Of a DNA stretch of 64,000 bases, positions 1-64,000 are shown one piece after another. This stretch comes from Spirochaetales bacterium (GTDB taxonomy: Bacteria; Spirochaetota; Spirochaetia; UBA9216). The stretch's first letter is position 1, and each line of letters begins with the position of its first letter. The translations under genes were made by a program, and so were the position numbers. Location: contig JAEKNX010000021.1 of the NCBI GenBank assembly GCA_016839055.1, positions 1 to 64,000 on the forward strand, in the 5' to 3' direction. The notes under the pieces were generated by a model. The model saw only the letters and a program-made list of their open reading frames with translations. It ran no database searches and had not been told where the DNA came from.

Positions 1-338
1 CCCTTTGGAATTCTTTCACACAATTATATTTCGGGATAAATGAGCTTAAATCTTAATTCCTATGCGGGAGTCAACAAAGGGTTATTAACGTCAAGCGTTT
101 ACACCCATTCAGAATATCTGATTACTTTAAATTATCTATATTCCGTATAACTCTTAAGATCTAAAAGCCACGGTCAACGTTCAACTGTATAGTCTCACCC
201 TAAAAGTGGCACCGCAGGCGCAGCCTCCGCGTCACTGGCAAGGCCAAAAAAAATCATTCTTCTCTTTCATCCTCTCAGTCGCTACTGTGTTTTACACCGG
301 TGTTTTCCCCGCGACTTGAATTCCTGAATCTTGAATTT
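1..338. other. Intergenic stretch, no gene seen
   Basis: No convincing open reading frame, RNA gene or mobile-element remnant is visible on either strand. The only clear signal in the first 391 bases is the terminator of the downstream minus-strand hydantoinase gene, listed separately. The neighbouring gene to the left lies outside the window. Confidence 0.5.
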
Positions 339-367
339 AAAAAGCCGCCCGATAGTACCCGAACGGC
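339..367 (-). terminator. Rho-independent terminator of the hydantoinase gene
   Basis: Read on the minus strand, GCCGTTCG pairs with CGGGCGGC (8 bp including two G-U pairs) around a short loop and is followed at once by TTTTT. It lies 25 bp beyond the hydantoinase stop codon. Confidence 0.75.
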
Positions 368-391
368 CTTCAATTGAAACGTTAAACCGTA

Positions 392-1795
392 TTAAACGAT
401 CTGAGGTCCCTTTCTCTTTATGAACTTGCCGAATCCCTTCTCAACACAGAACTTATCGCCGTCAACAACTGTTGTTCCGCGGATGATGGTTCTAACTGGC
501 TTTCCGGTAATTTCCATTCCCTCATAAGCATTGTAGTCAACGTTCATGTGGTGGGTCTTGGCTGATATTGTATGCTTCTTCTTCGGATCCCAGAGGACGA
601 TGTCCGCGTCGGAGCCCGCGGCGATTGTTCCCTTTCGGGGATACATGCCCATTGCCCTGGCGACGTTGGTTGATGTTATCGCGACAAAGCGGTTCAGGCT
701 GATTCGGCCTGCGTTTACACCATTGTGGTACATAACCGGCATTCTGTCCTCTATTCCGGGTATACCGTTAGGAATCTTGTGCCAGCCTTCTTTTCCGAGC
801 TCCTTTCCGGGGCCCTTTCCGTTGACGCCGCCCTCATAATTAAATGAACAGTGATCTGTCGCGACGGTCTGAAGAGTTGTGTCTCGCAGTGATTCCCAGA
901 TGTACTCGGCATCATCCGGAGTACGCACTGGTGGTCCGCATGCCCATTTTGCTCCCTCAAAGCCTGGGACTTTCATATCATCTTCAAACTTGAACATATA
1001 CTGAGTACAGGTTTCGCCCATTACGTTGTATCCCTTGGCCCTTCCCATTGCCATCTGCTCAATTGAATCTGAGCATGACATGTGAACAACATAGAGTTTT
1101 GCGCCTGTAACAGCAGCCATTGCAATAGCACGTGCTGTTGCCGAGCCTTCAATTTCTCTAGGGTGAGCGTCGAGGTGATACTTAGGAGCAAGCTTTCCTT
1201 CAGAGACAAGCTTTTCTGTAAGGAGAGCGATAGCATCTCCGTTCTCTGAATGTGTCATAAGGAGTATGTCGGCGTCTCTGGCCTTCTCCATTGCCTTAAA
1301 GAGGGCTGTATCGTCAACCATGAAAGCACCCTTGTATGCCTGGAATACCTTGAGCGAACTTACTCCCAGCTCACCCAGTGATGAAATCTCATTGATTGAT
1401 TCTTCTGTGGGGTCGGTAATGGCGATATGAAAACCATAGTCGATTACAGTCTTACCTTTCGCCTTTGCCTGCCACATCTCAACTCCATGTTTGAGAGTTT
1501 TGCCTTTCTGCTGAAGCGCGAAGTCTACGTGAGTTGTTGTTCCGCCAAAGGCCGCGGCTCTCTGTCCGGTATAAAAATCATCGGCAGTTGTTGTTCCGCC
1601 GAAAGGCATATCAAGATGGGTATGCGCATCAATTCCGCCTGGCATTAAAAGAAGTCCTTCGGCGTCTATAACTTCGGCGCCTTCGGCAGGCAGATTAATG
1701 CCAATCAATACAATTTTTTCATCTTCAATAAGGACATCTGCTTTATAAGTGTCACTTGCTGTGATAACAGTTCCATTTTTAATAAGGGTCTTCAT
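392..1795 (-). CDS. hydA: Dihydropyrimidinase / D-hydantoinase (HyuA-like)
   Basis: This 467-aa cyclic amidohydrolase opens a hydantoin, dihydropyrimidine or similar cyclic ureide ring to an N-carbamoyl amino acid in the cytoplasm. The metal site is complete: HTH at 58-60, the carboxylated lysine K149 in SSLKVFQAYKG, H182 in THSEN, H238 in VVHMS and D314 in ATDHCSFNY. Length and motif order match the dihydropyrimidinase/HyuA family. The start is supported by AGGAGG seven bases before ATG. It faces away from the 11-gene molybdenum hydroxylase operon, but HyuA belongs to the anaerobic urate-degradation gene set of E. coli and clostridia, whose other members (SsnA, YgeY, YgeW) are nearby. A role in purine ring breakdown is therefore likely. 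A true pyrimidine substrate is the alternative, since the locus also has a carbamoyl amino acid hydrolase and a uridine-phosphorylase-like gene. Confidence 0.9.
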   Translation of the reverse strand: MKTLIKNGTVITASDTYKADVLIEDEKIVLIGINLPAEGAEVIDAEGLLLMPGGIDAHTHLDMPFGGTTTADDFYTGQRAAAFGGTTTHVDFALQQKGKTLKHGVEMWQAKAKGKTVIDYGFHIAITDPTEESINEISSLGELGVSSLKVFQAYKGAFMVDDTALFKAMEKARDADILLMTHSENGDAIALLTEKLVSEGKLAPKYHLDAHPREIEGSATARAIAMAAVTGAKLYVVHMSCSDSIEQMAMGRAKGYNVMGETCTQYMFKFEDDMKVPGFEGAKWACGPPVRTPDDAEYIWESLRDTTLQTVATDHCSFNYEGGVNGKGPGKELGKEGWHKIPNGIPGIEDRMPVMYHNGVNAGRISLNRFVAITSTNVARAMGMYPRKGTIAAGSDADIVLWDPKKKHTISAKTHHMNVDYNAYEGMEITGKPVRTIIRGTTVVDGDKFCVEKGFGKFIKRKGPQIV

Positions 1796-1843
1796 ATGTA
1801 ATCCTCCTAAAAGTTAAATCCACAATGTTAACGTGAACAATTC

Positions 1844-1872
1844 ATTTTAATACCTATTCCCAATTCAGGCAA
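1844..1872 (-). promoter_or_regulatory. Promoter of the hydantoinase gene
   Basis: On the minus strand TTGCCT and TAAAAT are spaced by 17 bp. Transcription would start near 1837, giving a leader of about 42 nt that contains the AGGAGG site. Confidence 0.55.
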
Positions 1873-2024
1873 TAAAAAAGTCAAGGTTTCAGCAATTCTA
1901 AAATTGGCCTCCGGAAGCGGTTGAATAATTATTTAAATGCAAGAAGATTATTTTATTCCTCTTAGCCTTGTTTTTATTAGCTCTAATCCCGCTTCCGAGA
2001 CGTAAGTAGTTCTAAATTTGGCTG

Positions 2025-3953
2025 TCAAGGTTTTGTCTCACTGAGAATTTTAATAATATAGAGCGATATAAACTGCTTGAATTTCTGTCTCTTCTTAATT
2101 GTGTCAAATGCCTTATTGCCGGCAAGAAGTTCGGAGATATTCTCAACTCGCTCTGAGTCGGGGACGGCAAACGAGGTCTCACGAAGAATTTTGCGAACAT
2201 AATCACGAACCATATTCTTTACATCACTAACAAGGTTATTTCTAGCCTGATAATCGTAAAGAGGATTCCATTCATCAGAGAGTGTGGTGAGGTAATTATC
2301 AATAGTATGATTGCTGTAGTTATACCTTATCTTGAGTTTTTCAAGATCCTTGCGATAGGCGGCACCCCTGCTGATCTCGCTCTTTCCCGAGGCCGTTGTT
2401 CTTGGAAATTGGCTGACTTCCGGTCTGCCTGCCGGCGATTGTAATGGTACATTACCGCGCTTCTTTTTTTTCTTCTTTTTACCGAATATGGCAGCGAGCT
2501 TTCTGAAAAATGGAATAGTAAGCCAGAAAGGGACAATAGACTTAACCTCTGCATACAGCTCTCTTCGCGTCAGGTTCAGGACAACAGGCAGCGGCCGAGT
2601 CGAATGCTGGCCCTTATCAATCCAGCCTTCTATTACCGCTTTCAATTTAATATTCTTTGATTCCTGAAGTCCCAGATACAGAAGCTCATAGGCGAGAAGC
2701 GCATACAAAAGTGGATCGTCTTTTTTAATGCGATTCTCCAGATCAGCATGAAACTTCTCATCAGAGTCCATCTCCGGCAGGCTCTTATACATCTTCAGGG
2801 CAGATACCCACTGATCAAGATAAATTTTCCGGTAATCATCATGCGCGTCGGTTGCTTTAGAATGAACCAGAGTTAGAAATACCGACCTGTGTATATAATA
2901 TAGTTTATTGTTTACAGTCTTCACCTTGATAATTTCAGGAAGATTTTCATTTTCTCTGAGTTTACCCCTCTCGGCAATAAACTCATGCAGCTCATCTCTC
3001 TTGAATTTTTTATCCAGGAAGGGTCCGCTTTTATCCTTGAAACTGTAAATATCGCTGATTGTGTAATGATAGGGAGCCTTTTTTAGCTGCTCGCCGACAT
3101 TTTTCAAGGCTTCCTCTTTCTGACGCTTCTTTATAATAAGATTTCTATAATAGAGTATAAAGGCATTAATCAGTACAGCCGAGTGAAGAAGACCTTCATC
3201 CTGACTGGTCTTGTTTTCCTTGTCCGATAATTCTTTTCTTATGAAAGCGCAGAGCTGGGTCCAGAAGGTAAAGACAAATTCATCAGGTTTTTTCATGGCC
3301 TTTGCGGCGCGTCCGGGATTTGACTGAACCATCTTGATTATTTCAATAAGGGCTCGGGTATTCTGTTTACAGAGGGGGAGAATCTTCTGATATATAAAAT
3401 TAGCGTTGGTTTTGTAGGCAAGATAATTCCTTATCTTGTTTACCGCAAGAACAAGCAGCCTGCCATTAACTATACTGCCGGTTGTCAATATGGGCCTAAT
3501 ATCACCTTTGAACTGAAGTTTGATAATTTTCTTATCAATTCCGCCGGAGTCGCTCATTGCCATAGACAGGTGTTCCGGCATCTGAAGAATCTGAAGCCTG
3601 TCATCCGGTATTGATATATCCAGAGAGCCTTCAGTCGGAAAGGGGGTTTCCGAATTTGATTCCATCTTCTCATAAGACGACTGTACCGCAAAATTGAGAA
3701 ACGAATAATTCATTACAGAATCTATGCGGGTGTCTATATATCTGAGGGCGATGCTGCCTGAGTCTTCCATATCAATCAGCTGTGCCGTGAGGATATCCGA
3801 AGTATTAATACTGAAAATTTGATATCGTCCGGCCTCATCATTTAGAACAAGATTATTGATAAAGGCAAGGAGTTCATCAAACTGAATTATCCAGTTGTTT
3901 TTCTTTTTAGAATAAGCATTTATTATGCGCTGCAGTAAATTTAAGATTTCCAT
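2025..3953 (-). CDS. Conserved-looking hypothetical protein, 642 aa
   Basis: I do not recognise a family. The protein is long, mostly helical in composition, with no signal peptide and no clear membrane segment, so it is probably cytoplasmic. A run of eight lysines lies around residue 495, followed by a serine/proline/arginine-rich linker and a charged C-terminal part of about 100 residues. No nucleotide-binding or metal motif stands out. The ATG has no Shine-Dalgarno sequence. Instead TTGACA-17-TAGAGT ends only 8 nt before the ATG, which suggests a leaderless mRNA. The promoter overlaps head-to-head with that of the molybdenum hydroxylase operon. Codon use and base composition look like the neighbours. 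The gene ends close to a set of repeats in front of the hydantoinase promoter. Function unknown. Confidence 0.75.
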   Translation of the reverse strand: MEILNLLQRIINAYSKKKNNWIIQFDELLAFINNLVLNDEAGRYQIFSINTSDILTAQLIDMEDSGSIALRYIDTRIDSVMNYSFLNFAVQSSYEKMESNSETPFPTEGSLDISIPDDRLQILQMPEHLSMAMSDSGGIDKKIIKLQFKGDIRPILTTGSIVNGRLLVLAVNKIRNYLAYKTNANFIYQKILPLCKQNTRALIEIIKMVQSNPGRAAKAMKKPDEFVFTFWTQLCAFIRKELSDKENKTSQDEGLLHSAVLINAFILYYRNLIIKKRQKEEALKNVGEQLKKAPYHYTISDIYSFKDKSGPFLDKKFKRDELHEFIAERGKLRENENLPEIIKVKTVNNKLYYIHRSVFLTLVHSKATDAHDDYRKIYLDQWVSALKMYKSLPEMDSDEKFHADLENRIKKDDPLLYALLAYELLYLGLQESKNIKLKAVIEGWIDKGQHSTRPLPVVLNLTRRELYAEVKSIVPFWLTIPFFRKLAAIFGKKKKKKKRGNVPLQSPAGRPEVSQFPRTTASGKSEISRGAAYRKDLEKLKIRYNYSNHTIDNYLTTLSDEWNPLYDYQARNNLVSDVKNMVRDYVRKILRETSFAVPDSERVENISELLAGNKAFDTIKKRQKFKQFISLYIIKILSETKP

Positions 3954-3961
3954 TAAACATA

Positions 3962-3990
3962 ACTCTAAACGTGGGAATGATCTTTGTCAA
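3962..3990 (-). promoter_or_regulatory. Promoter of the 642-aa hypothetical gene (leaderless type)
   Basis: On the minus strand TTGACA (3990-3985), a 17-bp spacer and TAGAGT (3967-3962) are followed after 8 nt by the ATG at 3953. There is no Shine-Dalgarno sequence between. Confidence 0.65.
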
Positions 3991-4004
3991 CGATGTATTT
4001 TTAC

Positions 4005-4034
4005 TTGCCTTTATTTCTTCTTTGCATTTACAAT
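4005..4034 (+). promoter_or_regulatory. Promoter of the molybdenum hydroxylase operon (leaderless type)
   Basis: TTGCCT (4005-4010), an 18-bp spacer and TACAAT (4029-4034) are followed after 6 nt by the ATG at 4041. The expected transcription start coincides with the start codon. Confidence 0.55.
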
Positions 4035-4040
4035 GATACT

Positions 4041-4808
4041 ATGAAAGATATGAAATGGTTTTTCCCTGACACTCTCACCGAAGTTGATGAACTTTTAAAA
4101 AACGGTTACAAGGCTCATGGAGGCGGAACATTCCTTGTTAAAACAGCACTCAATACCGATGGTCTCTTTGATCTTTCCCGAATTCCGCAGCTAAAAGAGT
4201 TTGGAATATCAGGCGGATATATTTCCCTTGGGTCCGCTCTTACTTACACAAAGGCCGCGGCTGTGCTCGAATCAGAGTCCGCGGGGAATTTCATGTCAAA
4301 AGCACTCTCTTCGGCCGCCGCATGTCCGCTGCGCAACAGGATAACTTTAGGCGGAAGTATCTACGCGGCACCTAAGTGGTCCGATTTAATCGGGCCTCTG
4401 CTTGCCTCCGACGCTTCAGTAAGACTTTCATCATCCGACAAACCATCCGCGGTCTCTGATTACCTCTCGGACAAAAAACTCAGGCATTCTGGAATAATAA
4501 CCGAAGTAATTATTCCAGAGGCTAATATTGCCGGCGGATACTACCGCTTTACTCAGACTCATTTCGATTATCCCATGTTCACAATCACGGTCTCGATGCG
4601 CGGAAATGAGGATCTTTCATGCTGCATAACCGGCCCCGCTTCCGGGCCATTGGTTCTCAAGGGAAAACGCGCAGAACTTTTGAAGAGCGCAACCGCTCTG
4701 CCCGATTTCAACAAAGAGCGGAGCTTGTCGGGTGAATATATTAAAAAACGCGCAGAGATTGAATTTGTCAGACTCTTAAACATTACCGGGGGAAACAAGA
4801 ATGAATAA
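4041..4808 (+). CDS. Molybdenum hydroxylase, FAD subunit (set 1)
   Basis: This is the medium, FAD-binding subunit of a xanthine dehydrogenase-type enzyme. It passes electrons from the iron-sulfur subunit to its acceptor. The FAD_binding_5 fold is recognisable from the GGGT turn near residue 30 and the later LGGSIYAA stretch that replaces the usual GGN-(S/N) second FAD loop. At about 255 aa it is shorter than typical XdhB proteins (about 290). An upstream ATG at 3984 would add 19 hydrophobic residues, but it would lie upstream of the -10 box, so ATG 4041 is preferred. There is no ribosome-binding site, consistent with leaderless translation. The gene opens an operon of 11 overlapping genes and overlaps the iron-sulfur subunit by 8 bp. 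Confidence 0.8.
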   Translation: MKDMKWFFPDTLTEVDELLKNGYKAHGGGTFLVKTALNTDGLFDLSRIPQLKEFGISGGYISLGSALTYTKAAAVLESESAGNFMSKALSSAAACPLRNRITLGGSIYAAPKWSDLIGPLLASDASVRLSSSDKPSAVSDYLSDKKLRHSGIITEVIIPEANIAGGYYRFTQTHFDYPMFTITVSMRGNEDLSCCITGPASGPLVLKGKRAELLKSATALPDFNKERSLSGEYIKKRAEIEFVRLLNITGGNKNE

Positions 4809-5286
4809 TGAGCTTAACTTTAGTTTTACCGTAAACGGCAGAGAGAAGACATTCTGTTTCCCTCCTGAGGCCACCCTCCTTACTGTGCTCAGAGATAATG
4901 GGTATACCGAGGTACATAACGGCTGTGAAACCGGAGAGTGCGGTTCATGTGTAGTGATTCTTAACGGCGTTACCGTAAATTCCTGCATGGTGCTCGCCGC
5001 GAGCGCCATGGACGGTGAAATTCTAACCGTAAGGGCCCTGGGTGATGTTCACAACCCCCACCCCATCCAGCGCGCCTTTGCTGAAAGCGGTGCGGTTCAA
5101 TGCGGCTTCTGTACTCCGGGACAGATCTTAAGCGCCTACGCTCTTCTTACCGAAAAACCATCTCCTAGCGACGAGGAAATAAAACAGGCTCTTGACGGAA
5201 ACATCTGCCGATGCACGGGGTACAAGAAAATAATCGAAGCTGTAAAGCTTTCCGCCGTCAGGATGAAGGGAGATGATGATGAATAA
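4801..5286 (+). CDS. Molybdenum hydroxylase, [2Fe-2S] subunit (set 1)
   Basis: This 161-aa small subunit carries two [2Fe-2S] clusters. The N-terminal plant-type ferredoxin cluster is C42, C47, C50 and C62 (CETGECGSC then C). The C-terminal all-alpha cluster is C101, C104, C136 and C138 (CGFC and CRC). All eight cysteines are present. Electrons pass from the molybdopterin site through these clusters to FAD. The gene overlaps both neighbours, so the three subunits are probably made together. The length is usual for XdhC/CoxS proteins. Confidence 0.93.
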   Translation: MNNELNFSFTVNGREKTFCFPPEATLLTVLRDNGYTEVHNGCETGECGSCVVILNGVTVNSCMVLAASAMDGEILTVRALGDVHNPHPIQRAFAESGAVQCGFCTPGQILSAYALLTEKPSPSDEEIKQALDGNICRCTGYKKIIEAVKLSAVRMKGDDDE

Positions 5287-7600
5287 GAACTTTAAACAGG
5301 CGGGTCTTTCTCATGAGAAGCTGGACTCCATTGCCCTGGCCTGCGGGCGGGAAAAATATACCGATGATTTCAGGATTGATGAGCCTCTCTTCATTTCCTT
5401 CCTATACTCAGACATTGCCAGCGGATTAATAAAATCAATAAACATTAGCCGGGCAGAGGCGGCAGACGGGGTCAAAGCCGTTCTGTATTATGGAAATACT
5501 CCCGAAACCCTTCACACCACAGCCGGGCAGGGTTTTCCTGAGCCCTCACCTTATGACTGCCGAATGTTCGACAGTAAGGTCCGTTTTGTCGGCGACCGAA
5601 TAGCGGCCGTTGCGGCTGAAACTAAGAAGCAGGCTGACGCGGCGCTAAAGCTGATAGATGTCAAAATAGAAGAAAGTGAACCTCTCTTTGATATGGAAAA
5701 AGCCATGGATGCCGGAGCGCCCCTGATTCACACCGATGATGAATATCCCGCCATCCCGGTGACTTATAAACCCGAAATCAACCTTGCCGCGGAGGTCCTC
5801 ATCAGCTTCGGTGATATAGAAAAAGGTCTGGCGGAAGCCGATACCGTGATAGAAGACAGTTACAACATGCAGTATGCCTCTCATTGCGCAACCGAACCCC
5901 ACGCAGTGGCTGTATACTTCGACGAGCGGGGCCGGATGGTCATAATTTCAGCCACCCAAGTGCCGTTTCATGTAAGAAGAATAGTCAGCATGGTCTGCGG
6001 AATTGCAATACAAAATATCAGGGTAATAAAACCTCGGGTCGGCGGCGGCTTCGGCGGCAAACAGGAAGTATTCCTCGAACAGGTTGCCGCCCTGACCGCC
6101 TGGAGACTTAGACGCTCGGTTAAGATTGTCTTATCAAGAAAGGAAGTCTTCATTAATGCCCGCACCCGGCATGCCATGAGAAGCCGGATAAGGATGGGAG
6201 TAAAAAAAACCGGTGAGATTACCGCCCTTGAAGTTGATGACCTAATGAATGCCGGCGCCTACGGACCTCACGCCCTTACTGTTCTTTCCAATGCCGGGGC
6301 CAAGGTTCTGCCGCTTTTCAATAAAATTGAAAATCTTTCATTCACGGGACGTTCTGTATATACCAACCTGCCCATAGGCGGTGCCTACCGCGGATACGGC
6401 GCTACTCAAGGGTACTTTGCACTTAATCAGCATATTGATGCAGCCGCCAGATACTGCGGGATAGACTTTCTCGATTATGTTAAAAAATGGCATATAAAAT
6501 CGGGTGAAACCTCTGCGGTTTTCGCGGCCCTGGGCGAAGGAAAGGAAGGCGTAAGCCAGTACATCAAGTCATGCGGACTCGGAGATTGTATTGACCTCGG
6601 CGCTGAGGCTATAGGCTGGGCTGAAAAACGCGGCAAAAAAATCCGCAGCGGCAGCAAGGTAAGGGGCGTCGGTGCGGCCGTATGCATGCAGGGCTCGGGC
6701 ATTCCCGAGATTGATATGGCAAGCTGCCACATCAAGATGAACGAGGATGGTTCATTCAATCTGAGTACCGGCGCAACAGACATTGGTACAGGCTCGGACA
6801 CCATCCTTGCCCAAATTGCGGCCGAGGCAGTTGGAACAAGCTATGACAAATTCATTGTGCTCTCATCAGACACTGATACTACCCCCTTCGACACGGGAGC
6901 CTATGCCTCGTCCACTACCTATATAACAGGAAACGCTGTAAAATTATGCGCGCTCAAGATAAGGGCTCAGCTTGAAGAAACTGCAGCCGAAATTCTATCG
7001 GTAGAAAAAAGTGACATAGAGCTTTCAGGCGGCACGGCCAGGCAGATATTGACCAGCAAGAAAATCAGTTACGGGGAGTTATGCGCCTACCGGCTCTATA
7101 CCTCGGGTCAGTATCAGATTCAGGCAACACAGTCATTCGTAGCGCATGAGTCTCCGCCGCCTTTCACCGCCCAGTTTGCCGAGGTAGAAGTTGACCTCGA
7201 AACCGGCGAGCTTAAACTCCTGGAGCTTGTCGCCGCGGTTGACTGCGGACTGGCCCTGAATCCGATTCTTGCCGAGGGCCAGGTTGAAGGGGCAGTACTG
7301 AACGGAATATCCTATGCTCTCACCGAAGAATATCTTTTTAATTCAAAAGGCAGAATGGTTAATCCGGATTACGGTCATTATAAAATTTTCTCAATCGCGG
7401 ACATGCCGAAGCTTAAGACAATAATTGTAGACTCATTCGAACAGACAGGCCCGTACGGGGCAAAGAGTATTGGAGAAATTGCCTTAAACGGTCCGGCTCC
7501 GGCAATTGCGAATGCGGTTTTTGACGCGGCGGGAATAAGGCTGAAAGATACTCCTTTCACCCCTGAAAAGGTATGGAAACTTCTCAGGAAGGAGGTTTGA
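5279..7600 (+). CDS. Molybdenum hydroxylase, molybdopterin-binding subunit (set 1)
   Basis: This large catalytic subunit of about 773 aa belongs to the xanthine dehydrogenase superfamily. It has the molybdopterin loop GGGFGGKQE at 255-263, the substrate-side arginine in AYRGYGATQG, and the catalytic glutamate E733 in KSIGEIALNGPAPA. Aligned by eye to bovine xanthine oxidase, the purine-contacting glutamate of GGKE is a glutamine (Q262) here, while the arginine of the FRGFG motif is kept. The substrate may therefore differ from xanthine, for example another purine, a reduced intermediate or an N-heterocycle. Three ATGs lie in a row. The one at 5279 has AGGGAG six bases upstream and is chosen over 5273. 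The stop overlaps the next start as TGATG. Confidence 0.9.
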   Translation: MNKNFKQAGLSHEKLDSIALACGREKYTDDFRIDEPLFISFLYSDIASGLIKSINISRAEAADGVKAVLYYGNTPETLHTTAGQGFPEPSPYDCRMFDSKVRFVGDRIAAVAAETKKQADAALKLIDVKIEESEPLFDMEKAMDAGAPLIHTDDEYPAIPVTYKPEINLAAEVLISFGDIEKGLAEADTVIEDSYNMQYASHCATEPHAVAVYFDERGRMVIISATQVPFHVRRIVSMVCGIAIQNIRVIKPRVGGGFGGKQEVFLEQVAALTAWRLRRSVKIVLSRKEVFINARTRHAMRSRIRMGVKKTGEITALEVDDLMNAGAYGPHALTVLSNAGAKVLPLFNKIENLSFTGRSVYTNLPIGGAYRGYGATQGYFALNQHIDAAARYCGIDFLDYVKKWHIKSGETSAVFAALGEGKEGVSQYIKSCGLGDCIDLGAEAIGWAEKRGKKIRSGSKVRGVGAAVCMQGSGIPEIDMASCHIKMNEDGSFNLSTGATDIGTGSDTILAQIAAEAVGTSYDKFIVLSSDTDTTPFDTGAYASSTTYITGNAVKLCALKIRAQLEETAAEILSVEKSDIELSGGTARQILTSKKISYGELCAYRLYTSGQYQIQATQSFVAHESPPPFTAQFAEVEVDLETGELKLLELVAAVDCGLALNPILAEGQVEGAVLNGISYALTEEYLFNSKGRMVNPDYGHYKIFSIADMPKLKTIIVDSFEQTGPYGAKSIGEIALNGPAPAIANAVFDAAGIRLKDTPFTPEKVWKLLRKEV

Positions 7601-8907
7601 TGGAGAATCGTTATCTTCTTCAAAACTGTATTATTGCCGACAGCCGAAGTTTTTTCGGCAGCGGCGAAATTCTTGTGTCAGGAGGAAAAATCGAGGCAAT
7701 AGGCAACTACGGCGAACTTGAACCTAACCCCGATTCAAGGCTAATAAAGTATGACCTCGGAGGCCGCATACTCCTGCCTGGCTTCGTTAACCCTCATGCT
7801 CATCTGTACTCATCCCTTTCTCCCGGACTCTCACCCCGGGGCACGGTTAATTCCTTTAAGGAAATACTCTCGAATTTCTGGTGGCATCTTGATTCGGTCA
7901 TGGATGAGGAAGCAGTCTATTATTCAGCCTTATCGGGAATCCTCGATGCCGTGAAGCACGGGGTCACCTGTATCTTCGACCACCACGCCTCGATGAATTT
8001 TGTACATGGAAGTCTTGAGGCAATAGAAAAGGCTTTTAACCTCGCCGGAATAAAGGGAGTACTCTGCTTTGAAACTTCAGATAGACCCAGTGATTCTCCT
8101 ATATCGTCTCACATCAGGGAGAATATTGATTTCATGGAAGCGCATATGGACAACGGCAGAATAAGGGGAATGCTCGGACTTCATGCCAACCTGACCCTGT
8201 CCAACTCGGTTCTTGCTCAACTGGGTGAAATAAACTCGAGTTTGAAGGAGGCGGCCCCCATCCACATCCACTGCGGTGAGGACCAATCAGACCTGGTTTT
8301 CTGTCAGAACTCAGGCTTTCACGGGCCGGTGGAACGCCTTAGCAGTTACAAATTGATAAGCCCGGATTCCATTCTGGCCCATTGTATCCATCTCTCAGAA
8401 CGGGATTTCGAGATCCTCCACGAAATTGCCCCCTTCGTAATCAGCAACCCGGAATCAAATGCGAATAACCGGGTTGGGAAAATAAACCAGGCATATATTC
8501 AAGACTATCTCATCGGAACCGACGGGATGAGTTTTGATATGATCTCATCACTCCGTTCTCAATATCTCATGGGAAATGGAATCAAAGAAAATTACCAGAT
8601 TCTATATAATACTTTCATGAAGAATCCTGCTCGTCTGCTCAGCCGGTACTTCCCGACAACCGGTATTCTTGAACCCGGAATGGACGCTGATATTGCGGTA
8701 TTGGATTATATTCCCGAGACTCCTATCGATGAAAAGAGCCTCATAGGACATCTAATCTTCGGTGCCAGAGGCGGAAAGGTCTTCATGACAATTGCAGGCG
8801 GAAACATCCTCTACAATGACGGAGAGATTACTTTTACCTTTGAGCGTTCGCTTAAAACCCAGATTAAATCAGCGGCGGAAAAGCTGCACGGGAGATACAA
8901 TGGCTGA
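7600..8907 (+). CDS. ssnA: SsnA-like aminohydrolase
   Basis: This metal-dependent amidohydrolase of 435 aa has its HAH metal motif at 66-68 in NPHAHLYS, a FWWHLD segment, DHH near 128, IHCGED, and the late TDG of IGTDGMS. These features fit the SsnA branch of the cytosine deaminase-like family, which is part of the selenium- and molybdenum-linked purine degradation set. In that pathway it is thought to open or deaminate a urate-derived intermediate; the exact reaction here is inferred. The start at 7600 has AAGGAGG and overlaps the upstream stop by one base; the longer frame from 7573 is not needed. It lies between the molybdenum hydroxylase and a flavin-dependent reductase-like gene, which suits sequential ring-processing steps. 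Confidence 0.8.
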   Translation: MENRYLLQNCIIADSRSFFGSGEILVSGGKIEAIGNYGELEPNPDSRLIKYDLGGRILLPGFVNPHAHLYSSLSPGLSPRGTVNSFKEILSNFWWHLDSVMDEEAVYYSALSGILDAVKHGVTCIFDHHASMNFVHGSLEAIEKAFNLAGIKGVLCFETSDRPSDSPISSHIRENIDFMEAHMDNGRIRGMLGLHANLTLSNSVLAQLGEINSSLKEAAPIHIHCGEDQSDLVFCQNSGFHGPVERLSSYKLISPDSILAHCIHLSERDFEILHEIAPFVISNPESNANNRVGKINQAYIQDYLIGTDGMSFDMISSLRSQYLMGNGIKENYQILYNTFMKNPARLLSRYFPTTGILEPGMDADIAVLDYIPETPIDEKSLIGHLIFGARGGKVFMTIAGGNILYNDGEITFTFERSLKTQIKSAAEKLHGRYNG

Positions 8908-9793
8908 GCTTCATTCGATAATAAACGGTATTAACTTCAAAAACCCTGTCATGCCCGCCGCCGGGCCGAATGTGAAAACCGCGGCCCTTATGCTGAGCGC
9001 TGCCGAGCTGGGAGCAGGAGCTGTTGTATCAAAGACTTTTTCAACGGTCCCCGCCTCGGACCCCCGGCCCACGATTAAAAAAACTGTTGCCGGCGGACTT
9101 CTTAACTGTGAAACATGGCTTGAGGACAGCTATGAAAACTTCTTTGATGAACTCAGACAGCTTTCCGCCCTCGATGTTCCGCTTATTGTCTCGATAGGCT
9201 ACAGCCCTGAGGATGTAAAACTACTGGGAAGGCTGCTCGAGGAGGAGATAAAGCCGGATGTCATTGAGTTTTCAACTCATTACACGGGACACGGAATAGG
9301 CCCGCTCATTGAAGTGGCTGAATCACTAAAGTCAACAGTATCCGTACCGGTATGGATGAAGGTCTCCCCCGGTTTTCCTCTTCTCGAAGAGCTTGTCAAG
9401 GAAGCTGAACCCATAGTCGATGCCTTTGTAGCGGTAAACTCGTTCGGCCCCGCCCTAGACTTTGATCCCGTGAAGTGCAGACCCTCCCTCGGTTCCGCCT
9501 GGGGCCAGGGCTGGTTGTCCGGCCCCCCACTGATGCCGATAGCCCTTGGAATTGTCTGCAGTCTTTCCCGGATAGTCCGAAAGCCGATAATCGGCGTCGG
9601 CGGAATAACAACAGGCGAGGACGCGGTCAAATTCATAATGGCGGGAGCCTCCCTGGTACAGGTCTGTACAGCGGCAATAAAGGAAGGTCCCTCGGCATAC
9701 GGCCGGATTGCCGGCGAGATAAATAGCTGGCTCGACGAAAACGGTTTCGCGGACATCGGAGAAATTAAGGGAAAATATACGATAAATTTATAA
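8900..9793 (+). CDS. Dihydroorotate dehydrogenase-like flavoprotein
   Basis: This 297-aa FMN-binding TIM barrel is related to class 1 dihydroorotate dehydrogenase and to the C-terminal half of dihydropyrimidine dehydrogenase (PreA). Visible features are NPVMPAAGP near the N-terminus, VSKTFS, the WMKVSP strand, VNSFGP, and the phosphate-binding GVGGITTGEDAVKFIMAGA near the C-terminus. No PyrK-like electron-transfer partner or attached ferredoxin domain is present, so the electron donor is unclear. Start 8900 has GGGAG upstream and overlaps ssnA by 8 bp; the longer frame beginning at 8792 is unlikely. In a purine operon lacking the YgfK oxidoreductase, this protein is the natural candidate for a reductive step on the ring. 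That role is inference. Oxidation or reduction of a pyrimidine is the alternative. Confidence 0.85.
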   Translation: MAELHSIINGINFKNPVMPAAGPNVKTAALMLSAAELGAGAVVSKTFSTVPASDPRPTIKKTVAGGLLNCETWLEDSYENFFDELRQLSALDVPLIVSIGYSPEDVKLLGRLLEEEIKPDVIEFSTHYTGHGIGPLIEVAESLKSTVSVPVWMKVSPGFPLLEELVKEAEPIVDAFVAVNSFGPALDFDPVKCRPSLGSAWGQGWLSGPPLMPIALGIVCSLSRIVRKPIIGVGGITTGEDAVKFIMAGASLVQVCTAAIKEGPSAYGRIAGEINSWLDENGFADIGEIKGKYTINL

Positions 9794-9810
9794 ATAACAG
9801 GAGCAGAATT

Positions 9811-11016
9811 ATGTCAAACAGCTTAAGCGAGAAAATCAGAAACCTCTCCGAACATTACAGGGGTTACACCACAGAAAATCTCTCAAGAATTGTTCAAATT
9901 CCGAGTTTCAGCGGTGATGAAAAGAATGTAATTGAAAAACTGAAAGAGCTCTGCGAAGAGGCAGGTTTTGATGAAGTCTATATAGACGGTCTCGGAAACC
10001 TGATTGGACGGGTTGGAAACGGGCCTAAGATTATTGCCTTTGACGCTCATATAGATACCGTAACAGTAGGCGATGAGAGGCAGTGGAAGACCCCGCCCTT
10101 CTCAGGGGCGATAACCGATAAGGTTGTCCGGGGACGCGGCACAACAGACCAGAAAGGCGGTGCCGCCTCGATGATAACCGCGGGGAAAATACTCAAAGAG
10201 CTCGATTATGACGGAGAGTTTACCGTATATTTTACCTTTACCATCATGGAAGAAGACTGTGACGGAATGTGCTGGAAATACATTATTGAGGAAGAAAAAC
10301 TTGTCCCTGATTTCTTCATTAGTACTGAGCCTTCATCATGCAACCTCTATCGCGGACACCGCGGGCGAATGGAAATGGAAGTCAGCTTTAAGGGCGTCTC
10401 CTGTCACGGTTCGGCCCCTGAACGCGGGGTAAGCGCCGCCTACAAGGCCGCCCGGGGCGCTCTTGCCATCGAAAAGCTCAATGACGAACTCCAGCCCGAT
10501 GAGGAGAACTTTCTCGGAAAGGGTACTATCACAGTCTCACAGATGTCGGCCGAAGGCCCGTCACAGTGCGCGGTGCCGGATCAGGCGAGGCTGTATCTGG
10601 ACCGGCGGCTTACATGGGGAGAAAGTGCTGAGCTTGCAGTCCGCCAGGTTAAAGAGGCCATTCCCGAATGTGATGATGTTAAAATCCCCTTTTATGATAA
10701 AACAAGCTGGAAGGGAACTGATTTCGGTCAGGACCTCTACTTCCCCACATGGAAAATTGCCCGGGACCACCCCCTCGTAACCTCGGGAGAGTCAGCCTAT
10801 AAAATGCTTTACGATAGTGATGTAAAGGTAGACAAGTGGACCTTTTCGACAAATGCCGTTGCCGTCTGCGGCAGGCACAAAATTCCGTCTATAGGCTTCG
10901 GTCCGGGAGATGAGGATCAGGCCCATGCGCCTAACGAGGTCAACAAGATTGAGGATCTAGTAATCTGCAGTGCCTTCTATGCCGCCCTGGTCTACAGCAT
11001 GGAAAAAACTCTATGA
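9811..11016 (+). CDS. ygeY: YgeY-type M20 metallohydrolase
   Basis: This 401-aa zinc hydrolase of the M20 peptidase/deacylase family matches the YgeY subgroup linked to selenium and purine metabolism. Metal ligands are H80 (with D82 in DAHIDT), D113 in GTTDQKGG, E147/E148 in IMEED, E173 in STEPS and the late histidine in EDQAHAPNE. The RGHRGRMEME stretch and dimerisation domain follow. In the anaerobic urate pathway YgeY acts on an N-carbamoyl (ureido) diaminopropionate-type intermediate, freeing the amino acid. The order relative to YgeW is not settled by the sequence. The gene is preceded by ACAGGAG and overlaps the next gene by 4 bp (ATGA). Confidence 0.88.
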   Translation: MSNSLSEKIRNLSEHYRGYTTENLSRIVQIPSFSGDEKNVIEKLKELCEEAGFDEVYIDGLGNLIGRVGNGPKIIAFDAHIDTVTVGDERQWKTPPFSGAITDKVVRGRGTTDQKGGAASMITAGKILKELDYDGEFTVYFTFTIMEEDCDGMCWKYIIEEEKLVPDFFISTEPSSCNLYRGHRGRMEMEVSFKGVSCHGSAPERGVSAAYKAARGALAIEKLNDELQPDEENFLGKGTITVSQMSAEGPSQCAVPDQARLYLDRRLTWGESAELAVRQVKEAIPECDDVKIPFYDKTSWKGTDFGQDLYFPTWKIARDHPLVTSGESAYKMLYDSDVKVDKWTFSTNAVAVCGRHKIPSIGFGPGDEDQAHAPNEVNKIEDLVICSAFYAALVYSMEKTL

Positions 11017-12191
11017 AATTTTCTTACAGATGTACAGACTGCGGCCTCAGCCTTGAAATAAAACCGAACGTGCAGCTCTGTCCTGCCTGCAGTTCCTCCG
11101 GCCAGCCTGACAAACCACTTAAGGGTGTCCTCGAGACAGTCTGCGAGGGCACACCTGATGCCTCGCCCTTTGATGAAACGGTGGACTTCATTCATCAGCT
11201 TCTTCCGGTTGAGAAAAAATATTTTCCGTCCATCCCGGTCGGAATGACACCGCTGTGGGAACCTGAGAACCTCAGAAAACGGCTCAACCTGAAAAACCTC
11301 TTCATAAAGGATGACACCCTCAATCCGACAGGCTCACTGAAGGACAGGGCGTCATTTCTGGTAGCAGCCTTTGCCCGCAAGTACAAGATTACTGATATAG
11401 TCGTAGCCTCAACCGGCAATGCCGCCTCATCGATGGCGGGAATAGGGGCCGCGGCCGGACTGAATGTTAAAATCTTCATCCCGTCATCCGCCCCCAAGGC
11501 CAAGATGGTTCAGGCCCTTCAGTACGGAGCCGATGTAACCCTCGTTGACGGAACCTATGATTTAGCCTTCGAGAAATCAATTGAGTACACAAATAAATAC
11601 GGAGGCATGAACAGGAACACGGCATACAACCCGCTGACCCTCGAAGGTAAGAAAACCGCGGCACTGGAGGTATTTGCCCAGATGAGACGGGTGCCCGATC
11701 ATGTCTTTGTCCCTGTTGGAGACGGGGTCATCCTCGGCGGTCTGTACCGCGGCTTCATCGACCTTTTTGAGAAAGGCTATACGGACAAGATTCCCGTCAT
11801 TCACTCCGTCCAGGCCGAAGGCTCTTCTGCCATAAACCGGGCACTTGCCGGCGGCGGCTTTACAGCACCTGTGAAATCCGACACCATCGCTGATTCCATC
11901 TCGGTAGATATTCCCAGGAACGGATATTATGCGGTCAATATGCTGAAAAAATATTCGGGAACCGGGGTGACGGTAACTGATAAGGAGATACTCGAAGCCC
12001 AGAAGACTCTTGCTTCGAGTACAGGCTTATTTGCCGAACCATCGTCGGCCTCGGCCCTCGCCGGGCTCCTTAAAATCAGAGACTCAATCGATGATAACGC
12101 CTATACTGCGCTGATTGTAACTGGAAACGGCCTCAAGGATATTGACGGTGCAATGAGGGCACTCAAAATGGAAGGAGAGAAGCTTGCATAA
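11013..12191 (+). CDS. Threonine synthase-like PLP enzyme with N-terminal zinc ribbon
   Basis: This is a 392-aa fold-type II PLP enzyme. The Schiff-base lysine is K110 in NPTGSLKDRAS; STGNAASS is the asparagine loop, and a glycine-rich phosphate loop (VPVGDGVILGG) follows. The N-terminus carries a short zinc ribbon, C7-x2-C10 and C23-x2-C26, as in many threonine synthases. Threonine synthase itself would make no sense inside a purine operon. In the same position other bacteria use YgeX, 2,3-diaminopropionate ammonia-lyase, also a fold-type II PLP enzyme but with a different N-terminus. I infer that this protein removes ammonia from diaminopropionate to give pyruvate, as a non-orthologous replacement. 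A beta-elimination on another amino acid is possible. It overlaps both neighbours. Confidence 0.8.
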   Translation: MKFSYRCTDCGLSLEIKPNVQLCPACSSSGQPDKPLKGVLETVCEGTPDASPFDETVDFIHQLLPVEKKYFPSIPVGMTPLWEPENLRKRLNLKNLFIKDDTLNPTGSLKDRASFLVAAFARKYKITDIVVASTGNAASSMAGIGAAAGLNVKIFIPSSAPKAKMVQALQYGADVTLVDGTYDLAFEKSIEYTNKYGGMNRNTAYNPLTLEGKKTAALEVFAQMRRVPDHVFVPVGDGVILGGLYRGFIDLFEKGYTDKIPVIHSVQAEGSSAINRALAGGGFTAPVKSDTIADSISVDIPRNGYYAVNMLKKYSGTGVTVTDKEILEAQKTLASSTGLFAEPSSASALAGLLKIRDSIDDNAYTALIVTGNGLKDIDGAMRALKMEGEKLA

Positions 12192-14310
12192 AATAAGTAC
12201 ATCAACACTCAGGCCGGATTCCAAAACCAAATCTTCCGGCCGGGCCGAGTATATCTCTGATATAGAACTTCCTGATATGCTTCATATGGTAATCCTTTCG
12301 GCCGGCATTCAACACGGGAAAATACTGAAAAAAACAATCCCGCCCCTGCCAGTCGGCTATCATATTATCGGCTCCGGAGATTTCAGCGGAATCAACAAGG
12401 CAACGATTGTAGCGCAGGACTGGCCGTTTTTTGCGGAGGATGAGGTAGTCTATTACGGACAGCCCGTGCTTGCGGTTGTAGGATCTGATAAAATAGAATG
12501 CGGAAATATCTGTTCAAAAATAATAATAGATTACGAGGAACTTCCTGCCGTCTCGACTATTGATGAAGCGGTGGAGTTCTTCAATGATTACACTATAGTG
12601 AAGGGAAAGCCTGATGAATGCTTTAAGTCCGCCGGGCGGATTCTTGAAAACACCTACCGCACCGGAATGCAGGAGCAGGCATACATGGAGCCCCAGGGAA
12701 TGATAGCGGAATTCTCGGGCGGCAGGCTGACGGTGCGCGGCTCAATGCAGTGTCCGTACTACATCAAAAACTCTCTTAATAATGCCTTCGATATAGGCGG
12801 AGATAATATAAGAGTTATTCAGACCGAAACAGGCGGCGCGTTTGGAGGCAAGGAGGATTATCCGTCAATCCTTGCGGGGCAGACCGCGGCCGCGGCTATT
12901 GTCACCGGCAAACCTGTCAAGCTAGTGATGGATAGGCGAAGTGATATGCTAATTACCCCGAAACGCCATCCGTCCTTAATTAGGATAAGGACTGCCGTCG
13001 ACCAGAGCGGCAGGATAAGTGCTATGGACATCGACTGCCGCCTGGATGCCGGAGCCTACGAGAGTCTGTCCGGAGTTGTTCTCGAACGCGCTATCTTCAT
13101 CTGCACCGGGGCCCACAACATCGAGAATATCAGGGTTCGCGGACGATCGATGAAGACAAACCATGTACCATCCGGCGCCTTCCGCGGATTCGGCGGGCCT
13201 CAGGCCCTCTTTGCGGCAGAAATGAATATGTATTACGCAGCCCTCGAACTCGGGGTCAAACCGGTAGACCTCAAACGCCGCTATCAGTACAGACAGGGAG
13301 ACAGATCGGTTACCGGCGGAACGTTCCGAGATGATATAAAACTCGACCAGATGTTTGATATCATCGAGCGCGCCTCCGACTACAGCCGGAAGTACAAAGA
13401 GTATGAGAGACCTTCCTCCCCGGGCGAAAGACGTAGAGGAATAGGAATATCCTACGCCGCGCATGGCGGAGCCTTTACCGGAAGCGGAGAACAGGAAATA
13501 ATCAAGAGCCTCGTGAGGCTCAAAGCCGAACCTGCGGAAAATGAGGATTTTAAACACTTCATTCGCATTCTTGTATCAAACGTCGAGATGGGACAGGGCG
13601 CCTCGACGACGCTCCGGAAAATAGTCGCCGAAACAATGGGTCTTCCGCTCGAGGCCGTCATCTACACAGTTCCGGACACCGATGTGGTTCCAGATTCAGG
13701 ACCAACTGTCGCCTCCCGGACAATTATGATTGTCGGAAAACTCCTTCAGGATGCCGCCGAAGAGCTGAAAAAAAATATTGATTCAGGAAGCCCGGTGCTG
13801 ACTGCCGAGAAACGTTATGTTCATCCGGAAGAATTCGAATGGGACGAGGAAACTTTCAAAGGAGATGCCTACCCCGCATACTCCTGGTCGATCAACGTCG
13901 TCGAAGTCGAAGTTGATCCGATCACATTCGAAGTAAGCATAACCGGCTCCTGGGGAGTCTATGATGTCGGAACAGCCATTGATCTCCGTATTCTCAAGGG
14001 TCAGATGCAGGGAGGAACGGCACAGAGCCTCGCATATTCAACCATCGAAAGGATGGAGATGAGCGGAGGCCGTCCGGCCCAGGCATCCTTTACCGATTAC
14101 ACAATTCCGACAACCCTCGACTTCCCCGATACCGAATGTTTTTTTATCGACAACCCCTACCGCTACGGACCCTTCGGAGCAAAGGCCGCCGGCGAGCTTC
14201 CCAATGAAGGACCTGCCGGAGCGGTTGCCGCCGCGGTCTCCCAGGCTGTCGGCCGGATTATTACTGAAATTCCCGTTACACCCGAAATGCTGGAGGCTGC
14301 ATCAAGATGA
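12184..14310 (+). CDS. xdhA: Xanthine dehydrogenase-type molybdopterin subunit (set 2)
   Basis: This is the second large molybdopterin subunit, 708 aa. It has the GGAFGGKED loop at 217-225, AFRGFGGPQA near 330, and catalytic E671 in AKAAGELPNEGP. Unlike set 1 it keeps the glutamate (E224) that in bovine xanthine oxidase contacts the purine, together with the matching arginine, so hypoxanthine, xanthine or guanine oxidation is plausible. The start codon is TTG at 12184, supported by AAGGAG six bases upstream and by the 8-bp overlap with the PLP gene. The N-terminal ferredoxin and FAD domains are separate downstream genes, as in XdhABC of E. coli. At 708 residues it is somewhat shorter than set 1. 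Confidence 0.9.
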   Translation: MHKISTSTLRPDSKTKSSGRAEYISDIELPDMLHMVILSAGIQHGKILKKTIPPLPVGYHIIGSGDFSGINKATIVAQDWPFFAEDEVVYYGQPVLAVVGSDKIECGNICSKIIIDYEELPAVSTIDEAVEFFNDYTIVKGKPDECFKSAGRILENTYRTGMQEQAYMEPQGMIAEFSGGRLTVRGSMQCPYYIKNSLNNAFDIGGDNIRVIQTETGGAFGGKEDYPSILAGQTAAAAIVTGKPVKLVMDRRSDMLITPKRHPSLIRIRTAVDQSGRISAMDIDCRLDAGAYESLSGVVLERAIFICTGAHNIENIRVRGRSMKTNHVPSGAFRGFGGPQALFAAEMNMYYAALELGVKPVDLKRRYQYRQGDRSVTGGTFRDDIKLDQMFDIIERASDYSRKYKEYERPSSPGERRRGIGISYAAHGGAFTGSGEQEIIKSLVRLKAEPAENEDFKHFIRILVSNVEMGQGASTTLRKIVAETMGLPLEAVIYTVPDTDVVPDSGPTVASRTIMIVGKLLQDAAEELKKNIDSGSPVLTAEKRYVHPEEFEWDEETFKGDAYPAYSWSINVVEVEVDPITFEVSITGSWGVYDVGTAIDLRILKGQMQGGTAQSLAYSTIERMEMSGGRPAQASFTDYTIPTTLDFPDTECFFIDNPYRYGPFGAKAAGELPNEGPAGAVAAAVSQAVGRIITEIPVTPEMLEAASR

Positions 14311-14789
14311 ACCCGAATGTTATTATTGAGTTTACCCTCGACGGAAAGAAAGCACGCTTTGAGACGAGTCCTGAAAAAAGGCTTCTCGATGTCCTCAGGG
14401 AGGATGCCGGAATAAAGGGAGTTAAGGAAGGCTGCGGAGAGGGAGAATGCGGCGCATGCAGCGTCCTTCGCAACGGCAGACTTGTCAACTCCTGCTCGAT
14501 ACCGGTAATAGCCGTCCACGGTGACGACATTCTAACCATAGAAGGCTTTTCACGGACAGAAAGCTACCGGATAATCTCTGACTCCTATGCCGAGGCCGGC
14601 GCCGTTCAATGCGGATTCTGCACTCCCGGCTTTATCATGGCTACCGCCGCCCTGCTAAATGAAAATCCGACGCCTGATGAGGGAGAGATAAGAAAGGCTC
14701 TCTCGGGCAATCTCTGCCGCTGTACCGGCTATACGATGATAATCGAAGCGGTAAAATCAGCCGCCGCGAGGATGGCCGGCAGTGAATAA
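14307..14789 (+). CDS. xdhC: Xanthine dehydrogenase, [2Fe-2S] subunit (set 2)
   Basis: This 160-aa protein has eight cluster cysteines: C43, C48, C51, C63 (CGEGECGAC then C) and C102, C105, C137, C139 (CGFC and CRC). It is the electron-transfer subunit for the set 2 molybdopterin protein, which it overlaps by 4 bp (ATGA). The gene overlaps the FAD subunit by 8 bp. It is clearly a paralogue of the iron-sulfur subunit at 4801 but diverged, so the two hydroxylases are old duplicates or separate acquisitions rather than a recent copy. Confidence 0.93.
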
Positions 14790-15705
14790 TAGCATTCCGG
14801 AAAATGCCGACAGCCTGTCCCCGGTAAGACTAATTGACGCTCTGAAACTTGTTAAAAACGGCTTTCAGCCGGTATCAGGCGGCACTGATCTGCTTATCAG
14901 GCGTCATAGCATCGAGAAAGCAGAATCACATAAGCTCGGAGGCAACCTCAGCAGCAGCTTTAAGCCGGTTTTTTATGCGGGAAGAATTGCCGAACTAGGC
15001 AGAATATTTATTCCGGAGACCGGAAAAGACGGCGATGATAGCCTTGAAATTGGAAGCTGCGTCACCCTCAGCGAAATAATTGCGTCGCCGCTCTGCCCGC
15101 CGCTTCTCGCGGAGGCTCTAGAATCCATTGCGTCGCCGGGAATCAGGAACATTGCAACCCTCACCGGAAACATCTGTAACGCGAGCCCCGCCGGAGATTC
15201 GCTTACTGTTCTCTACATCCTTGATGCGGTAATACAGGCGGCCTCCCTTGGTGAAGGCGACTTACCTGTCAGCCGAAAGATAGCTATTTCAGACTTTATT
15301 ACCGGACCTGGAAAGACGGCCCTTGGGGCCGGCGAACTTGTCACCGGCGTGAGCCTTCCCCTTCCATCCGGACTTAAAGCAGTCTTCAGAAAAATTGGAA
15401 CAAGGGCCGCCAACGCTCTCTCCAAATTAAGCCTAGCCGCCGTCTGGAAAATCGAAGATCATATTTTCACTGATTTCAGACTGGCTGTCGGCGCATGCGG
15501 GCCCAGGGTAATCAGAAGCCGCAGGGCTGAGGATCTCATCAGGGGCTGCAGGACGGCTGATATTGAAAATCAGCTTGAGCAAATTCTTTCGGTTTACTCA
15601 AGCGTCCTTATCCCAATCGATGATCAGAGGAGCACGGCAGAATACCGGAAGAATACTGCGCTTAAACTTATAAAACAGATAATCCTCGATGCAGGAGGAA
15701 GGTAA
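14782..15705 (+). CDS. xdhB: Xanthine dehydrogenase, FAD subunit (set 2)
   Basis: This 307-aa FAD-binding subunit has both expected FAD loops: VSGGTDLLI near residue 34 and TLTGNICNASPAGDS near 130. The C-terminal CO_deh_flav_C region ends in YRKNTALKLI. It hands electrons to NAD or another acceptor. The start codon is GTG at 14782, inside the 8-bp overlap with the iron-sulfur gene. It is longer and more canonical than the set 1 FAD subunit (255 aa), whose second loop is altered. Its stop overlaps the next ATG by one base. Confidence 0.9.
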   Translation: MNNSIPENADSLSPVRLIDALKLVKNGFQPVSGGTDLLIRRHSIEKAESHKLGGNLSSSFKPVFYAGRIAELGRIFIPETGKDGDDSLEIGSCVTLSEIIASPLCPPLLAEALESIASPGIRNIATLTGNICNASPAGDSLTVLYILDAVIQAASLGEGDLPVSRKIAISDFITGPGKTALGAGELVTGVSLPLPSGLKAVFRKIGTRAANALSKLSLAAVWKIEDHIFTDFRLAVGACGPRVIRSRRAEDLIRGCRTADIENQLEQILSVYSSVLIPIDDQRSTAEYRKNTALKLIKQIILDAGGR

Positions 15706-17063
15706 TGATTTTACTGAAAAACTGTTTCTGCGTGTTTGATGGAACAAAACGGCTCTATGCTCAGGACATTTTGATAAAGAAAAATATTATCCATAGCATA
15801 GGGCCTACTGCTGCCGTACATAATCCAGAAGTGACTGAGGTTGTCGACTGCTCGGATCATCTAGTAATTCCGGGCCTTGTTAACACCCATCATCATTTCT
15901 ATCAGATCCTCACAAGGAACCTGCCCGAGGTGCAGAATGCCGAACTCTTCGACTGGCTCATTTTTTTGTATGAAACCTGGAAAAATATTGATTCTGAGGC
16001 GGTCTATTACTCCTCCCTTGCCGCCATGGCCGAGCTGATGAAAACGGGCTGCACCTGCAGCACTGATCATCATTACCTCTATCCCTCAGCCTTTATCGGG
16101 GACATCATGGCTCGCCAGTTTGAGGCGGCAGAGACGCTCGGAATGAGGTTTTCTCCAACCCGCGGCTCGATGTCGCTCAGCAAGAAAGACGGGGGGCTGC
16201 CTCCTGATTCGGTGGTTCAGACAGAAGAAGAGATACTCTCCGACAGCGAGAGGGTTATCTCCGAGTATCATGATCCGTCGGACTTATCCATGCGCCGGAT
16301 AATCCTCGCGCCCTGCAGCCCCTTTTCAGTCACCACGGATCTGATGAAAAAAAGCTCCGAACTCGCCCGCAGACACGGCGTACTGCTTCACACTCATCTC
16401 GCCGAAACCTTCGATGAGAATGACTTCTGCGTGAAAAAATACGGGGTAAGACCGCTTAAACTGATGCAGGACTGCGGATTTACCGGCAGCGATGTGTCCT
16501 TCGCCCATGGAATCCACTTCAATGATGAGGAGCTCGAAGTTTTAAGGGATGAAGGCTGCAGCATCTGCCACTGCCCGTCATCAAATATGAGACTCGGCTC
16601 CGGCATAGCCCGCGTCAGGGAGATGCTTGATATGGGAATTAATGTTTCGCTCGCGGTTGACGGCTCCGCATCAAACGACAGTTCCGACATGCTCTCCGAA
16701 GTTCGCAGCGCTCTAATGCTGCAGAGGGTCAAGGGCGGAGCCGCTGCGCTGACGGCGGATGAAGCGCTAATGATGGCAAGCCGGGGCGGAGCGAAGACCC
16801 TTAATTTCCCTCGCTGCGGAATGCTGAAGGAAGGCTGGGCAGCTGACCTTGCAATCTACAATATGAAAACCCTGGACTACGCGGGCTCACTCTCTGACCC
16901 TGCCGCGGCACTGATTTTTTGCGGATACGACCACAGAACTGAGCATACGATGATAAACGGCAGGTTCACCGTTAAAAACGGCCGCCTTACCGGCTTCGAT
17001 GAAGAGGATATAATCCGCAATGTAAACAGAATAGCCGCCCGCCTCCGACAGCAACAACGATAA
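15705..17063 (+). CDS. 8-oxoguanine deaminase-like amidohydrolase
   Basis: This 452-aa amidohydrolase of the cytosine deaminase/ATZ family has its metal motif at 62-64 in NTHHHFYQILTR, DHHYLYP near 125, HTHLAE (third ligand), the HGIHF histidine, and VDGSASND with the catalytic aspartate. The THHHFYQ and DHHYL pattern is that of 8-oxoguanine deaminase, which converts 8-oxoguanine to urate. This makes sense here: a molybdenum hydroxylase can make 8-oxoguanine from guanine and this enzyme then yields urate without passing through xanthine. Start 15705 has AGGAGG and overlaps the FAD gene stop by one base. It closes the 11-gene operon. Other ATZ-family deaminases (guanine, hydroxy-triazine) cannot be excluded. 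Confidence 0.8.
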   Translation: MILLKNCFCVFDGTKRLYAQDILIKKNIIHSIGPTAAVHNPEVTEVVDCSDHLVIPGLVNTHHHFYQILTRNLPEVQNAELFDWLIFLYETWKNIDSEAVYYSSLAAMAELMKTGCTCSTDHHYLYPSAFIGDIMARQFEAAETLGMRFSPTRGSMSLSKKDGGLPPDSVVQTEEEILSDSERVISEYHDPSDLSMRRIILAPCSPFSVTTDLMKKSSELARRHGVLLHTHLAETFDENDFCVKKYGVRPLKLMQDCGFTGSDVSFAHGIHFNDEELEVLRDEGCSICHCPSSNMRLGSGIARVREMLDMGINVSLAVDGSASNDSSDMLSEVRSALMLQRVKGGAAALTADEALMMASRGGAKTLNFPRCGMLKEGWAADLAIYNMKTLDYAGSLSDPAAALIFCGYDHRTEHTMINGRFTVKNGRLTGFDEEDIIRNVNRIAARLRQQQR

Positions 17064-17068
17064 AGCAT

Positions 17069-17097
17069 TTGACTTTTTTTCGATTCTGACTTTTAAT
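17069..17097 (+). promoter_or_regulatory. Promoter of exbB-exbD-tonB (leaderless type)
   Basis: TTGACT (17069-17074), a 17-bp spacer and TTTAAT (17092-17097) are followed after 9 nt by the ATG at 17107. No Shine-Dalgarno sequence lies between, so the transcript would have at most a few untranslated bases. Confidence 0.65.
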
Positions 17098-17106
17098 GAA
17101 TCCACT

Positions 17107-17715
17107 ATGGTTGATTTATTTATTAAAGGCGGACTACTCATGTGGCCGCTTGCGGTTCTCTCAGTTGTTGCCCTTGCAGTCATTCTTGAAAGAGAGTTTT
17201 TCTATCTCCGAAACAGGATCTCCGACAGCGCCTTAAACGAGCTTAAAGAGGATGTAGTCAAAGGCTCTGTCGAAAAGGCGGCTTTACTCACAGGCAGCTC
17301 AGAGCGCCTGCTTTTTCGCTTCCTCTCCTCTGTCTTTGCCAACAGATTAAAGGCCCCCGATGTTGCCGAGAAGGAGATCTCGCTGGAAGGCAACAAGATC
17401 CTGTTTTCCGCATCACGCTTCATTCACATACTAGAGCTGATAGGCAGTGTCTCACCGATGATAGGCCTAAGCGGAACCGTAGTCGGAATGGTGAAGGCCT
17501 TCCAGCAGATTGGAATTGACTCAGGAAGCCAGATTGATCCGTCGCTGCTTGCCGACGGCATATGGGTTGCAATGATAACGACGGTCGCGGGGCTCTTTGT
17601 AGCAATCCCCTGTCTGATATTCGCTCATATCAATAATTCCAGAATCAAAAAGCTTGCCTTCACCATGAAAATTTACGGAGAAGAGATCAACACAATCCTC
17701 CGGGCAGAAGAATAA
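17107..17715 (+). CDS. exbB: ExbB/TolQ/MotA-family proton channel subunit
   Basis: This 202-aa inner-membrane protein has three hydrophobic helices: one at the N-terminus (GGLLMWPLAVLSVVALAVIL) and two near residues 115-140 and 160-185. The family signature GSVSPMIGLSGTVVGMVKAF lies between. With ExbD and TonB it uses the proton gradient to energise outer-membrane receptors. It has its own promoter just after the purine operon, so it may be expressed both by read-through and separately. MotA and TolQ are excluded by the ExbD and TonB neighbours. Confidence 0.9.
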   Translation: MVDLFIKGGLLMWPLAVLSVVALAVILEREFFYLRNRISDSALNELKEDVVKGSVEKAALLTGSSERLLFRFLSSVFANRLKAPDVAEKEISLEGNKILFSASRFIHILELIGSVSPMIGLSGTVVGMVKAFQQIGIDSGSQIDPSLLADGIWVAMITTVAGLFVAIPCLIFAHINNSRIKKLAFTMKIYGEEINTILRAEE

Positions 17716-17727
17716 GAAGGTGCGCCT

Positions 17728-18144
17728 GTGATAGAATTTAATGATTTTGATGAGTCCTGGACATCGCGCGGGCGCTTTGACATGACCCCGATGATAGACA
17801 TGATATTTCTGCTTCTTATTTTCTTTCTTCTCACATCGACCCTCTCGAAACCGGTCATCACCGTTGATCTTCCGGAATCAGAAATAACCGAGACGAGGGT
17901 GGAACAGGAAATAATCGTAGCAGTCGAGCGCGACGGAGGACTGTTTCTGAATGAAGTGGAGTATTCAAGAGAAGCGCTTAAGACTGAACTTACCCGAATA
18001 TACTCCGAGCGCGAAACCAATGATATCTTCATCCAGGCGGATGAGAAGGTCGACTTCGGAATTGTCGTCGATGTTATGGATATCTGCCGCGGAAGCGGTG
18101 CCATCGATCTCTCTTTCCTGGTCGATGAAAAAGCGGCCCAGTAG
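17728..18144 (+). CDS. exbD: ExbD/TolR-family biopolymer transport protein
   Basis: This 138-aa protein has one transmembrane helix near residues 22-40. It contains the essential aspartate D24 in MTPMIDMIFLLLIFFLL, followed by a periplasmic domain. It starts with GTG at 17728, with AGAAGG seven bases upstream. It partners ExbB and TonB in energy transfer. The spacing to exbB is 12 bp and to tonB 5 bp, so the three are one transcription unit. Confidence 0.92.
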   Translation: MIEFNDFDESWTSRGRFDMTPMIDMIFLLLIFFLLTSTLSKPVITVDLPESEITETRVEQEIIVAVERDGGLFLNEVEYSREALKTELTRIYSERETNDIFIQADEKVDFGIVVDVMDICRGSGAIDLSFLVDEKAAQ

Positions 18145-18149
18145 GCTCC

Positions 18150-18854
18150 ATGAAGTCCGGAAAATTCATTTTAATCTTTATTGCACTATCACTTATTCTT
18201 CATCTGTCTCTCATCTTCATCAGCCTCGAACCGTCAAAATCCGAACCCTCGAGAGAACTTAAAAAGCTTATTCCTGTTAATCTTGCGATGAAAGCTCAGA
18301 GTGAGCCGCCTACCGCGGCGCCTCCTGCACCAATAGAGCCGAAAGCACTGCCGCCTCAGCCGGCAAAACCCGTCCCGGTGAGACCCGAGCCAGTTGAGCC
18401 CGCGATAGTTAAGCCTTCGCCCATTCCGGTGGTAACAACCGTCCCGGAGCCTGCGGCTAATCCAGGCCCTGAGCCCTCAGCAGAACCCGCGGCCGCGCCT
18501 ACCACACCACAGACCTCAGTTCTGCCAGATAGCAACCCAGGCGCGCAAACCGGTACTACCGGAGAACAAAACGATAACATCTTCGAAGGGCTTATCAATA
18601 GGATCAAGATGTACACCGACAGTACTTATCCGCTGAAAGCCAAAAAAAGAGGGCTTCAGGGAGTAATCTATGTTCGCCTCATTCTCGATGAAGAAGGAAA
18701 TATGATTAGAACGGAGATTATTGAACCTTCTCCATACCAAAGCCTAAATGCAGCCGCAATTAAATTAATTTACAAAGCAATGGAGACACCATATCCCCAC
18801 AATCTTGGACGCAACGTCTCTCTTCCAATTCCCGTCACATACAGACTAAAATAA
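18150..18854 (+). CDS. tonB: TonB-like energy transducer
   Basis: This 234-aa protein has an N-terminal membrane anchor (about residues 5-25) and a long proline/glutamate/alanine-rich periplasm-spanning region at about 50-130. The C-terminal TonB domain is at about 150-234 (LQGVIYVRLILDEEGN, then ALNAAAIKLI-type helix). It contacts the TonB box of outer-membrane receptors. A TonB-dependent receptor gene lies 1.3 kb downstream, so this system is probably dedicated to it. Its placement between purine-degradation genes suggests a ligand linked to purines or to molybdenum cofactor supply. Confidence 0.9.
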   Translation: MKSGKFILIFIALSLILHLSLIFISLEPSKSEPSRELKKLIPVNLAMKAQSEPPTAAPPAPIEPKALPPQPAKPVPVRPEPVEPAIVKPSPIPVVTTVPEPAANPGPEPSAEPAAAPTTPQTSVLPDSNPGAQTGTTGEQNDNIFEGLINRIKMYTDSTYPLKAKKRGLQGVIYVRLILDEEGNMIRTEIIEPSPYQSLNAAAIKLIYKAMETPYPHNLGRNVSLPIPVTYRLK

Positions 18855-18902
18855 TATTCTTCTAACATCATACTGACAATTTCCAAAAATGTTAAATTTT
18901 CA

Positions 18903-18931
18903 TTGATAATTGGGTAATTGTAAGTTACTAT
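18903..18931 (+). promoter_or_regulatory. Promoter of the structured leader and receptor operon
   Basis: TTGATA (18903-18908), a 17-bp spacer and TACTAT (18926-18931) predict a start near 18938, immediately before the structured RNA. Confidence 0.6.
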
Positions 18932-18937
18932 TCATCA

Positions 18938-19131
18938 TCGTTTTTCGATCTTCAGCACCCTAAGGCTGCCTGGCTATGGGGCTGAAGACACTTATCGATT
19001 CGTGGAATCGATATAAGGGTATATAGAGAAATCTTTATGCCTCCCGTGTTTGGAAAGGAAAACGGCCTCTGCATATCCTCTTTGCATGCTGGATCTTTCT
19101 CTTCACGTATTTTTTTTCTCAGGAGAAGAAT
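18938..19131 (+). ncRNA. Structured leader RNA, riboswitch candidate
   Basis: About 190 nt between a good promoter and the lipoprotein start folds into several helices. Hairpin 18949-18988 has an 8-bp stem and the exact 11-nt tetraloop receptor (CCTAAG at 18959-18964 and TATGG at 18975-18979). A second stem spans 18991-19017. Hairpin 19022-19037 is capped by a GAAA tetraloop, the natural partner of that receptor. A fourth element, 19036-19075, pairs TATGC with GCATA and CCGT with ACGG around a pyrimidine-rich internal loop. A docked tetraloop and receptor implies a folded tertiary structure. The Moco/tungsten-cofactor family would fit the context, but I cannot confirm the consensus. The order of elements argues against the c-di-GMP-I class, and no B12 box is present. 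An AGGAGAAG ribosome site and possible antisense pairing near 19115 suggest control of translation. Confidence 0.65.
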
Positions 19132-20082
19132 ATGTTAAAAAATCTCATCAAAGGTATTGCAGCATGTGCATTGATAATTTCATTTGCCGCCTGTGATCAG
19201 AACCCGCCGGCGCCGGAAGCCTATCCGGGGGAGCCGACAACCAAGACAGCTGTTGCATTTGAAACCCTAACATCAGTATTTGACCTCTCAGGCAAGACCA
19301 CGGAAAAAGTTACGTATTATTATGATAAGGATGATCCCAGTCTGACCTGCGATGTTGCCGGATATAAGATGGAACTTTTCCTATCAAAGACTACTGTCAA
19401 CGCCAAGGTTGACCCGTCTGAGACTACTACCGATTTCCGAAGCATGTTCAACTACAACATCGTAGCATCAGATAGCTACAGCTTCCTGGACAAGGAAAAA
19501 CTGTTGGATCTAACTCAGATGCTGACAGGACATTATCTTGACACCTTCGATACTCCGTCTAAAACAGGGAATGATCCCAGAAGTTACTTCCAGTCAACAG
19601 ACATTGTAAAGGGTTATGATATAAAAGACGCAAAAGACATTGCCCTCTACCGTGCCGTAAAAATAACTAACGGTGAGACATCATTTAACTTCCCAACAGA
19701 CTCACTCGTAGCAGCAGATCTTCCCTGGGTTAAGATTAAAAACGGCGAGGAAACTCCTCTGACGAACAAGGCTGTTGCAATTGAAAGCATTCTCTACACC
19801 TTCTTCACCGCTCAGACTGATAAAGACCGAAAAGACGCTTTATACACTGTGAAATGTGCCGACTACGCGGCAGATGATGAGTACAGCTTCGAGGTTCTGA
19901 CCTATGACCAGCTTAAAACAGCATACTTCATGCCGGCAACCAAGACCTTTGCAGCCGATAGCGAATATGAGGATCTTCTCGTTGTCATGAACAAGACGGC
20001 GGCTGACGGTAAAACTCCGGCAAACGATGACAGCGCTCTAAGGCTCAAGATGCCTGTAGAAATAGTCGTAATCTGGCCGTAA
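19132..20082 (+). CDS. Secreted lipoprotein of unknown function
   Basis: This 316-aa protein has a lipoprotein signal peptide ending in SFAAC, with lipidated C20. The mature protein starts with a proline-rich stretch, then a mixed alpha/beta domain with many Tyr-Lys-Asp patches and no cysteines after the lipobox region except two late ones. I do not recognise a family. It follows the structured leader RNA, has AGGAGAAG eight bases upstream of ATG, and precedes the TonB-dependent receptor by 57 bp. A role as a surface or periplasmic accessory of the receptor, for example in ligand capture, is inferred from position only. Confidence 0.8.
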   Translation: MLKNLIKGIAACALIISFAACDQNPPAPEAYPGEPTTKTAVAFETLTSVFDLSGKTTEKVTYYYDKDDPSLTCDVAGYKMELFLSKTTVNAKVDPSETTTDFRSMFNYNIVASDSYSFLDKEKLLDLTQMLTGHYLDTFDTPSKTGNDPRSYFQSTDIVKGYDIKDAKDIALYRAVKITNGETSFNFPTDSLVAADLPWVKIKNGEETPLTNKAVAIESILYTFFTAQTDKDRKDALYTVKCADYAADDEYSFEVLTYDQLKTAYFMPATKTFAADSEYEDLLVVMNKTAADGKTPANDDSALRLKMPVEIVVIWP

Positions 20083-20090
20083 TCTTTCCG

Positions 20091-20112
20091 CCCGGATCCT
20101 TAGGGGTCCGGG
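20091..20112 (+). other. Intercistronic hairpin between lipoprotein and receptor
   Basis: CCCGGATCC pairs with GGGTCCGGG (9 bp, one G-T) around TTAG. No T-run follows, so it looks like an mRNA processing or stability element that could uncouple expression of the two genes rather than a full terminator. Confidence 0.6.
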
Positions 20113-20139
20113 TATCTTCAAAATAATACAGGAATACCC

Positions 20140-22503
20140 ATGAGCCACAGAAGTTTTTTAAAATCCATATCAATCGCTTTTTTACTGATAACAGCAGGAT
20201 TTATATTCGCGGAAGAAAAATCCATCGAAATAATTGAAGTTCCAGAAGATGAGTCCATCCTTCCCGAGGTTGAAATAGTAGAAACTGCTCCGCCTGCGAC
20301 AACTTCGCTTAGTGGAAAAGAGGCCGTCGAACATAACGAGTTCACCCTCGATGAATCTCTACAGAGAGCTGCCGGAATCTATGTTGAAAAGGCCCCCAAG
20401 GGACACAGCAGGCTCAAGATGCGCGGATATGAGATGGATATGATTGGTTTTTTCATAGACGGCATTCCCATTAACGACATATATAATACTAATATTGACA
20501 TAGCCCAGATTCCTGTATTCTCATATTCAAATATAAACATACAGAGAGGCGCCGCATCGGCCCTCTACGGTTGTGACGCCTCTGTAGGCCTTATTGAACT
20601 GAAGTCCGGAATACCGGATACCGGAAGGTTTCAGTCAGGACTGTCATACGACTTCAGCGGTTCAGATCTTCTTAACAACAGCTATGATGATTCGGAGCTT
20701 TTTAACTCAGGAATAACAGCCTATGCACTGATCGAAGATATGCTCGATGATTTTTATTATAAGGCTGGAGCATCTTATTATGATAATGGCGGCTATAGTC
20801 CGTCAGCAAGTCTTACAACTGAGACCAAGAAGGTTTGGCTTGAGACCATCCTTAGCCCGGAGCTGTACGGGGACAGCCTGTCTTCCTTTTTGATTTCCAA
20901 TGCCTCCATGCTTGATTACGCGGCCTACGATAATTCCTGGCGGAATACTTTTTCTACAGGCCTGAATCTTACCGGTAAAGCCGGATTATTTATTGGAGAT
21001 AATGCCGAAGCCGGAATATCCGCGGCCTTTAATTATAACAGAAAAAACTCAGTCTCATATCTATGTGAATACCTCTCCACCTGGGATTTCGAAAATGAAG
21101 CCTGGATAACCGGAGCGGATCCTGCAGGCGACGGTTTTACCGAGAGAGACTGGGAATGGCCCTATATGTATGACTGGTATGTAACCCCATATTATGAACA
21201 ACAGCTCGACAGCCTGCTTATAAAAACAAATATTTATCTCAGGATACTTACAAACTCTCTTATCTGGTCCGGCTCTTATTCAAACTGGTTTGAGACAACC
21301 TGCGGAGGACGGATTTCAGCTGAGTGGGACATGGCGGACTGGAATACCCTCAGCGCTGCCCTCATAATCAGAAACGATGATCATACAGAATCAGAGTCAT
21401 TCTACACCTCTTTGCCTCCAACTCCTCTGCAGAAATATCTCGGCGGCCTTCGGCCTTCGGATGAAGAGGTTCCACACACCATCATTGTCAAAGAACTCGC
21501 AGGCGCGCAGGGAGCTATAGCCCTTGAAGACAAGATAAGCCTGTCAATCGTCGAAATTACCGCGGGATGCTCTTATGATGTGCAGTTTTTCTACAAGAAC
21601 AATGGTGAGACCGGATACTGGAGACAGAACCAAGACGACTCATGGTATTACGAGCTTAAGACAAACGATATCTCAAGCTCAGATGCCCTCATTTTTGGAA
21701 GTCGTGATTCTTTTAATCCGGTGCTCAATATTGATTTAAATATTGTTCCGGATATTTTCACCATAAATTTCGGAAGCTCTGTTAAAACCCGCTTCCCAAG
21801 TTTTGATAACTATTATACTGATTTCGTCGTAATGGGAGACGAATTGTTCAGGGAAGAACTTAAAAATCAGATCTCCTGGAACTTGAATCTCGGAGCGGAA
21901 TATATCATTCTACATGAAAACCTTTCCCTCCGATGTGATATTTTCTATACAAGTTATACAAACAAACTTGAGGATTATATCAACAAGGAGGCTGAGACTG
22001 TTTATTTTAATATACCACAATCAGACTCTTACGGACTCGAGGCGCTTTGTTTCTTCAATGCCGAAGTTCCGGAACTCCTACTAATCTTGGGGAGTCTTGG
22101 CTACACCTTCAATGTAGGAAGCATTCCCGGACAGGCCGAATCAGTATTCACGTATAATCCGGCCCATGAAATTCTCTTTGATATTAAAGCCGAAACAATA
22201 ACCGAACATCCCACGAAACTCATGCTATGGGGGAAATACAGTACAGGGGCCGTTACATACAGGATGAAATCTATTCCTCCATCCACCGGGGCTTACCCAG
22301 GAGAATATCTTGAGGCTGTCAGTCTACATTCCCCCTTCTTCCTTAACTGCAGAATCAGTCAACATCTTCCCGCTGACTTCTCGTTATTTTTTCTTGTCGA
22401 AAACATCCTTGATGATTACGGCATTGATCCCTTTAATCCCGGAGCCGGAAGGACCTTCAGCGTCGGCGTCGATTTTGATGTCGAAGATTTCCAGATTCAG
22501 TAA
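20140..22503 (+). CDS. TonB-dependent outer-membrane receptor
   Basis: This 787-aa protein has a cleavable signal peptide (hydrophobic 8-23, then FAEEK). A TonB-dependent receptor plug domain spans about residues 55-150 (SLQRAAGIYVEKA, LKMRGYEMD, GIPINDIY, IQRGAASALYGCDASVG). A long beta-barrel with alternating aromatic strands follows and ends in GRTFSVGVDFDVEDF. The start has AGGA six bases before ATG. It should import a scarce or large ligand across the outer membrane using the ExbB-ExbD-TonB system encoded just upstream. Neighbouring genes suggest purines, purine-rich polymers or a metal/cofactor linked to molybdoenzymes; the sequence alone does not identify the ligand. TonB receptors are uncommon but known in spirochaetes. 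Confidence 0.9.
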   Translation: MSHRSFLKSISIAFLLITAGFIFAEEKSIEIIEVPEDESILPEVEIVETAPPATTSLSGKEAVEHNEFTLDESLQRAAGIYVEKAPKGHSRLKMRGYEMDMIGFFIDGIPINDIYNTNIDIAQIPVFSYSNINIQRGAASALYGCDASVGLIELKSGIPDTGRFQSGLSYDFSGSDLLNNSYDDSELFNSGITAYALIEDMLDDFYYKAGASYYDNGGYSPSASLTTETKKVWLETILSPELYGDSLSSFLISNASMLDYAAYDNSWRNTFSTGLNLTGKAGLFIGDNAEAGISAAFNYNRKNSVSYLCEYLSTWDFENEAWITGADPAGDGFTERDWEWPYMYDWYVTPYYEQQLDSLLIKTNIYLRILTNSLIWSGSYSNWFETTCGGRISAEWDMADWNTLSAALIIRNDDHTESESFYTSLPPTPLQKYLGGLRPSDEEVPHTIIVKELAGAQGAIALEDKISLSIVEITAGCSYDVQFFYKNNGETGYWRQNQDDSWYYELKTNDISSSDALIFGSRDSFNPVLNIDLNIVPDIFTINFGSSVKTRFPSFDNYYTDFVVMGDELFREELKNQISWNLNLGAEYIILHENLSLRCDIFYTSYTNKLEDYINKEAETVYFNIPQSDSYGLEALCFFNAEVPELLLILGSLGYTFNVGSIPGQAESVFTYNPAHEILFDIKAETITEHPTKLMLWGKYSTGAVTYRMKSIPPSTGAYPGEYLEAVSLHSPFFLNCRISQHLPADFSLFFLVENILDDYGIDPFNPGAGRTFSVGVDFDVEDFQIQ

Positions 22504-22509
22504 TTTTAG

Positions 22510-22538
22510 TTGCGGCATTCCTGCTTTGGTTTTATACT
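22510..22538 (+). promoter_or_regulatory. Promoter of ygeW-pduL (leaderless type)
   Basis: TTGCGG (22510-22515), a 17-bp spacer and TATACT (22533-22538) are followed after exactly 6 nt by the ATG at 22545. There is no ribosome-binding site. Confidence 0.6.
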
Positions 22539-22544
22539 TTATTC

Positions 22545-23741
22545 ATGATTGAAAAAGAACTGAACAGATTAGTAAATGAAATTGGCAATCTTGAATCTTC
22601 ACGTTTATATGGCGGAGATTTTCTTCTTAGCTGGGAAAAGACCATCGACGAGATCCTCACAACCCTTAAGACCGCCGATGCTCTCAGGCTCCTCAGGGCT
22701 GAGAATATATCACCTCGAATCTTCGACTCCGGCCTCGCGGTTTCAATTTTCAGGGATAATTCAACCCGCACAAGGTTTTCCTATGCCAGCGCGGCCAACC
22801 TTCTTGGACTCGCAGTTCAGGAACTTGACGAGAAAAAATCACAGATTGCCCATGGAGAGACCATCAGGGAAACCTCTTGTATGATCTCATTCCTTACCGA
22901 AGCCATAGGTATTCGTGATGATATGTACATAGGTGAAGGCCACAGCTACATGAAGGAAGTTGCTGATTCCCTATCCGAAGATTTCACATCAGGTCTGATA
23001 CCTCAGCGTCCTACGCTCGTTAATCTTCAGTGTGACCTCGACCATCCCAGCCAGATAATGGCCGATACTCTCCATCTTATAAATCACTTTGGTGGAGTTA
23101 ACAACCTCAAGGGCAAGAAGGTGGCCATGAGCTGGGCTTATTCCCCGTCCTACGGAAAACCCCTCTCAGTCCCGCAGGGGGCCATTGCCCTCATGAGCCG
23201 CTTCGGTATGGATGTGACTCTTGCCCATCCGCCCGGATATAACCTGATTGAAGAGACCGAGACGATAGCGGCGGACTTCTGCAGTCAGTCCGGTGCTACA
23301 TACACTAAAACCGAGTCAATGGAAGAAGCATTTGAAAATGCCGATATTGTCTATCCGAAGAGCTGGGCCCCATTCAGCGTAATGCAGCAGAGAACTAAAC
23401 TTCTTAAAACCAAAGATGATGCAGCCCTTGTAGAGCTTGAAAAAGATTGTCTTGATCAGAATAAGAAATTCATGGACTGGGAATGTACCGAGAATTTGAT
23501 GAAAAAAACAAAAAACGGCTCAGCCCTTTACCTTCACTGTCTACCGGCCGATATATCTGGAGTAAGCTGTGAACACGGCGAGGTTGCAGCCCCGGTATTT
23601 GACCGCTATCGCAAACTCACCTATCTGGAGGCAAGCTATAAACCATATATAATTGCGGCGATGATCTTCCTTTCCAAAATCAAGAACCCCGCTGCAAAAC
23701 TTGAAGATCTACTAAAGAATGCACCTGCAAGGAGATACTAA
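22545..23741 (+). CDS. ygeW: Knotted carbamoyltransferase YgeW
   Basis: This 398-aa protein is in the aspartate/ornithine carbamoyltransferase superfamily. It has the carbamoyl-phosphate loop STRTR at 73-77, the HCLPAD motif near 330, and the YgeW-type insertions (ESSRLYGGDFLLSW at the N-terminus, VNLQCDLDHPSQIMADT). In the anaerobic urate pathway YgeW removes a carbamoyl group from a ureido intermediate (2,3-diureidopropionate type) by phosphorolysis, giving carbamoyl phosphate that can be used to make ATP. Its own leaderless-type promoter separates it from the receptor gene. PduL follows directly. Argininosuccinate-pathway ornithine or acetylornithine transcarbamoylase is less likely given the YgeW-specific segments and context. 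Confidence 0.9.
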   Translation: MIEKELNRLVNEIGNLESSRLYGGDFLLSWEKTIDEILTTLKTADALRLLRAENISPRIFDSGLAVSIFRDNSTRTRFSYASAANLLGLAVQELDEKKSQIAHGETIRETSCMISFLTEAIGIRDDMYIGEGHSYMKEVADSLSEDFTSGLIPQRPTLVNLQCDLDHPSQIMADTLHLINHFGGVNNLKGKKVAMSWAYSPSYGKPLSVPQGAIALMSRFGMDVTLAHPPGYNLIEETETIAADFCSQSGATYTKTESMEEAFENADIVYPKSWAPFSVMQQRTKLLKTKDDAALVELEKDCLDQNKKFMDWECTENLMKKTKNGSALYLHCLPADISGVSCEHGEVAAPVFDRYRKLTYLEASYKPYIIAAMIFLSKIKNPAAKLEDLLKNAPARRY

Positions 23742-24314
23742 TTGAATTTCAAATTACCAATTGCCCGGTCAGACATACACATTCATCTGACGAGTGAACA
23801 TATCGAAACATTATTCGGCAAGGATTATAAACTCACCAATATAAAAGATCTTACTATTCCGGGACAGTTTGCCTGCCTGGAGACTGTAGCAGTCGTCGGT
23901 CCGCAAGGCCGGATTGAAAATGTTGTGGTTGTTGGACCGGCGCGGCCCTATACCCAGGTAGAGATATCACGCACTAACGGACTGACCCTCGGTGTTGATG
24001 CCCCGCTTAGGCTCTCTGGCGACATTGCGGGCAGCCCGGGCATCAGAATCATCGGTCCCGCGGGAGAATTACAGCTATCCGAAGGCCTTATTATAGCCTC
24101 CCGCCATATTCATATGCATGATACTGATGCCCGAAAACTCGGAATAAAAAACGGAGAACAAGTAAGCGTCCGCGTACCAGGGCCCAGAGGCCTTATTTTC
24201 AACGAAGTAAAAATAAAATCCGGCCCCAATGAGGCCCTTGAGATGCATGTAGACCTCGACGAGGGTCACGCTGCGGATATTATCGATTTCCAGGAAGTAG
24301 AACTGATTATCTGA
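23742..24314 (+). CDS. pduL: PduL-type phosphate acyltransferase
   Basis: This 190-aa enzyme has two PduL beta-barrel domains. Zinc-ligand histidines are seen in SDIHIHLTSEH (H13, H15, H20) and in IIASRHIHMHDTDA, followed by VRVPGPRGLIFNEV. PduL exchanges CoA and phosphate between acyl-CoA and acyl phosphate, so pyruvate made from purines can be turned into acetyl phosphate and ATP. It begins with TTG at 23742, with AAGGAG eight bases upstream, one codon after the ygeW stop. No microcompartment shell gene or N-terminal encapsulation peptide is visible, so it is a free cytoplasmic form. Coupling to the carbamoyltransferase looks deliberate. Confidence 0.87.
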   Translation: MNFKLPIARSDIHIHLTSEHIETLFGKDYKLTNIKDLTIPGQFACLETVAVVGPQGRIENVVVVGPARPYTQVEISRTNGLTLGVDAPLRLSGDIAGSPGIRIIGPAGELQLSEGLIIASRHIHMHDTDARKLGIKNGEQVSVRVPGPRGLIFNEVKIKSGPNEALEMHVDLDEGHAADIIDFQEVELII

Positions 24315-24329
24315 TTCTTCAAAAATAAA

Positions 24330-24562
24330 AGAGGCTGCCCCTAGGGGACAGCCAATTGAAGGAATACGGTTATTTCTTATGGATATTTCAGCACTATCCT
24401 TAGAAAGCTGAGTAATTTAAATAAATTAGTTCCTAATTTATTTAAATTACTCGGGAGTTTTCAGCATAGCTGAAAACTCCACATAATGACCTCTGAAAAA
24501 TCAGAAGCACACTTGAAGTGAATTTGGAGTATTCCCGGCAGCAAATACTGCCGGAAAACTCC
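24330..24562. repeat. Cluster of four hairpins between pduL and gdhA
   Basis: Convergent genes are separated by stacked inverted repeats: GGCTG/CAGCC with CCC/GGG at 24333-24353, and a perfect 20-bp AT-rich stem at 24410-24429 and 24433-24452 with a TTC loop. A perfect 12-bp stem (24454-24465 with 24469-24480) and a stem at 24526-24562 (GGAGT/ACTCC outside, CCGGCAG/CTGCCGG inside) complete the set. The first has a T-rich tract on the minus strand. Together they probably act as a bidirectional terminator, or represent small repeat elements. Confidence 0.7.
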
Positions 24563-24581
24563 ATGATTATTTAATGACTAA

Positions 24582-25946
<1,365 letters not shown>

Positions 25947-25973
25947 TTATGTTTGCTAAAACATTGTAGGTAG

Positions 25974-26002
25974 ACTATAGGCTAGCAAATAGTGGATGTC
26001 AA
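25974..26002 (-). promoter_or_regulatory. Promoter of gdhA
   Basis: On the minus strand TTGACA (26002-25997), a 17-bp spacer and TATAGT (25979-25974) form a near-consensus sigma70 promoter, with a leader of about 39 nt that includes AGGAG. Confidence 0.75.
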
Positions 26003-26018
26003 GATTTAGTTTCTAATA

Positions 26019-29009
26019 TCACAATAACCTCTCAGTGACACAGCTCTTACATATCATTGACCTGTGGTTCTTCCCATCCATGATTACTTTAAATGGTTTA
26101 CAAGACGCAATATGTACGAAGTATTTATATTTTGTTGCGCCTTCAACACTCTTTATGTGATTCCAATCAATAAACGACTCTGCTTTCTTTTGGTATTTCA
26201 CATAAAAATAGCCAATGTTCAGGGCTACAACATTATGAAAAAAATGTGTTCCCTGTGACGGCTCAATATTATAGTCTTCAAGACCTACTTCCACTATTAT
26301 TTTTGCCTTGCTTATCTGTGACCAGATTACTGGAATTCCTAAAAATCTATCTCTCGTTCCCCATCGTCCGGGACCAATTAAAATATATTCCTTTCCCTGC
26401 TCCTTCATCATAGTGTTTAGACTATTTATTTCTTCCACCATCTCACGGGTCTCGGTCTTGTCGAATTTATCCGGATCTATGAATATGATATCGTAGATAT
26501 CGTCAATAACACCATTTCCGAGCCCTTCTTCAGTATAAAGCAGCAGATCATCCGGTTTAATACTTTCCATATCAACAAATTCGTCTTCAAGATTCACCGT
26601 CATGGGTCTTACCTGAAGCATATAAAATGTAGGAAAAATCCCTTCAGCCTCATTCTTCGTCAGATCAACAGCAAATTCGATCTCAACCGGAATTCCAAGC
26701 GCTACCTGGGTAACGGCCAGCACCCTCTTAATAATATCCGCAAGCGGGAAAACATTATATTTAAGTATATTGGCAAAATTTATAATTCGCGGTCCGGCAC
26801 AGCTGATTCCGTCAACAATTCTCTGATTCTCGGGATCCCATACTGATGCCATGTTGTAAAGGTTCTTATGTTTCTCAGCTATATACATCCCTTGTTTTGA
26901 AAGAGTTTCAAACTCACCCTGCTGAATGTCGAAATCTTTTTTGTCCAGGTCAATCGCATAAAATTCAATCTGGGTAGATTTAAGAATATCCTCATCAGCA
27001 AGATAGGAAACAGTCGGGTACTCAGGGCAGAATCTAAAACTCTTCTCCCCTTCAACAACCGATTGCCCCAGGCCTACCGCTATAGACGCTGCGCCGTCCT
27101 GATTATCCATATTGCCGATAGGATAGTAATTAAAGGACTGGGCTACCCCCGACAGATGAGGATAGAAGAAATGATCATATTGTTCTCCAACAACCTTCTG
27201 AATTAAAACAGCCATACTTTCTTCCTCAATTATATAATTCAAATTCTCGATATAACTTCGAGTATCATTGAGAAAAACCGAGGAATACACCAACTTAACC
27301 GCCGTGGCAAGCTGGTTCAGCCTGTCATCAATGTCATTTGAGTTATTCGGAAGCATATATGTCTGATAAACCCCGGCAAACGGCTGAGACTGTGAATCTT
27401 CAAGAAGGCCTGAGGAACGAACGGCAATAGGAGTCCTGACTTCTTCGAGATATATTCTAAGTTTATCCATTATTTGTAAAGATAGCTCGCCGCCAATAAA
27501 ACAACGCTTTATTTCATCATCATCATCGCAGTTCCTGAGTTCAAAAAGATTATTATCACTGACAAAACTACTGAATCCTGTAGTGCCTATTATTGTCGTC
27601 TGCGGTATTTTAATCCTGACTCCTCTAAAGTTGGACTCAAACTCGGTTGTAACTAGAAATGAATTAAAAAACGCCAGCCCTCGACCCTTCCCTCCGAGAG
27701 AACCGGAACTTATTCGCGTGATGGCGTCTTCAATACCAAGACTCTCCCTATTAAGTGAAACAATCTTGCCCCGGTTCCTCTCCCTGCGGAGTGATTTAAA
27801 CTGATTAAGAAGAAACTGACGGTATATATCATAGCTGCCGAAATCTTCGGCTTCAACAGGACGCAGTTTCCTCGCTATCTGCATCTCTCCATGGGCAATC
27901 AACCAGGAGGAAAAATCCTTGCGCCTGGTATGAAAAAGGACCACATCCATGGGCAGTTCCGGGATGATTCTCTCAAAATCTAACAGGTTTTTTGCCCGGC
28001 CTATTTCTCCTCCCTGCTCATCACGGAACACAAGATCTCCGAATCCGAGATTTTCAACAATGAAGTTTCGAAGATCCTTAAGCAGAAACTGTGACTGCTT
28101 ATGAAAAAAAGTAACTCCTAAATCTTCCGCGATCCTACGGTTTGCAAGAACCGAAGACTGTAGAATACATGCCAAATCCGGATTTTCCCGCTTTATAGTT
28201 TTAAGAAACTTTATTCCTGCTTCTTCGTCAAGTTCATCATTATGGTAAAATTCCATGTCGGACATAACACAGAGCAGGTGTTCTCTGTATTGCTGATAAA
28301 GCCTCATACCCTCTTCATAGTTATCTGTAACAATAACCTTAGGTCTGGTTCGCATTCTATTGTATTTCTGGTTGTCATTGAGCTCCTCTGATATAAGACG
28401 CTGAGTCTGCTCCATTATCTCGGTATATAGAAGCGGAAGATAAATTGATATAAAGTTGATTGAATCCTCAACAAGAAGAATAACCTTCACCAGTCCGTTC
28501 TCGGTATCATAAGGCGCATTTTTCTTGTCTTCAACATATTTTATCATTGCAAGAATAAGCTTCGAGTCGCCATTCCAGAGAAAAACACTTTCGATATACG
28601 AAAGCCGGTCTCTGTTTCGGTTTACAATTACGATATCCGACTTAACGGCAAGCATCAAAATAATCGGAAGTTCAGGTTGAAGCTGTTTTATCTTCCGAGA
28701 TAATTCAAAAGTATTAGCCTCTCCTGTTCTCATAGTCGTAATAACAAGATCGTAACGTTTCTCTCTCAGGAGATTGAGAGCCTCTTCTCCAGTGGGAACC
28801 GATGTAATCCTTGGGACAGTTGTTAGATTAAGCTGATGATACTCACCGACAATCTGCTCTGAGAGCAGTGAATCATGTTCAAAAATATAAGCATCATAAA
28901 AGGTTGATATAAGAAGAATTTCTTTAACCCTGTACTGCATTAAATTATGGAAGTTGTCCTCACCGTATTTGAATTTCTCATAATAGTAGCTCAATTCTTT
29001 GTTATCCAT
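26019..29009 (-). CDS. Receiver-like and PEP/pyruvate-binding domain fusion protein
   Basis: This 996-aa cytoplasmic protein has two response-regulator-like segments in its first ~350 residues (ILLISTFYDAYIFEHDSLL..., KVILLVEDSINFISIYLPLL with a later MSDMEFYHND). The ATP-grasp PEP/pyruvate-binding domain of PPDK/PEP synthase follows, from about residue 440 (SGSLGGKGRGLAF, RTPIAVRSSGLLEDSQSQPFAG) to about 800 (MLQVRPM). The swivelling phosphohistidine domain and the PEP-binding TIM barrel are absent. A C-terminal domain of about 170 residues ends in CKSCV. It cannot be a complete PEP synthase; a phosphotransfer or signalling role is more likely. Start 29009 has AAGGAG upstream, while the longer frame at 29042 does not. 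Confidence 0.8.
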   Translation of the reverse strand: MDNKELSYYYEKFKYGEDNFHNLMQYRVKEILLISTFYDAYIFEHDSLLSEQIVGEYHQLNLTTVPRITSVPTGEEALNLLREKRYDLVITTMRTGEANTFELSRKIKQLQPELPIILMLAVKSDIVIVNRNRDRLSYIESVFLWNGDSKLILAMIKYVEDKKNAPYDTENGLVKVILLVEDSINFISIYLPLLYTEIMEQTQRLISEELNDNQKYNRMRTRPKVIVTDNYEEGMRLYQQYREHLLCVMSDMEFYHNDELDEEAGIKFLKTIKRENPDLACILQSSVLANRRIAEDLGVTFFHKQSQFLLKDLRNFIVENLGFGDLVFRDEQGGEIGRAKNLLDFERIIPELPMDVVLFHTRRKDFSSWLIAHGEMQIARKLRPVEAEDFGSYDIYRQFLLNQFKSLRRERNRGKIVSLNRESLGIEDAITRISSGSLGGKGRGLAFFNSFLVTTEFESNFRGVRIKIPQTTIIGTTGFSSFVSDNNLFELRNCDDDDEIKRCFIGGELSLQIMDKLRIYLEEVRTPIAVRSSGLLEDSQSQPFAGVYQTYMLPNNSNDIDDRLNQLATAVKLVYSSVFLNDTRSYIENLNYIIEEESMAVLIQKVVGEQYDHFFYPHLSGVAQSFNYYPIGNMDNQDGAASIAVGLGQSVVEGEKSFRFCPEYPTVSYLADEDILKSTQIEFYAIDLDKKDFDIQQGEFETLSKQGMYIAEKHKNLYNMASVWDPENQRIVDGISCAGPRIINFANILKYNVFPLADIIKRVLAVTQVALGIPVEIEFAVDLTKNEAEGIFPTFYMLQVRPMTVNLEDEFVDMESIKPDDLLLYTEEGLGNGVIDDIYDIIFIDPDKFDKTETREMVEEINSLNTMMKEQGKEYILIGPGRWGTRDRFLGIPVIWSQISKAKIIVEVGLEDYNIEPSQGTHFFHNVVALNIGYFYVKYQKKAESFIDWNHIKSVEGATKYKYFVHIASCKPFKVIMDGKNHRSMICKSCVTERLL

Positions 29010-29026
29010 ACATTCTCCTTCCATTA

Positions 29027-29055
29027 AGATTAATCTGCTCATCCTTATACGTCAA
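29027..29055 (-). promoter_or_regulatory. Promoter of the receiver/PEP-binding fusion gene
   Basis: On the minus strand TTGACG (29055-29050), a 17-bp spacer and TAATCT (29032-29027) precede the AAGGAG site and ATG at 29009 by a very short leader. Confidence 0.55.
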
Positions 29056-29111
29056 CCGCTTATGGAATCTTTTATTTACCTGTTAAAATTGTATATGGAT
29101 TCAAATTTTAT

Positions 29112-29140
29112 TTGCATAATACGTTTTTATCTGTTATCAT
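29112..29140 (+). promoter_or_regulatory. Promoter of the carbamoyl amino acid hydrolase gene
   Basis: TTGCAT (29112-29117), a 17-bp spacer and TATCAT (29135-29140) predict a start near 29147 and a leader of about 85 nt. The leader contains two small hairpins (AATGTT/AACATT at 29151-29168; ACCC/GGGT at 29173-29186). Confidence 0.55.
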
Positions 29141-29231
29141 ACTTGGTAAGAATGTTCGGGCAAACATTTGAGACCCTTTTGGGGGTAGACTGATCAGATT
29201 TTGCCTGCTTAAATATTTTCAGGAGGATTAA

Positions 29232-30479
29232 ATGGATCTTAAAAATTTACGTGTCGACGGTGCTCGCCTTCAGAGTACACTTGAAGAATCAGCAAAAATC
29301 GGTAAGACCGACAATAACGGACTTATTCGCTGCGCGGCTACCGATGAAGACAAGATCGGCAGAGACTTGCTTGTAAAATGGTACAAAGAATGCGGTTGCG
29401 AAATTACAATTGATGAGATGGGTAATATTTTCGCCAAAAGACCTGGCAAGAACCCGAAATTAGGCGCCGTTATGACAGGGTCTCATTTTGACACTCAGAG
29501 ACCTGGTGGAAGATTCGATGGTATCCTAGGTGTTCTCGGAGGACTCGAAGTAATGAGAGTCATAAATGAGAATAATATCGAACTTGAACGAGATTTCATC
29601 ATTGTCGACTGGACAAATGAAGAAGGCGGCTGGTTTGCTCCCGCATGCATGGGTTCAGGTGTCTGGGTTGGCAATCATACTAAAGAATGGGCGTATGCCC
29701 GAAAAGACCGCGACGGCGAGACTGTTTTTGGTGAAGAACTCGATAGGATAGGTTATAAGGGAACTTACCCCGCCTCACACAAGGAATGGGACATCTATGC
29801 AGCATATGAAATGCATATCGAACAGGGCCCCGTCCTCGATAGAGAAGGTATCAACATCGGCGCCCCTAAGGGAATTCTCTGTCTGCACTGGTACGACATA
29901 TGGCTTGAAGGAACTGCAAACCAGGTAGGACCTACTCCGATGATCGGCAGAAATGACGCACTCCTCGCCTTCTCTGAAATGAATATTATCGTAAACAAGG
30001 TTGCGCATCAGATGGGTAATATGGTAGGAACTGTCGGAGAAATCCAGAACTCCCCTAACTCAAGAAACATCATTCCCGATGCTGTCCACTTCACCGTCGA
30101 CATCAGATCATGGGACGACGACCACGCTATCAAAGCCTGGGAGATGATGAAGAAGGAATTCGAAGTTATCGCTGAGAGACGCGGATGTCCTATCAGAACT
30201 GAAGAAACATGGAAGGTTGCACATGCTCCCTTCGATCAGGTACTCTGGGACAGGGTTGTCGAGACTTCTGAAGAACTCGGCCTAACCTGTGAGAGAATGG
30301 TTTCCGGCGCTGGTCACGACATGAGTGAAGTTAACCAAGTAACACGCGGAGCCATGATTTTCGTACCTTCAATCGACGGCAGAAGCCATGTTGAAGTTGA
30401 AAATACTAAATATGAAGACTGTACAAATGGTACAAACGTTCTTCTTCACTGTATCCTCAAAACAGCAAACGAAGTCTAA
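29232..30479 (+). CDS. M20-family N-carbamoyl amino acid hydrolase / allantoate amidohydrolase-like
   Basis: This 415-aa binuclear zinc hydrolase of the HyuC/AllC/beta-ureidopropionase group has the ligands in GSHFDTQ, GGRFDGILG, TNEEGGWF, YEMHIEQGPVLD and GAGHDMSEV. The IEQGPVL signature separates this group from YgeY-type and classical peptidases. It removes the carbamoyl group of an N-carbamoyl amino acid as CO2 and ammonia, the natural next step after a hydantoinase. It has a clear AGGAGG site, its own promoter and a strong terminator, so it is a single-gene unit. Substrate choice (carbamoyl L-amino acid, ureidopropionate, allantoate) cannot be read from the sequence. Combined with hydA it would complete a ring-opening route for hydantoins or dihydropyrimidines. 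Confidence 0.87.
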   Translation: MDLKNLRVDGARLQSTLEESAKIGKTDNNGLIRCAATDEDKIGRDLLVKWYKECGCEITIDEMGNIFAKRPGKNPKLGAVMTGSHFDTQRPGGRFDGILGVLGGLEVMRVINENNIELERDFIIVDWTNEEGGWFAPACMGSGVWVGNHTKEWAYARKDRDGETVFGEELDRIGYKGTYPASHKEWDIYAAYEMHIEQGPVLDREGINIGAPKGILCLHWYDIWLEGTANQVGPTPMIGRNDALLAFSEMNIIVNKVAHQMGNMVGTVGEIQNSPNSRNIIPDAVHFTVDIRSWDDDHAIKAWEMMKKEFEVIAERRGCPIRTEETWKVAHAPFDQVLWDRVVETSEELGLTCERMVSGAGHDMSEVNQVTRGAMIFVPSIDGRSHVEVENTKYEDCTNGTNVLLHCILKTANEV

Positions 30480-30511
30480 TAAATAGATAAAATATCATAT
30501 TTAATGATTAG

Positions 30512-30549
30512 GCCGGCGGCCAGGGAGGTTCCCTGTTGCCGGCTTTTTT
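30512..30549 (+). terminator. Rho-independent terminator
   Basis: GCCGGC (30512-30517) pairs with GCCGGC (30538-30543), and inner CAGGGA pairs with TCCCTG, followed by TTTTTT. It ends the hydrolase transcript. Confidence 0.9.
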
Positions 30550-30602
30550 GTAGTATATTGCAACTCTATTGAGTAAAGCTTAAAACTCTAAAGACAATTT
30601 CA

Positions 30603-30631
30603 TTGACAGCGTTATTAAGAAAAGCTAATAT
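30603..30631 (+). promoter_or_regulatory. Promoter of the small membrane protein and fhs
   Basis: TTGACA (30603-30608), a 17-bp spacer and TAATAT (30626-30631) predict a start near 30638, with a ~22-nt leader containing GGAGGG. A second promoter-like pair, TTGAAG-17-TAATAT at 30819-30847, lies just before fhs. Confidence 0.65.
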
Positions 30632-30659
30632 TCCTAATATAAGATCACGGAGGGACAAT

Positions 30660-30872
30660 TTGACTGCAGGAAAGATTTTCAGCTCATGTTTTTTGCTTTT
30701 AATTGTTCTTTACATTTCGAATATTAGTAACAAAGTCAGTTCTGCCGGCCTTCCGATTGCCGCACTACTGACAGATCTTGTATTCCCGTTATCAATGAAA
30801 CCTTATATAATAAACATATTGAAGAAAAACTACCTACTTTCTAATATCAATTATCCATGGAGACACGAATGA
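30660..30872 (+). CDS. Small membrane protein coupled to fhs
   Basis: This 70-aa reading frame starts with TTG at 30660, five bases after GGAGGG. It carries a hydrophobic helix at about residues 7-22 ([14 protein letters not shown]) and a second weakly hydrophobic segment at about 29-50, then a basic tail ending in WRHE. It matches no family known to me. Three observations support translation: a near-consensus promoter directly upstream, a good ribosome site, and a stop codon that overlaps the fhs start as ATGA. The stop overlap implies translational coupling. An upstream in-frame ATG at 30603 lies inside the -35 box and is not used. It could be a small regulator or anchor for formate metabolism; this is speculation. 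Confidence 0.5.
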
Positions 30873-32632
30873 AACTAGATCCCACAAAAATGAAAGACTG
30901 GGAAATTGCAGAAGCATCTGAAGCTGATATGAAGACTGTACATCAGCTTGCCGAAGAACTCAAACTTGAACCGATGGAAATTCTTCCGTACGGACACTAC
31001 CTAGGAAAACTTGACTATAAGTCGATCCTCAACCGCCTTAAGGATAAACCTGATGGCAAGTATATTGAGGTTACAGCAATAAATCCTACTCCGCTAGGGG
31101 AAGGAAAGACAACAACAACAATGGGACTTGTTGAGGGCCTTGGTAAACTCGGCAAATCAGTGTCCGGTGCTATCAGGCAGCCTTCGGGAGGACCTACCTT
31201 CAACATCAAGGGTTCTGCAGCCGGAGGTGGTCTTGCGCAATGTATCCCGCTGACGGATTTCAGCCTCGGACTAACCGGCGACAATGACGCAATCACTAAT
31301 GCCCACAATCTTGCAATGGTTGCGCTTACCAGCCGAATTCAGCATGAGTTTAACTACAGCGATGAAACACTTAAAGCAAAGGGTCTGAAACGGCTTGACA
31401 TCGATCCTCGAAACCCTGCGATCGGCTGGGCAATAGATTTCTCGGCTCAATCTCTCAGAGAGATTCTCATCGGACTCGGCGGAAATATGGACGGGTTCAT
31501 GATGAAAAGCGGTTTTCAGATTACCGTTTCATCTGAGATCATGGCTATACTTGCCGTTGCGAAAGATCTTAAAGATATGAGAGAACGAATCGGCAAGATG
31601 ATTGTAGCCTATGACAAGAAAAATAATCCTATAACAACCGCTGATCTCGAGGTAGACGGTGCTATGACCGCAATCATGGCAAAGGCTATCAACCCCAATT
31701 TAATGCAGACAATTGAAGGTCAGCCTGTATTTGTCCACGCAGGCCCGTTTGCAAATATTGCGATTGGCCAGTCATCGATAATTGCAGACAGGCTTGGACT
31801 AAAATTAACCGATTACCACGTAACCGAGAGCGGATTCGGAGCCGATATCGGTTTTGAAAAATTCTGGAATCTTAAATGCCGATTCTCCGGCCTCATTCCT
31901 AACTGCTCGGTTATAGTCTGTACAATCAGGGCTCTCAAAATGCATGGCGGCGGACCTAAGGTAGTGCCGGGCAAACCCCTTGATAAAGCATATACTGATG
32001 AGAATACCGAACTCGTGGAAAAGGGAACTTCTAACCTTCTCGCACATATCGAGACTGTCAAAAAAAGCGGCGTACCTGCTGTAGTTTGTATAAACCACTT
32101 CTACACGGACACCGAAGCCGAGATTGAAGTTATAAAAAGAATCTGTAAAAAAGCAGGGGCAAGAGTAGCCGTGTCGAAACACTGGGAGAAAGGCGGAGCT
32201 GGCGCTGTAGAACTTGCCGAAGCAGTCATGGCAGCTTGTGAGGAGAAACCCGATTTCAAATTCCTCTATTCTGACGACACCCCGCTTGAAGAGCGAATTA
32301 GACTAATTGCAACAGAAGTTTACGGCGCGGATGGAGTCAGCTATACAGCTGATGCCAGAAAAAAACTCGAGGCCATTCAGGCTAATGACAAACTCAAAGG
32401 ACTTGGAACCTGCATGGTGAAAACCCATCTAAGCCTTTCACATGATCCCACGCTAAAGGGCCGTCCTACAGGCTGGACCCTGCCAATCAGCGATATTCTT
32501 ATTTATCAGGGTGCCGGCTTTATTGTTCCGGTAGCCGGTGGAATAAAGCTGATGCCGGGAACAGCATCAGATCCGGCTTACCGGCGGATAGATGTTGATG
32601 TTGAAACTGGAAAGGTCAAAGGTTTATTCTAA
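30869..32632 (+). CDS. fhs: Formate-tetrahydrofolate ligase
   Basis: This 587-aa enzyme interconverts formate, ATP and tetrahydrofolate with 10-formyl-tetrahydrofolate. It has the N-terminal nucleotide loop [33 protein letters not shown], the [11 protein letters not shown] segment and the C-terminal IQANDKL region; the length is normal. ATG 30869 is chosen because GGAG lies six bases upstream and the codon overlaps the preceding small-gene stop; ATG 30857 is possible. In anaerobic purine degraders the reverse reaction makes ATP from formyl groups released from the imidazole ring, so its presence close to the purine cluster is functionally sensible. Confidence 0.96.
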
Positions 32633-32648
32633 GACTGCATTTAATAAT

Positions 32649-32680
32649 AAAAAAGGCTTCTCAAATGAGAAGCCTTTTTT
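32649..32680. terminator. Bidirectional terminator between fhs and the ABC genes
   Basis: GGCTTCTC (32655-32662) and GAGAAGCC (32667-32674) form a perfect stem flanked by an A-run on the left and TTTTTT on the right, so it can stop transcription from both sides. Confidence 0.92.
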
Positions 32681-32818
32681 ATTTCTTCCGGAATGGCATT
32701 TCCACGGTTTCCAAGGCCTGTATTCTGATGTATGCCGCCCCTGTAGCCTCAATTCATAAGTTTCACCGAGGAATTGCAAAACTTTTCGGGCGCTATCCGA
32801 AATAAGTCCCCACTCTGT

Positions 32819-33613
32819 TTATATATGCAGATCCCGCTTGGGATAAATATAAAAAGTTCCAAATAAGCCTGCGGCTATTATTACAGCCGAAATTATCAGA
32901 TATTTAACTTCCAGCTCACCATGATTTAAAAGATACTGAGCCTCAAAATACTTAAACGGCGTGGCGTATTTCAAAAAATCAACCTTATCCGTCAATCCTA
33001 TGGTGATAGAAATAATATAAGCACCAAATAATATCGCAATTGAATAATATCCCGATTGCTTATAGCGTTTAAGAATTGCAGCTAAAAACATCCCCACACT
33101 GAGAAAAATCAGCTGAAGAATGAATAACGCAAGCATAAGCAAGCCCATAAAACTGAAAAACTCATGGTCGGGCTTATAACGGGCTGCGCAGACTATTAGC
33201 GATGCCGCGGTTACAGCGTTAACAAGAATACAATTTATTATTGCCGCAATTAGTTTGCCGAACAGGACCCGTTCTCGTGAAACTGGCAGCGTTAAAAAGA
33301 ATTCGGCTGTTTTATCCCTTTCTTCTTTTGAGATTATTGAACTGCCGATAATAACCGCGAAAATTCCAAGCATTATATAAAAGTAAACCGAAGCCATGCT
33401 GACAAAACCGCTAAGGGTGGTCAGGTTGGCGCCTGCCATGGAAAAAGCTACCATCAGGGCCTTCGGCATGGCATCAAGTACGGTTGACATTTCAGGATTA
33501 TCATAAAAGGCTTCATACTCAGACATCATGATTGCAATCAGAGCAATAATACTGCCGCACCAGATAAGCAGAGATCTTAAATGTGAGCGTAATTCCCGTT
33601 TAATAATATTCAT
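32819..33613 (-). CDS. ABC-2 type transporter permease
   Basis: This 264-aa membrane protein has about six hydrophobic helices and an N-terminal cytoplasmic start (NIIKRELRSHLRSLLIWCGS). The conserved SKEERDKTAEFFLTLPVSRERVLFGK loop is typical of ABC2_membrane exporters. It is the last gene of a three-gene operon with a second, related permease and an ATPase. The family exports drugs, lipids or peptides, or controls cell-envelope traits; the substrate cannot be predicted. AGGAGA precedes the start. A group of three hairpins separates it from the upstream permease. Confidence 0.85.
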   Translation of the reverse strand: MNIIKRELRSHLRSLLIWCGSIIALIAIMMSEYEAFYDNPEMSTVLDAMPKALMVAFSMAGANLTTLSGFVSMASVYFYIMLGIFAVIIGSSIISKEERDKTAEFFLTLPVSRERVLFGKLIAAIINCILVNAVTAASLIVCAARYKPDHEFFSFMGLLMLALFILQLIFLSVGMFLAAILKRYKQSGYYSIAILFGAYIISITIGLTDKVDFLKYATPFKYFEAQYLLNHGELEVKYLIISAVIIAAGLFGTFYIYPKRDLHI

Positions 33614-33633
33614 TCAAAATCTCCTACAAAATT

Positions 33634-33741
33634 CCTGCCATATAAGGCAGGTTAGTGCGGTGAAGTTTGAAAACTCTGTTTTTCAAACTTCAAAATGATT
33701 AAATTACAAAAAGTACTTAGTATTTTTGTAATTTAATCATT
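33634..33741. repeat. Three stacked hairpins between two permease genes
   Basis: Inverted repeats lie in a row inside the operon: CCTGCC/GGCAGG (33634-33651), a perfect 12-13 bp stem (33662-33673 with 33680-33691), and a perfect 19-bp AT-rich stem (33694-33712 with 33723-33741) whose loop contains a further TACT/AGTA pair. The layout recalls the hairpin cluster at 24.4 kb. It could lower or stabilise expression of the distal permease. Confidence 0.75.
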
Positions 33742-33745
33742 CCTC

Positions 33746-34549
33746 CTACAACGAATGGATGTTGCGTCTTGAATACAAAACCCAACTAATCACTATCGAA
33801 ACAAAAATAATTGCAAAGCTGATGACCGACTTTTCGATATTGTACCGGCCAAACTCCAGGATGTAACCAGGCTCAAAGTGGTAGAACGGGGTAATAATTC
33901 CAAGCAGTTCTCCGCCGAATATTCCCCTCATGGCATTCAGGATATATAAACCAAAAGAAAGAGACATGGAAAAAGCCAGAACACTCCGTATTTTTTTTAC
34001 CGAGACAGATATGAGCATGCCTATACTTACAAAAAACAGTTGAAAAAACACCGTGGACGAAATCAGGACAACGATATTCACGGCTTTCCATTCATTTCCG
34101 TCATTAAAGACGGCAACAGATGCTAAACTGACTAACCCGACTACAATATTTGTAATAGATAGCGCGGCGAAGGCTGCCATGAATTTGGAAATAAATATCT
34201 TTCTGCGAGAAACAGGTTTGCTCATTAAAAAGTCTGCGGTCAATTCACGCTCCTCAACCGACAGAAAATGAAACCCGTAATTAGCGCTCTGTATTGCCAG
34301 ACAAAGCTGAATATATACAAAAGTAAAACCGAAATAACCTAACACGCTCGAAAGCGATAAATTGCCCGCCATTCCGAAGGCCTTCAAAAACTCTTCAGGG
34401 TAATTTGCCAACATCATTTCCATCAAACTTGCGTCGGCGGCAAAGGACGGATAGATGGCCATAAACATGAACATCATTCCTGAAATAGACGAACACCAGA
34501 TTATTATCGACTTCCGGTACATTTTAAGTTCATATAAAAATATAGTCAC
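33746..34549 (-). CDS. ABC-2 type transporter permease
   Basis: This 267-aa integral membrane protein has six predicted helices and the loop SVEERELTADFLMSKPVSRRKIFISK, which matches the loop of the downstream permease. The two are paralogues and probably form a heterodimer served by the ATPase upstream. It starts with GTG at 34549, with AGGTGAG just before it, eight bases after the ATPase stop. Function is likely export; the substrate is unknown. Confidence 0.85.
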   Translation of the reverse strand: MTIFLYELKMYRKSIIIWCSSISGMMFMFMAIYPSFAADASLMEMMLANYPEEFLKAFGMAGNLSLSSVLGYFGFTFVYIQLCLAIQSANYGFHFLSVEERELTADFLMSKPVSRRKIFISKFMAAFAALSITNIVVGLVSLASVAVFNDGNEWKAVNIVVLISSTVFFQLFFVSIGMLISVSVKKIRSVLAFSMSLSFGLYILNAMRGIFGGELLGIITPFYHFEPGYILEFGRYNIEKSVISFAIIFVSIVISWVLYSRRNIHSL

Positions 34550-34557
34550 TGTCTCAC

Positions 34558-35430
34558 CTACTTGTAATAATGCATAAAGATTTCTTCCAGGCTTGGTTCC
34601 TGGATGAGAACATCATGGACCGTCTGAGTACTGATCAGCCTGGTCATCTTATTAATATCACCCTTATAGAAGAAGTTAATCTCCTTTGTTCTTTTTACAA
34701 TCTCGGTGACACCGTCAATCTGGTATGTACTAGTGTCCAGACCGTCGCCTTTTATTCTTATCTTCTTATAATTATCCTGTCTCAGCGTTTTTATATCTTC
34801 AAGCTTGATAATTTCACCTTCTTTAATAATGGCCACCCTGTTACATAGTTCCTGAACCTCGGCGAGAATGTGTGATGAAAAAAAGACAGTCGCACCTTTT
34901 TTATTTTCCCCGGCAATGATATCGAAAAATTTCTGCTGCATCAGGGGATCCAGCCCGCTAGTTGGCTCATCAAGAATAATAAGCTTAGGTTCATGAAGAA
35001 GACCTTGAACTATGCCCACCTTCTTCTTGTTTCCATAGGACAGATCATCAATTCTGCGTTTCAGATCAAGCTCCATCATCTCGGAAAGTTCATAGAGCCG
35101 CTTTGTGCAATCTTTCCTGTAAAAACTGGCCGAATATTTAAGCAGATCGATGACCTTCATCCTGTCATAGTAGAAGACCTCGGAAGGAAGATAGCCTACT
35201 TCCTGTCTTATTTCAGGGCCGAACTCGATACAGTCTTTTCCGAAAATATCAGCAGAACCACTGGTTGGGAAGATAAGGCCGAGCAGAGTTCTGATTGTTG
35301 TCGATTTTCCAGCCCCGTTCGGGCCTATAAACCCGAATATTTCACCTTCTTCGACGTTGAAACTGACATCTATGATGCCTCTTGCCTTTCCGTAATATTT
35401 GGTTAGTTTTTTCAGCTCAATCGCATACAT
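34558..35430 (-). CDS. ABC transporter ATP-binding protein
   Basis: This 290-aa protein has one ABC ATPase domain: Walker A GPNGAGKST near residue 38, a signature close to DLSYGNKKKVGIVQGL, Walker B LIILDEPTSGLDP, and the H-loop SSHIL. The C-terminal 80 residues form the extra domain common in CcmA/DrrA-type exporters. The second ATG (35430) is six bases after GGAGAG and is preferred to 35442. It drives the two permeases downstream in the same operon. Gene order ATPase-permease-permease is typical of ABC-2 exporters. Confidence 0.92.
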   Translation of the reverse strand: MYAIELKKLTKYYGKARGIIDVSFNVEEGEIFGFIGPNGAGKSTTIRTLLGLIFPTSGSADIFGKDCIEFGPEIRQEVGYLPSEVFYYDRMKVIDLLKYSASFYRKDCTKRLYELSEMMELDLKRRIDDLSYGNKKKVGIVQGLLHEPKLIILDEPTSGLDPLMQQKFFDIIAGENKKGATVFFSSHILAEVQELCNRVAIIKEGEIIKLEDIKTLRQDNYKKIRIKGDGLDTSTYQIDGVTEIVKRTKEINFFYKGDINKMTRLISTQTVHDVLIQEPSLEEIFMHYYK

Positions 35431-35612
35431 TCCACTCTCCATAATAGTTAATTCATTCTAGTAAATATCTGTTTTAAGCATCAAGCAATTAACCTTAATT
35501 GTCAACAACATTGAGCATTAAGCATCTATCAGGTTTCCAAATAAGTATTTATTTATAGGTAATTATATTCGTGTTATAATTCTTACTTACTTTCAAAACT
35601 CAGGAGGAAAAA

Positions 35613-37505
35613 ATGTTAAGAAAGAAAAGGATAATAGCAGTATGCCTATTATTATTTCTGTCGATCAGCTTTGTCTTCGCTGCAGGTGTATCGGAAGAGC
35701 GAATCAGCTATCCGGTAAAGGAATTCAGTCCTATAGAAAGGATACCGAATATTGCCGAAAAGGGTAAAACAGTAGAATTCAGTGTTTTTTCTACTAACGA
35801 TGAGCATGGCTGGATCTTTGACTGGGACTTCGGTCAGGACTCACCGAGGATGTATCGGGGAAAACCTTCACCTTCAGGGCTGGCCCGTGTATCGAGTCTG
35901 ATAAAACGGCTGAAAAAAGAAAACCCCAACTCAGTCCTCGTCTCAGCCGGTGACAGCATTCAGGGAACACTTCTGTCCTATTACTATAATTTCATTGATC
36001 AGGATGAGGTAAACCCGGTAACCGCTGTATTTGACAAGATGGGTTACGAAATCTGGACTGTGGGAAACCATGAGGTCGAACAGGGCGAAATGGTAATGAA
36101 GACTGTCTCTAATGAGATGGCGGTAAAGGGTATTTCCGTTCTCAGCGCTAACGCCGTCTGGAAATCGGACAATACCAAACCCTATTATCTGCCCTATGTT
36201 GTTAAAGATATCGCGGGTGTCAGGGTAGGCTTTCTAGGATTGACTACTCCCGGAATACCTATGTGGCTGTCGGACGAGACCCACATGGAACATGATTATC
36301 TTGATATGGTGAAAACAGCGAAGAAATATGTTCCTATACTCCGTAACAAAGAGAATGTCGATGTACTCATAGGTGTTTTCCACTCAGGTATGAATGAGCA
36401 GTATGATATAGCCAAGGCGGCCTTGGAAGGGGTTCCCGCTCCGAACGCTTCATCCCTTGTTGCACAGGCTATAGGCGGTGGTCCTGATGGAATCGACGCA
36501 ATAATTACCGCTCATTCGCATAAGGTCATAGATGACACTCAAAATACCGAATACACAGATACAGACAGCAATATTGTAAACGGCGTAAAATTCATTCAGG
36601 CCGCAAACTGGGGGTCAATGCTCGGCCAGCTCAAGTTTACAGTTAAAGAAAAGAAGGGTTCCTATGTAGTAGAGAAAATTCAGGCAATAACTCATTCAGT
36701 ACAGGATGTCAAAGAAGATCCCGAAATTCTTGCATATATGAATGAGTATATTAAGGGATCAAAAAACTACGCCGCCGAATCTGTCGGCGAGGCCGAGAAT
36801 GATCTTAATTTCCAGCTTTCACTGTTTCAGGAATCAGAGATAGTAGATCTAATCCATGAGACTCAGCTTCACTTCTCAGGCGCGGATTTTTCTATTGCCG
36901 CATCCTTCGGAAGCAACGGCCTCATCCCGGAAGGTGATATAACTGTAGGAAACATAGCTGGAATCTATATCTACGAAAACTTCCTGAATGCTGTAGCATT
37001 GACTGGACTCCAGATAAAGGACTATCTCGAGTACTCATCGAATTACTTTAACGTTATAAACGAGAGCAACATTGGAGACGAGTCTCTTGTCAACTCCGAT
37101 GTCCGAGGATACAACTACGACATGGCTCAGGGTTTTCTGTATGACATCGACCTGACAAAGGCTCCCGGATCAAGGATCATCAATATGAGGAATCTTGACG
37201 GCTCTCCGTTGGACATGAACAAGACCTATTCGGTAACCCTCAACAGCTACCGGTACAACGGCGGAGGCGGACATCTGACCGCATGCGGGGCAATGGAAAA
37301 CGGGCTGCTGACCGTTGAAACAACCTATAAATCTTCCATGGCCATGCGTGATCTGATGATCGAATATCTCAAGATAAAGAAGACCTGGGGTGAAGGTGAT
37401 ATAGAAGAGAACTGGAAACTCGTCCCCGAAGATCTTGCTATAAGAGCTATCAAGGATTTTCTTATGGACAATGACATCGATCCTGTTGATACAAAATACA
37501 GATAA
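35613..37505 (+). CDS. Secreted 5'-nucleotidase / UshA-like metallophosphatase
   Basis: This 630-aa periplasmic enzyme has a signal peptide ending near FAAG. The N-terminal metallophosphatase domain has FSTNDEHGW (D and H ligands), SAGDSIQGT, TVGNHEVEQG and TAHSHKV. The C-terminal 5-nucleotidase domain (about 400-600) contains the substrate stretch YRYNGGGGHLTACG. It dephosphorylates nucleotides, or nucleotide sugars, outside the cytoplasm to nucleosides, which the ABC nucleoside importer encoded at 49-54 kb could then take up. No lipobox cysteine or C-terminal anchor is visible, so it is probably soluble. AGGAGG precedes the start, and TATAAT at 35575-35580 lies upstream. Confidence 0.92.
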   Translation: MLRKKRIIAVCLLLFLSISFVFAAGVSEERISYPVKEFSPIERIPNIAEKGKTVEFSVFSTNDEHGWIFDWDFGQDSPRMYRGKPSPSGLARVSSLIKRLKKENPNSVLVSAGDSIQGTLLSYYYNFIDQDEVNPVTAVFDKMGYEIWTVGNHEVEQGEMVMKTVSNEMAVKGISVLSANAVWKSDNTKPYYLPYVVKDIAGVRVGFLGLTTPGIPMWLSDETHMEHDYLDMVKTAKKYVPILRNKENVDVLIGVFHSGMNEQYDIAKAALEGVPAPNASSLVAQAIGGGPDGIDAIITAHSHKVIDDTQNTEYTDTDSNIVNGVKFIQAANWGSMLGQLKFTVKEKKGSYVVEKIQAITHSVQDVKEDPEILAYMNEYIKGSKNYAAESVGEAENDLNFQLSLFQESEIVDLIHETQLHFSGADFSIAASFGSNGLIPEGDITVGNIAGIYIYENFLNAVALTGLQIKDYLEYSSNYFNVINESNIGDESLVNSDVRGYNYDMAQGFLYDIDLTKAPGSRIINMRNLDGSPLDMNKTYSVTLNSYRYNGGGGHLTACGAMENGLLTVETTYKSSMAMRDLMIEYLKIKKTWGEGDIEENWKLVPEDLAIRAIKDFLMDNDIDPVDTKYR

Positions 37506-37566
37506 ACAAATTTCATTGGGGGCGGGTCCAAAACGGCACTGCCCCCCGCTTCTTTATCCAAACAAC

Positions 37567-37595
37567 TTGAATCGTTAACAACTTTACGCCATAAT
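37567..37595 (+). promoter_or_regulatory. Promoter of the chemotaxis receptor gene (leaderless type)
   Basis: TTGAAT (37567-37572), a 17-bp spacer and CATAAT (37590-37595) are followed after 6 nt by ATG 37602. There is no Shine-Dalgarno sequence. Confidence 0.55.
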
Positions 37596-37601
37596 TATTA
37601 C

Positions 37602-39851
37602 ATGAGAAATTTTATAATAATTTATGCGTTCTTGATTTCTGCCGCTGTCTCAGCCTGGGGCGAAGATTATTTCGATTTAAAGAACGGTTCAGAGGTTCTC
37701 GAAGACTACAAGATTAAAGTCTCATCCTTCAATCCCGGATCCTTAATAGACAACGACTATACAGCCTGGGATGACTGGAGTAATGGACCTTTCTCTGAAA
37801 AAGATATTGCAGATGGAAAAATGATTACCCTGAAAACCGGCTTCAGCCTGGATTCAGGGCTCCGGGGAGTTCCCCTTGCTATATATGTCGGGCCGACACC
37901 CTATCCCTGTGATATCTTCGTAAATGGCTATCTGGTATATAAATCCGGCCAGTATGGAGAAAACTGGATTGCGGGAGGCTTCCTGTCGGCGGACTTTCTT
38001 CTGCCGGAGAAAGCCCTTTTCTACGGCGGGAAAATAAATATTCTTACTATCGATATAATCCCGATGGGTTTCAACGAACCATTCTCCGAGCTTATTTTAT
38101 CGAAACAGAAAGAAGCCGCGGGCGCGGCGTTTAAACGTAATTTTCTGTCTGTCTATCTCATCCGCGCGGTAAGCTTTCTCAGTTTAGTTCTTGCCACCTA
38201 TTACCTGCTCCTGTTTCTTTCATCGAAAGGCAGGGAGAAGCGGTTTCTTTATTTCGCCCTTTTATGCATAGCGTTTTTCATGTCATATCTTGAGATAAGC
38301 TTCGCAAGTAATTTCCTGTCCGACCTTCCAATAAAAAAACTTAGTAAGATAGGGTTTACCCTTCTGCTGATATTCCTTACAACCTTCATTCTCGAATTTA
38401 TAAATCTGAAGAAATTCCTTTCCGCCTTAAAGATCATTACAATAACACCGGGGGCGATATTTATCATAATTCTGATTGTAAATAAAACTCATGCCGCCGT
38501 GGATTCTACTCTTGGCATCATGCTTTCATACTACTTTCCTGTAATTATTTTTATAAATCTCATTATCATGCTCTATGCGTCCATCCAATATAGAAGCAGG
38601 AATAATATTACCCTCCTGTTTGCTCTTCTTGGTGCCATTGCCTGTGCCGGCATTGATATCACATCAATTCTATCCGGGAAAAGCCCCTATATGTACTTTA
38701 CTCCCTATGGTTTTCTGCTGATTATAATAGCCTTGTTTATCATTCTGACATTCGAGCAGATTAAGATCTCAAGTGAAAACAAGACGCAGGCTCGGATACT
38801 TTCTAATAAAAACCAGATACAGAAAGATATGATAGAAGGAATAACAGGCTTGTCCAGATACCTTAAGAAATCCGGAAACAGTCTGACCGAGAAAATTTCA
38901 GAATCTTCACAAATTATTAATGAAAATTCCGCAGCAAATGAACAGATGAATAAAACAATCAGGGAACAGGTCTGCTCCATCGAAGAAACGCTGCCTGAAA
39001 TTAAGAATAATTTAGGAGAGTCCGCCGATAAGATATTCTCCGCCCTCACGAACCAGAGCGCCTATGCGGATGATGTAAGAGAAACACTCTCCCAGATTAT
39101 TAGAAAGATGGAAACATCACATTCAACCCTCGATGAAACACGTGAGGGGGCCGAGAAGCTCAACTTAATTGCCGAGAATAACCGTTCGGTGATTGATGAA
39201 TCGGCAAGAGCCTTGAAGGAGATTGCATCCCATTCAAAGGTTATTCAGGAAGTTCTGAACGGCATTAATGATATAACTGCCAGGACTGATCTACTTGCGA
39301 TGAACGCGTCTATTGAAGCGGCTCATGCCGGCACCGCCGGAAAAGGATTTGCCGTTGTAGCCGGAGAAGTTCGCAAACTCTCAACCCAGTCGAGAACCCA
39401 GATAGCAGAGAGTAATAAGAAAATTGAAGGAATGGAGGCAGCTATCAATCATAGCAGCAGCCTGTCCAGGAAGGTCTCAAACGGACTACACTCCATTATT
39501 GATGAAGCAATTAAAAGTTCACAGATGATGTCCAAGGCAAAGGAAGAACTGGAACTCCAGCAGACTGATACTAAAGAATTGCTTTATTCACTTCAGAGTC
39601 TTATTGATGATACCGTCACTATAAAAGGACTATCAGAGCATAATAGAGATGTTAATACCGAGGTTCAGGTATCTCTGGAAAAATACCGAAACACGCTCTT
39701 AAACTTTTCCAGCCTCCTGGATGGACAGGAGACACAGATAAGAAATCTAAAAGAGAATATAAAACTTATAGAGGTCATGTTTCAAGAAAATTTGAATTAT
39801 ACTGATAACCTAGAGACTCTCCTCCTGAAGCAGGATGCAGACAGTCAATAG
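37602..39851 (+). CDS. Methyl-accepting chemotaxis protein with 7TM-DISM-type sensor
   Basis: This 749-aa receptor has a signal peptide, a periplasmic beta-rich domain at about residues 20-175 (jelly-roll-like, with [13 protein letters not shown]), then seven to eight hydrophobic helices at about 185-385. A coiled-coil region leads to the methyl-accepting signalling tip near residue 565 ([18 protein letters not shown], then [14 protein letters not shown]). There is no HAMP domain after the membrane part. The sensor layout fits 7TMR-DISM proteins that detect carbohydrate-like or other small ligands. It follows a secreted nucleotidase, so sensing a product of that enzyme is a reasonable guess, but it has its own promoter. 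Confidence 0.9.
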
Positions 39852-39865
39852 CTTTAAAAAAACAG

Positions 39866-39889
39866 CGGGGCTTAATAGCCCCGTATTTT
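39866..39889 (+). terminator. Terminator after the chemotaxis receptor gene
   Basis: CGGGGC (39867-39872) pairs with GCCCCG (39879-39884) around TTAATA and is followed by TATTTT. It lies between convergent genes and may work both ways because an A-run lies on the left. Confidence 0.8.
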
Positions 39890-39914
39890 CCACTAGAGAG
39901 CGCGATTATCTGCC

Positions 39915-40763
39915 CTAGGACATCTCACTAAGTGCGTCTAATATTCCGGTTTTAATCTTTCCGCTCATATTCCTGTCGAAATGTATGCCCCGGTAATTAA
40001 TATATCCCTTCGACAGATCGATCAATTCAGGATTCGGAATAACTCTGTGCGGCGGCCAGTTCAGCTCGCGCGCCCATCCGTCCCGAAGATTGAAGATTGA
40101 TTTAAGCCTGGTTTTTTCATCACTGCTTAAATACTTATAGCCCTTCATCTTCTTATGCCGCTGCCCCGGAACCCTTAGATAGTTTCGGTTTTGCACAATA
40201 AGGTTCTGTCTCATGTATTCTTCAAGATGACCGCCTTCATAGATGAGCCGCAGGATTGCGTCCTTTAGACTGTGCAGATGAAGCACATCCCCGAGGGCAT
40301 AGACAATGGCCTCATCATCAATGGGTCTGGTAATCCAGTTATACTTCTGAAATCTTGATTTATTTGTTTTAGCCTCTATTCCCAGAATCTCTGAGACAAC
40401 GCTGGAATAATCTCTCTTGGGAAGCTCAAGAAGGTCAGCCGCGGGGCGAAGATCAAGAACCGATTTTATAGTCATTGAATATCCGTTGACTATGAGAGAA
40501 ATATCGCTTGAGGCATCCCACATAATCTTCATGATCTTCTCATCCTCAAACAGCCGCTTTACCGCTCCGAGGTCGGCATCGAAAGGATCTATGAGGAACG
40601 CTTCTTTTCCATCGGAAATCTGGATGAGGCAAAGCTTCTCACCATAGACATGAAGGTTAAACTCACCCTCAAAGTCTAGTGCGATGGAGGTAGTACCGTT
40701 TTTTTTCAGCGCGTCGGTAAAATCATCTATTTCCCGGGCTGTTATAAGTTTTCTGTATTCCAT
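39915..40763 (-). CDS. RNase D-like 3'-5' exonuclease
   Basis: This 282-aa DEDDy exonuclease shows the three motifs: DFE near residue 30 (SIALDFEGEF), the second aspartate in WDASSDISL near 100, and YALGD near 165. A C-terminal HRDC-like domain (RDGWARELNWPPHRVIPN) follows, as in RNase D, which trims 3' ends of tRNA and other RNAs. It is shorter than E. coli RNase D (about 375 aa), with one HRDC domain. The start lies 8 nt after a perfect TATAAT with no ribosome site, so it is likely leaderless. The -35 box is poor, and four 10-bp repeats sit just upstream. Confidence 0.88.
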   Translation of the reverse strand: MEYRKLITAREIDDFTDALKKNGTTSIALDFEGEFNLHVYGEKLCLIQISDGKEAFLIDPFDADLGAVKRLFEDEKIMKIMWDASSDISLIVNGYSMTIKSVLDLRPAADLLELPKRDYSSVVSEILGIEAKTNKSRFQKYNWITRPIDDEAIVYALGDVLHLHSLKDAILRLIYEGGHLEEYMRQNLIVQNRNYLRVPGQRHKKMKGYKYLSSDEKTRLKSIFNLRDGWARELNWPPHRVIPNPELIDLSKGYINYRGIHFDRNMSGKIKTGILDALSEMS

Positions 40764-40771
40764 ATGTAAGA

Positions 40772-40800
40772 ATTATACAACACCGAAGAAGAAATAGCGA
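40772..40800 (-). promoter_or_regulatory. Promoter of the RNase D-like gene (leaderless type, weak -35)
   Basis: The -10 TATAAT (40777-40772, minus) is perfect. At 17 bp spacing the -35 reads TCGCTA, which is poor. Only 8 nt separate the -10 from the ATG. Confidence 0.55.
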
Positions 40801-40840
40801 GGGCATCACAAGGCATCACAAGGTATCACAGGGCATCACA
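40801..40840. repeat. Four tandem 10-bp repeats upstream of the RNase D-like promoter
   Basis: Four units of exactly 10 bp follow each other. Read on the minus strand each is TGTGATRCCY. The period matches one DNA helical turn, and the array touches the poor -35 box of the gene at 40763. It looks like a set of activator-binding half sites. Confidence 0.75.
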
Positions 40841-40895
40841 AAGCTGGTTTCTATCAAAAATCGGGAGTTATCGGGCCATCAAAAAATTCCACAGG

Positions 40896-42164
40896 TCACT
40901 CTTCTTCCACCTGGGCTTCCAGCTCATACAGTTTTGGAAATAAAGCCTTGTCCACCCGAATGTTATACGCGATTATAACTACCCCTATTATTCCTGATAT
41001 TACCAGGATATTAAAAGCCGAGTTATAGCCGAGTTTATCTATTGTAACACCTACGGCAAGCTGTCCGCCTATTCCGCCAATCATATAACCTATACCCATA
41101 TAGCTGCTCACGCGCCCTCTGTGGGATGCCGGTACACGCCGGCTGATAAATGGCGAGGCGCCGATGGTATTTATAATTTCTCCTATTGTGAACGCAAAAA
41201 TCATCACATAAAAAACATACTTAAGAGGTTCATCCTTAATAATCAGATAACTGAATGAATACAGCGCCATACCAATCATAATTTTAGGTAGCTCTTTCAT
41301 CTTGCATAAGAAGGCGGTCAGAATCGGCGTAAAAATAATTACAATAAAACCATTGAAGGACGCAAGAAAACCAAAAAGAACCGGTCCATCCTCTCCAAAA
41401 AGCTCTCCTAAATAAAGAGGCAATGCAAAAGACCATTGACTGTAAATAAAAGCACCCAAGGTGAAAACAATCATCTGTATTAGCACCGAACGCCTCTTCC
41501 TCAGTACTGCAAAGGTGTTTACTCCCTCTTCTTCGCTTTCTTCATATTCATTCTTTTCATGTTTTTCCAGTTTATGAACATTGATTACTTTCACAAAAAT
41601 AACGATCAATATTGTAGAGATCATCGTTGTCGTTCCATCAATTAAAAATGCCAGGTTAAGGTAATTATTAAACAGAAGACCGCCAATGGCCGCCCCGAAC
41701 ATAAAGCCCAAATTATGGCCCAGGTAAGATAGAGAAAATACCTTTTCACGCTCACTGGGTTTTGAAGCCTCCACTATAAGGGCCTCGAATGCCGGTCCTT
41801 CCATATGGGCAAAAAGACCTGCAATAATAAAAAATATCATCATCAGGGTTCCTGGCTCAATAAAGCCGCATGCTATGAAAAAGACAACGCTGATGCTGTC
41901 AAAGAGGATGATGATTTTTTTCTTGTTGAATCTGTCAGCAAGTTTACCTCCAATGATATTTGCAGGAATAAATAAGACTGCCACACTAGCTGAAATCATC
42001 GCGATTGTTGTAGCTGAATAACCCATTTTCCGGCTTAAAATCATAGTTAACAGGGGCCAGATAAATGCCCCCATATTGGTGACAACCCTTGCAATAAAGA
42101 TCACATAAATTGAGCTGGATAAGCCTTTGTATTGAGTAAAAACACTTTTTATATTACCGAACAT
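40896..42164 (-). CDS. MFS transporter
   Basis: This 422-aa protein has 12 predicted transmembrane helices. The major facilitator loop between helices 2 and 3 (GGKLADRFNKKKIII, a GxLaDrxGrkk variant) is clear, and an acidic cytoplasmic loop lies in the middle (EKNEYEESEEEG). The SRRVPASHRGRVSSYMG segment is like that of multidrug-type exporters such as MdtH/YfmO. The substrate is unknown. GAGGAAG precedes the start and TATAAT-like sequence lies upstream. It has no obvious operon partner. Confidence 0.88.
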   Translation of the reverse strand: MFGNIKSVFTQYKGLSSSIYVIFIARVVTNMGAFIWPLLTMILSRKMGYSATTIAMISASVAVLFIPANIIGGKLADRFNKKKIIILFDSISVVFFIACGFIEPGTLMMIFFIIAGLFAHMEGPAFEALIVEASKPSEREKVFSLSYLGHNLGFMFGAAIGGLLFNNYLNLAFLIDGTTTMISTILIVIFVKVINVHKLEKHEKNEYEESEEEGVNTFAVLRKRRSVLIQMIVFTLGAFIYSQWSFALPLYLGELFGEDGPVLFGFLASFNGFIVIIFTPILTAFLCKMKELPKIMIGMALYSFSYLIIKDEPLKYVFYVMIFAFTIGEIINTIGASPFISRRVPASHRGRVSSYMGIGYMIGGIGGQLAVGVTIDKLGYNSAFNILVISGIIGVVIIAYNIRVDKALFPKLYELEAQVEEE

Positions 42165-42288
42165 TTCTTCCTCTTTTTTAATTTGCCGCTTCAGGAATTA
42201 TACTATTTAAAGGTGTTAATATTCTATTTCTTACGAGACGAAGATTCTATTAATTATGTAAATAGCTATCCTCAGGATTAAAAACAGT

Positions 42289-42456
42289 CTATATCAGCAT
42301 TATATGCAAATATCTACTGATTTGTAATACTGATTCTACTCTTTTACCTTTGTTTGCTGATTCCGGATCTTCTGACCCAAGCTTTTCAATTGAGCAGGCA
42401 GCAGAATCAATCATCTCGATTACATAAATCTCCCTTATATAGTAATGATAATCCAT
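42289..42456 (-). CDS. Possible small ORF, 55 aa
   Basis: The 360-bp gap between the HD-domain gene and the MFS gene holds one reading frame with coding-like composition: MDYHYYIREIYVIEMI, then a charged part with EKLGSEDPESANKG and a helical end. No ribosome-binding site lies before the ATG. An AAGGGAG within the frame precedes no usable in-frame start. It may be a small protein, or the remnant of a larger one. The rest of the gap shows nothing else. Confidence 0.25.
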   Translation of the reverse strand: MDYHYYIREIYVIEMIDSAACSIEKLGSEDPESANKGKRVESVLQISRYLHIMLI

Positions 42457-42524
42457 CAGATACAGCTATTTAAATACTTGTTTTCAGCCTTTCCTTTGCA
42501 TCAATTTGCTGTCTTCCACCATAC

Positions 42525-43505
42525 TTACACCAGCTTCAGTGGATACATTATGGTTCCATATGATTCTACTGACTTTCGGATGTTTCTGCATACGCCAGTT
42601 AAAGTTGATGATAAAACAAGATCATCGGCATTAAAAATAAGCGGATCAATATATCTGCGCCTACTTTTTATAATGACATCTGCTTCGGACTCGTTGATTT
42701 CAAAATCAGGTTTACCTAGGAGTTTCTTCAAGCCTTCATTGACACCATTTGCTTTGGTTTCCTTCATTTTTTCAATGATGAATAAGTCAGTCTTCCATAA
42801 ATCAGAAACCGACAGGATGCTTTCATGCAAACATTTCTTCACTAAATATGCACCGAAGGCATTATACCCGAGATATTCGGTCTTACTCCATAAAAGAATA
42901 TCTGCTTCATTGTAAAGGATCGAAAGATGTTCAGCAGTCTGTAAATCAGTGCAGACTATTTTCCCATCGTAAACAACGAGATTGTTGAGGAAAGATTTTA
43001 CATCTGAAGAAATAATAAGCCCGAGAATAAGGGCATCTCGAAACAAGTAATCAAGTCGATCGGCACATAGCGCCGGAGCAGGTTGTTCGAGGATGCTGTA
43101 TCGACTGTCATCTGTGAGTCGGCTATACGTCCAGGGACAACCGGGAGGTCTTGTTCCCGAAGACAACGCATGAAGTTTAAAAAATGCAGGAAGCTCTTTC
43201 TCGTGAAAGCTTCCACCCTCCTCCGGCGGATAAAGATAATCCGATGCATGACTGAAGGCTGTATGTGATATATCATGAATAAAGGCCGCAGCCTGCTCTT
43301 CCGGGCTCCCGCCAAGGAGCCTGGTAAGCAGGCCGGTGCCAATTGTATGGTCAAAACGACTGACAGCAATCTCCGGATGAAGAATATCAGTCCAGCCGTG
43401 CTGGGCTACACCTGTTAAACGTTTCATTTCAGGCAGAGAAGGAATCGTTATTAATTCCTCCTCCGTTATTTCAAGTGAACCGTAACAATCGTCATTGATT
43501 ATCAT
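42525..43505 (-). CDS. HD-domain phosphohydrolase
   Basis: This 326-aa metal-dependent HD hydrolase has RFDHTIGTGLL, the HD pair in AAFIHDISHTAFSHASDY, and the later aspartate in CADRLDYLFRD, the pattern of the YdhJ/dNTPase-like group. Likely substrates are nucleotides or other phosphate esters. It is the last gene of the long nucleoside catabolism operon, six bases after the alcohol dehydrogenase stop, which fits nucleotide handling. The region before the ATG has no obvious ribosome site, so translation may depend on coupling. Distinguishing dGTPase from a broader phosphatase is not possible here. Confidence 0.82.
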   Translation of the reverse strand: MIINDDCYGSLEITEEELITIPSLPEMKRLTGVAQHGWTDILHPEIAVSRFDHTIGTGLLTRLLGGSPEEQAAAFIHDISHTAFSHASDYLYPPEEGGSFHEKELPAFFKLHALSSGTRPPGCPWTYSRLTDDSRYSILEQPAPALCADRLDYLFRDALILGLIISSDVKSFLNNLVVYDGKIVCTDLQTAEHLSILYNEADILLWSKTEYLGYNAFGAYLVKKCLHESILSVSDLWKTDLFIIEKMKETKANGVNEGLKKLLGKPDFEINESEADVIIKSRRRYIDPLIFNADDLVLSSTLTGVCRNIRKSVESYGTIMYPLKLV

Positions 43506-43511
43506 TATTAC

Positions 43512-44669
43512 TTATTTGCAGAGTTCCATTATCTTGAGAACCGCATCACGATCGACATTCTGTTTTTCTCCGAGAACCCAACCGCGGCCGGTAAATCTCT
43601 GAGCGATTACCTCAGCCGCATCTTCTGCTACATTGAAGTTTGAGAGCTTCATAGGAGTTCCTGCGACCTCTTGCAGAAAATCTTTCAGCTTCTGTATTGC
43701 CCCGCTAACTAGCTTGTCTTCGGAATCATTCTCGAGACCCCAGACATTTTTAGCTAAAAGAACCAGCCTGTCATGTTTCTGTTCCTGAAAAACATCGAGC
43801 AACGCCGGCATTACTATACCAACAGACATGCCGTGGTCCACTCCGTATAGAGATGTTAATTCATGGCCTATCATGTGGGCCGCCCAGTCACCATTTGTAC
43901 CGGCAGTAATTATATAGTTCATGGCCATTGAAGCCGACCACATGAGGGCGGAGCGGGATGCGTAATTCTTCGGATCCGTCTTTACGACTGCCGCATGTTT
44001 GATGATTGTTTTCATTACACCTTCCTGCATTCCATCCTGCAAGTCAGTATCTTCATTTACTGCAAGGTATTGTTCAAGAACATGAATAAAGCTGTCAATT
44101 ATTCCGTTAGCTGTCTGCTTGGGCGGCAGGGTAAATGTAATAGTAGGATCAAGAAACGATGCAATCGGATAGAGTTTAGGATTAGAAAATGCAAGTTTTT
44201 CCTTTGTGCTGTTTCTGGACATGATTGAATTACAATTCATCTCCGAACCAGTGGCCGCAAGAGTAAGTATAGCGAATAAAGGAACTGTACCCTGAATAGG
44301 CTCTTCTTTAGCGAGCATGTCCCAGGGGTCATCACCCTTGAACGGGGCTGCGGCCGATATGAACTTACCGCCGTCGATAACTGATCCACCACCAACAGCA
44401 AGAATCAGATCCACCGGATTTGTTCTGATCATTTCGACACATTCCATGCAGTCTTCATACGCAGGATTAGCCTTGATACCGTTGTACTCCTGAATGGTTT
44501 TCCCTTCGAGATGCACCATCAGCCTTTCGTAGAGTCCGATGTCTTTGATAACATTTTCGCTGTATAATAAAAGTATGTTCTTGTATGGCTTCAGCATTTC
44601 AGGAAGAAGCCCGAGAGCATCCTTACCGAAATTAACCTTTACCGGATTGTATAATTGAAAATCATTCAT
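43512..44669 (-). CDS. Iron-containing alcohol dehydrogenase (YqhD/BDH type)
   Basis: This 385-aa group III alcohol dehydrogenase has the nucleotide loop GGGSVIDGGK near residue 93, TLAATGSEMN, and iron ligands in GIIDSFIHVLEQY, AHMIGHELTSLYGVDHG. It reduces an aldehyde to an alcohol, or the reverse, using NAD(P)H. YqhD-like enzymes act on small aldehydes such as acetaldehyde, glycolaldehyde and glyoxal. In this operon it could dispose of the aldehyde formed by aldolase cleavage of a pentose-derived sugar phosphate. The ribosome site is weak but the gene follows the phosphorylase gene by 18 bp. Confidence 0.9.
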   Translation of the reverse strand: MNDFQLYNPVKVNFGKDALGLLPEMLKPYKNILLLYSENVIKDIGLYERLMVHLEGKTIQEYNGIKANPAYEDCMECVEMIRTNPVDLILAVGGGSVIDGGKFISAAAPFKGDDPWDMLAKEEPIQGTVPLFAILTLAATGSEMNCNSIMSRNSTKEKLAFSNPKLYPIASFLDPTITFTLPPKQTANGIIDSFIHVLEQYLAVNEDTDLQDGMQEGVMKTIIKHAAVVKTDPKNYASRSALMWSASMAMNYIITAGTNGDWAAHMIGHELTSLYGVDHGMSVGIVMPALLDVFQEQKHDRLVLLAKNVWGLENDSEDKLVSGAIQKLKDFLQEVAGTPMKLSNFNVAEDAAEVIAQRFTGRGWVLGEKQNVDRDAVLKIMELCK

Positions 44670-44687
44670 TGTTTATTCCTCTGTTGT

Positions 44688-45527
44688 TTATTCCTCTGTT
44701 GCAAGTGAAGGATAGAATGCGGCTTTACCAAGCTTTTTCTTCTTCTCATCCCATTCTTTGAGAATAAGCATTGCCTCATTAGCTGCCTGGCAAGCCTTCT
44801 TCTCTCCACCCTTGTCACCCCATTCATCTGTTACCCTGTTTGAGATAACTGATAGAACGGCACCCATTCTCATTCCGTGAATATATCCGACTACATACTG
44901 ACCGGCAGTATCCATGTCAATATTCGTTACACCGGCCTGTTTTAGATCAGGGATAATCTTCTCCGCCCATGAAGGCCAGTATCCGCCTTCAGATAATGGA
45001 CGTCCCTGTCCGATATAGAAGGATCCTACTGTATAGACGAGGCCGAAGCCATAGGTAAACCCAAGCCTGTTGCAGGCTTCAGCTAGTGCCATTACGACTT
45101 CATGATCAGCGAAAGCCGGAAACTCCTTCTCAACATACCAGTCTGAAGTACCATCTTTTCGTACTGCCGATACTGGAATGATCAAATCACCGCAGTTGAA
45201 TTTTTCGGTAATACTGCCGGTAGTACCAACCCTGATACAGGTGTCTGCACCAATCTCATTTAACTCATGTATGCAGATCTCGGCTCCCGGACATCCGATA
45301 CCTGTCGAGGTTGCGGCTATATCCATTCCCTTATATTTCCCATTAAGGGTACGATATTCCCTGTAATTGGCAACTTCCTTCCATTCATCCCAGTATTCGG
45401 CTATCTTCTCGGTTCTGCCGGGATCACCCGGAATGATTACATAACGGGGCACATCGCCCTCTTCACATCGAATATGGTACATTGCCTTTCCCGATTTAGG
45501 CGCACTTGCTAAATTCTTTTCTTCCAT
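44688..45527 (-). CDS. Nucleoside phosphorylase, uridine phosphorylase-like
   Basis: This 279-aa enzyme is in the PNP/UDP phosphorylase family 1. It splits a nucleoside with phosphate to a base and a sugar 1-phosphate. Phosphate-binding GDPGR is at 34-38, and VGTTGS near 100 is the second phosphate loop. The GQGR stretch (Q174, R176) corresponds by eye to the Q-x-R uracil-binding pair of uridine phosphorylase. The ribose-binding motif, normally MEM/MES, reads NIDMDTAG (202-209), so the usual glutamate is D206. This change could shift sugar preference. AGGAGGA precedes the start. The sugar 1-phosphate would go to phosphopentomutase, encoded in the divergent operon. Confidence 0.87.
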   Translation of the reverse strand: MEEKNLASAPKSGKAMYHIRCEEGDVPRYVIIPGDPGRTEKIAEYWDEWKEVANYREYRTLNGKYKGMDIAATSTGIGCPGAEICIHELNEIGADTCIRVGTTGSITEKFNCGDLIIPVSAVRKDGTSDWYVEKEFPAFADHEVVMALAEACNRLGFTYGFGLVYTVGSFYIGQGRPLSEGGYWPSWAEKIIPDLKQAGVTNIDMDTAGQYVVGYIHGMRMGAVLSVISNRVTDEWGDKGGEKKACQAANEAMLILKEWDEKKKKLGKAAFYPSLATEE

Positions 45528-45554
45528 TTCATCCTCCTGTAAATGACAAATAGG

Positions 45555-45983
45555 TTACTGTAATCCGGGGCCGTCGCCCTCTTCCCATGCGAAAACTTCC
45601 CAGATATTGCCGCTGTTGTCTTTAAAGTAGGCGGCCCGGGCTCCCCATGGATAGGTAGTCGGTTCAGAGATAAATTTTACTCCCCGACTCTTTATCTCGG
45701 TGCATATATCATCGACATCCTGGTTCAGCGGAACCTTAACCGCAAGCATAAAATGCGAGCCGAACTCACCTAATTCTTCCTTGGGAATAGCGGCATATAC
45801 ACCTTCTTCATTCCATAGAGTAACGGCGGTTCCGTTAAAGTTGAATTCTACATATCCGGGCTGTCTTCTTATAATCTCAAAATCAAGTTTTTCTACATAG
45901 AACTTTATTGATTCCTCAAAATCCCGAACAAAGAGGCAAATATCGTTCAGATTCCTCATCTTTTCCAGTTTCATTTCATCCAC
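45555..45983 (-). CDS. VOC/glyoxalase-family protein
   Basis: This 142-aa protein has two beta-alpha-beta-beta-beta units of the vicinal oxygen chelate fold (LNDICLFVRDFEESIKFYVE and a second half ending in KDNSGNIWEVF). Members include glyoxalase I, bleomycin-resistance and epimerase-type proteins. Sugar-aldehyde metabolism creates methylglyoxal, so a detoxifying role in this operon is reasonable, but specific catalytic residues are not certain. It lies 27 bp before the phosphorylase gene. Confidence 0.82.
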   Translation of the reverse strand: MDEMKLEKMRNLNDICLFVRDFEESIKFYVEKLDFEIIRRQPGYVEFNFNGTAVTLWNEEGVYAAIPKEELGEFGSHFMLAVKVPLNQDVDDICTEIKSRGVKFISEPTTYPWGARAAYFKDNSGNIWEVFAWEEGDGPGLQ

Positions 45984-45987
45984 CTTT

Positions 45988-46743
45988 CTAAAATAGATTA
46001 TTTTTCAAGAGTTCCAGATCAACAAAATTCTTAAACCCCGAGGGAAACTTTTCACCTTTCAGCTTTGCATCAGGACCCGAGGGTTCACCGAGGCAGTTAA
46101 CCACCATATTGGCTGCATAGACATCCTCGTCTTCGGTGTAGGAGTTAACAGTAGCGGTGACATTCAGTCCTGCAGTCCTGGCAGCTGTTACCCCTATGTG
46201 GGAATCTTCGATGACATAACCCTCATTTGCTGAAATCCCAGCCTTGCTTATGGCTGAAAGGTATATTTCCGGATCCGGTTTCTTTTTACTCACCATATCA
46301 CCGGCAATCAGAAGATCAAACTTGATATCCGACAGCAGGCTCTTCATTACAGCCTTGGCGGAGTTCTCATTTGAGGTAGTACAGATTCCAAGATAAAGCC
46401 CTTCTTTATTGATCTCCTTCATCAGCCTTTTAACTCCCGGCCTGAGCGGAAGCTCGCCTGAGGTGATCAGCTCTACGAATATTTCCGTCTTTCGTTTATG
46501 AATTTTCCTTATTAATGCTTCGGCATCAGAGATATAGTCATTGCCCTTAAAATCAATTTTCTTCAGGTAAAATGCTATGCGTTCTTTCCCGCCGCCGGTC
46601 TGAAGAAGCGCGTGATACTCCTCCGCATTCCACTCGAATCCGAGGCCGAACTCGGCAAACGCCTTATTAAAAGCAACCCGGTGTCCGTCCCTCTCAGTAT
46701 CTACGATGACTCCGTCCATGTCAAAAAAAACAGCTTTAAGCAT
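45988..46743 (-). CDS. HAD-superfamily hydrolase, beta-phosphoglucomutase-like
   Basis: This 251-aa HAD phosphatase/mutase has DMDGVIVDTE at the N-terminus (nucleophile and acid aspartates), a helical cap domain, CTTSNE (motif II), KKKPDPEIY (motif III lysine) and EDSHIGVTAARTAG (motif IV). The CbbY/GPH branch contains sugar-phosphate phosphatases and beta-phosphoglucomutase. In this operon it may remove phosphate from a sugar phosphate before aldol cleavage or oxidation. ATG 46743 with GGGGGCTCG upstream is chosen; the frame from 46764 would overlap the aldolase gene too far. Confidence 0.88.
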   Translation of the reverse strand: MLKAVFFDMDGVIVDTERDGHRVAFNKAFAEFGLGFEWNAEEYHALLQTGGGKERIAFYLKKIDFKGNDYISDAEALIRKIHKRKTEIFVELITSGELPLRPGVKRLMKEINKEGLYLGICTTSNENSAKAVMKSLLSDIKFDLLIAGDMVSKKKPDPEIYLSAISKAGISANEGYVIEDSHIGVTAARTAGLNVTATVNSYTEDEDVYAANMVVNCLGEPSGPDAKLKGEKFPSGFKNFVDLELLKNNLF

Positions 46744-47623
46744 TCGAGCCCCCTTTCCCCTCACTTCCGAGGATTTTAATCCATTTAATAACGACAGCGG
46801 CGGAAGCGTCCATCTGAGACTGCATTAGTTTATTAGGATTATAAACAAGCGGCTTTTGGGCGGTAAAGGCCGCGGCGCCGTCTATCCATGCATATTTAAG
46901 TTCGGTTGAAACGTTATACTTCGAACCACCGGCTGCAATCAGACGCTTAACAATTCCTTCAGACAAACCAGTTCCACCGTGAATTACAAGAGGAAGCTCC
47001 ATTCCGGCCTCATCAGCCTTTGTCCTTATGGCTCTCATACGAGCAACATCAATCTTCGGGTTTTCGGTCTTATAAACACCGTGTGCCGTACCTATTGCCG
47101 GGGCAAGAAGATCAATGCCCGTTGCCTTTGAGAAGCTTATTCCGAGGTCCGGATCACAGAGCACAGAATCATTTTCGGCTACAATCACCTGATCTTCGAC
47201 TCCGCTTACCGTACCGAGTTCTCCCTCAACTGTAACACCGCCCTTTTCTCTAGCGTAATCTACAACCTCTTTGGTAATCCTGACATTGTCATCATATGGA
47301 TGGGAAGATGCATCAATCATTATGTTTGTATAACCTGCGTCGATACACCTTTTACAGAAATCAACGTCAGTACTGTGATCCAGATGAAGAACCACTGGAA
47401 TACCGGCCCTGGATGCAAGCTCGCGGTATGCGGCTGCGATTACCTCAGGCCCTATCATTTTTGCCGGAGACTCGGATGTCTGAATAATTACAGGGGCCTT
47501 AAGTCCGGCTGCCGCCTCTATTACTGCCTGCATCTGCATTATGCTTGTTATATTGAAGGCTCCGACGGCATATCCGCCCTTTGTTGCCTTATTGAGAATA
47601 TCTGATGCGCTTACTATACTCAT
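46736..47623 (-). CDS. Class II (zinc) aldolase, fructose-bisphosphate/tagatose-bisphosphate type
   Basis: This 295-aa TIM-barrel aldolase has HLDHSTD (catalytic aspartate and zinc histidine), the second zinc ligand region VEGELGTVSG, the AIGTAHGVYK histidine and the IHGGTGL zinc ligand. A phosphate-binding KYNVSTELK follows. It splits a ketose phosphate to dihydroxyacetone phosphate and an aldehyde. Because the operon has no deoxyribose-phosphate aldolase, this enzyme is a candidate for cleaving the nucleoside-derived sugar phosphate. It overlaps the HAD gene by 8 bp. Confidence 0.9.
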   Translation of the reverse strand: MSIVSASDILNKATKGGYAVGAFNITSIMQMQAVIEAAAGLKAPVIIQTSESPAKMIGPEVIAAAYRELASRAGIPVVLHLDHSTDVDFCKRCIDAGYTNIMIDASSHPYDDNVRITKEVVDYAREKGGVTVEGELGTVSGVEDQVIVAENDSVLCDPDLGISFSKATGIDLLAPAIGTAHGVYKTENPKIDVARMRAIRTKADEAGMELPLVIHGGTGLSEGIVKRLIAAGGSKYNVSTELKYAWIDGAAAFTAQKPLVYNPNKLMQSQMDASAAVVIKWIKILGSEGKGGSNA

Positions 47624-47640
47624 ATTCTAACCTCTATCTT

Positions 47641-48603
47641 TTAATCTTTGTCTAATACTTCGGGATTTACCACCGAAGAAGGTTTTCCGTTATCAAGAAA
47701 ATCAAGAATATTTCTGACTGCCTCGACGGCTACATTGAGTTTGCATTCCGGGGTAAGTGCCGCGGCATGCGGTGTCATTATAATATTATCTACCTTGCAG
47801 AGAGGATTATCCTTCTTTACCGGCTCATCTTCAAAGACATCCAGCCCGGCTCCCCGAAGCTGTCCACTGTTTATGCCTTCTATCAGGGCTTCTTCATTTA
47901 TAAGCCCGCCCCTCGAAGTATTTATTATATAGGAACCTTTCTTCATTAACGCAATTTCATCACTGCCTATGATATTCCTGGTAGATTTAATCAACGGCAA
48001 ATGAAGCGACAGGATGTCACAACTGCTTAAAAGGCTGTTAAGCTCTTTATGGCAGACATAGTCTTTATTAACTGCCATGTCTGTCATTACCGGATCAAAA
48101 AAATGAATCTTCATCCCGAAGACTGAGGTCATTTTTGCCACCATCTGTCCTATTCTTCCGAATCCGACTAGGCCAAGATTCTTTCCATTTAAATCGGTTC
48201 CCGTATCTGTATCACGCGAGGACCAGTTTCCGCTTTTTGTTTCCTTATTGAGCTTTACTATCTGCTTAAGCAAGCTGAACATCAGCGTCACAGTGTGCTC
48301 AGCCACCGACTTAGTGTTCGCAGACGGCGTGTTGCAGACAATAATTCCGTTATCAGTGGCTGACTCAACATCTACATTGTCAACACCTGTTCCAGTTCTT
48401 GAAATAAGTTTCATCTTGCCCGCACTGCTCAGCGTCTGTCTGCCGAGTTTTGTTGCTGTCCGCACGAGAACCGCGTCACAATCGGCAATTAAGCCTGCGA
48501 CGGTTTTCTCATCTGGAGACGGACTGAAGACCAGCTCGGCCCGCCCTTGCAAAAGAGCAAGAGCCTCATCCGGAACCTTCTGAGTAATCAGAACCCTTTT
48601 CAT
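47641..48603 (-). CDS. D-2-hydroxyacid dehydrogenase (phosphoglycerate dehydrogenase-like)
   Basis: This 320-aa NAD-dependent dehydrogenase has the Rossmann loop GLVGFGRIG near residue 148, the catalytic arginine in INTSRGGLIN, the glutamate in DVFEDEPV and the histidine in MTPHAAALT. It lacks the ACT regulatory domain of biosynthetic SerA, so it is the short catabolic-type form. It would oxidise or reduce a 2-hydroxy acid derived from a sugar acid. It shares a 4-bp overlap with the DapA-like gene, and pairing of these two enzymes is common in sugar-acid pathways. Confidence 0.9.
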   Translation of the reverse strand: MKRVLITQKVPDEALALLQGRAELVFSPSPDEKTVAGLIADCDAVLVRTATKLGRQTLSSAGKMKLISRTGTGVDNVDVESATDNGIIVCNTPSANTKSVAEHTVTLMFSLLKQIVKLNKETKSGNWSSRDTDTGTDLNGKNLGLVGFGRIGQMVAKMTSVFGMKIHFFDPVMTDMAVNKDYVCHKELNSLLSSCDILSLHLPLIKSTRNIIGSDEIALMKKGSYIINTSRGGLINEEALIEGINSGQLRGAGLDVFEDEPVKKDNPLCKVDNIIMTPHAAALTPECKLNVAVEAVRNILDFLDNGKPSSVVNPEVLDKD

Positions 48604-49490
48604 AAAACGTTCATCTTTTCAAAAAATGCTTTCATCTCTAATGACTGCTCAGCATTGACTGCTTCAAGCGGCTGCCGGGGCTCTCCGCCCTTGTAGCCTG
48701 TTATATTCATCGAAGCCTTAACTCCGGCAACTCCGTATTTACCTGAAACAGCCTGATTAAGCCTGAAAATTCGGTAGTGTTCTCTTACGGCAAGCTCACT
48801 GTTGCCGGTAACCACTGCTTCATGGAAATCGCAGCACAGCTCGGGAAGTGCATTTGCAAGAGATATAATACCGCCGACAGCGCCAAGGCTTAATGCCGAA
48901 TAATAAAAATTGGCTGAGCCTGCAAGAATATGAAAATCTTTTTCCTGTACAGCTGCAAGATAACCATTCATACCAGATGGAGAACTGTCTTTCATTCCGA
49001 TGATGTTCGGATGGTCGGCAAGCCGGGAAACGAGTGAATTAGAGAGCATTACACCTGAGGCAAAGCCGGGCGCATTATACAATAAAACAGGAACAGTCAG
49101 AGCATCCGCGATTAAAGAATAATATCTGTAGAGTACCTCATCATTCATTTTTTTTGCGAAATAATGAGGTGAGAGAACACTTATATAGTCAGATCCGAGC
49201 TCTATGGCTTTTTTTGAGAACTCTATTGTTTCCTTCACCGACTCGCGTGCAGTACCAGTCATCAAAACCTTACCCTTTTTGTTCACGACAAAGGTTTTAA
49301 TTACATCAAGCTGTTCAGATTCTGATAAGCTCATAAACTCGCCATTACTGCCGAGGGCTAAATAGCCCTTAAGTTCGGTCTCCCCGGCTTTCTGAAGGTT
49401 TTCAGCGAGCCAGTCGAGTCTTATTTCATCCTTCTCAAAGGGTGTTACAACCGGAGTAAATACTCCTGATAAATTTAATTTATGATTCAT
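48600..49490 (-). CDS. DapA/NAL-family aldolase or dehydratase
   Basis: This 296-aa class I lyase of the dihydrodipicolinate synthase/N-acetylneuraminate lyase family has GSNGEFMSL near residue 48, the tyrosine in VLLYNAPGF near 137 and the Schiff-base lysine in IGMKDSSPS near 165. Biosynthetic DapA is unlikely because the gene sits in a catabolic operon. The family includes 2-keto-3-deoxy sugar acid aldolases and 5-dehydro-4-deoxyglucarate dehydratase. It probably cleaves or dehydrates a keto acid made from the nucleoside sugar. AGGAGA precedes the start. Confidence 0.88.
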   Translation of the reverse strand: MNHKLNLSGVFTPVVTPFEKDEIRLDWLAENLQKAGETELKGYLALGSNGEFMSLSESEQLDVIKTFVVNKKGKVLMTGTARESVKETIEFSKKAIELGSDYISVLSPHYFAKKMNDEVLYRYYSLIADALTVPVLLYNAPGFASGVMLSNSLVSRLADHPNIIGMKDSSPSGMNGYLAAVQEKDFHILAGSANFYYSALSLGAVGGIISLANALPELCCDFHEAVVTGNSELAVREHYRIFRLNQAVSGKYGVAGVKASMNITGYKGGEPRQPLEAVNAEQSLEMKAFFEKMNVL

Positions 49491-49526
49491 TTAAATCTCC
49501 TGTGGAAAAAATTATTTGCATTACTT

Positions 49527-50420
49527 TTAAAGCACTTCTTTCTTGGAAGATGCCCAAAGCATTAAAATTGTTACGATATATGGAATCATCAGCACGAAGG
49601 ACGGCTCCCACTGAAGGACCTGAAATCTGATTCCAATAGCATCAGCAAGTCCGAAAAGCAGGCAGGCAAGCACAACAAACTTCGGGTTATTCCGACCGAA
49701 AGCTGCGGCACAAAGTGCAATATATCCTCTTCCCGCAGTCATGTTTTCAGTCCAGAAACCCTGGAGATTTGCTATAGATAAACAGGCCCCGCCGAGACCG
49801 GCGAGAAATCCAGATACTGCAAAACAGGCAATCTGTACCATATCAGTATTGATTCCGGCAGCCTTTACCGCTTCCTTATTTGCCCCGGTACCTCTTATGA
49901 TCAGCCCTATAGGCGTCCGGTACAGAACTATCCATGCGATTATCGCAATCAAAATTGAGAGATAAACCGGAAGGGTATAACCGGAAAAGATTGTATTTAA
50001 ATATGGAATATTTTCAATTATCGGCAAACTTATTGCCTTGAATGAAGGCACAGGACTCGCGGTAAATGAGCCTTTCATTCTGAATAATTCTTCAAGAATA
50101 AAAACCGTGATACCCCAAGCAAACAGGTTACCGCCTATACCGACAACAATTCCGTCACCCTTCAGTTTTACTATCAATAGACCGATTAGAAGCGCTAGCA
50201 TCATTCCGCCTATCCCGGCACCGATAAACCCCACCGCCAGAGACTGCGATAGAAAACCCGCTACAACCGCAACAAAAGTTCCGACAAGCATGCTTCCGTC
50301 TATTGCAATGTTCATCATACCGCAACTAGAAACGAAGGTTGCGCCCAGGGCGGCGAAAAGAAGGGGAACTCCCATTCGTATCGCGGCCGCTACTAATTCA
50401 ATATTTAATATTTCAGACAT
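49527..50420 (-). CDS. Nucleoside-type ABC transporter permease
   Basis: This 297-aa membrane protein is in the branched-chain amino acid/ribose permease superfamily, with about eight hydrophobic helices. Its NIAIDGSMLVGTFVAVVAGF start and GLIIRGTGANKEAVKAAGIN motif match the second permease of BmpA-linked nucleoside importers (YufQ/NupQ type). It lies 5 bp after the other permease. The two form the membrane channel for the importer. Confidence 0.9.
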   Translation of the reverse strand: MSEILNIELVAAAIRMGVPLLFAALGATFVSSCGMMNIAIDGSMLVGTFVAVVAGFLSQSLAVGFIGAGIGGMMLALLIGLLIVKLKGDGIVVGIGGNLFAWGITVFILEELFRMKGSFTASPVPSFKAISLPIIENIPYLNTIFSGYTLPVYLSILIAIIAWIVLYRTPIGLIIRGTGANKEAVKAAGINTDMVQIACFAVSGFLAGLGGACLSIANLQGFWTENMTAGRGYIALCAAAFGRNNPKFVVLACLLFGLADAIGIRFQVLQWEPSFVLMIPYIVTILMLWASSKKEVL

Positions 50421-50424
50421 AAAC

Positions 50425-51489
50425 CTATCCTTTCTTTTTGAATATCTTCAATGTTTGCAATGCGCCTTGAGACGCTATGAAGAAGATAATGAAGGCCTGA
50501 ATTATAGTTACAACTGATCTTGAGATATCGGTAAATCTCTCCATTCGCAGCAATCCAATCTTCAAAAAACCGAAGAGAAAAGAAGAGACTAGTATTCCCA
50601 TCGGTTGAAGACTTCCTAAAAGTGCTACAACCAGTCCGTCCCAGGCAATTCCGCTTGAGAACATACGGGTAAAAAAGGCCCCGTTGACTCCATATATTTC
50701 AACAAATCCTGCAATTCCAGCTACTGCTCCGGATATTCCCATCGAATAGATGATGGACCTCGGAGGCGAACCCCCACCGTATTTGAGAAATCTGGGATTA
50801 AAACCATGAGTCTTGATCCTGTATCCCAATGCGGTATATTTCATAACAAACCAGTAGATTAGTAGAATGATCACGGCGACGAAAAAGCCCGTATGCCAGG
50901 AATACCCGGGGATAATCTTGGAAAATATCGCAGATTCTGCAATATTATGGGTCGACAAAGTCTGACCGCCCATTGAAACATCCTGCCACATCTTGATAGT
51001 GAAAAAGTCAGTCAACAGCACTGCAATAAAGTTCATCAATAAACTTGTTATAAACTCGTTTACCGAAAAGAAGGCCTTCAGTAATGCAGGGATTAGAACC
51101 CATAGAAAACCTGCAGCGGCCGCAGTGACAAAACCTATAATCATTATCACAGGTCCGGGTAGTCCGACAAAGGTAAAACCGGCCCATGTTGCAAACAGAG
51201 CTCCTAAATACATCTGACCTTCCATCCCGAGGTTCCAGAGCCCGCCCTTTAACGAAAAGGAGGCTGAAACACCGAGAATCAATAGCGGAATCATCCACCT
51301 AAGAAGCGATGTGATTCCATTAGCACTGCCGAACACGCTTTTAACTATTGTTCCATAGACAGTCAGCGGATTATTCTTTGTAATAAGAATAAAAATTGCC
51401 GCAAAGAAAAGAGCAACAAGCAATCCTGCAACTGGTACAAGAATCGGCATCAGCCTTGAGCCCTTGGAATTATTCTTGATTAAACTCAT
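50425..51489 (-). CDS. Nucleoside-type ABC transporter permease
   Basis: This 354-aa membrane protein has about ten hydrophobic helices and GGLWNLGMEGQMYLGALFATW, LGYRIKTHGFNPRFLKYGG and a late GVNGAFFTRMFSSGIAWDGL stretch. It corresponds to the YufP/NupP-type first permease of purine or pyrimidine nucleoside importers. Its start overlaps the ATPase stop by 4 bp. Its unusual GGGS insertion near residue 240 is not seen in the other permease. Confidence 0.9.
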   Translation of the reverse strand: MSLIKNNSKGSRLMPILVPVAGLLVALFFAAIFILITKNNPLTVYGTIVKSVFGSANGITSLLRWMIPLLILGVSASFSLKGGLWNLGMEGQMYLGALFATWAGFTFVGLPGPVIMIIGFVTAAAAGFLWVLIPALLKAFFSVNEFITSLLMNFIAVLLTDFFTIKMWQDVSMGGQTLSTHNIAESAIFSKIIPGYSWHTGFFVAVIILLIYWFVMKYTALGYRIKTHGFNPRFLKYGGGSPPRSIIYSMGISGAVAGIAGFVEIYGVNGAFFTRMFSSGIAWDGLVVALLGSLQPMGILVSSFLFGFLKIGLLRMERFTDISRSVVTIIQAFIIFFIASQGALQTLKIFKKKG

Positions 51490-53015
51490 TTCGCAACCTC
51501 TTTTTGCAGACCTGCCATAAGGTATCCAATCTCATTTTCATCATATGGTTCTCCCGGGATTTCACCGACGATCTCACCCTCATACATAACAATCATTCTG
51601 TCCGATATATTCATAAGTTCCTGCAAATCCGCGGAAACAAGAAGGATAGCACAGCCTCGATCCCTGAGAGCAACAAGTTCTTTATGGATGAACTCTATAG
51701 CACCCATATCAACACCCCGGGTCGGCTGTGATATTAGCAATAACTGCGGTTCCCTCGACAATTCCCGTGCTATAACAACCTTCTGCTGGTTGCCTCCGGA
51801 CAGGGTCTTCAGGGTATAGTTGTGGTCGGGGATCTTGATTCTAAAGTCCTCGATCATTTTCTTTGAAAAATCAGCTATGCTTTTAAAACGAAAAAACAGC
51901 CCTTTTCCCCGTGAAAATTTTATATTTTCTAATCTCCCTGAGATAAGATTCTCCCAGAGGGACATTTCACTGCATAATCCGGTTTTTAACCGGTCTTCGG
52001 GGACATGGACAATTCCGATATCCATCCGGGATCTGATTGACCTATGTGTAAAATCATCGCCTTTAAAAAGCATCTGTCCCGTTTTTGCAGACCACATTCC
52101 AGCAAGTGCTTCTATTAACTCATGCTGTCCGTTGCCTTCGACTCCGGCGACCCCTACAATCTCTCCTGCTCTAACCTTCAGACTGAAATCTTTAACTGCA
52201 GGAAGATGCTGATTATCACTCACATTCAAATCAACGGTTTCAAGAACAACATCTCCGGGGACGGCTATCGTCTTCTCAACCTTCATCGAAACCTCACGAC
52301 CGACCATCAGGGTTGCTATCTCATGTTCTGTTATATCGTTATTAATAGCGTTACCGGTGATTTTTCCCTTACGCATGATTGTTATCGAATCAGCAACTTC
52401 CTTGACCTCACGCAGTTTATGACTGATAAATACAATTGCCTTTCCCGCCGCTGACCATTCTTTCATCATCTTGAAAAGAACAGTTGTTTCCTGCGGAGTC
52501 AAAATAGCTGTAGGCTCATCGAGAATAAGAATATCTACTTCTCTGAAAAGGGCCTTCAAGATTTCTACTCTCTGTTTGTCTCCTACCGAAAGATCCTGAA
52601 CAAGGACATCAATAGGAACATGAAGATTGTACTTCTCCATAAGCTGCTCTACTTTTTTCTTAGCTGCCTTCCCGTCAATAAAAACTCCATATTTAACAGG
52701 AGTGACTCCCATGATTATATTTTCCAGGGTAGTCAATGTGGGGATAAGCATGAAATGCTGATGAATCATGCCTATTCCCATGGATATTGCATCATTTGGA
52801 CTTTTTATTGTTACTAGTTCACCTTTTATACGTATCTCACCGGATGCTGGCTGAATCATGCCGTACAGACTCTTCATGAGGGTCGATTTACCTGCCCCGT
52901 TCTCACCAACCAGGGCCCTGATTTCACCCCGCTTAAGGCTGAAATCGACCTCTTCATTTGCAATAACACCGGGAAATACATTGGTTATTTTACTCATCTC
53001 TATAAAAAGATTCAT
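51486..53015 (-). CDS. Nucleoside-type ABC transporter, double ATPase
   Basis: This 509-aa protein has two fused ABC domains. The first has a full Walker A (GENGAGKST), DLSVGDKQRVEIL and DEPTAILTPQE. The second has a degenerate Walker A (GVEGNGQHELIEAL) but a good LSGGNQQKVVIAREL signature, so one site is probably poorly active, as is usual in RbsA/YufO-type ATPases. It energises import of the ligand bound by the BMP protein encoded 52 bp upstream. Confidence 0.95.
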   Translation of the reverse strand: MNLFIEMSKITNVFPGVIANEEVDFSLKRGEIRALVGENGAGKSTLMKSLYGMIQPASGEIRIKGELVTIKSPNDAISMGIGMIHQHFMLIPTLTTLENIIMGVTPVKYGVFIDGKAAKKKVEQLMEKYNLHVPIDVLVQDLSVGDKQRVEILKALFREVDILILDEPTAILTPQETTVLFKMMKEWSAAGKAIVFISHKLREVKEVADSITIMRKGKITGNAINNDITEHEIATLMVGREVSMKVEKTIAVPGDVVLETVDLNVSDNQHLPAVKDFSLKVRAGEIVGVAGVEGNGQHELIEALAGMWSAKTGQMLFKGDDFTHRSIRSRMDIGIVHVPEDRLKTGLCSEMSLWENLISGRLENIKFSRGKGLFFRFKSIADFSKKMIEDFRIKIPDHNYTLKTLSGGNQQKVVIARELSREPQLLLISQPTRGVDMGAIEFIHKELVALRDRGCAILLVSADLQELMNISDRMIVMYEGEIVGEIPGEPYDENEIGYLMAGLQKEVAK

Positions 53016-53067
53016 TTCTATCTACCTTAAGTAGGGAGAGGTATACCCCTCTCCCGTATTTCTGATT

Positions 53068-54078
53068 TTAGTCAATAATAATTTCACCGTTACCGATTTT
53101 CTTCTCAGTTTCGATAATCAGTTTTATCTGATCAGCTGTGTAACCATCAGCTTCGGTTGGAACCCAATGCATTCCGACATCTCCGGTTGAGATATTTCTT
53201 TCAACAATCTCACCACCGGTCCACTCACCGTTTCTGAGGCCTGCGATTATATCGTAGGTGGAAATTCCAAAGTCTACACCTGACTGTCCGATAACAGCCT
53301 TACCGTATCTAGGACGAAGATCCATGATTCCGGATAATCCGGTAATATATGCATTTCCATTCTCCTGACAAGCTTCAGCTACACCCCAGTCGGATTTCCC
53401 TGACCATCCGCAGATTACGTCATATCCCTGTGAAATGAGGCTTTTTCCGACTTCCTTTCCTTTTGCAGGATCTTCAAAACTTCCGACAACTGAGTAAATT
53501 GTCTCAACATCAGCACGAACAGATTTAGCGCCGTTTACATAGGCCGCATAAGCTTCCTGAGCATTGGGAATATCAAAACCTGCAGTGAAAGCAATCTTTC
53601 CTGTTTTTGTTCTCATTCCAGCCATGAGACCTGAAAGGTAATAAGCTTCAGCATCCTTGTATTTGATGGGTTGTACGTTTGCGCCTGGCTCATCGATAAC
53701 ACCGAAGATCATAGCGTATTTAACATTAGGATTCTCTTTGGCTGATGCGACAGCAGGTTTTACCAGGCCCTCAAAGACTGTTACAATGAGATCTGCACCC
53801 CATTCCTTCGTCATTGACCTGAAAACATCCTCATATTCCGATGCATCACGTGTTTCAATAATCTGAACCTTAACATCTTCAAAATCAGCTTCCGCCTTCA
53901 ATGCTCCCTCACAAAGTCTGTCAATCAGCCCCTGATCACCACGTCTTTGATCGAGAATTAATGCTACTTTAAGTCCATCATCACTCATCTTTTCCTGTGA
54001 GCCACTGGCCATTATACCGGCAGGTACTATAAGTACTGCTAATATTAATAATGCAAAAATCAATGCTCTCTTTTTCAT
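53068..54078 (-). CDS. BMP-family nucleoside-binding protein
   Basis: This 336-aa periplasmic binding protein has a signal peptide ending near MASGSQ, without a lipobox cysteine, then the BMP/PnrA two-lobed fold (KVALILDQRRGDQGLIDRLCEGA, YKDAEAYYLSGLMAGMRTK, GKIAFTAGFD). PnrA-type proteins bind purine nucleosides; related ones bind other nucleosides. The PnrA consensus GxxxDxSFN is replaced by DQRRGDQGLID, so ligand contacts differ. AGGAGG precedes the start. It is the recognition subunit of the importer downstream. Confidence 0.9.
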   Translation of the reverse strand: MKKRALIFALLILAVLIVPAGIMASGSQEKMSDDGLKVALILDQRRGDQGLIDRLCEGALKAEADFEDVKVQIIETRDASEYEDVFRSMTKEWGADLIVTVFEGLVKPAVASAKENPNVKYAMIFGVIDEPGANVQPIKYKDAEAYYLSGLMAGMRTKTGKIAFTAGFDIPNAQEAYAAYVNGAKSVRADVETIYSVVGSFEDPAKGKEVGKSLISQGYDVICGWSGKSDWGVAEACQENGNAYITGLSGIMDLRPRYGKAVIGQSGVDFGISTYDIIAGLRNGEWTGGEIVERNISTGDVGMHWVPTEADGYTADQIKLIIETEKKIGNGEIIID

Positions 54079-54120
54079 CGCATCCTCCTATAAATTAATC
54101 CGACTACTGCCGGATATATC

Positions 54121-55461
54121 CTATTTTAATCGGGAAAATAATTCATTCCCGACATTCTGAGCTCTCTCTACCCTGCTCATTTCATCTATTGTGGCAAACT
54201 CACCTTTCCTGATAATAGGATTTCCATTCACGAAAACCGAATCGATATCTGAAGGCTGGGCGGAACTGACAATGTTTTCTATCAAATTGCCTGCAAGACC
54301 GTTATATATAGGAACAAGGCTTACCTTATTCATCTCAATGATGGAAAGACTGGCTTTCTTTCCAACCTCAATTGATCCAATTTCATCATCCATTCCTATG
54401 GCCCTTGCTCCGCCTATGGTTGCAGCTTCGAGGGCGTCATAGGCAGAAAAGGATGAGGCTCCGTATTTCAGGCGCTGGAGCAGCATAAGAGTCTTCATCT
54501 CACCAAACATATTTGCCGAATCATTCCATAGCGGCCCATCGGTACCGAGTCCAACAGGAATTGATCTATCAAGAAGCATTCTCACCGGTGCAGCTCCGTC
54601 GGCTATCTTCATCTCGGCAACCGGGCTATTTACTATTGTTGTTCCGCTGTCAGCGAGCATTCGAGCTTCATCTTCATCTATGTAAACCCCGTGAGAGCCG
54701 ATAATATTGCTGGATAGAAATCCTATATCATTCAGATATCTCACCGGCGTCATTCCGAATTTCTCAACAATCATTGCTTCACGAATCTTCGTCTCTGCCA
54801 TGTGAAGCATTATTTTAACATCTTGCCTCTTAGCGGTTGATTTCAGAGCAAGTAAAAGTTCTGTATCAAAACTCTCTTCAGAAGGTCCCTGGAGCATCGG
54901 CTGATAACCGCCTTTTCGAATATGCTCAAATATTTTTCTAAGCTCTGAATCCTTCCGAGTTTCAGCAAAAAGAAAGTCATTGCGGTAATCAATGACCGCT
55001 GCTCCGTCAATACCAGTAGTCTCAAATGCCGAACAGACATCCTCATCTACCCCTGCCCAGAACAGAAAGTCGCATATATAGGTAGTTCCGGATCTCAAAG
55101 CTTCCATATACTGGATTTCCCGTCCTATCCTTCTATTTTCATAGGTCAACTGTTTCCTGAACCATGAGTGTCTTCCTGGAAGAGAATTACCGCCCTGCTC
55201 ATGCAGTGTCAGCCCATCGCCGAGCCCCCTACAGAGCAGCATGTCGGCATGAATATGCCCGTTAATAAATCCGGGAAGAATCACCTTCCCCGCCGCATCT
55301 ATTACTTCAGTGTTTTCAGCAGGCAATATCACATCTCCAGGAAATCGTCCTTCCGGATAGATCGCAGTTATAATATCATCCTCTATCAGGATTGACATTA
55401 CTCCTTTCTCCCGCTTTTTATTCATTGTGATGACTGTTCCATTTTTGATGAGTGTTCTCAT
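54121..55461 (-). CDS. Amidohydrolase, MTA/SAH or nucleoside deaminase-like
   Basis: This 446-aa member of the cytosine deaminase/ATZ-type amidohydrolases has metal site HIHAD near residue 67, LHMAETK, the HGVYID histidine and GTDGPLWND. It resembles 5'-methylthioadenosine/S-adenosylhomocysteine deaminase, so a role in deaminating an imported nucleoside or base is reasonable. It is the first gene of the 13-gene operon. The ATG lies 6 nt after TAGAAT with no ribosome site, so it is probably translated from a leaderless mRNA. A palindrome that could bind the divergent DeoR regulator overlaps the -35 box. The similarity of its N-terminus to hydA (LIKNGTVIT) reflects the shared fold. Confidence 0.83.
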   Translation of the reverse strand: MRTLIKNGTVITMNKKREKGVMSILIEDDIITAIYPEGRFPGDVILPAENTEVIDAAGKVILPGFINGHIHADMLLCRGLGDGLTLHEQGGNSLPGRHSWFRKQLTYENRRIGREIQYMEALRSGTTYICDFLFWAGVDEDVCSAFETTGIDGAAVIDYRNDFLFAETRKDSELRKIFEHIRKGGYQPMLQGPSEESFDTELLLALKSTAKRQDVKIMLHMAETKIREAMIVEKFGMTPVRYLNDIGFLSSNIIGSHGVYIDEDEARMLADSGTTIVNSPVAEMKIADGAAPVRMLLDRSIPVGLGTDGPLWNDSANMFGEMKTLMLLQRLKYGASSFSAYDALEAATIGGARAIGMDDEIGSIEVGKKASLSIIEMNKVSLVPIYNGLAGNLIENIVSSAQPSDIDSVFVNGNPIIRKGEFATIDEMSRVERAQNVGNELFSRLK

Positions 55462-55467
55462 AATATT

Positions 55468-55497
55468 ATTCTAATCCCGACATAGTGATTATGTCAA
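55468..55497 (-). promoter_or_regulatory. Promoter of the nucleoside operon with overlapping operator
   Basis: On the minus strand TTGACA (55497-55492), an 18-bp spacer and TAGAAT (55473-55468) are followed after 6 nt by ATG 55461. The palindrome GACATA-5-TATGTC (55479-55495) covers the -35 end and most of the spacer, a good operator position for repression by the DeoR protein. Confidence 0.65.
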
Positions 55498-55550
55498 TCA
55501 TTATTTTACTTTTAAATGATTGCTTCGTTCAATGTGACATCTTTTTACTA

Positions 55551-55579
55551 TTGACTTAGTCATTTACACGGGTTATTAT
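55551..55579 (+). promoter_or_regulatory. Promoter of the deoR operon with palindrome
   Basis: TTGACT (55551-55556), a 17-bp spacer and TATTAT (55574-55579) drive the plus-strand genes; a GGGAG site precedes the ATG. The palindrome TGACT-T-AGTCA (55552-55562) overlaps the -35, suggesting autoregulation. Confidence 0.6.
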
Positions 55580-55607
55580 TATTTAGTATAAAAACCGGGA
55601 GTAATTT

Positions 55608-56366
55608 ATGAATAAGCGACGTTCTAGAATATATGAACTTGTGAAACAGGAAAGGGAAATCAGCGTTCAGCAGCTTGTCACAATTCTTGGCGCCTCTGAA
55701 GCTACTATAAGACGTGATCTTGTATTACTTGAGAGTGAAATGAAAATCTTCAGAACCTTCGGCGGAGCAAGAATAATAGATGATTTTACTAAGGTAGCCC
55801 ATAGTTTTCAGGAACGCGCTGAAAAAAACAACGCTGAAAAACTCCGGATAGCCGAAGCCGCGGCAGCTCAGGTTAAACCTGGGATGGTCATTGCTATTGA
55901 TAACGGAACTACAACCTGGATGACGACTAAATACCTTCGGGAAATATCTCCATTAACTATAATCACAAATTCACTTCCTATAGTTCAATCTCTCTACGAT
56001 GTTCCAGATATAACCCTGGTATGCAGCGGAGGAAAATTTAGGGATCGAAACATCGACTTTATTGGAAACACTGCGGTCAACACTTTCAGAAAGTGGCATA
56101 CAGACATATCATTCATCAGCGGTGATTCGATGGTTGCAGAACTCGGTGTCTATAAACTAGAGGAAGAGAGTGCTGCTATCGTCGAAGCCATGACTTTTTC
56201 TACAAATCAAGCAATTGTCCTGATGGATTCTACGAAGTATCTTTCAAGAAGAGCAGCCTTCCTTGCCCTTCCGGCGAATAAAATCGATATCCTTATAACA
56301 AATAATGATGAAAACTGTGATAAAGATTATTTCAACAGCTGCAGTTATAAAGTGATAAAATTCTGA
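55608..56366 (+). CDS. DeoR-family transcriptional regulator
   Basis: This 252-aa regulator has an N-terminal helix-turn-helix (RIYELVKQEREISVQQL, then SEATIRRDLVLLE) and a C-terminal sugar-phosphate sensor domain (IDNGTTTWM, TNSLPIVQSL, FISGDSM). DeoR proteins usually repress sugar or nucleoside genes until a phosphorylated sugar binds. Position between two divergent catabolic operons, with palindromes at both promoters, points to local control. The effector may be a pentose or deoxypentose phosphate produced by phosphorolysis. Confidence 0.93.
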   Translation: MNKRRSRIYELVKQEREISVQQLVTILGASEATIRRDLVLLESEMKIFRTFGGARIIDDFTKVAHSFQERAEKNNAEKLRIAEAAAAQVKPGMVIAIDNGTTTWMTTKYLREISPLTIITNSLPIVQSLYDVPDITLVCSGGKFRDRNIDFIGNTAVNTFRKWHTDISFISGDSMVAELGVYKLEEESAAIVEAMTFSTNQAIVLMDSTKYLSRRAAFLALPANKIDILITNNDENCDKDYFNSCSYKVIKF

Positions 56367-56379
56367 TTACGGAGCAACT

Positions 56380-57825
56380 ATGAGTAATATGATGTTAATA
56401 AACGGCAAATGGATAGGACTATCCGAAGGAAAACCCAGTACCGGCGTAATCAATCCGGCAACTGAAGAGGTTTTCAAGCACATCCCCCAAGCTGATGCTG
56501 ATGATATTAAACTTGCGGTTGACGCGGCCTCTGATGCATTCAAACCCTGGAGCAGCCTGTCCTATGCCCAGCGCGGTGAGTATCTAAAAAAAGCTGCCTC
56601 TATTGTCTATGAACGCAGTAATGAAATAGGCAGACTGATGACAATGGAGATGGGCAAGCCGCTTGCAGAGGCAGTGGGCGAAGTTGAAAAAGCTTCAAAA
56701 GCCCTCCTCTACTACGCCGAGGAAGGTGAGCGGGTATACGGCAGGATAATCTCTGATCAGAGCAGAAGCTTCCAGAGCCATGTTAGTTACTATCCGGTAG
56801 GACCGGTTGCAGCCATCATTCCCTGGAACTATCCAATAGAACTCCTTGCATGGAAGGCATGCGCCGCATTAACCGCGGGCTGCACAATGGTCATTAAACC
56901 TGCAAGCATCACTCCTCTCTCATCTTCCGCGTTCTGCAGGTGCCTGACTGATGCCGGTCTTCCAGACGGTGTAATTAATTTAGTCTTCGGCTCGGGCTCT
57001 GTTATAGGAAAGTACCTTATTTCAGATAAGCGTATTAAGAAGGTAGCGTTCACAGGATCAACTGAAGTTGGTAAAAAAATAGTACAGCAGTGCGCAGTAA
57101 ATATGACCAAGTATTCGGCCGAACTCGGCGGACATTGTCCGATGATAGTCGGACAATCAGCAGATATAGACACGGCCGCCTCTGATGCGGCAAGAAGAAG
57201 CTTTAGAAACATGGGTCAGATATGCATAGCCATTAACAGAATATATGTTCACAGCAGCATTCATGACTCCTTTGTCGAGAAACTGAAAGTAAAAACCGAG
57301 GAACTCGTTATCGGCGACAGCTTGAAAACCGAAGGTGTAAACCTCGGGCCGATGGCAGACAAAAATGGACTTCTCAAGATAAAAGACCAAATAAAAGACG
57401 CCCTCAGCAAGGGGGCTGTCTGTGTTACCGGCGGCAGCGCTCCGGAGAACCAGGCGAAGGGATTCTTCTTTAAACCTACAATACTCACAAATGTGAATCA
57501 TAACATGCTACTAATGAAGGAAGAGAGTTTCGGCCCGATAGTCGGAATAATGCCTTTCGATACGACTGAAGAAGCCGTAGAGCTCGCCAACGATACGAAT
57601 TACGGTCTTGCAGCCTATGTTCAGTCAAATGACTATTATGAAACCGAATATTTTATAGAAAATCTGTCAGCAGGGAATATTGCTGTCAATAATCCCGACG
57701 CGGGAGTGATGAACGCGCCCTACGGCGGTTGGAACGACAGCGGTGATGGTTATGAGCATGGTCCTGAGGGACTATTCGGTTACCTCAAGATCAAGCATAT
57801 TAGAAAAAGAATTAGAAAGAGTTAA
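56380..57825 (+). CDS. NAD(P)-dependent aldehyde dehydrogenase
   Basis: This 481-aa enzyme matches the succinate-semialdehyde/glycolaldehyde-type ALDH family. It has PWNYPIELLAWK, the Rossmann FTGSTEVGKKI, the catalytic glutamate in AELGGHCPMI, the catalytic cysteine in GQICIAINR and KEESFGPIVGI. It oxidises an aldehyde to an acid. In context it could oxidise the aldehyde produced by aldol cleavage of the nucleoside sugar, while the iron alcohol dehydrogenase takes the reductive route. GGAG precedes the start. Confidence 0.93.
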   Translation: MSNMMLINGKWIGLSEGKPSTGVINPATEEVFKHIPQADADDIKLAVDAASDAFKPWSSLSYAQRGEYLKKAASIVYERSNEIGRLMTMEMGKPLAEAVGEVEKASKALLYYAEEGERVYGRIISDQSRSFQSHVSYYPVGPVAAIIPWNYPIELLAWKACAALTAGCTMVIKPASITPLSSSAFCRCLTDAGLPDGVINLVFGSGSVIGKYLISDKRIKKVAFTGSTEVGKKIVQQCAVNMTKYSAELGGHCPMIVGQSADIDTAASDAARRSFRNMGQICIAINRIYVHSSIHDSFVEKLKVKTEELVIGDSLKTEGVNLGPMADKNGLLKIKDQIKDALSKGAVCVTGGSAPENQAKGFFFKPTILTNVNHNMLLMKEESFGPIVGIMPFDTTEEAVELANDTNYGLAAYVQSNDYYETEYFIENLSAGNIAVNNPDAGVMNAPYGGWNDSGDGYEHGPEGLFGYLKIKHIRKRIRKS

Positions 57826-57828
57826 GTT

Positions 57829-58989
57829 ATGAAAGCGATTCTACTTGTGATAGACAGCTTCGGGATAGGAGCATTGCCAGACGCGGATAAATACGGAGAC
57901 TACGGTGCTAATACCGCCCTTCATATCTGCGAAGCAGTAACAGGTGACAAATGGCCAAATCTCCGGAAGATGGGCCTCGGAAACGCGTCGGAAATCCTGG
58001 GCAATACCCTTCCTGGCTGTCTTCCGGTAGAGCGTCCGTCCGCAGATTTCGGTGTCATGGCGGAAAAATCTCCCGGCAAGGACACTACTACCGGACATTG
58101 GGAGCTGGCGGGAATAGTCCTTGAAACACCCTTTACCGTCTTTCCGCCCGACTACCCGTCTTTTCCGGATAAGTTAACAATGGAGCTATCCTCACTTATA
58201 GGACGGGATATTATAGGCAACAAGTCGGCGAGCGGAACCGAGATTATCAAAGAGCTTGGTGATGAGCACATGATAACCGGCAGCCTCATTTGCTACACAT
58301 CGGCCGATTCAGTATTTCAGATTGCGGCCGAGGAATCAATTATCTCTCCGGAAGATTTATACAGCATATGCTCAGCTGCGAGAGAGGTTTGTGACAAGTT
58401 CAACATCGGACGTATAATTGCAAGGCCCTTTGTCAGGGAAACTGACGGTAGTTTTAGACGAACCTCCCGCAGGCGTGATTTCAGTATCGCGCTGCCGGAA
58501 AAAACAGTTATGGACAGGCTTCAGTCACAGAAGGTAAATACCATCGGAATAGGTAAAATCGGGGACATCTTCAATGAACAGGGACTAAACGAAAGCTTCC
58601 ACGACAAGGGGAATGAGGCATGTCTTAACCGGCTTGTATCCTGCATGAAACATGCTCCGGATAAACCGGAATTCCTTTTTGTAAATCTTGTTGATACTGA
58701 TATGCTTTATGGACATCGGCGAGACGTCCGGGGCTATCATGACTGCGTCGAATATATTGACAGCAGGCTTCCTGAAATATCAGAGCTTCTGGGCAAAGAT
58801 GATGTTCTTATTCTAACAGCAGACCACGGCTGCGATCCGGCCTTCCGGGGAACAGATCATACAAGGGAATATGTACCGCTGTTGATTTTCAGGATAAAAA
58901 AAGAAGGTATAAACCTTGGTAAAATTTCTTCATTCAGTTTCATTGCCGACTATATACATAATTTATTCTCTGAAAAACTTCTGGATTGA
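57829..58989 (+). CDS. deoB: Phosphopentomutase
   Basis: This 386-aa alkaline phosphatase-superfamily enzyme converts ribose or deoxyribose 1-phosphate to the 5-phosphate. Metal ligands appear in LLVIDSFGIGALPDA, the phosphothreonine region in GKDTTTGHWE, and later NLVDTDMLYGHRRD and LTADHGCDP with TDHTREYVP. It takes the product of the nucleoside phosphorylase from the opposite operon. It lies three bases after the aldehyde dehydrogenase stop. No deoC is in the window, which is unusual for a deoB operon. Confidence 0.96.
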   Translation: MKAILLVIDSFGIGALPDADKYGDYGANTALHICEAVTGDKWPNLRKMGLGNASEILGNTLPGCLPVERPSADFGVMAEKSPGKDTTTGHWELAGIVLETPFTVFPPDYPSFPDKLTMELSSLIGRDIIGNKSASGTEIIKELGDEHMITGSLICYTSADSVFQIAAEESIISPEDLYSICSAAREVCDKFNIGRIIARPFVRETDGSFRRTSRRRDFSIALPEKTVMDRLQSQKVNTIGIGKIGDIFNEQGLNESFHDKGNEACLNRLVSCMKHAPDKPEFLFVNLVDTDMLYGHRRDVRGYHDCVEYIDSRLPEISELLGKDDVLILTADHGCDPAFRGTDHTREYVPLLIFRIKKEGINLGKISSFSFIADYIHNLFSEKLLD

Positions 58990-58994
58990 GGTAG

Positions 58995-59176
58995 TCAGAA
59001 CCCGTAAGATTGAGGATGAAAATTAAGCTCCTGTTCCCAGGCATGCAGGGCGCTGAAAAACCCCATCTTCGCTTCGAAAGGTTTCTTCTCTTCTGATATT
59101 AAAAAAATGCCTCCTTCACCTTACTAAACAGATTGTCGTATAGAAGTTTCTTGTTCCAAAAGGCGATGATATTCAA
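58995..59176 (-). pseudogene. Remnant of an IS91-family transposase
   Basis: On the minus strand two frames separated by a frameshift and stop read as conserved IS91-type pieces. First comes LNIIAFWNKKLLYDNLF, then GFFSALHAWEQELNFHP, matching the familiar LHTWGQNLxxHPHLH region of Y2-type transposases. The final histidine motif is broken (HPQSYG then stop). Nothing upstream or downstream of the fragment is intact, and the remaining bases to 59336 are AT-rich without a gene. This is an old insertion remnant. Confidence 0.65.
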
Positions 59177-59336
59177 TTCACCAGACCCATAGCGTTAGTG
59201 ATTTTGTCCATTCTGATTAACCGGCAAAATATTCAAAAACGCCTTTATGTTATATTATTTTAATAGATATTTTATACTGATATTGTTCATTATAGGGCCT
59301 CCTGGGTTGCCGGGGCTAAACTATATTTACGTGTTA

Positions 59337-61412
59337 CTAAAAAAGCAGATACACCGCTTCATTGCACATATCGAGAAATTCGGATTCCCTGTCCGCTCGG
59401 GCTATGTTTGAGCCTATTATCTCAGCTGTTTTTACATCTATCAGCTTGATATTAAGGTAGAAGGTGCCGCCTACCCGGTTTATGCTACCTATGACTATTA
59501 TCTCAGCACCGGAAAGTTTACCAACTTCAATAGCAGTCTCCTCATCAATTAGAGCCGAAGACTGGAACTTATACTCATCGAGAATTTCTTCAACATGTTT
59601 CCGCTCAATCACCCTGACCTTGCCGACATTTACAAAGGCGTTTTCTACAAACATAATTATTCCGGCTGAGGTTTCATTGTTTAAGCCTTCTGTCTGATTG
59701 TCAAAATTAATAATAGCGAGTTTCCGGTCCTGTATCAGCCCGAGCCGCTGGTAATACTCTGATTTAAAACCTTCAGTAGTTTCGCCGGGACTCTCGGCCT
59801 GGCTTGTTTTATTCTGAACCATCTTATAAACGCTTAGTCGAACCAGAGCCTCCAGTGTCATAAACTCACCTTCATCTGAATACCCCCCTGAGATTCCGAG
59901 CTCTGACGGTTCAATAAATCCGTCTCCGTTAGCATCGCCGGAAACATCAAGTGGTTCTTTCGGGTTAACCGGATGAGGTAACAGCAGCACGCCGGCGGCC
60001 TGCCTGATTTCACGGTTTTCAATCTCCCCGTCATCATTCCAGTCACATAACATTTTCAGCGAAACTGAAACTTTGCTCTGGGCGGCCTTTACTCCTGAAA
60101 ATAAAAGAACGGCCGCGGTAAGTTCTTCCGCACTTACCTCATCATCACTATTAGTATCAAGAAATCGATCATAGGGAGTTGTAACCGTATACGGAGGCTT
60201 TATTGCAGCTTCAAGCATTGCGCTCCCCGCGGCTGATGTCTGCAGAACGAGGAGAATGTCGTTATGATCAACCATTCCCGAATGCCTCCGATCAAGTGCC
60301 TTATCAATGTAAGACTCAACCTCATGATAGAGCCTAGTTGATTTTAGAAGTTCATTATGCTCAATTCTATCAATTCTACCGTCGTTATCCGCATCGGCAA
60401 GCCTGTCTATGTAGTTAGACACCTCACGCGGCACTTCCTGGGATAGAGCATCGGGAATGACGAAGCCGATAACGTTCCCAAGAAAATAACCGAAGCCTTC
60501 GCGGAGCTCATCCTTTTCAGTCTTTCCGTCAGAATTTTTATCGAGCCATTTGCCGAGCTCAGAGCCGCCAGGCTGGACTTCTTCCAGGCTCATAGCATTA
60601 GACATATAAGCGTAAATCTGGTCAATCTCTTTGTCCGAAAGACTTCCGTCACCGTTTAAATCAAGCTGATTGACAGCCCATTGCGGAGAAAATGTTTTAA
60701 ACCACATTAGACCGTCTTTAAAGAAAGCTTTAGTCAGTCCGGTAATTTCATCTTTGTCTATAAATCCGTCATCATTTCCGTCGAGCATTTCATCTAATTC
60801 ACTAACACTCTCATGAGGACCGGCAAAGAAGCGCAGAGACATATCAAATAATACCTGACGCTCCTGCCCCTGGAGGAAGCCGTCATGATTCTGATCCGCT
60901 AATGACTGAAAACGATTAGTAACCCAGGAACCGGGGACAGGAAGGCCAACTTCCATATGCTGAATCCTCCATTCACCCTCTTTTTTCCTGAAGTGTATCC
61001 ATTCTGAGATACCTGAAGGCTCAAATAGAAATCCATAACTCTGATTCGAATCATTATGATCCTCATAAGAGTTTGGTTCCGGAAGCATATATTTACCTGC
61101 AGTAGTCTCCGTCCTGAGAAAATCAAGCCTTACCCTTTTAACAGCATCAAGACCCTGAAAATCGGTCTGTATCCCTTTTCTGTTCCGAAACTCAAGTTTA
61201 ACATCGGGCCAGACAAGCTCGGTAAACTTTGTATGATCACCACTGCGTATCACCTGCTCCCATTCTGAGAGCAGGGCTCCAATCTCCTCGTATTTCACAT
61301 AAGAAAACCGCAACTCGGCAGGTTCTCCGCCTGCATCCGAACCGGGAGTTGTACAGCTGATTACTATTATTATCACAATTGTTAAAATTAGAAGTAAAAA
61401 TGATTTTTTCAT
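59337..61412 (-). CDS. Lipoprotein with EF-hand repeats and CsgG-like domain
   Basis: This 691-aa protein has a lipoprotein signal (VIIIVISC, C20). After it comes an NTF2/SnoaL-like segment at about 35-155 (LSEWEQVIRSGDHTKF...EWRIQHMEV). The middle part carries about eight EF-hand-type calcium loops, among them DQNHDGFLQGQE, DGNDDGFIDKDE, DLNGDGSLSDKE, DADNDGRIDRIE and DANGDGFIEPSE. The last 125 residues resemble the CsgG/curli-secretion fold (LAIINFDNQTE, VRVIERKHVEEILDE, AEIIVIGSINR). It probably sits in the envelope, where calcium could set its shape. No partner gene is adjacent. AAGGAG precedes the start. Confidence 0.85.
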   Translation of the reverse strand: MKKSFLLLILTIVIIIVISCTTPGSDAGGEPAELRFSYVKYEEIGALLSEWEQVIRSGDHTKFTELVWPDVKLEFRNRKGIQTDFQGLDAVKRVRLDFLRTETTAGKYMLPEPNSYEDHNDSNQSYGFLFEPSGISEWIHFRKKEGEWRIQHMEVGLPVPGSWVTNRFQSLADQNHDGFLQGQERQVLFDMSLRFFAGPHESVSELDEMLDGNDDGFIDKDEITGLTKAFFKDGLMWFKTFSPQWAVNQLDLNGDGSLSDKEIDQIYAYMSNAMSLEEVQPGGSELGKWLDKNSDGKTEKDELREGFGYFLGNVIGFVIPDALSQEVPREVSNYIDRLADADNDGRIDRIEHNELLKSTRLYHEVESYIDKALDRRHSGMVDHNDILLVLQTSAAGSAMLEAAIKPPYTVTTPYDRFLDTNSDDEVSAEELTAAVLLFSGVKAAQSKVSVSLKMLCDWNDDGEIENREIRQAAGVLLLPHPVNPKEPLDVSGDANGDGFIEPSELGISGGYSDEGEFMTLEALVRLSVYKMVQNKTSQAESPGETTEGFKSEYYQRLGLIQDRKLAIINFDNQTEGLNNETSAGIIMFVENAFVNVGKVRVIERKHVEEILDEYKFQSSALIDEETAIEVGKLSGAEIIVIGSINRVGGTFYLNIKLIDVKTAEIIGSNIARADRESEFLDMCNEAVYLLF

Positions 61413-61572
61413 ATGAGTTCTCCTTTCTTATTATGAAAAGAAGCAGCAGCAGCATGTCAAAGGGGGTTTTCCTGAAGAATTACTAAACTTATCAGAAAAT
61501 TATACATCAGGAATAATCATCACGCAATAAAAAGACGGCTTAATCAGAACTTCTGAGTTAATGAAAACAAAA

Positions 61573-61602
61573 GTGACAAATTTCATTAAGTCCTGTTATA
61601 AT
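61573..61602 (+). promoter_or_regulatory. Promoter of the VCBS-repeat lipoprotein gene
   Basis: GTGACA (61573-61578), an 18-bp spacer and TATAAT (61597-61602) place the start near 61609, downstream of the first possible ATG and so support ATG 61633. Confidence 0.6.
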
Positions 61603-61632
61603 TATAAAAAGATATTAGTAAAAGGACGACTA

Positions 61633-63651
61633 ATGCTAATTGATAAAATATCTCAAAAATTTATGTGTATCCTATTTTCTATAATGATAATTATTTGTAC
61701 TTCCTGCTCAGGCAACGAATATGATAGCACTGATTTGGACATGGATGGAATTGATGCTTATGATGATGTTGATGATGTTATATCATCCTTTCTATATTCT
61801 GACATTGCCTTCAATACCATAACTCCAACACTAAACCTTTTGACAATGAACCCTGAAAGGGTAACAAAATATTGGATACAGCTTTCACATTCAGATGATC
61901 AGTTCGAAGATTTCATTTTCTTTTCAAAGGATGATTACGAAACAAATTGGTGTACTATACCTTCAGGGATATTATATGACGGTACGTTTCAATGGAGGGC
62001 TAAGGCTTGGGATAACATTGAAAAAAGATGGAGTAACTCCTGGAGCAATGTCTATCGCTGTACTGTAGAGACAGGCGGTATAGGTTTCTTCCCAACTAAT
62101 AGGTCATCTATTGCCGACTCAACGCCCTTATTCAATTGGCCCGATATTCCAGGTGCCGTAAAATATAATTTCAAATCAGGAAATATAACTATAGAAAATC
62201 TAACCGAGTCAGAATATCAAATGACTGATATTCTGTCTAATGGCTACGAAGGTAGTTGGAAAATAAGACATCAAAATGATAATGGAATATGGAGTCCCTG
62301 GAGTGACCTCTATTTTTTTAAAATATGGGTTCCAGCTCCGACATCTCTAAACCCAATAAATGAAGGACAAGCTAAAATTCCTAAGGCATTTCTCGATTGG
62401 GAAGATATTGATGATATTGGTGCATATAGAGTTTCAGTTTATGATAATCTACTTCAATTACCAATTATTGATGAAATAGTTACAGAATCTTACTATAAAG
62501 TCGATATCCGTCTTGAATATAATCAAAATTATTATTGGAAAGTAAGATCTCAAAATACTGATGGCGTGTGGGGTACGGATGTTAATGAAAAAGAATGGCA
62601 ATTCACCATTGGTACTATCGCAGTCAGCGAAAATATCATTAATAGTAATTACGATTCTCCATTAGGCGCCCATATAGCTGATCTTGACGATGATGGTGAT
62701 GCAGATATTATAACCGCAGAATTCTTTAATAATACTGTTTCCTGGTGGAAAAACGATGGTGCCGGCTCTTTTACTGAACACAACATTGATACGGATTTCG
62801 ATGGGGGTGGTCGTGCATTTGATGCTGTTGATATTGATAAAGATGGAGACATTGATATCATCGGAGGATCCTATTACGGCGATAAACTTGTATGGTGGGA
62901 AAATGATGGAGCCGAAAATTTCAATAAACACATAATCAGTGACACATTTGATGGCGCGTGGCAATTAGCAGCCGCGGATTTTAACGGAGACGGAGAAATT
63001 GATATTGTTGGCTCAGCAAGTAGCGGTGGCATTTTCATCTTGTGGGAAAATAATGGAGCTGAAAAGTTTACTCAACACACATTAGGTTCAAAATTCATGA
63101 CGCCAAAAGGACTGGATATCGCCGATATTGATAATGATGGTGATCTTGATATATTCGGGGCAACTTATGCCAGTAATTCAATCATTTGGTGGAAAAATAA
63201 CGGAGCTGGAATTTTTTCTGAAATAGTGATTGATTCGGATTTCAAATTTGCCTCTTCAGTACTGATTCTGGATTTAAACAATGACGGATACGCGGATATT
63301 ACAGGGGCAAGTAAAGATAATAACGAAATCTCCTGGTGGGAAAATAATGGAAGCGAAACTTTCACCAAGCATCTTCTTAGTTCCTCAATGTCGCCTAGCT
63401 ATATTCAGATTGAAGATTTAAACTTAGATGATTACCCAGATATTTTTGTAGGTGATGGAGATGTTAATAAAATTTTCTGGTTTGAAAACGACGGCAGCGG
63501 AACATTTGCTCAGCGGATGTTATATAAGAACACCTCTTACCCCACTTTCATCTCTTCATCCGACTTTGATGGAGATGGAGACCCGGATATCCTGGAATTA
63601 CTAAGCTGTATTGATAACATTTTATGGCTCGAAAACGATGCTCTTGATTAA
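61633..63651 (+). CDS. Lipoprotein with VCBS/FG-GAP-type repeats
   Basis: This 672-aa secreted protein has a lipobox in IICTSCSG. The first half holds three beta-sandwich, fibronectin-like segments (TPTLNLL..., STPLFNWPDIPG, PKAFLDWEDID). The second half, from about residue 350, has seven or so VCBS/FG-GAP repeats of about 48 residues with calcium-type D-x-D-x-D-G-D and SWWKNDGAG/WWENDGAE motifs, likely a beta-propeller. Such proteins mediate adhesion or surface binding. ATG 61633 follows AAGGA by six bases; the ORF from 61561 starts upstream of the -10 box. The gene is clearly more AT-rich than most of the window, a possible sign of transfer. Confidence 0.85.
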   Translation: MLIDKISQKFMCILFSIMIIICTSCSGNEYDSTDLDMDGIDAYDDVDDVISSFLYSDIAFNTITPTLNLLTMNPERVTKYWIQLSHSDDQFEDFIFFSKDDYETNWCTIPSGILYDGTFQWRAKAWDNIEKRWSNSWSNVYRCTVETGGIGFFPTNRSSIADSTPLFNWPDIPGAVKYNFKSGNITIENLTESEYQMTDILSNGYEGSWKIRHQNDNGIWSPWSDLYFFKIWVPAPTSLNPINEGQAKIPKAFLDWEDIDDIGAYRVSVYDNLLQLPIIDEIVTESYYKVDIRLEYNQNYYWKVRSQNTDGVWGTDVNEKEWQFTIGTIAVSENIINSNYDSPLGAHIADLDDDGDADIITAEFFNNTVSWWKNDGAGSFTEHNIDTDFDGGGRAFDAVDIDKDGDIDIIGGSYYGDKLVWWENDGAENFNKHIISDTFDGAWQLAAADFNGDGEIDIVGSASSGGIFILWENNGAEKFTQHTLGSKFMTPKGLDIADIDNDGDLDIFGATYASNSIIWWKNNGAGIFSEIVIDSDFKFASSVLILDLNNDGYADITGASKDNNEISWWENNGSETFTKHLLSSSMSPSYIQIEDLNLDDYPDIFVGDGDVNKIFWFENDGSGTFAQRMLYKNTSYPTFISSSDFDGDGDPDILELLSCIDNILWLENDALD

Positions 63652-63843
63652 TTGTCAGCACCGGTTCTGACAGCAAATCAAGGTCGGTTCATTAAGTCGC
63701 TGTATCAGGATGGCTTTCTTCCAAAAAATGCATATACAGAAAAATTTTATTACATAGTGATTAAATCATTAAAAAGCCCAGTCTTTGGTGTATATTTTTA
63801 TATATGTGCGCTTGAATTATGAAGAAAACTCAAGGGGATCATT

Positions 63844-64000
63844 TTGAGATCAAAACTGATTTTTTTTAGTCTTGCCACACTGCTATTACTAATCTTCCTG
63901 CTCACAGGCTGCCCCGCAAGTCCGGATCCTCCTGCGTTACCGGCTGAAGAAAGCAACCCGTCGGCTGAAGAGAACAATCCTCCGGCCGGCAGTGCCGGAA
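63844..64000 (+). CDS. Lipoprotein, 5' part only (runs off the window)
   Basis: A TTG start lies six bases after AAGGGG. The encoded start has a basic N-terminus, a long hydrophobic stretch and a lipobox (FLLTGC). A low-complexity region rich in proline, alanine, glutamate and asparagine follows (PSAEENNPPAG). The rest is outside the window, so function is unknown. Confidence 0.65.
   Translation, partial: MRSKLIFFSLATLLLLIFLLTGCPASPDPPALPAEESNPSAEENNPPAGSAG

Follow-up and report, generated by a model that had tools for sequence, protein, structure and literature searches.

The usual view is that molybdate and tungstate pass the outer membrane passively through porins. The riboswitch class RF01055, which is associated with the molybdenum or tungsten cofactor (Moco/Tuco), was described by Regulski et al. 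(2008, PMC2408646) with a GNRA loop on helix P4 and a tetraloop receptor in P2 as part of its structure, and it was proposed that RNAs bearing a P3 stem sense Moco and that P3-less RNAs sense Tuco. The E. coli copy represses, and Moco riboswitches also occur before Moco-using enzymes (PMC2408646). At the inner membrane, a BtuCD-type molybdate importer, MolBC-A, has been established in Haemophilus influenzae (PMC4031551). In the open-access literature we found no paper linking the Moco riboswitch to TonB receptors, and an earlier report may exist.

We analysed a stretch of 64,000 nucleotides from a Spirochaetales genome (the window), in which a leader RNA precedes the genes of a lipoprotein and a TonB-dependent receptor. 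The features of the locus are as follows.

17107-18854, + strand: exbB, exbD and tonB, the energising complex (Pfam MotA_ExbB, ExbD, TonB_C)
18903-18931, + strand: possible sigma-70 promoter, TTGATA-17-TACTAT, no better than chance by itself
18931-19077, + strand: Moco/Tuco riboswitch aptamer, RF01055 (cmscan)
18949-18988, + strand: P2 hairpin with the 11-nt tetraloop receptor (cmscan alignment, sequence)
18993-19013, + strand: P3 stem, 9 bp, perfect, TATCGATTC / GAATCGATA (sequence, cmscan structure)
19017-19042, + strand: P4 hairpin, GAAA-capped (cmscan; covariation in 20 copies)
19105-19135, + strand: predicted 14-bp hairpin burying the Shine-Dalgarno (SD) sequence GGAGA (19122-19126) and the start codon (19132-19134), candidate expression platform (folding)
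19132-20082, + strand: putative surface lipoprotein, 316 aa, lipobox-like FAAC, without a Pfam family
20140-22503, + strand: TonB-dependent receptor with plug domain, 787 aa, divergent member of a family linked to molybdenum and tungsten (Mo/W) genes (Pfam Plug, 56.7 bits; relatives; AlphaFold)
22545-23741, + strand: YgeW knotted carbamoyltransferase, possibly cotranscribed (NCBIfam TIGR03316, 657 bits)

A sequence-only reading of this DNA had described a GAAA tetraloop and an 11-nt receptor in a folded leader, and both are present where it placed them. The receptor halves, CCTAAG (18959-18964) and TATGG (18975-18979), are opposed in the single hairpin P2, and the GAAA loop (19028-19031) tops the P4 hairpin about 64 nt 3' of CCTAAG, with the pairing taken from the cmscan alignment. 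The leader is more stable than its dinucleotide shuffles (z -3.5), none of 200 being as stable. Among 4227 Rfam families searched at curated thresholds, RF01055 gave the sole match in the window, with a score of 76.1 bits where 36 is the cut-off, an E-value of 1.3e-16 for the whole window and coverage of the full model (positions 1-135); the GNRA loop, here GAAA, falls on P4 and the tetraloop receptor in P2. When the leader was scanned by itself at permissive settings, no family besides RF01055 came up to E 1. Covariation was counted in helix P4 over 20 aligned copies, where both partners vary in eight of the 11 pairs, 91.8% of the cells are paired (39-55% on sliding) and the score was equalled in none of 500 shuffles. 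Covarying homologues, which the same reading had proposed to seek ahead of TonB receptors in other spirochaetes, do exist there.

The sequence-only reading had also suggested an Rfam search, naming a strong match to a known class as the result that would speak against novelty, and RF01055 is such a match; the leader RNA is therefore not a new class but an ordinary, strong copy of the known Moco/Tuco riboswitch class. Its picture of a folded regulatory RNA that makes a tetraloop-receptor contact before a TonB-receptor operon holds. Of the ligands it had offered, the molybdenum cofactor agrees with this assignment, and a purine or something new does not. With RF01055 the sole Rfam match up to E 1, a new riboswitch class and the purine, c-di-GMP-I and cobalamin riboswitches are ruled out. 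The position directly after a promoter is less firm, since the one candidate matches at 9 of 12 positions and five such sites were found against 3.1 expected by chance, which is weak evidence. Upstream, the exbB-exbD-tonB genes end 76 nt before the aptamer.

With its 9-bp P3 present, the window leader is a P3-bearing Moco riboswitch. Judged by eye, the copy before a BtuFCD-type ABC operon in the same genome also bears P3, and the copies before tupABC and before aldehyde:ferredoxin oxidoreductase (AOR)-type genes are P3-less, as the receptor-linked copies of other genomes appear to be. Elsewhere in the phylum, the copies before AOR genes in L171 and L174 look P3-bearing by eye, and therefore the P3 rule is not strict and is a weak guide only.

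The lipoprotein and the outer-membrane receptor read earlier from the sequence lie downstream as described. For the lipoprotein, a search of 392 other genomes of the phylum gave a single weak partial match and no useful relative; no Pfam family matched, and no homology was found to a known surface-binding partner of a SusCD-like or BtuB-BtuG pair. The AlphaFold model of the receptor, built from a 24-row alignment, is a plug-and-barrel (pTM 0.78), and its best PDB matches are BtuB (3.8e-27), BtuB-BtuG pairs and XusA-XusB. This match of a predicted structure confirms the transporter class, a TonB-dependent receptor, and says nothing on the cargo. The YgeW gene starts 41 nt after the receptor, and the wider region is one of purine degradation, with xanthine dehydrogenase-type molybdenum hydroxylase subunits, 8-oxoguanine deaminase and YgeW. 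The hydroxylase subunits form two sets (3984-8907 and 12184-17063), each ending in a deaminase-type gene, and the riboswitch is downstream of both, not before them.

We searched 393 genomes of the phylum for the receptor and for RF01055 and compared their positions; the riboswitch is present in 54 of them. Full-length relatives are 25-31% identical to the window receptor, with E-values down to 7e-90 over residues 50-776, and the C-terminal NILDDYxxDPFNPGxGR is common to the window receptor and this family. In five genomes (G050, G071, G186, G198 and G216) a riboswitch lies directly upstream of a full-length receptor relative and in the same orientation, with about 350 nt between it and the matched part of the receptor; the contigs of G186 and G216 end inside the receptor. 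Another genome scan, made with a receptor alignment, led to 32 loci, and in three of the 18 that were scanned with Rfam (L140, L145 and L148) one lipoprotein gene or two stand between the riboswitch and the receptor downstream of it, which is the order of the window; L151 is the G198 contig and is counted once. In the phylum sample six riboswitch-receptor pairs were seen against about 0.005 expected by chance, as estimated from the 13 genomes with both. Among the plug-only TonB receptor matches listed, none is behind a listed RF01055 copy. On the receptor tree the riboswitch link is scattered, with at least five label changes forced by well-supported branches, and monophyly of the riboswitch-linked receptors is ruled out by these changes. 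The window receptor sits on a long branch (2.14), and no receptor ortholog was found in the window genome's own genus or family.

TonB receptors of all kinds often have FecCD/BtuCD genes as neighbours. Members of this family adjoin FmdE together with a BtuFCD-type ABC importer (L080, L082, L158), BtuC/BtuF genes (L084, L085, L086) and TupA-like PBP_like_2 binding proteins (L076, L087, L094, L147, L156), and HTH_17/PBP_like regulators are also found beside them. Their commonest setting is an operon with a lipoprotein, a CcsA-like gene and a ResB-like gene, and the L148 contig also carries a riboswitch-AOR arrangement and, by sequence, moeA and moaA. The BtuFCD operon of the window genome, which is at another place in the genome and has a Moco riboswitch of its own before it, encodes a BtuC that is 44-52% identical to the receptor-linked BtuCs, compared with 39% to the genome's other BtuC, and it is followed by a radical-SAM gene, as is the importer of L080. 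Taken together, the family neighbours, the BtuC likeness and the precedent of MolBC-A suggest a route for molybdenum or tungsten across the outer and the inner membrane.

Two further proteins recur in these neighbourhoods. A fusion of an Oxidored_molyb-like and a tetrapyrrole methylase domain adjoins or is near the receptor at L075 (10203-11969) and also at L078, L079 and L088. In several genomes (L085, L086, L094, L148) the receptor has an IDDTD-motif protein, TiaS-like by eye, next to it or close by, and in a sister species such a protein is directly behind its own RF01055 copy (L109; G375:C6:128859-128980); those IDDTD-motif proteins that were tested have no Pfam or NCBIfam family.

How the window switch acts can be approached from its predicted folding. 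No terminator-like site that could be an intrinsic terminator was found on the + strand, and the SD sequence and start codon are inside a predicted hairpin; control is therefore most likely at translation, and we infer from these models a mechanism in which the ribosome-binding site (RBS) is masked. In constrained and equilibrium folding the RBS is hidden with the aptamer and without it alike, and the OFF polarity is assumed by analogy with the E. coli copy (PMC2408646). A complement of the conserved aptamer 3' strand, a long anti-aptamer between the aptamer and the receptor gene, is clear in four receptor-linked copies of distant genomes, L075, L076, L077 and L079 (0-2 of 100 shuffles as good); in three of these four it is CCGCCCTTTCCAA or close to it. 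In the window leader no such long strand was found, 85 of 100 shuffles being as good.

The best explanation of the locus, and in our judgement a probable one, is that Moco exerts feedback control over the uptake of Mo/W at the outer membrane by RBS masking. When molybdenum cofactor is plentiful it would bind the aptamer, the RBS of the lipoprotein-receptor mRNA would stay in the hairpin at 19105-19135 and the uptake genes would be off; when it is scarce the operon would be translated. The lipoprotein and the TonB receptor, powered by the adjacent ExbB-ExbD-TonB, would then carry a Mo/W compound, oxyanion or chelate, over the outer membrane; its passage across the inner membrane would be the task of the BtuFCD-type ABC importer. 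What the analysis shows is the riboswitch class, the gene order, the recurrent riboswitch-receptor pairing and the association of this receptor family with Mo/W genes; regulation and neighbours point to molybdate or tungstate, or a chelate, as the probable substrate. We lean slightly toward the wider proposal that a widespread TonB receptor family, mainly of Spirochaetota, is a dedicated outer-membrane Mo/W importer that has repeatedly come under Moco/Tuco riboswitches and has as its partner an inner-membrane importer, either BtuFCD/FmdE or Tup. If this is true, the family would be the Mo/W counterpart of the TonB routes known for iron, cobalamin, nickel, zinc and copper, and the riboswitch offers a straightforward means of testing the idea.

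Several points count against feedback control of Mo/W uptake: the window receptor is divergent, it stands in a purine-degradation cluster, folding hides the RBS in either state, and BtuCD-type neighbours are shared by TonB receptors of other kinds. Because the receptor is so distant from its relatives, on a long branch and with no ortholog found in its genus or family, it may have come to take another substrate, and a possible change of cargo is the main rival. The receptor might import the substrate of a molybdoenzyme, such as xanthine, urate or another purine, with the riboswitch matching uptake to the cofactor supply of the purine hydroxylases. Such a role would fit the surroundings of the operon (xanthine-dehydrogenase-type subunits, 8-oxoguanine deaminase and YgeW), the distance of the receptor from the rest of the Mo/W-linked family and the occurrence of the riboswitch class before Moco-using enzymes. 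However, the receptor relatives under the same riboswitch adjoin Mo/W genes without purine genes, and an ON switch would be needed, whereas the E. coli copy represses; we regard purine import as unlikely, if worth keeping in mind.

It is quite improbable, in our view, that the receptor has another cargo, such as a siderophore or cobalamin, and that the riboswitch serves chiefly the purine genes downstream or was left beside the receptor by a rearrangement. The short distance to YgeW would suit this reading, and so would the fold, which is nearest to BtuB, siderophore receptors and XusA, as TonB receptors generally are. The scatter of the pairing over the receptor tree argues against it, as does its recurrence at L140, L145 and L148. 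Least probable, and by our estimate hardly to be expected, is the import of an intact pterin or molybdopterin-type cofactor instead of the metal. Large cofactors are taken up by BtuB-like receptors, and the family often adjoins sulfite-oxidase-fold-like lipoproteins (by eye) and the Oxidored_molyb-TP_methylase fusion; on the other side, free Moco is unstable, and family members also adjoin TupA-like, FmdE and Moco biosynthesis genes, which means that the cofactor is made in these cells.

The window genome has seven RF01055 copies, and the six others precede tupABC, an AOR-type gene pair, a molybdopterin hydroxylase, the BtuFCD operon, another ABC system and purB; many names of downstream genes at RF01055 loci come from inspection of the N-terminal sequence by eye, with support from Pfam or NCBIfam for only some. 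The copy before purB is P3-less and occurs in two species of the genus (L010:7623-7739, which is G000:C33:522622-522738, and L104, G375:C22:247980-248096), with guaB, purA and guaA behind purB in the window genome. The purB-linked copies are followed by a terminator-like hairpin, in one of them CCCGCTCTCTCTTTTAGACAGCGGG with TATTTTT after it. The 5' arm of this hairpin could base-pair with the aptamer 3' strand. These arrangements suggest cofactor control of purine nucleotide synthesis. Other copies precede aldehyde dehydrogenase-like genes (L130, confirmed by Pfam Aldedh, L177 and L179), possibly metal-free stand-ins for AOR, and hydrogenase-looking operons (L103, L111, L123, L127, L182); hydrogenases are not molybdoenzymes. 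The gene set of the Moco riboswitch is thus widened to include receptors and BtuFCD importers and, within this genus, apparently purine nucleotide synthesis. The RNA class itself is known, and what deserves attention is its regular place before one TonB receptor family.

Several described systems share parts of this arrangement. In Pseudomonas aeruginosa, a secreted ModA and the outer-membrane protein IcmP (cited in PMC11734730) likewise deliver molybdate actively at the outer membrane, but the agent there is a binding protein exported by Type VI secretion rather than a TonB receptor under riboswitch control. MolBC-A, whose cargo is molybdate and tungstate, is a BtuCD-type ABC importer like the riboswitch-controlled BtuFCD of the window genome; it belongs to the inner membrane only, and no TonB receptor is named for it in PMC4031551. 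The Bacteroides pairs BtuB-BtuG and XusA-XusB, among the closest solved folds, also have a lipoprotein gene adjoining that of the TonB receptor, but the window receptor is only 10-13% identical to theirs, its lipoprotein is without known relatives, and the window pair is under a Moco riboswitch and not a cobalamin riboswitch. The E. coli moaA leader (RF01055, PMC2408646) is like the window RNA in helices P1-P5, the GAAA loop with its receptor, P3 and control, predicted here, near the RBS. In E. coli the RBS is inside P1, whereas in the window leader it is in a separate predicted hairpin downstream, and unlike the moaA leader, the window copy stands before the operon of an outer-membrane receptor, in a genome related to the spirochaetes.
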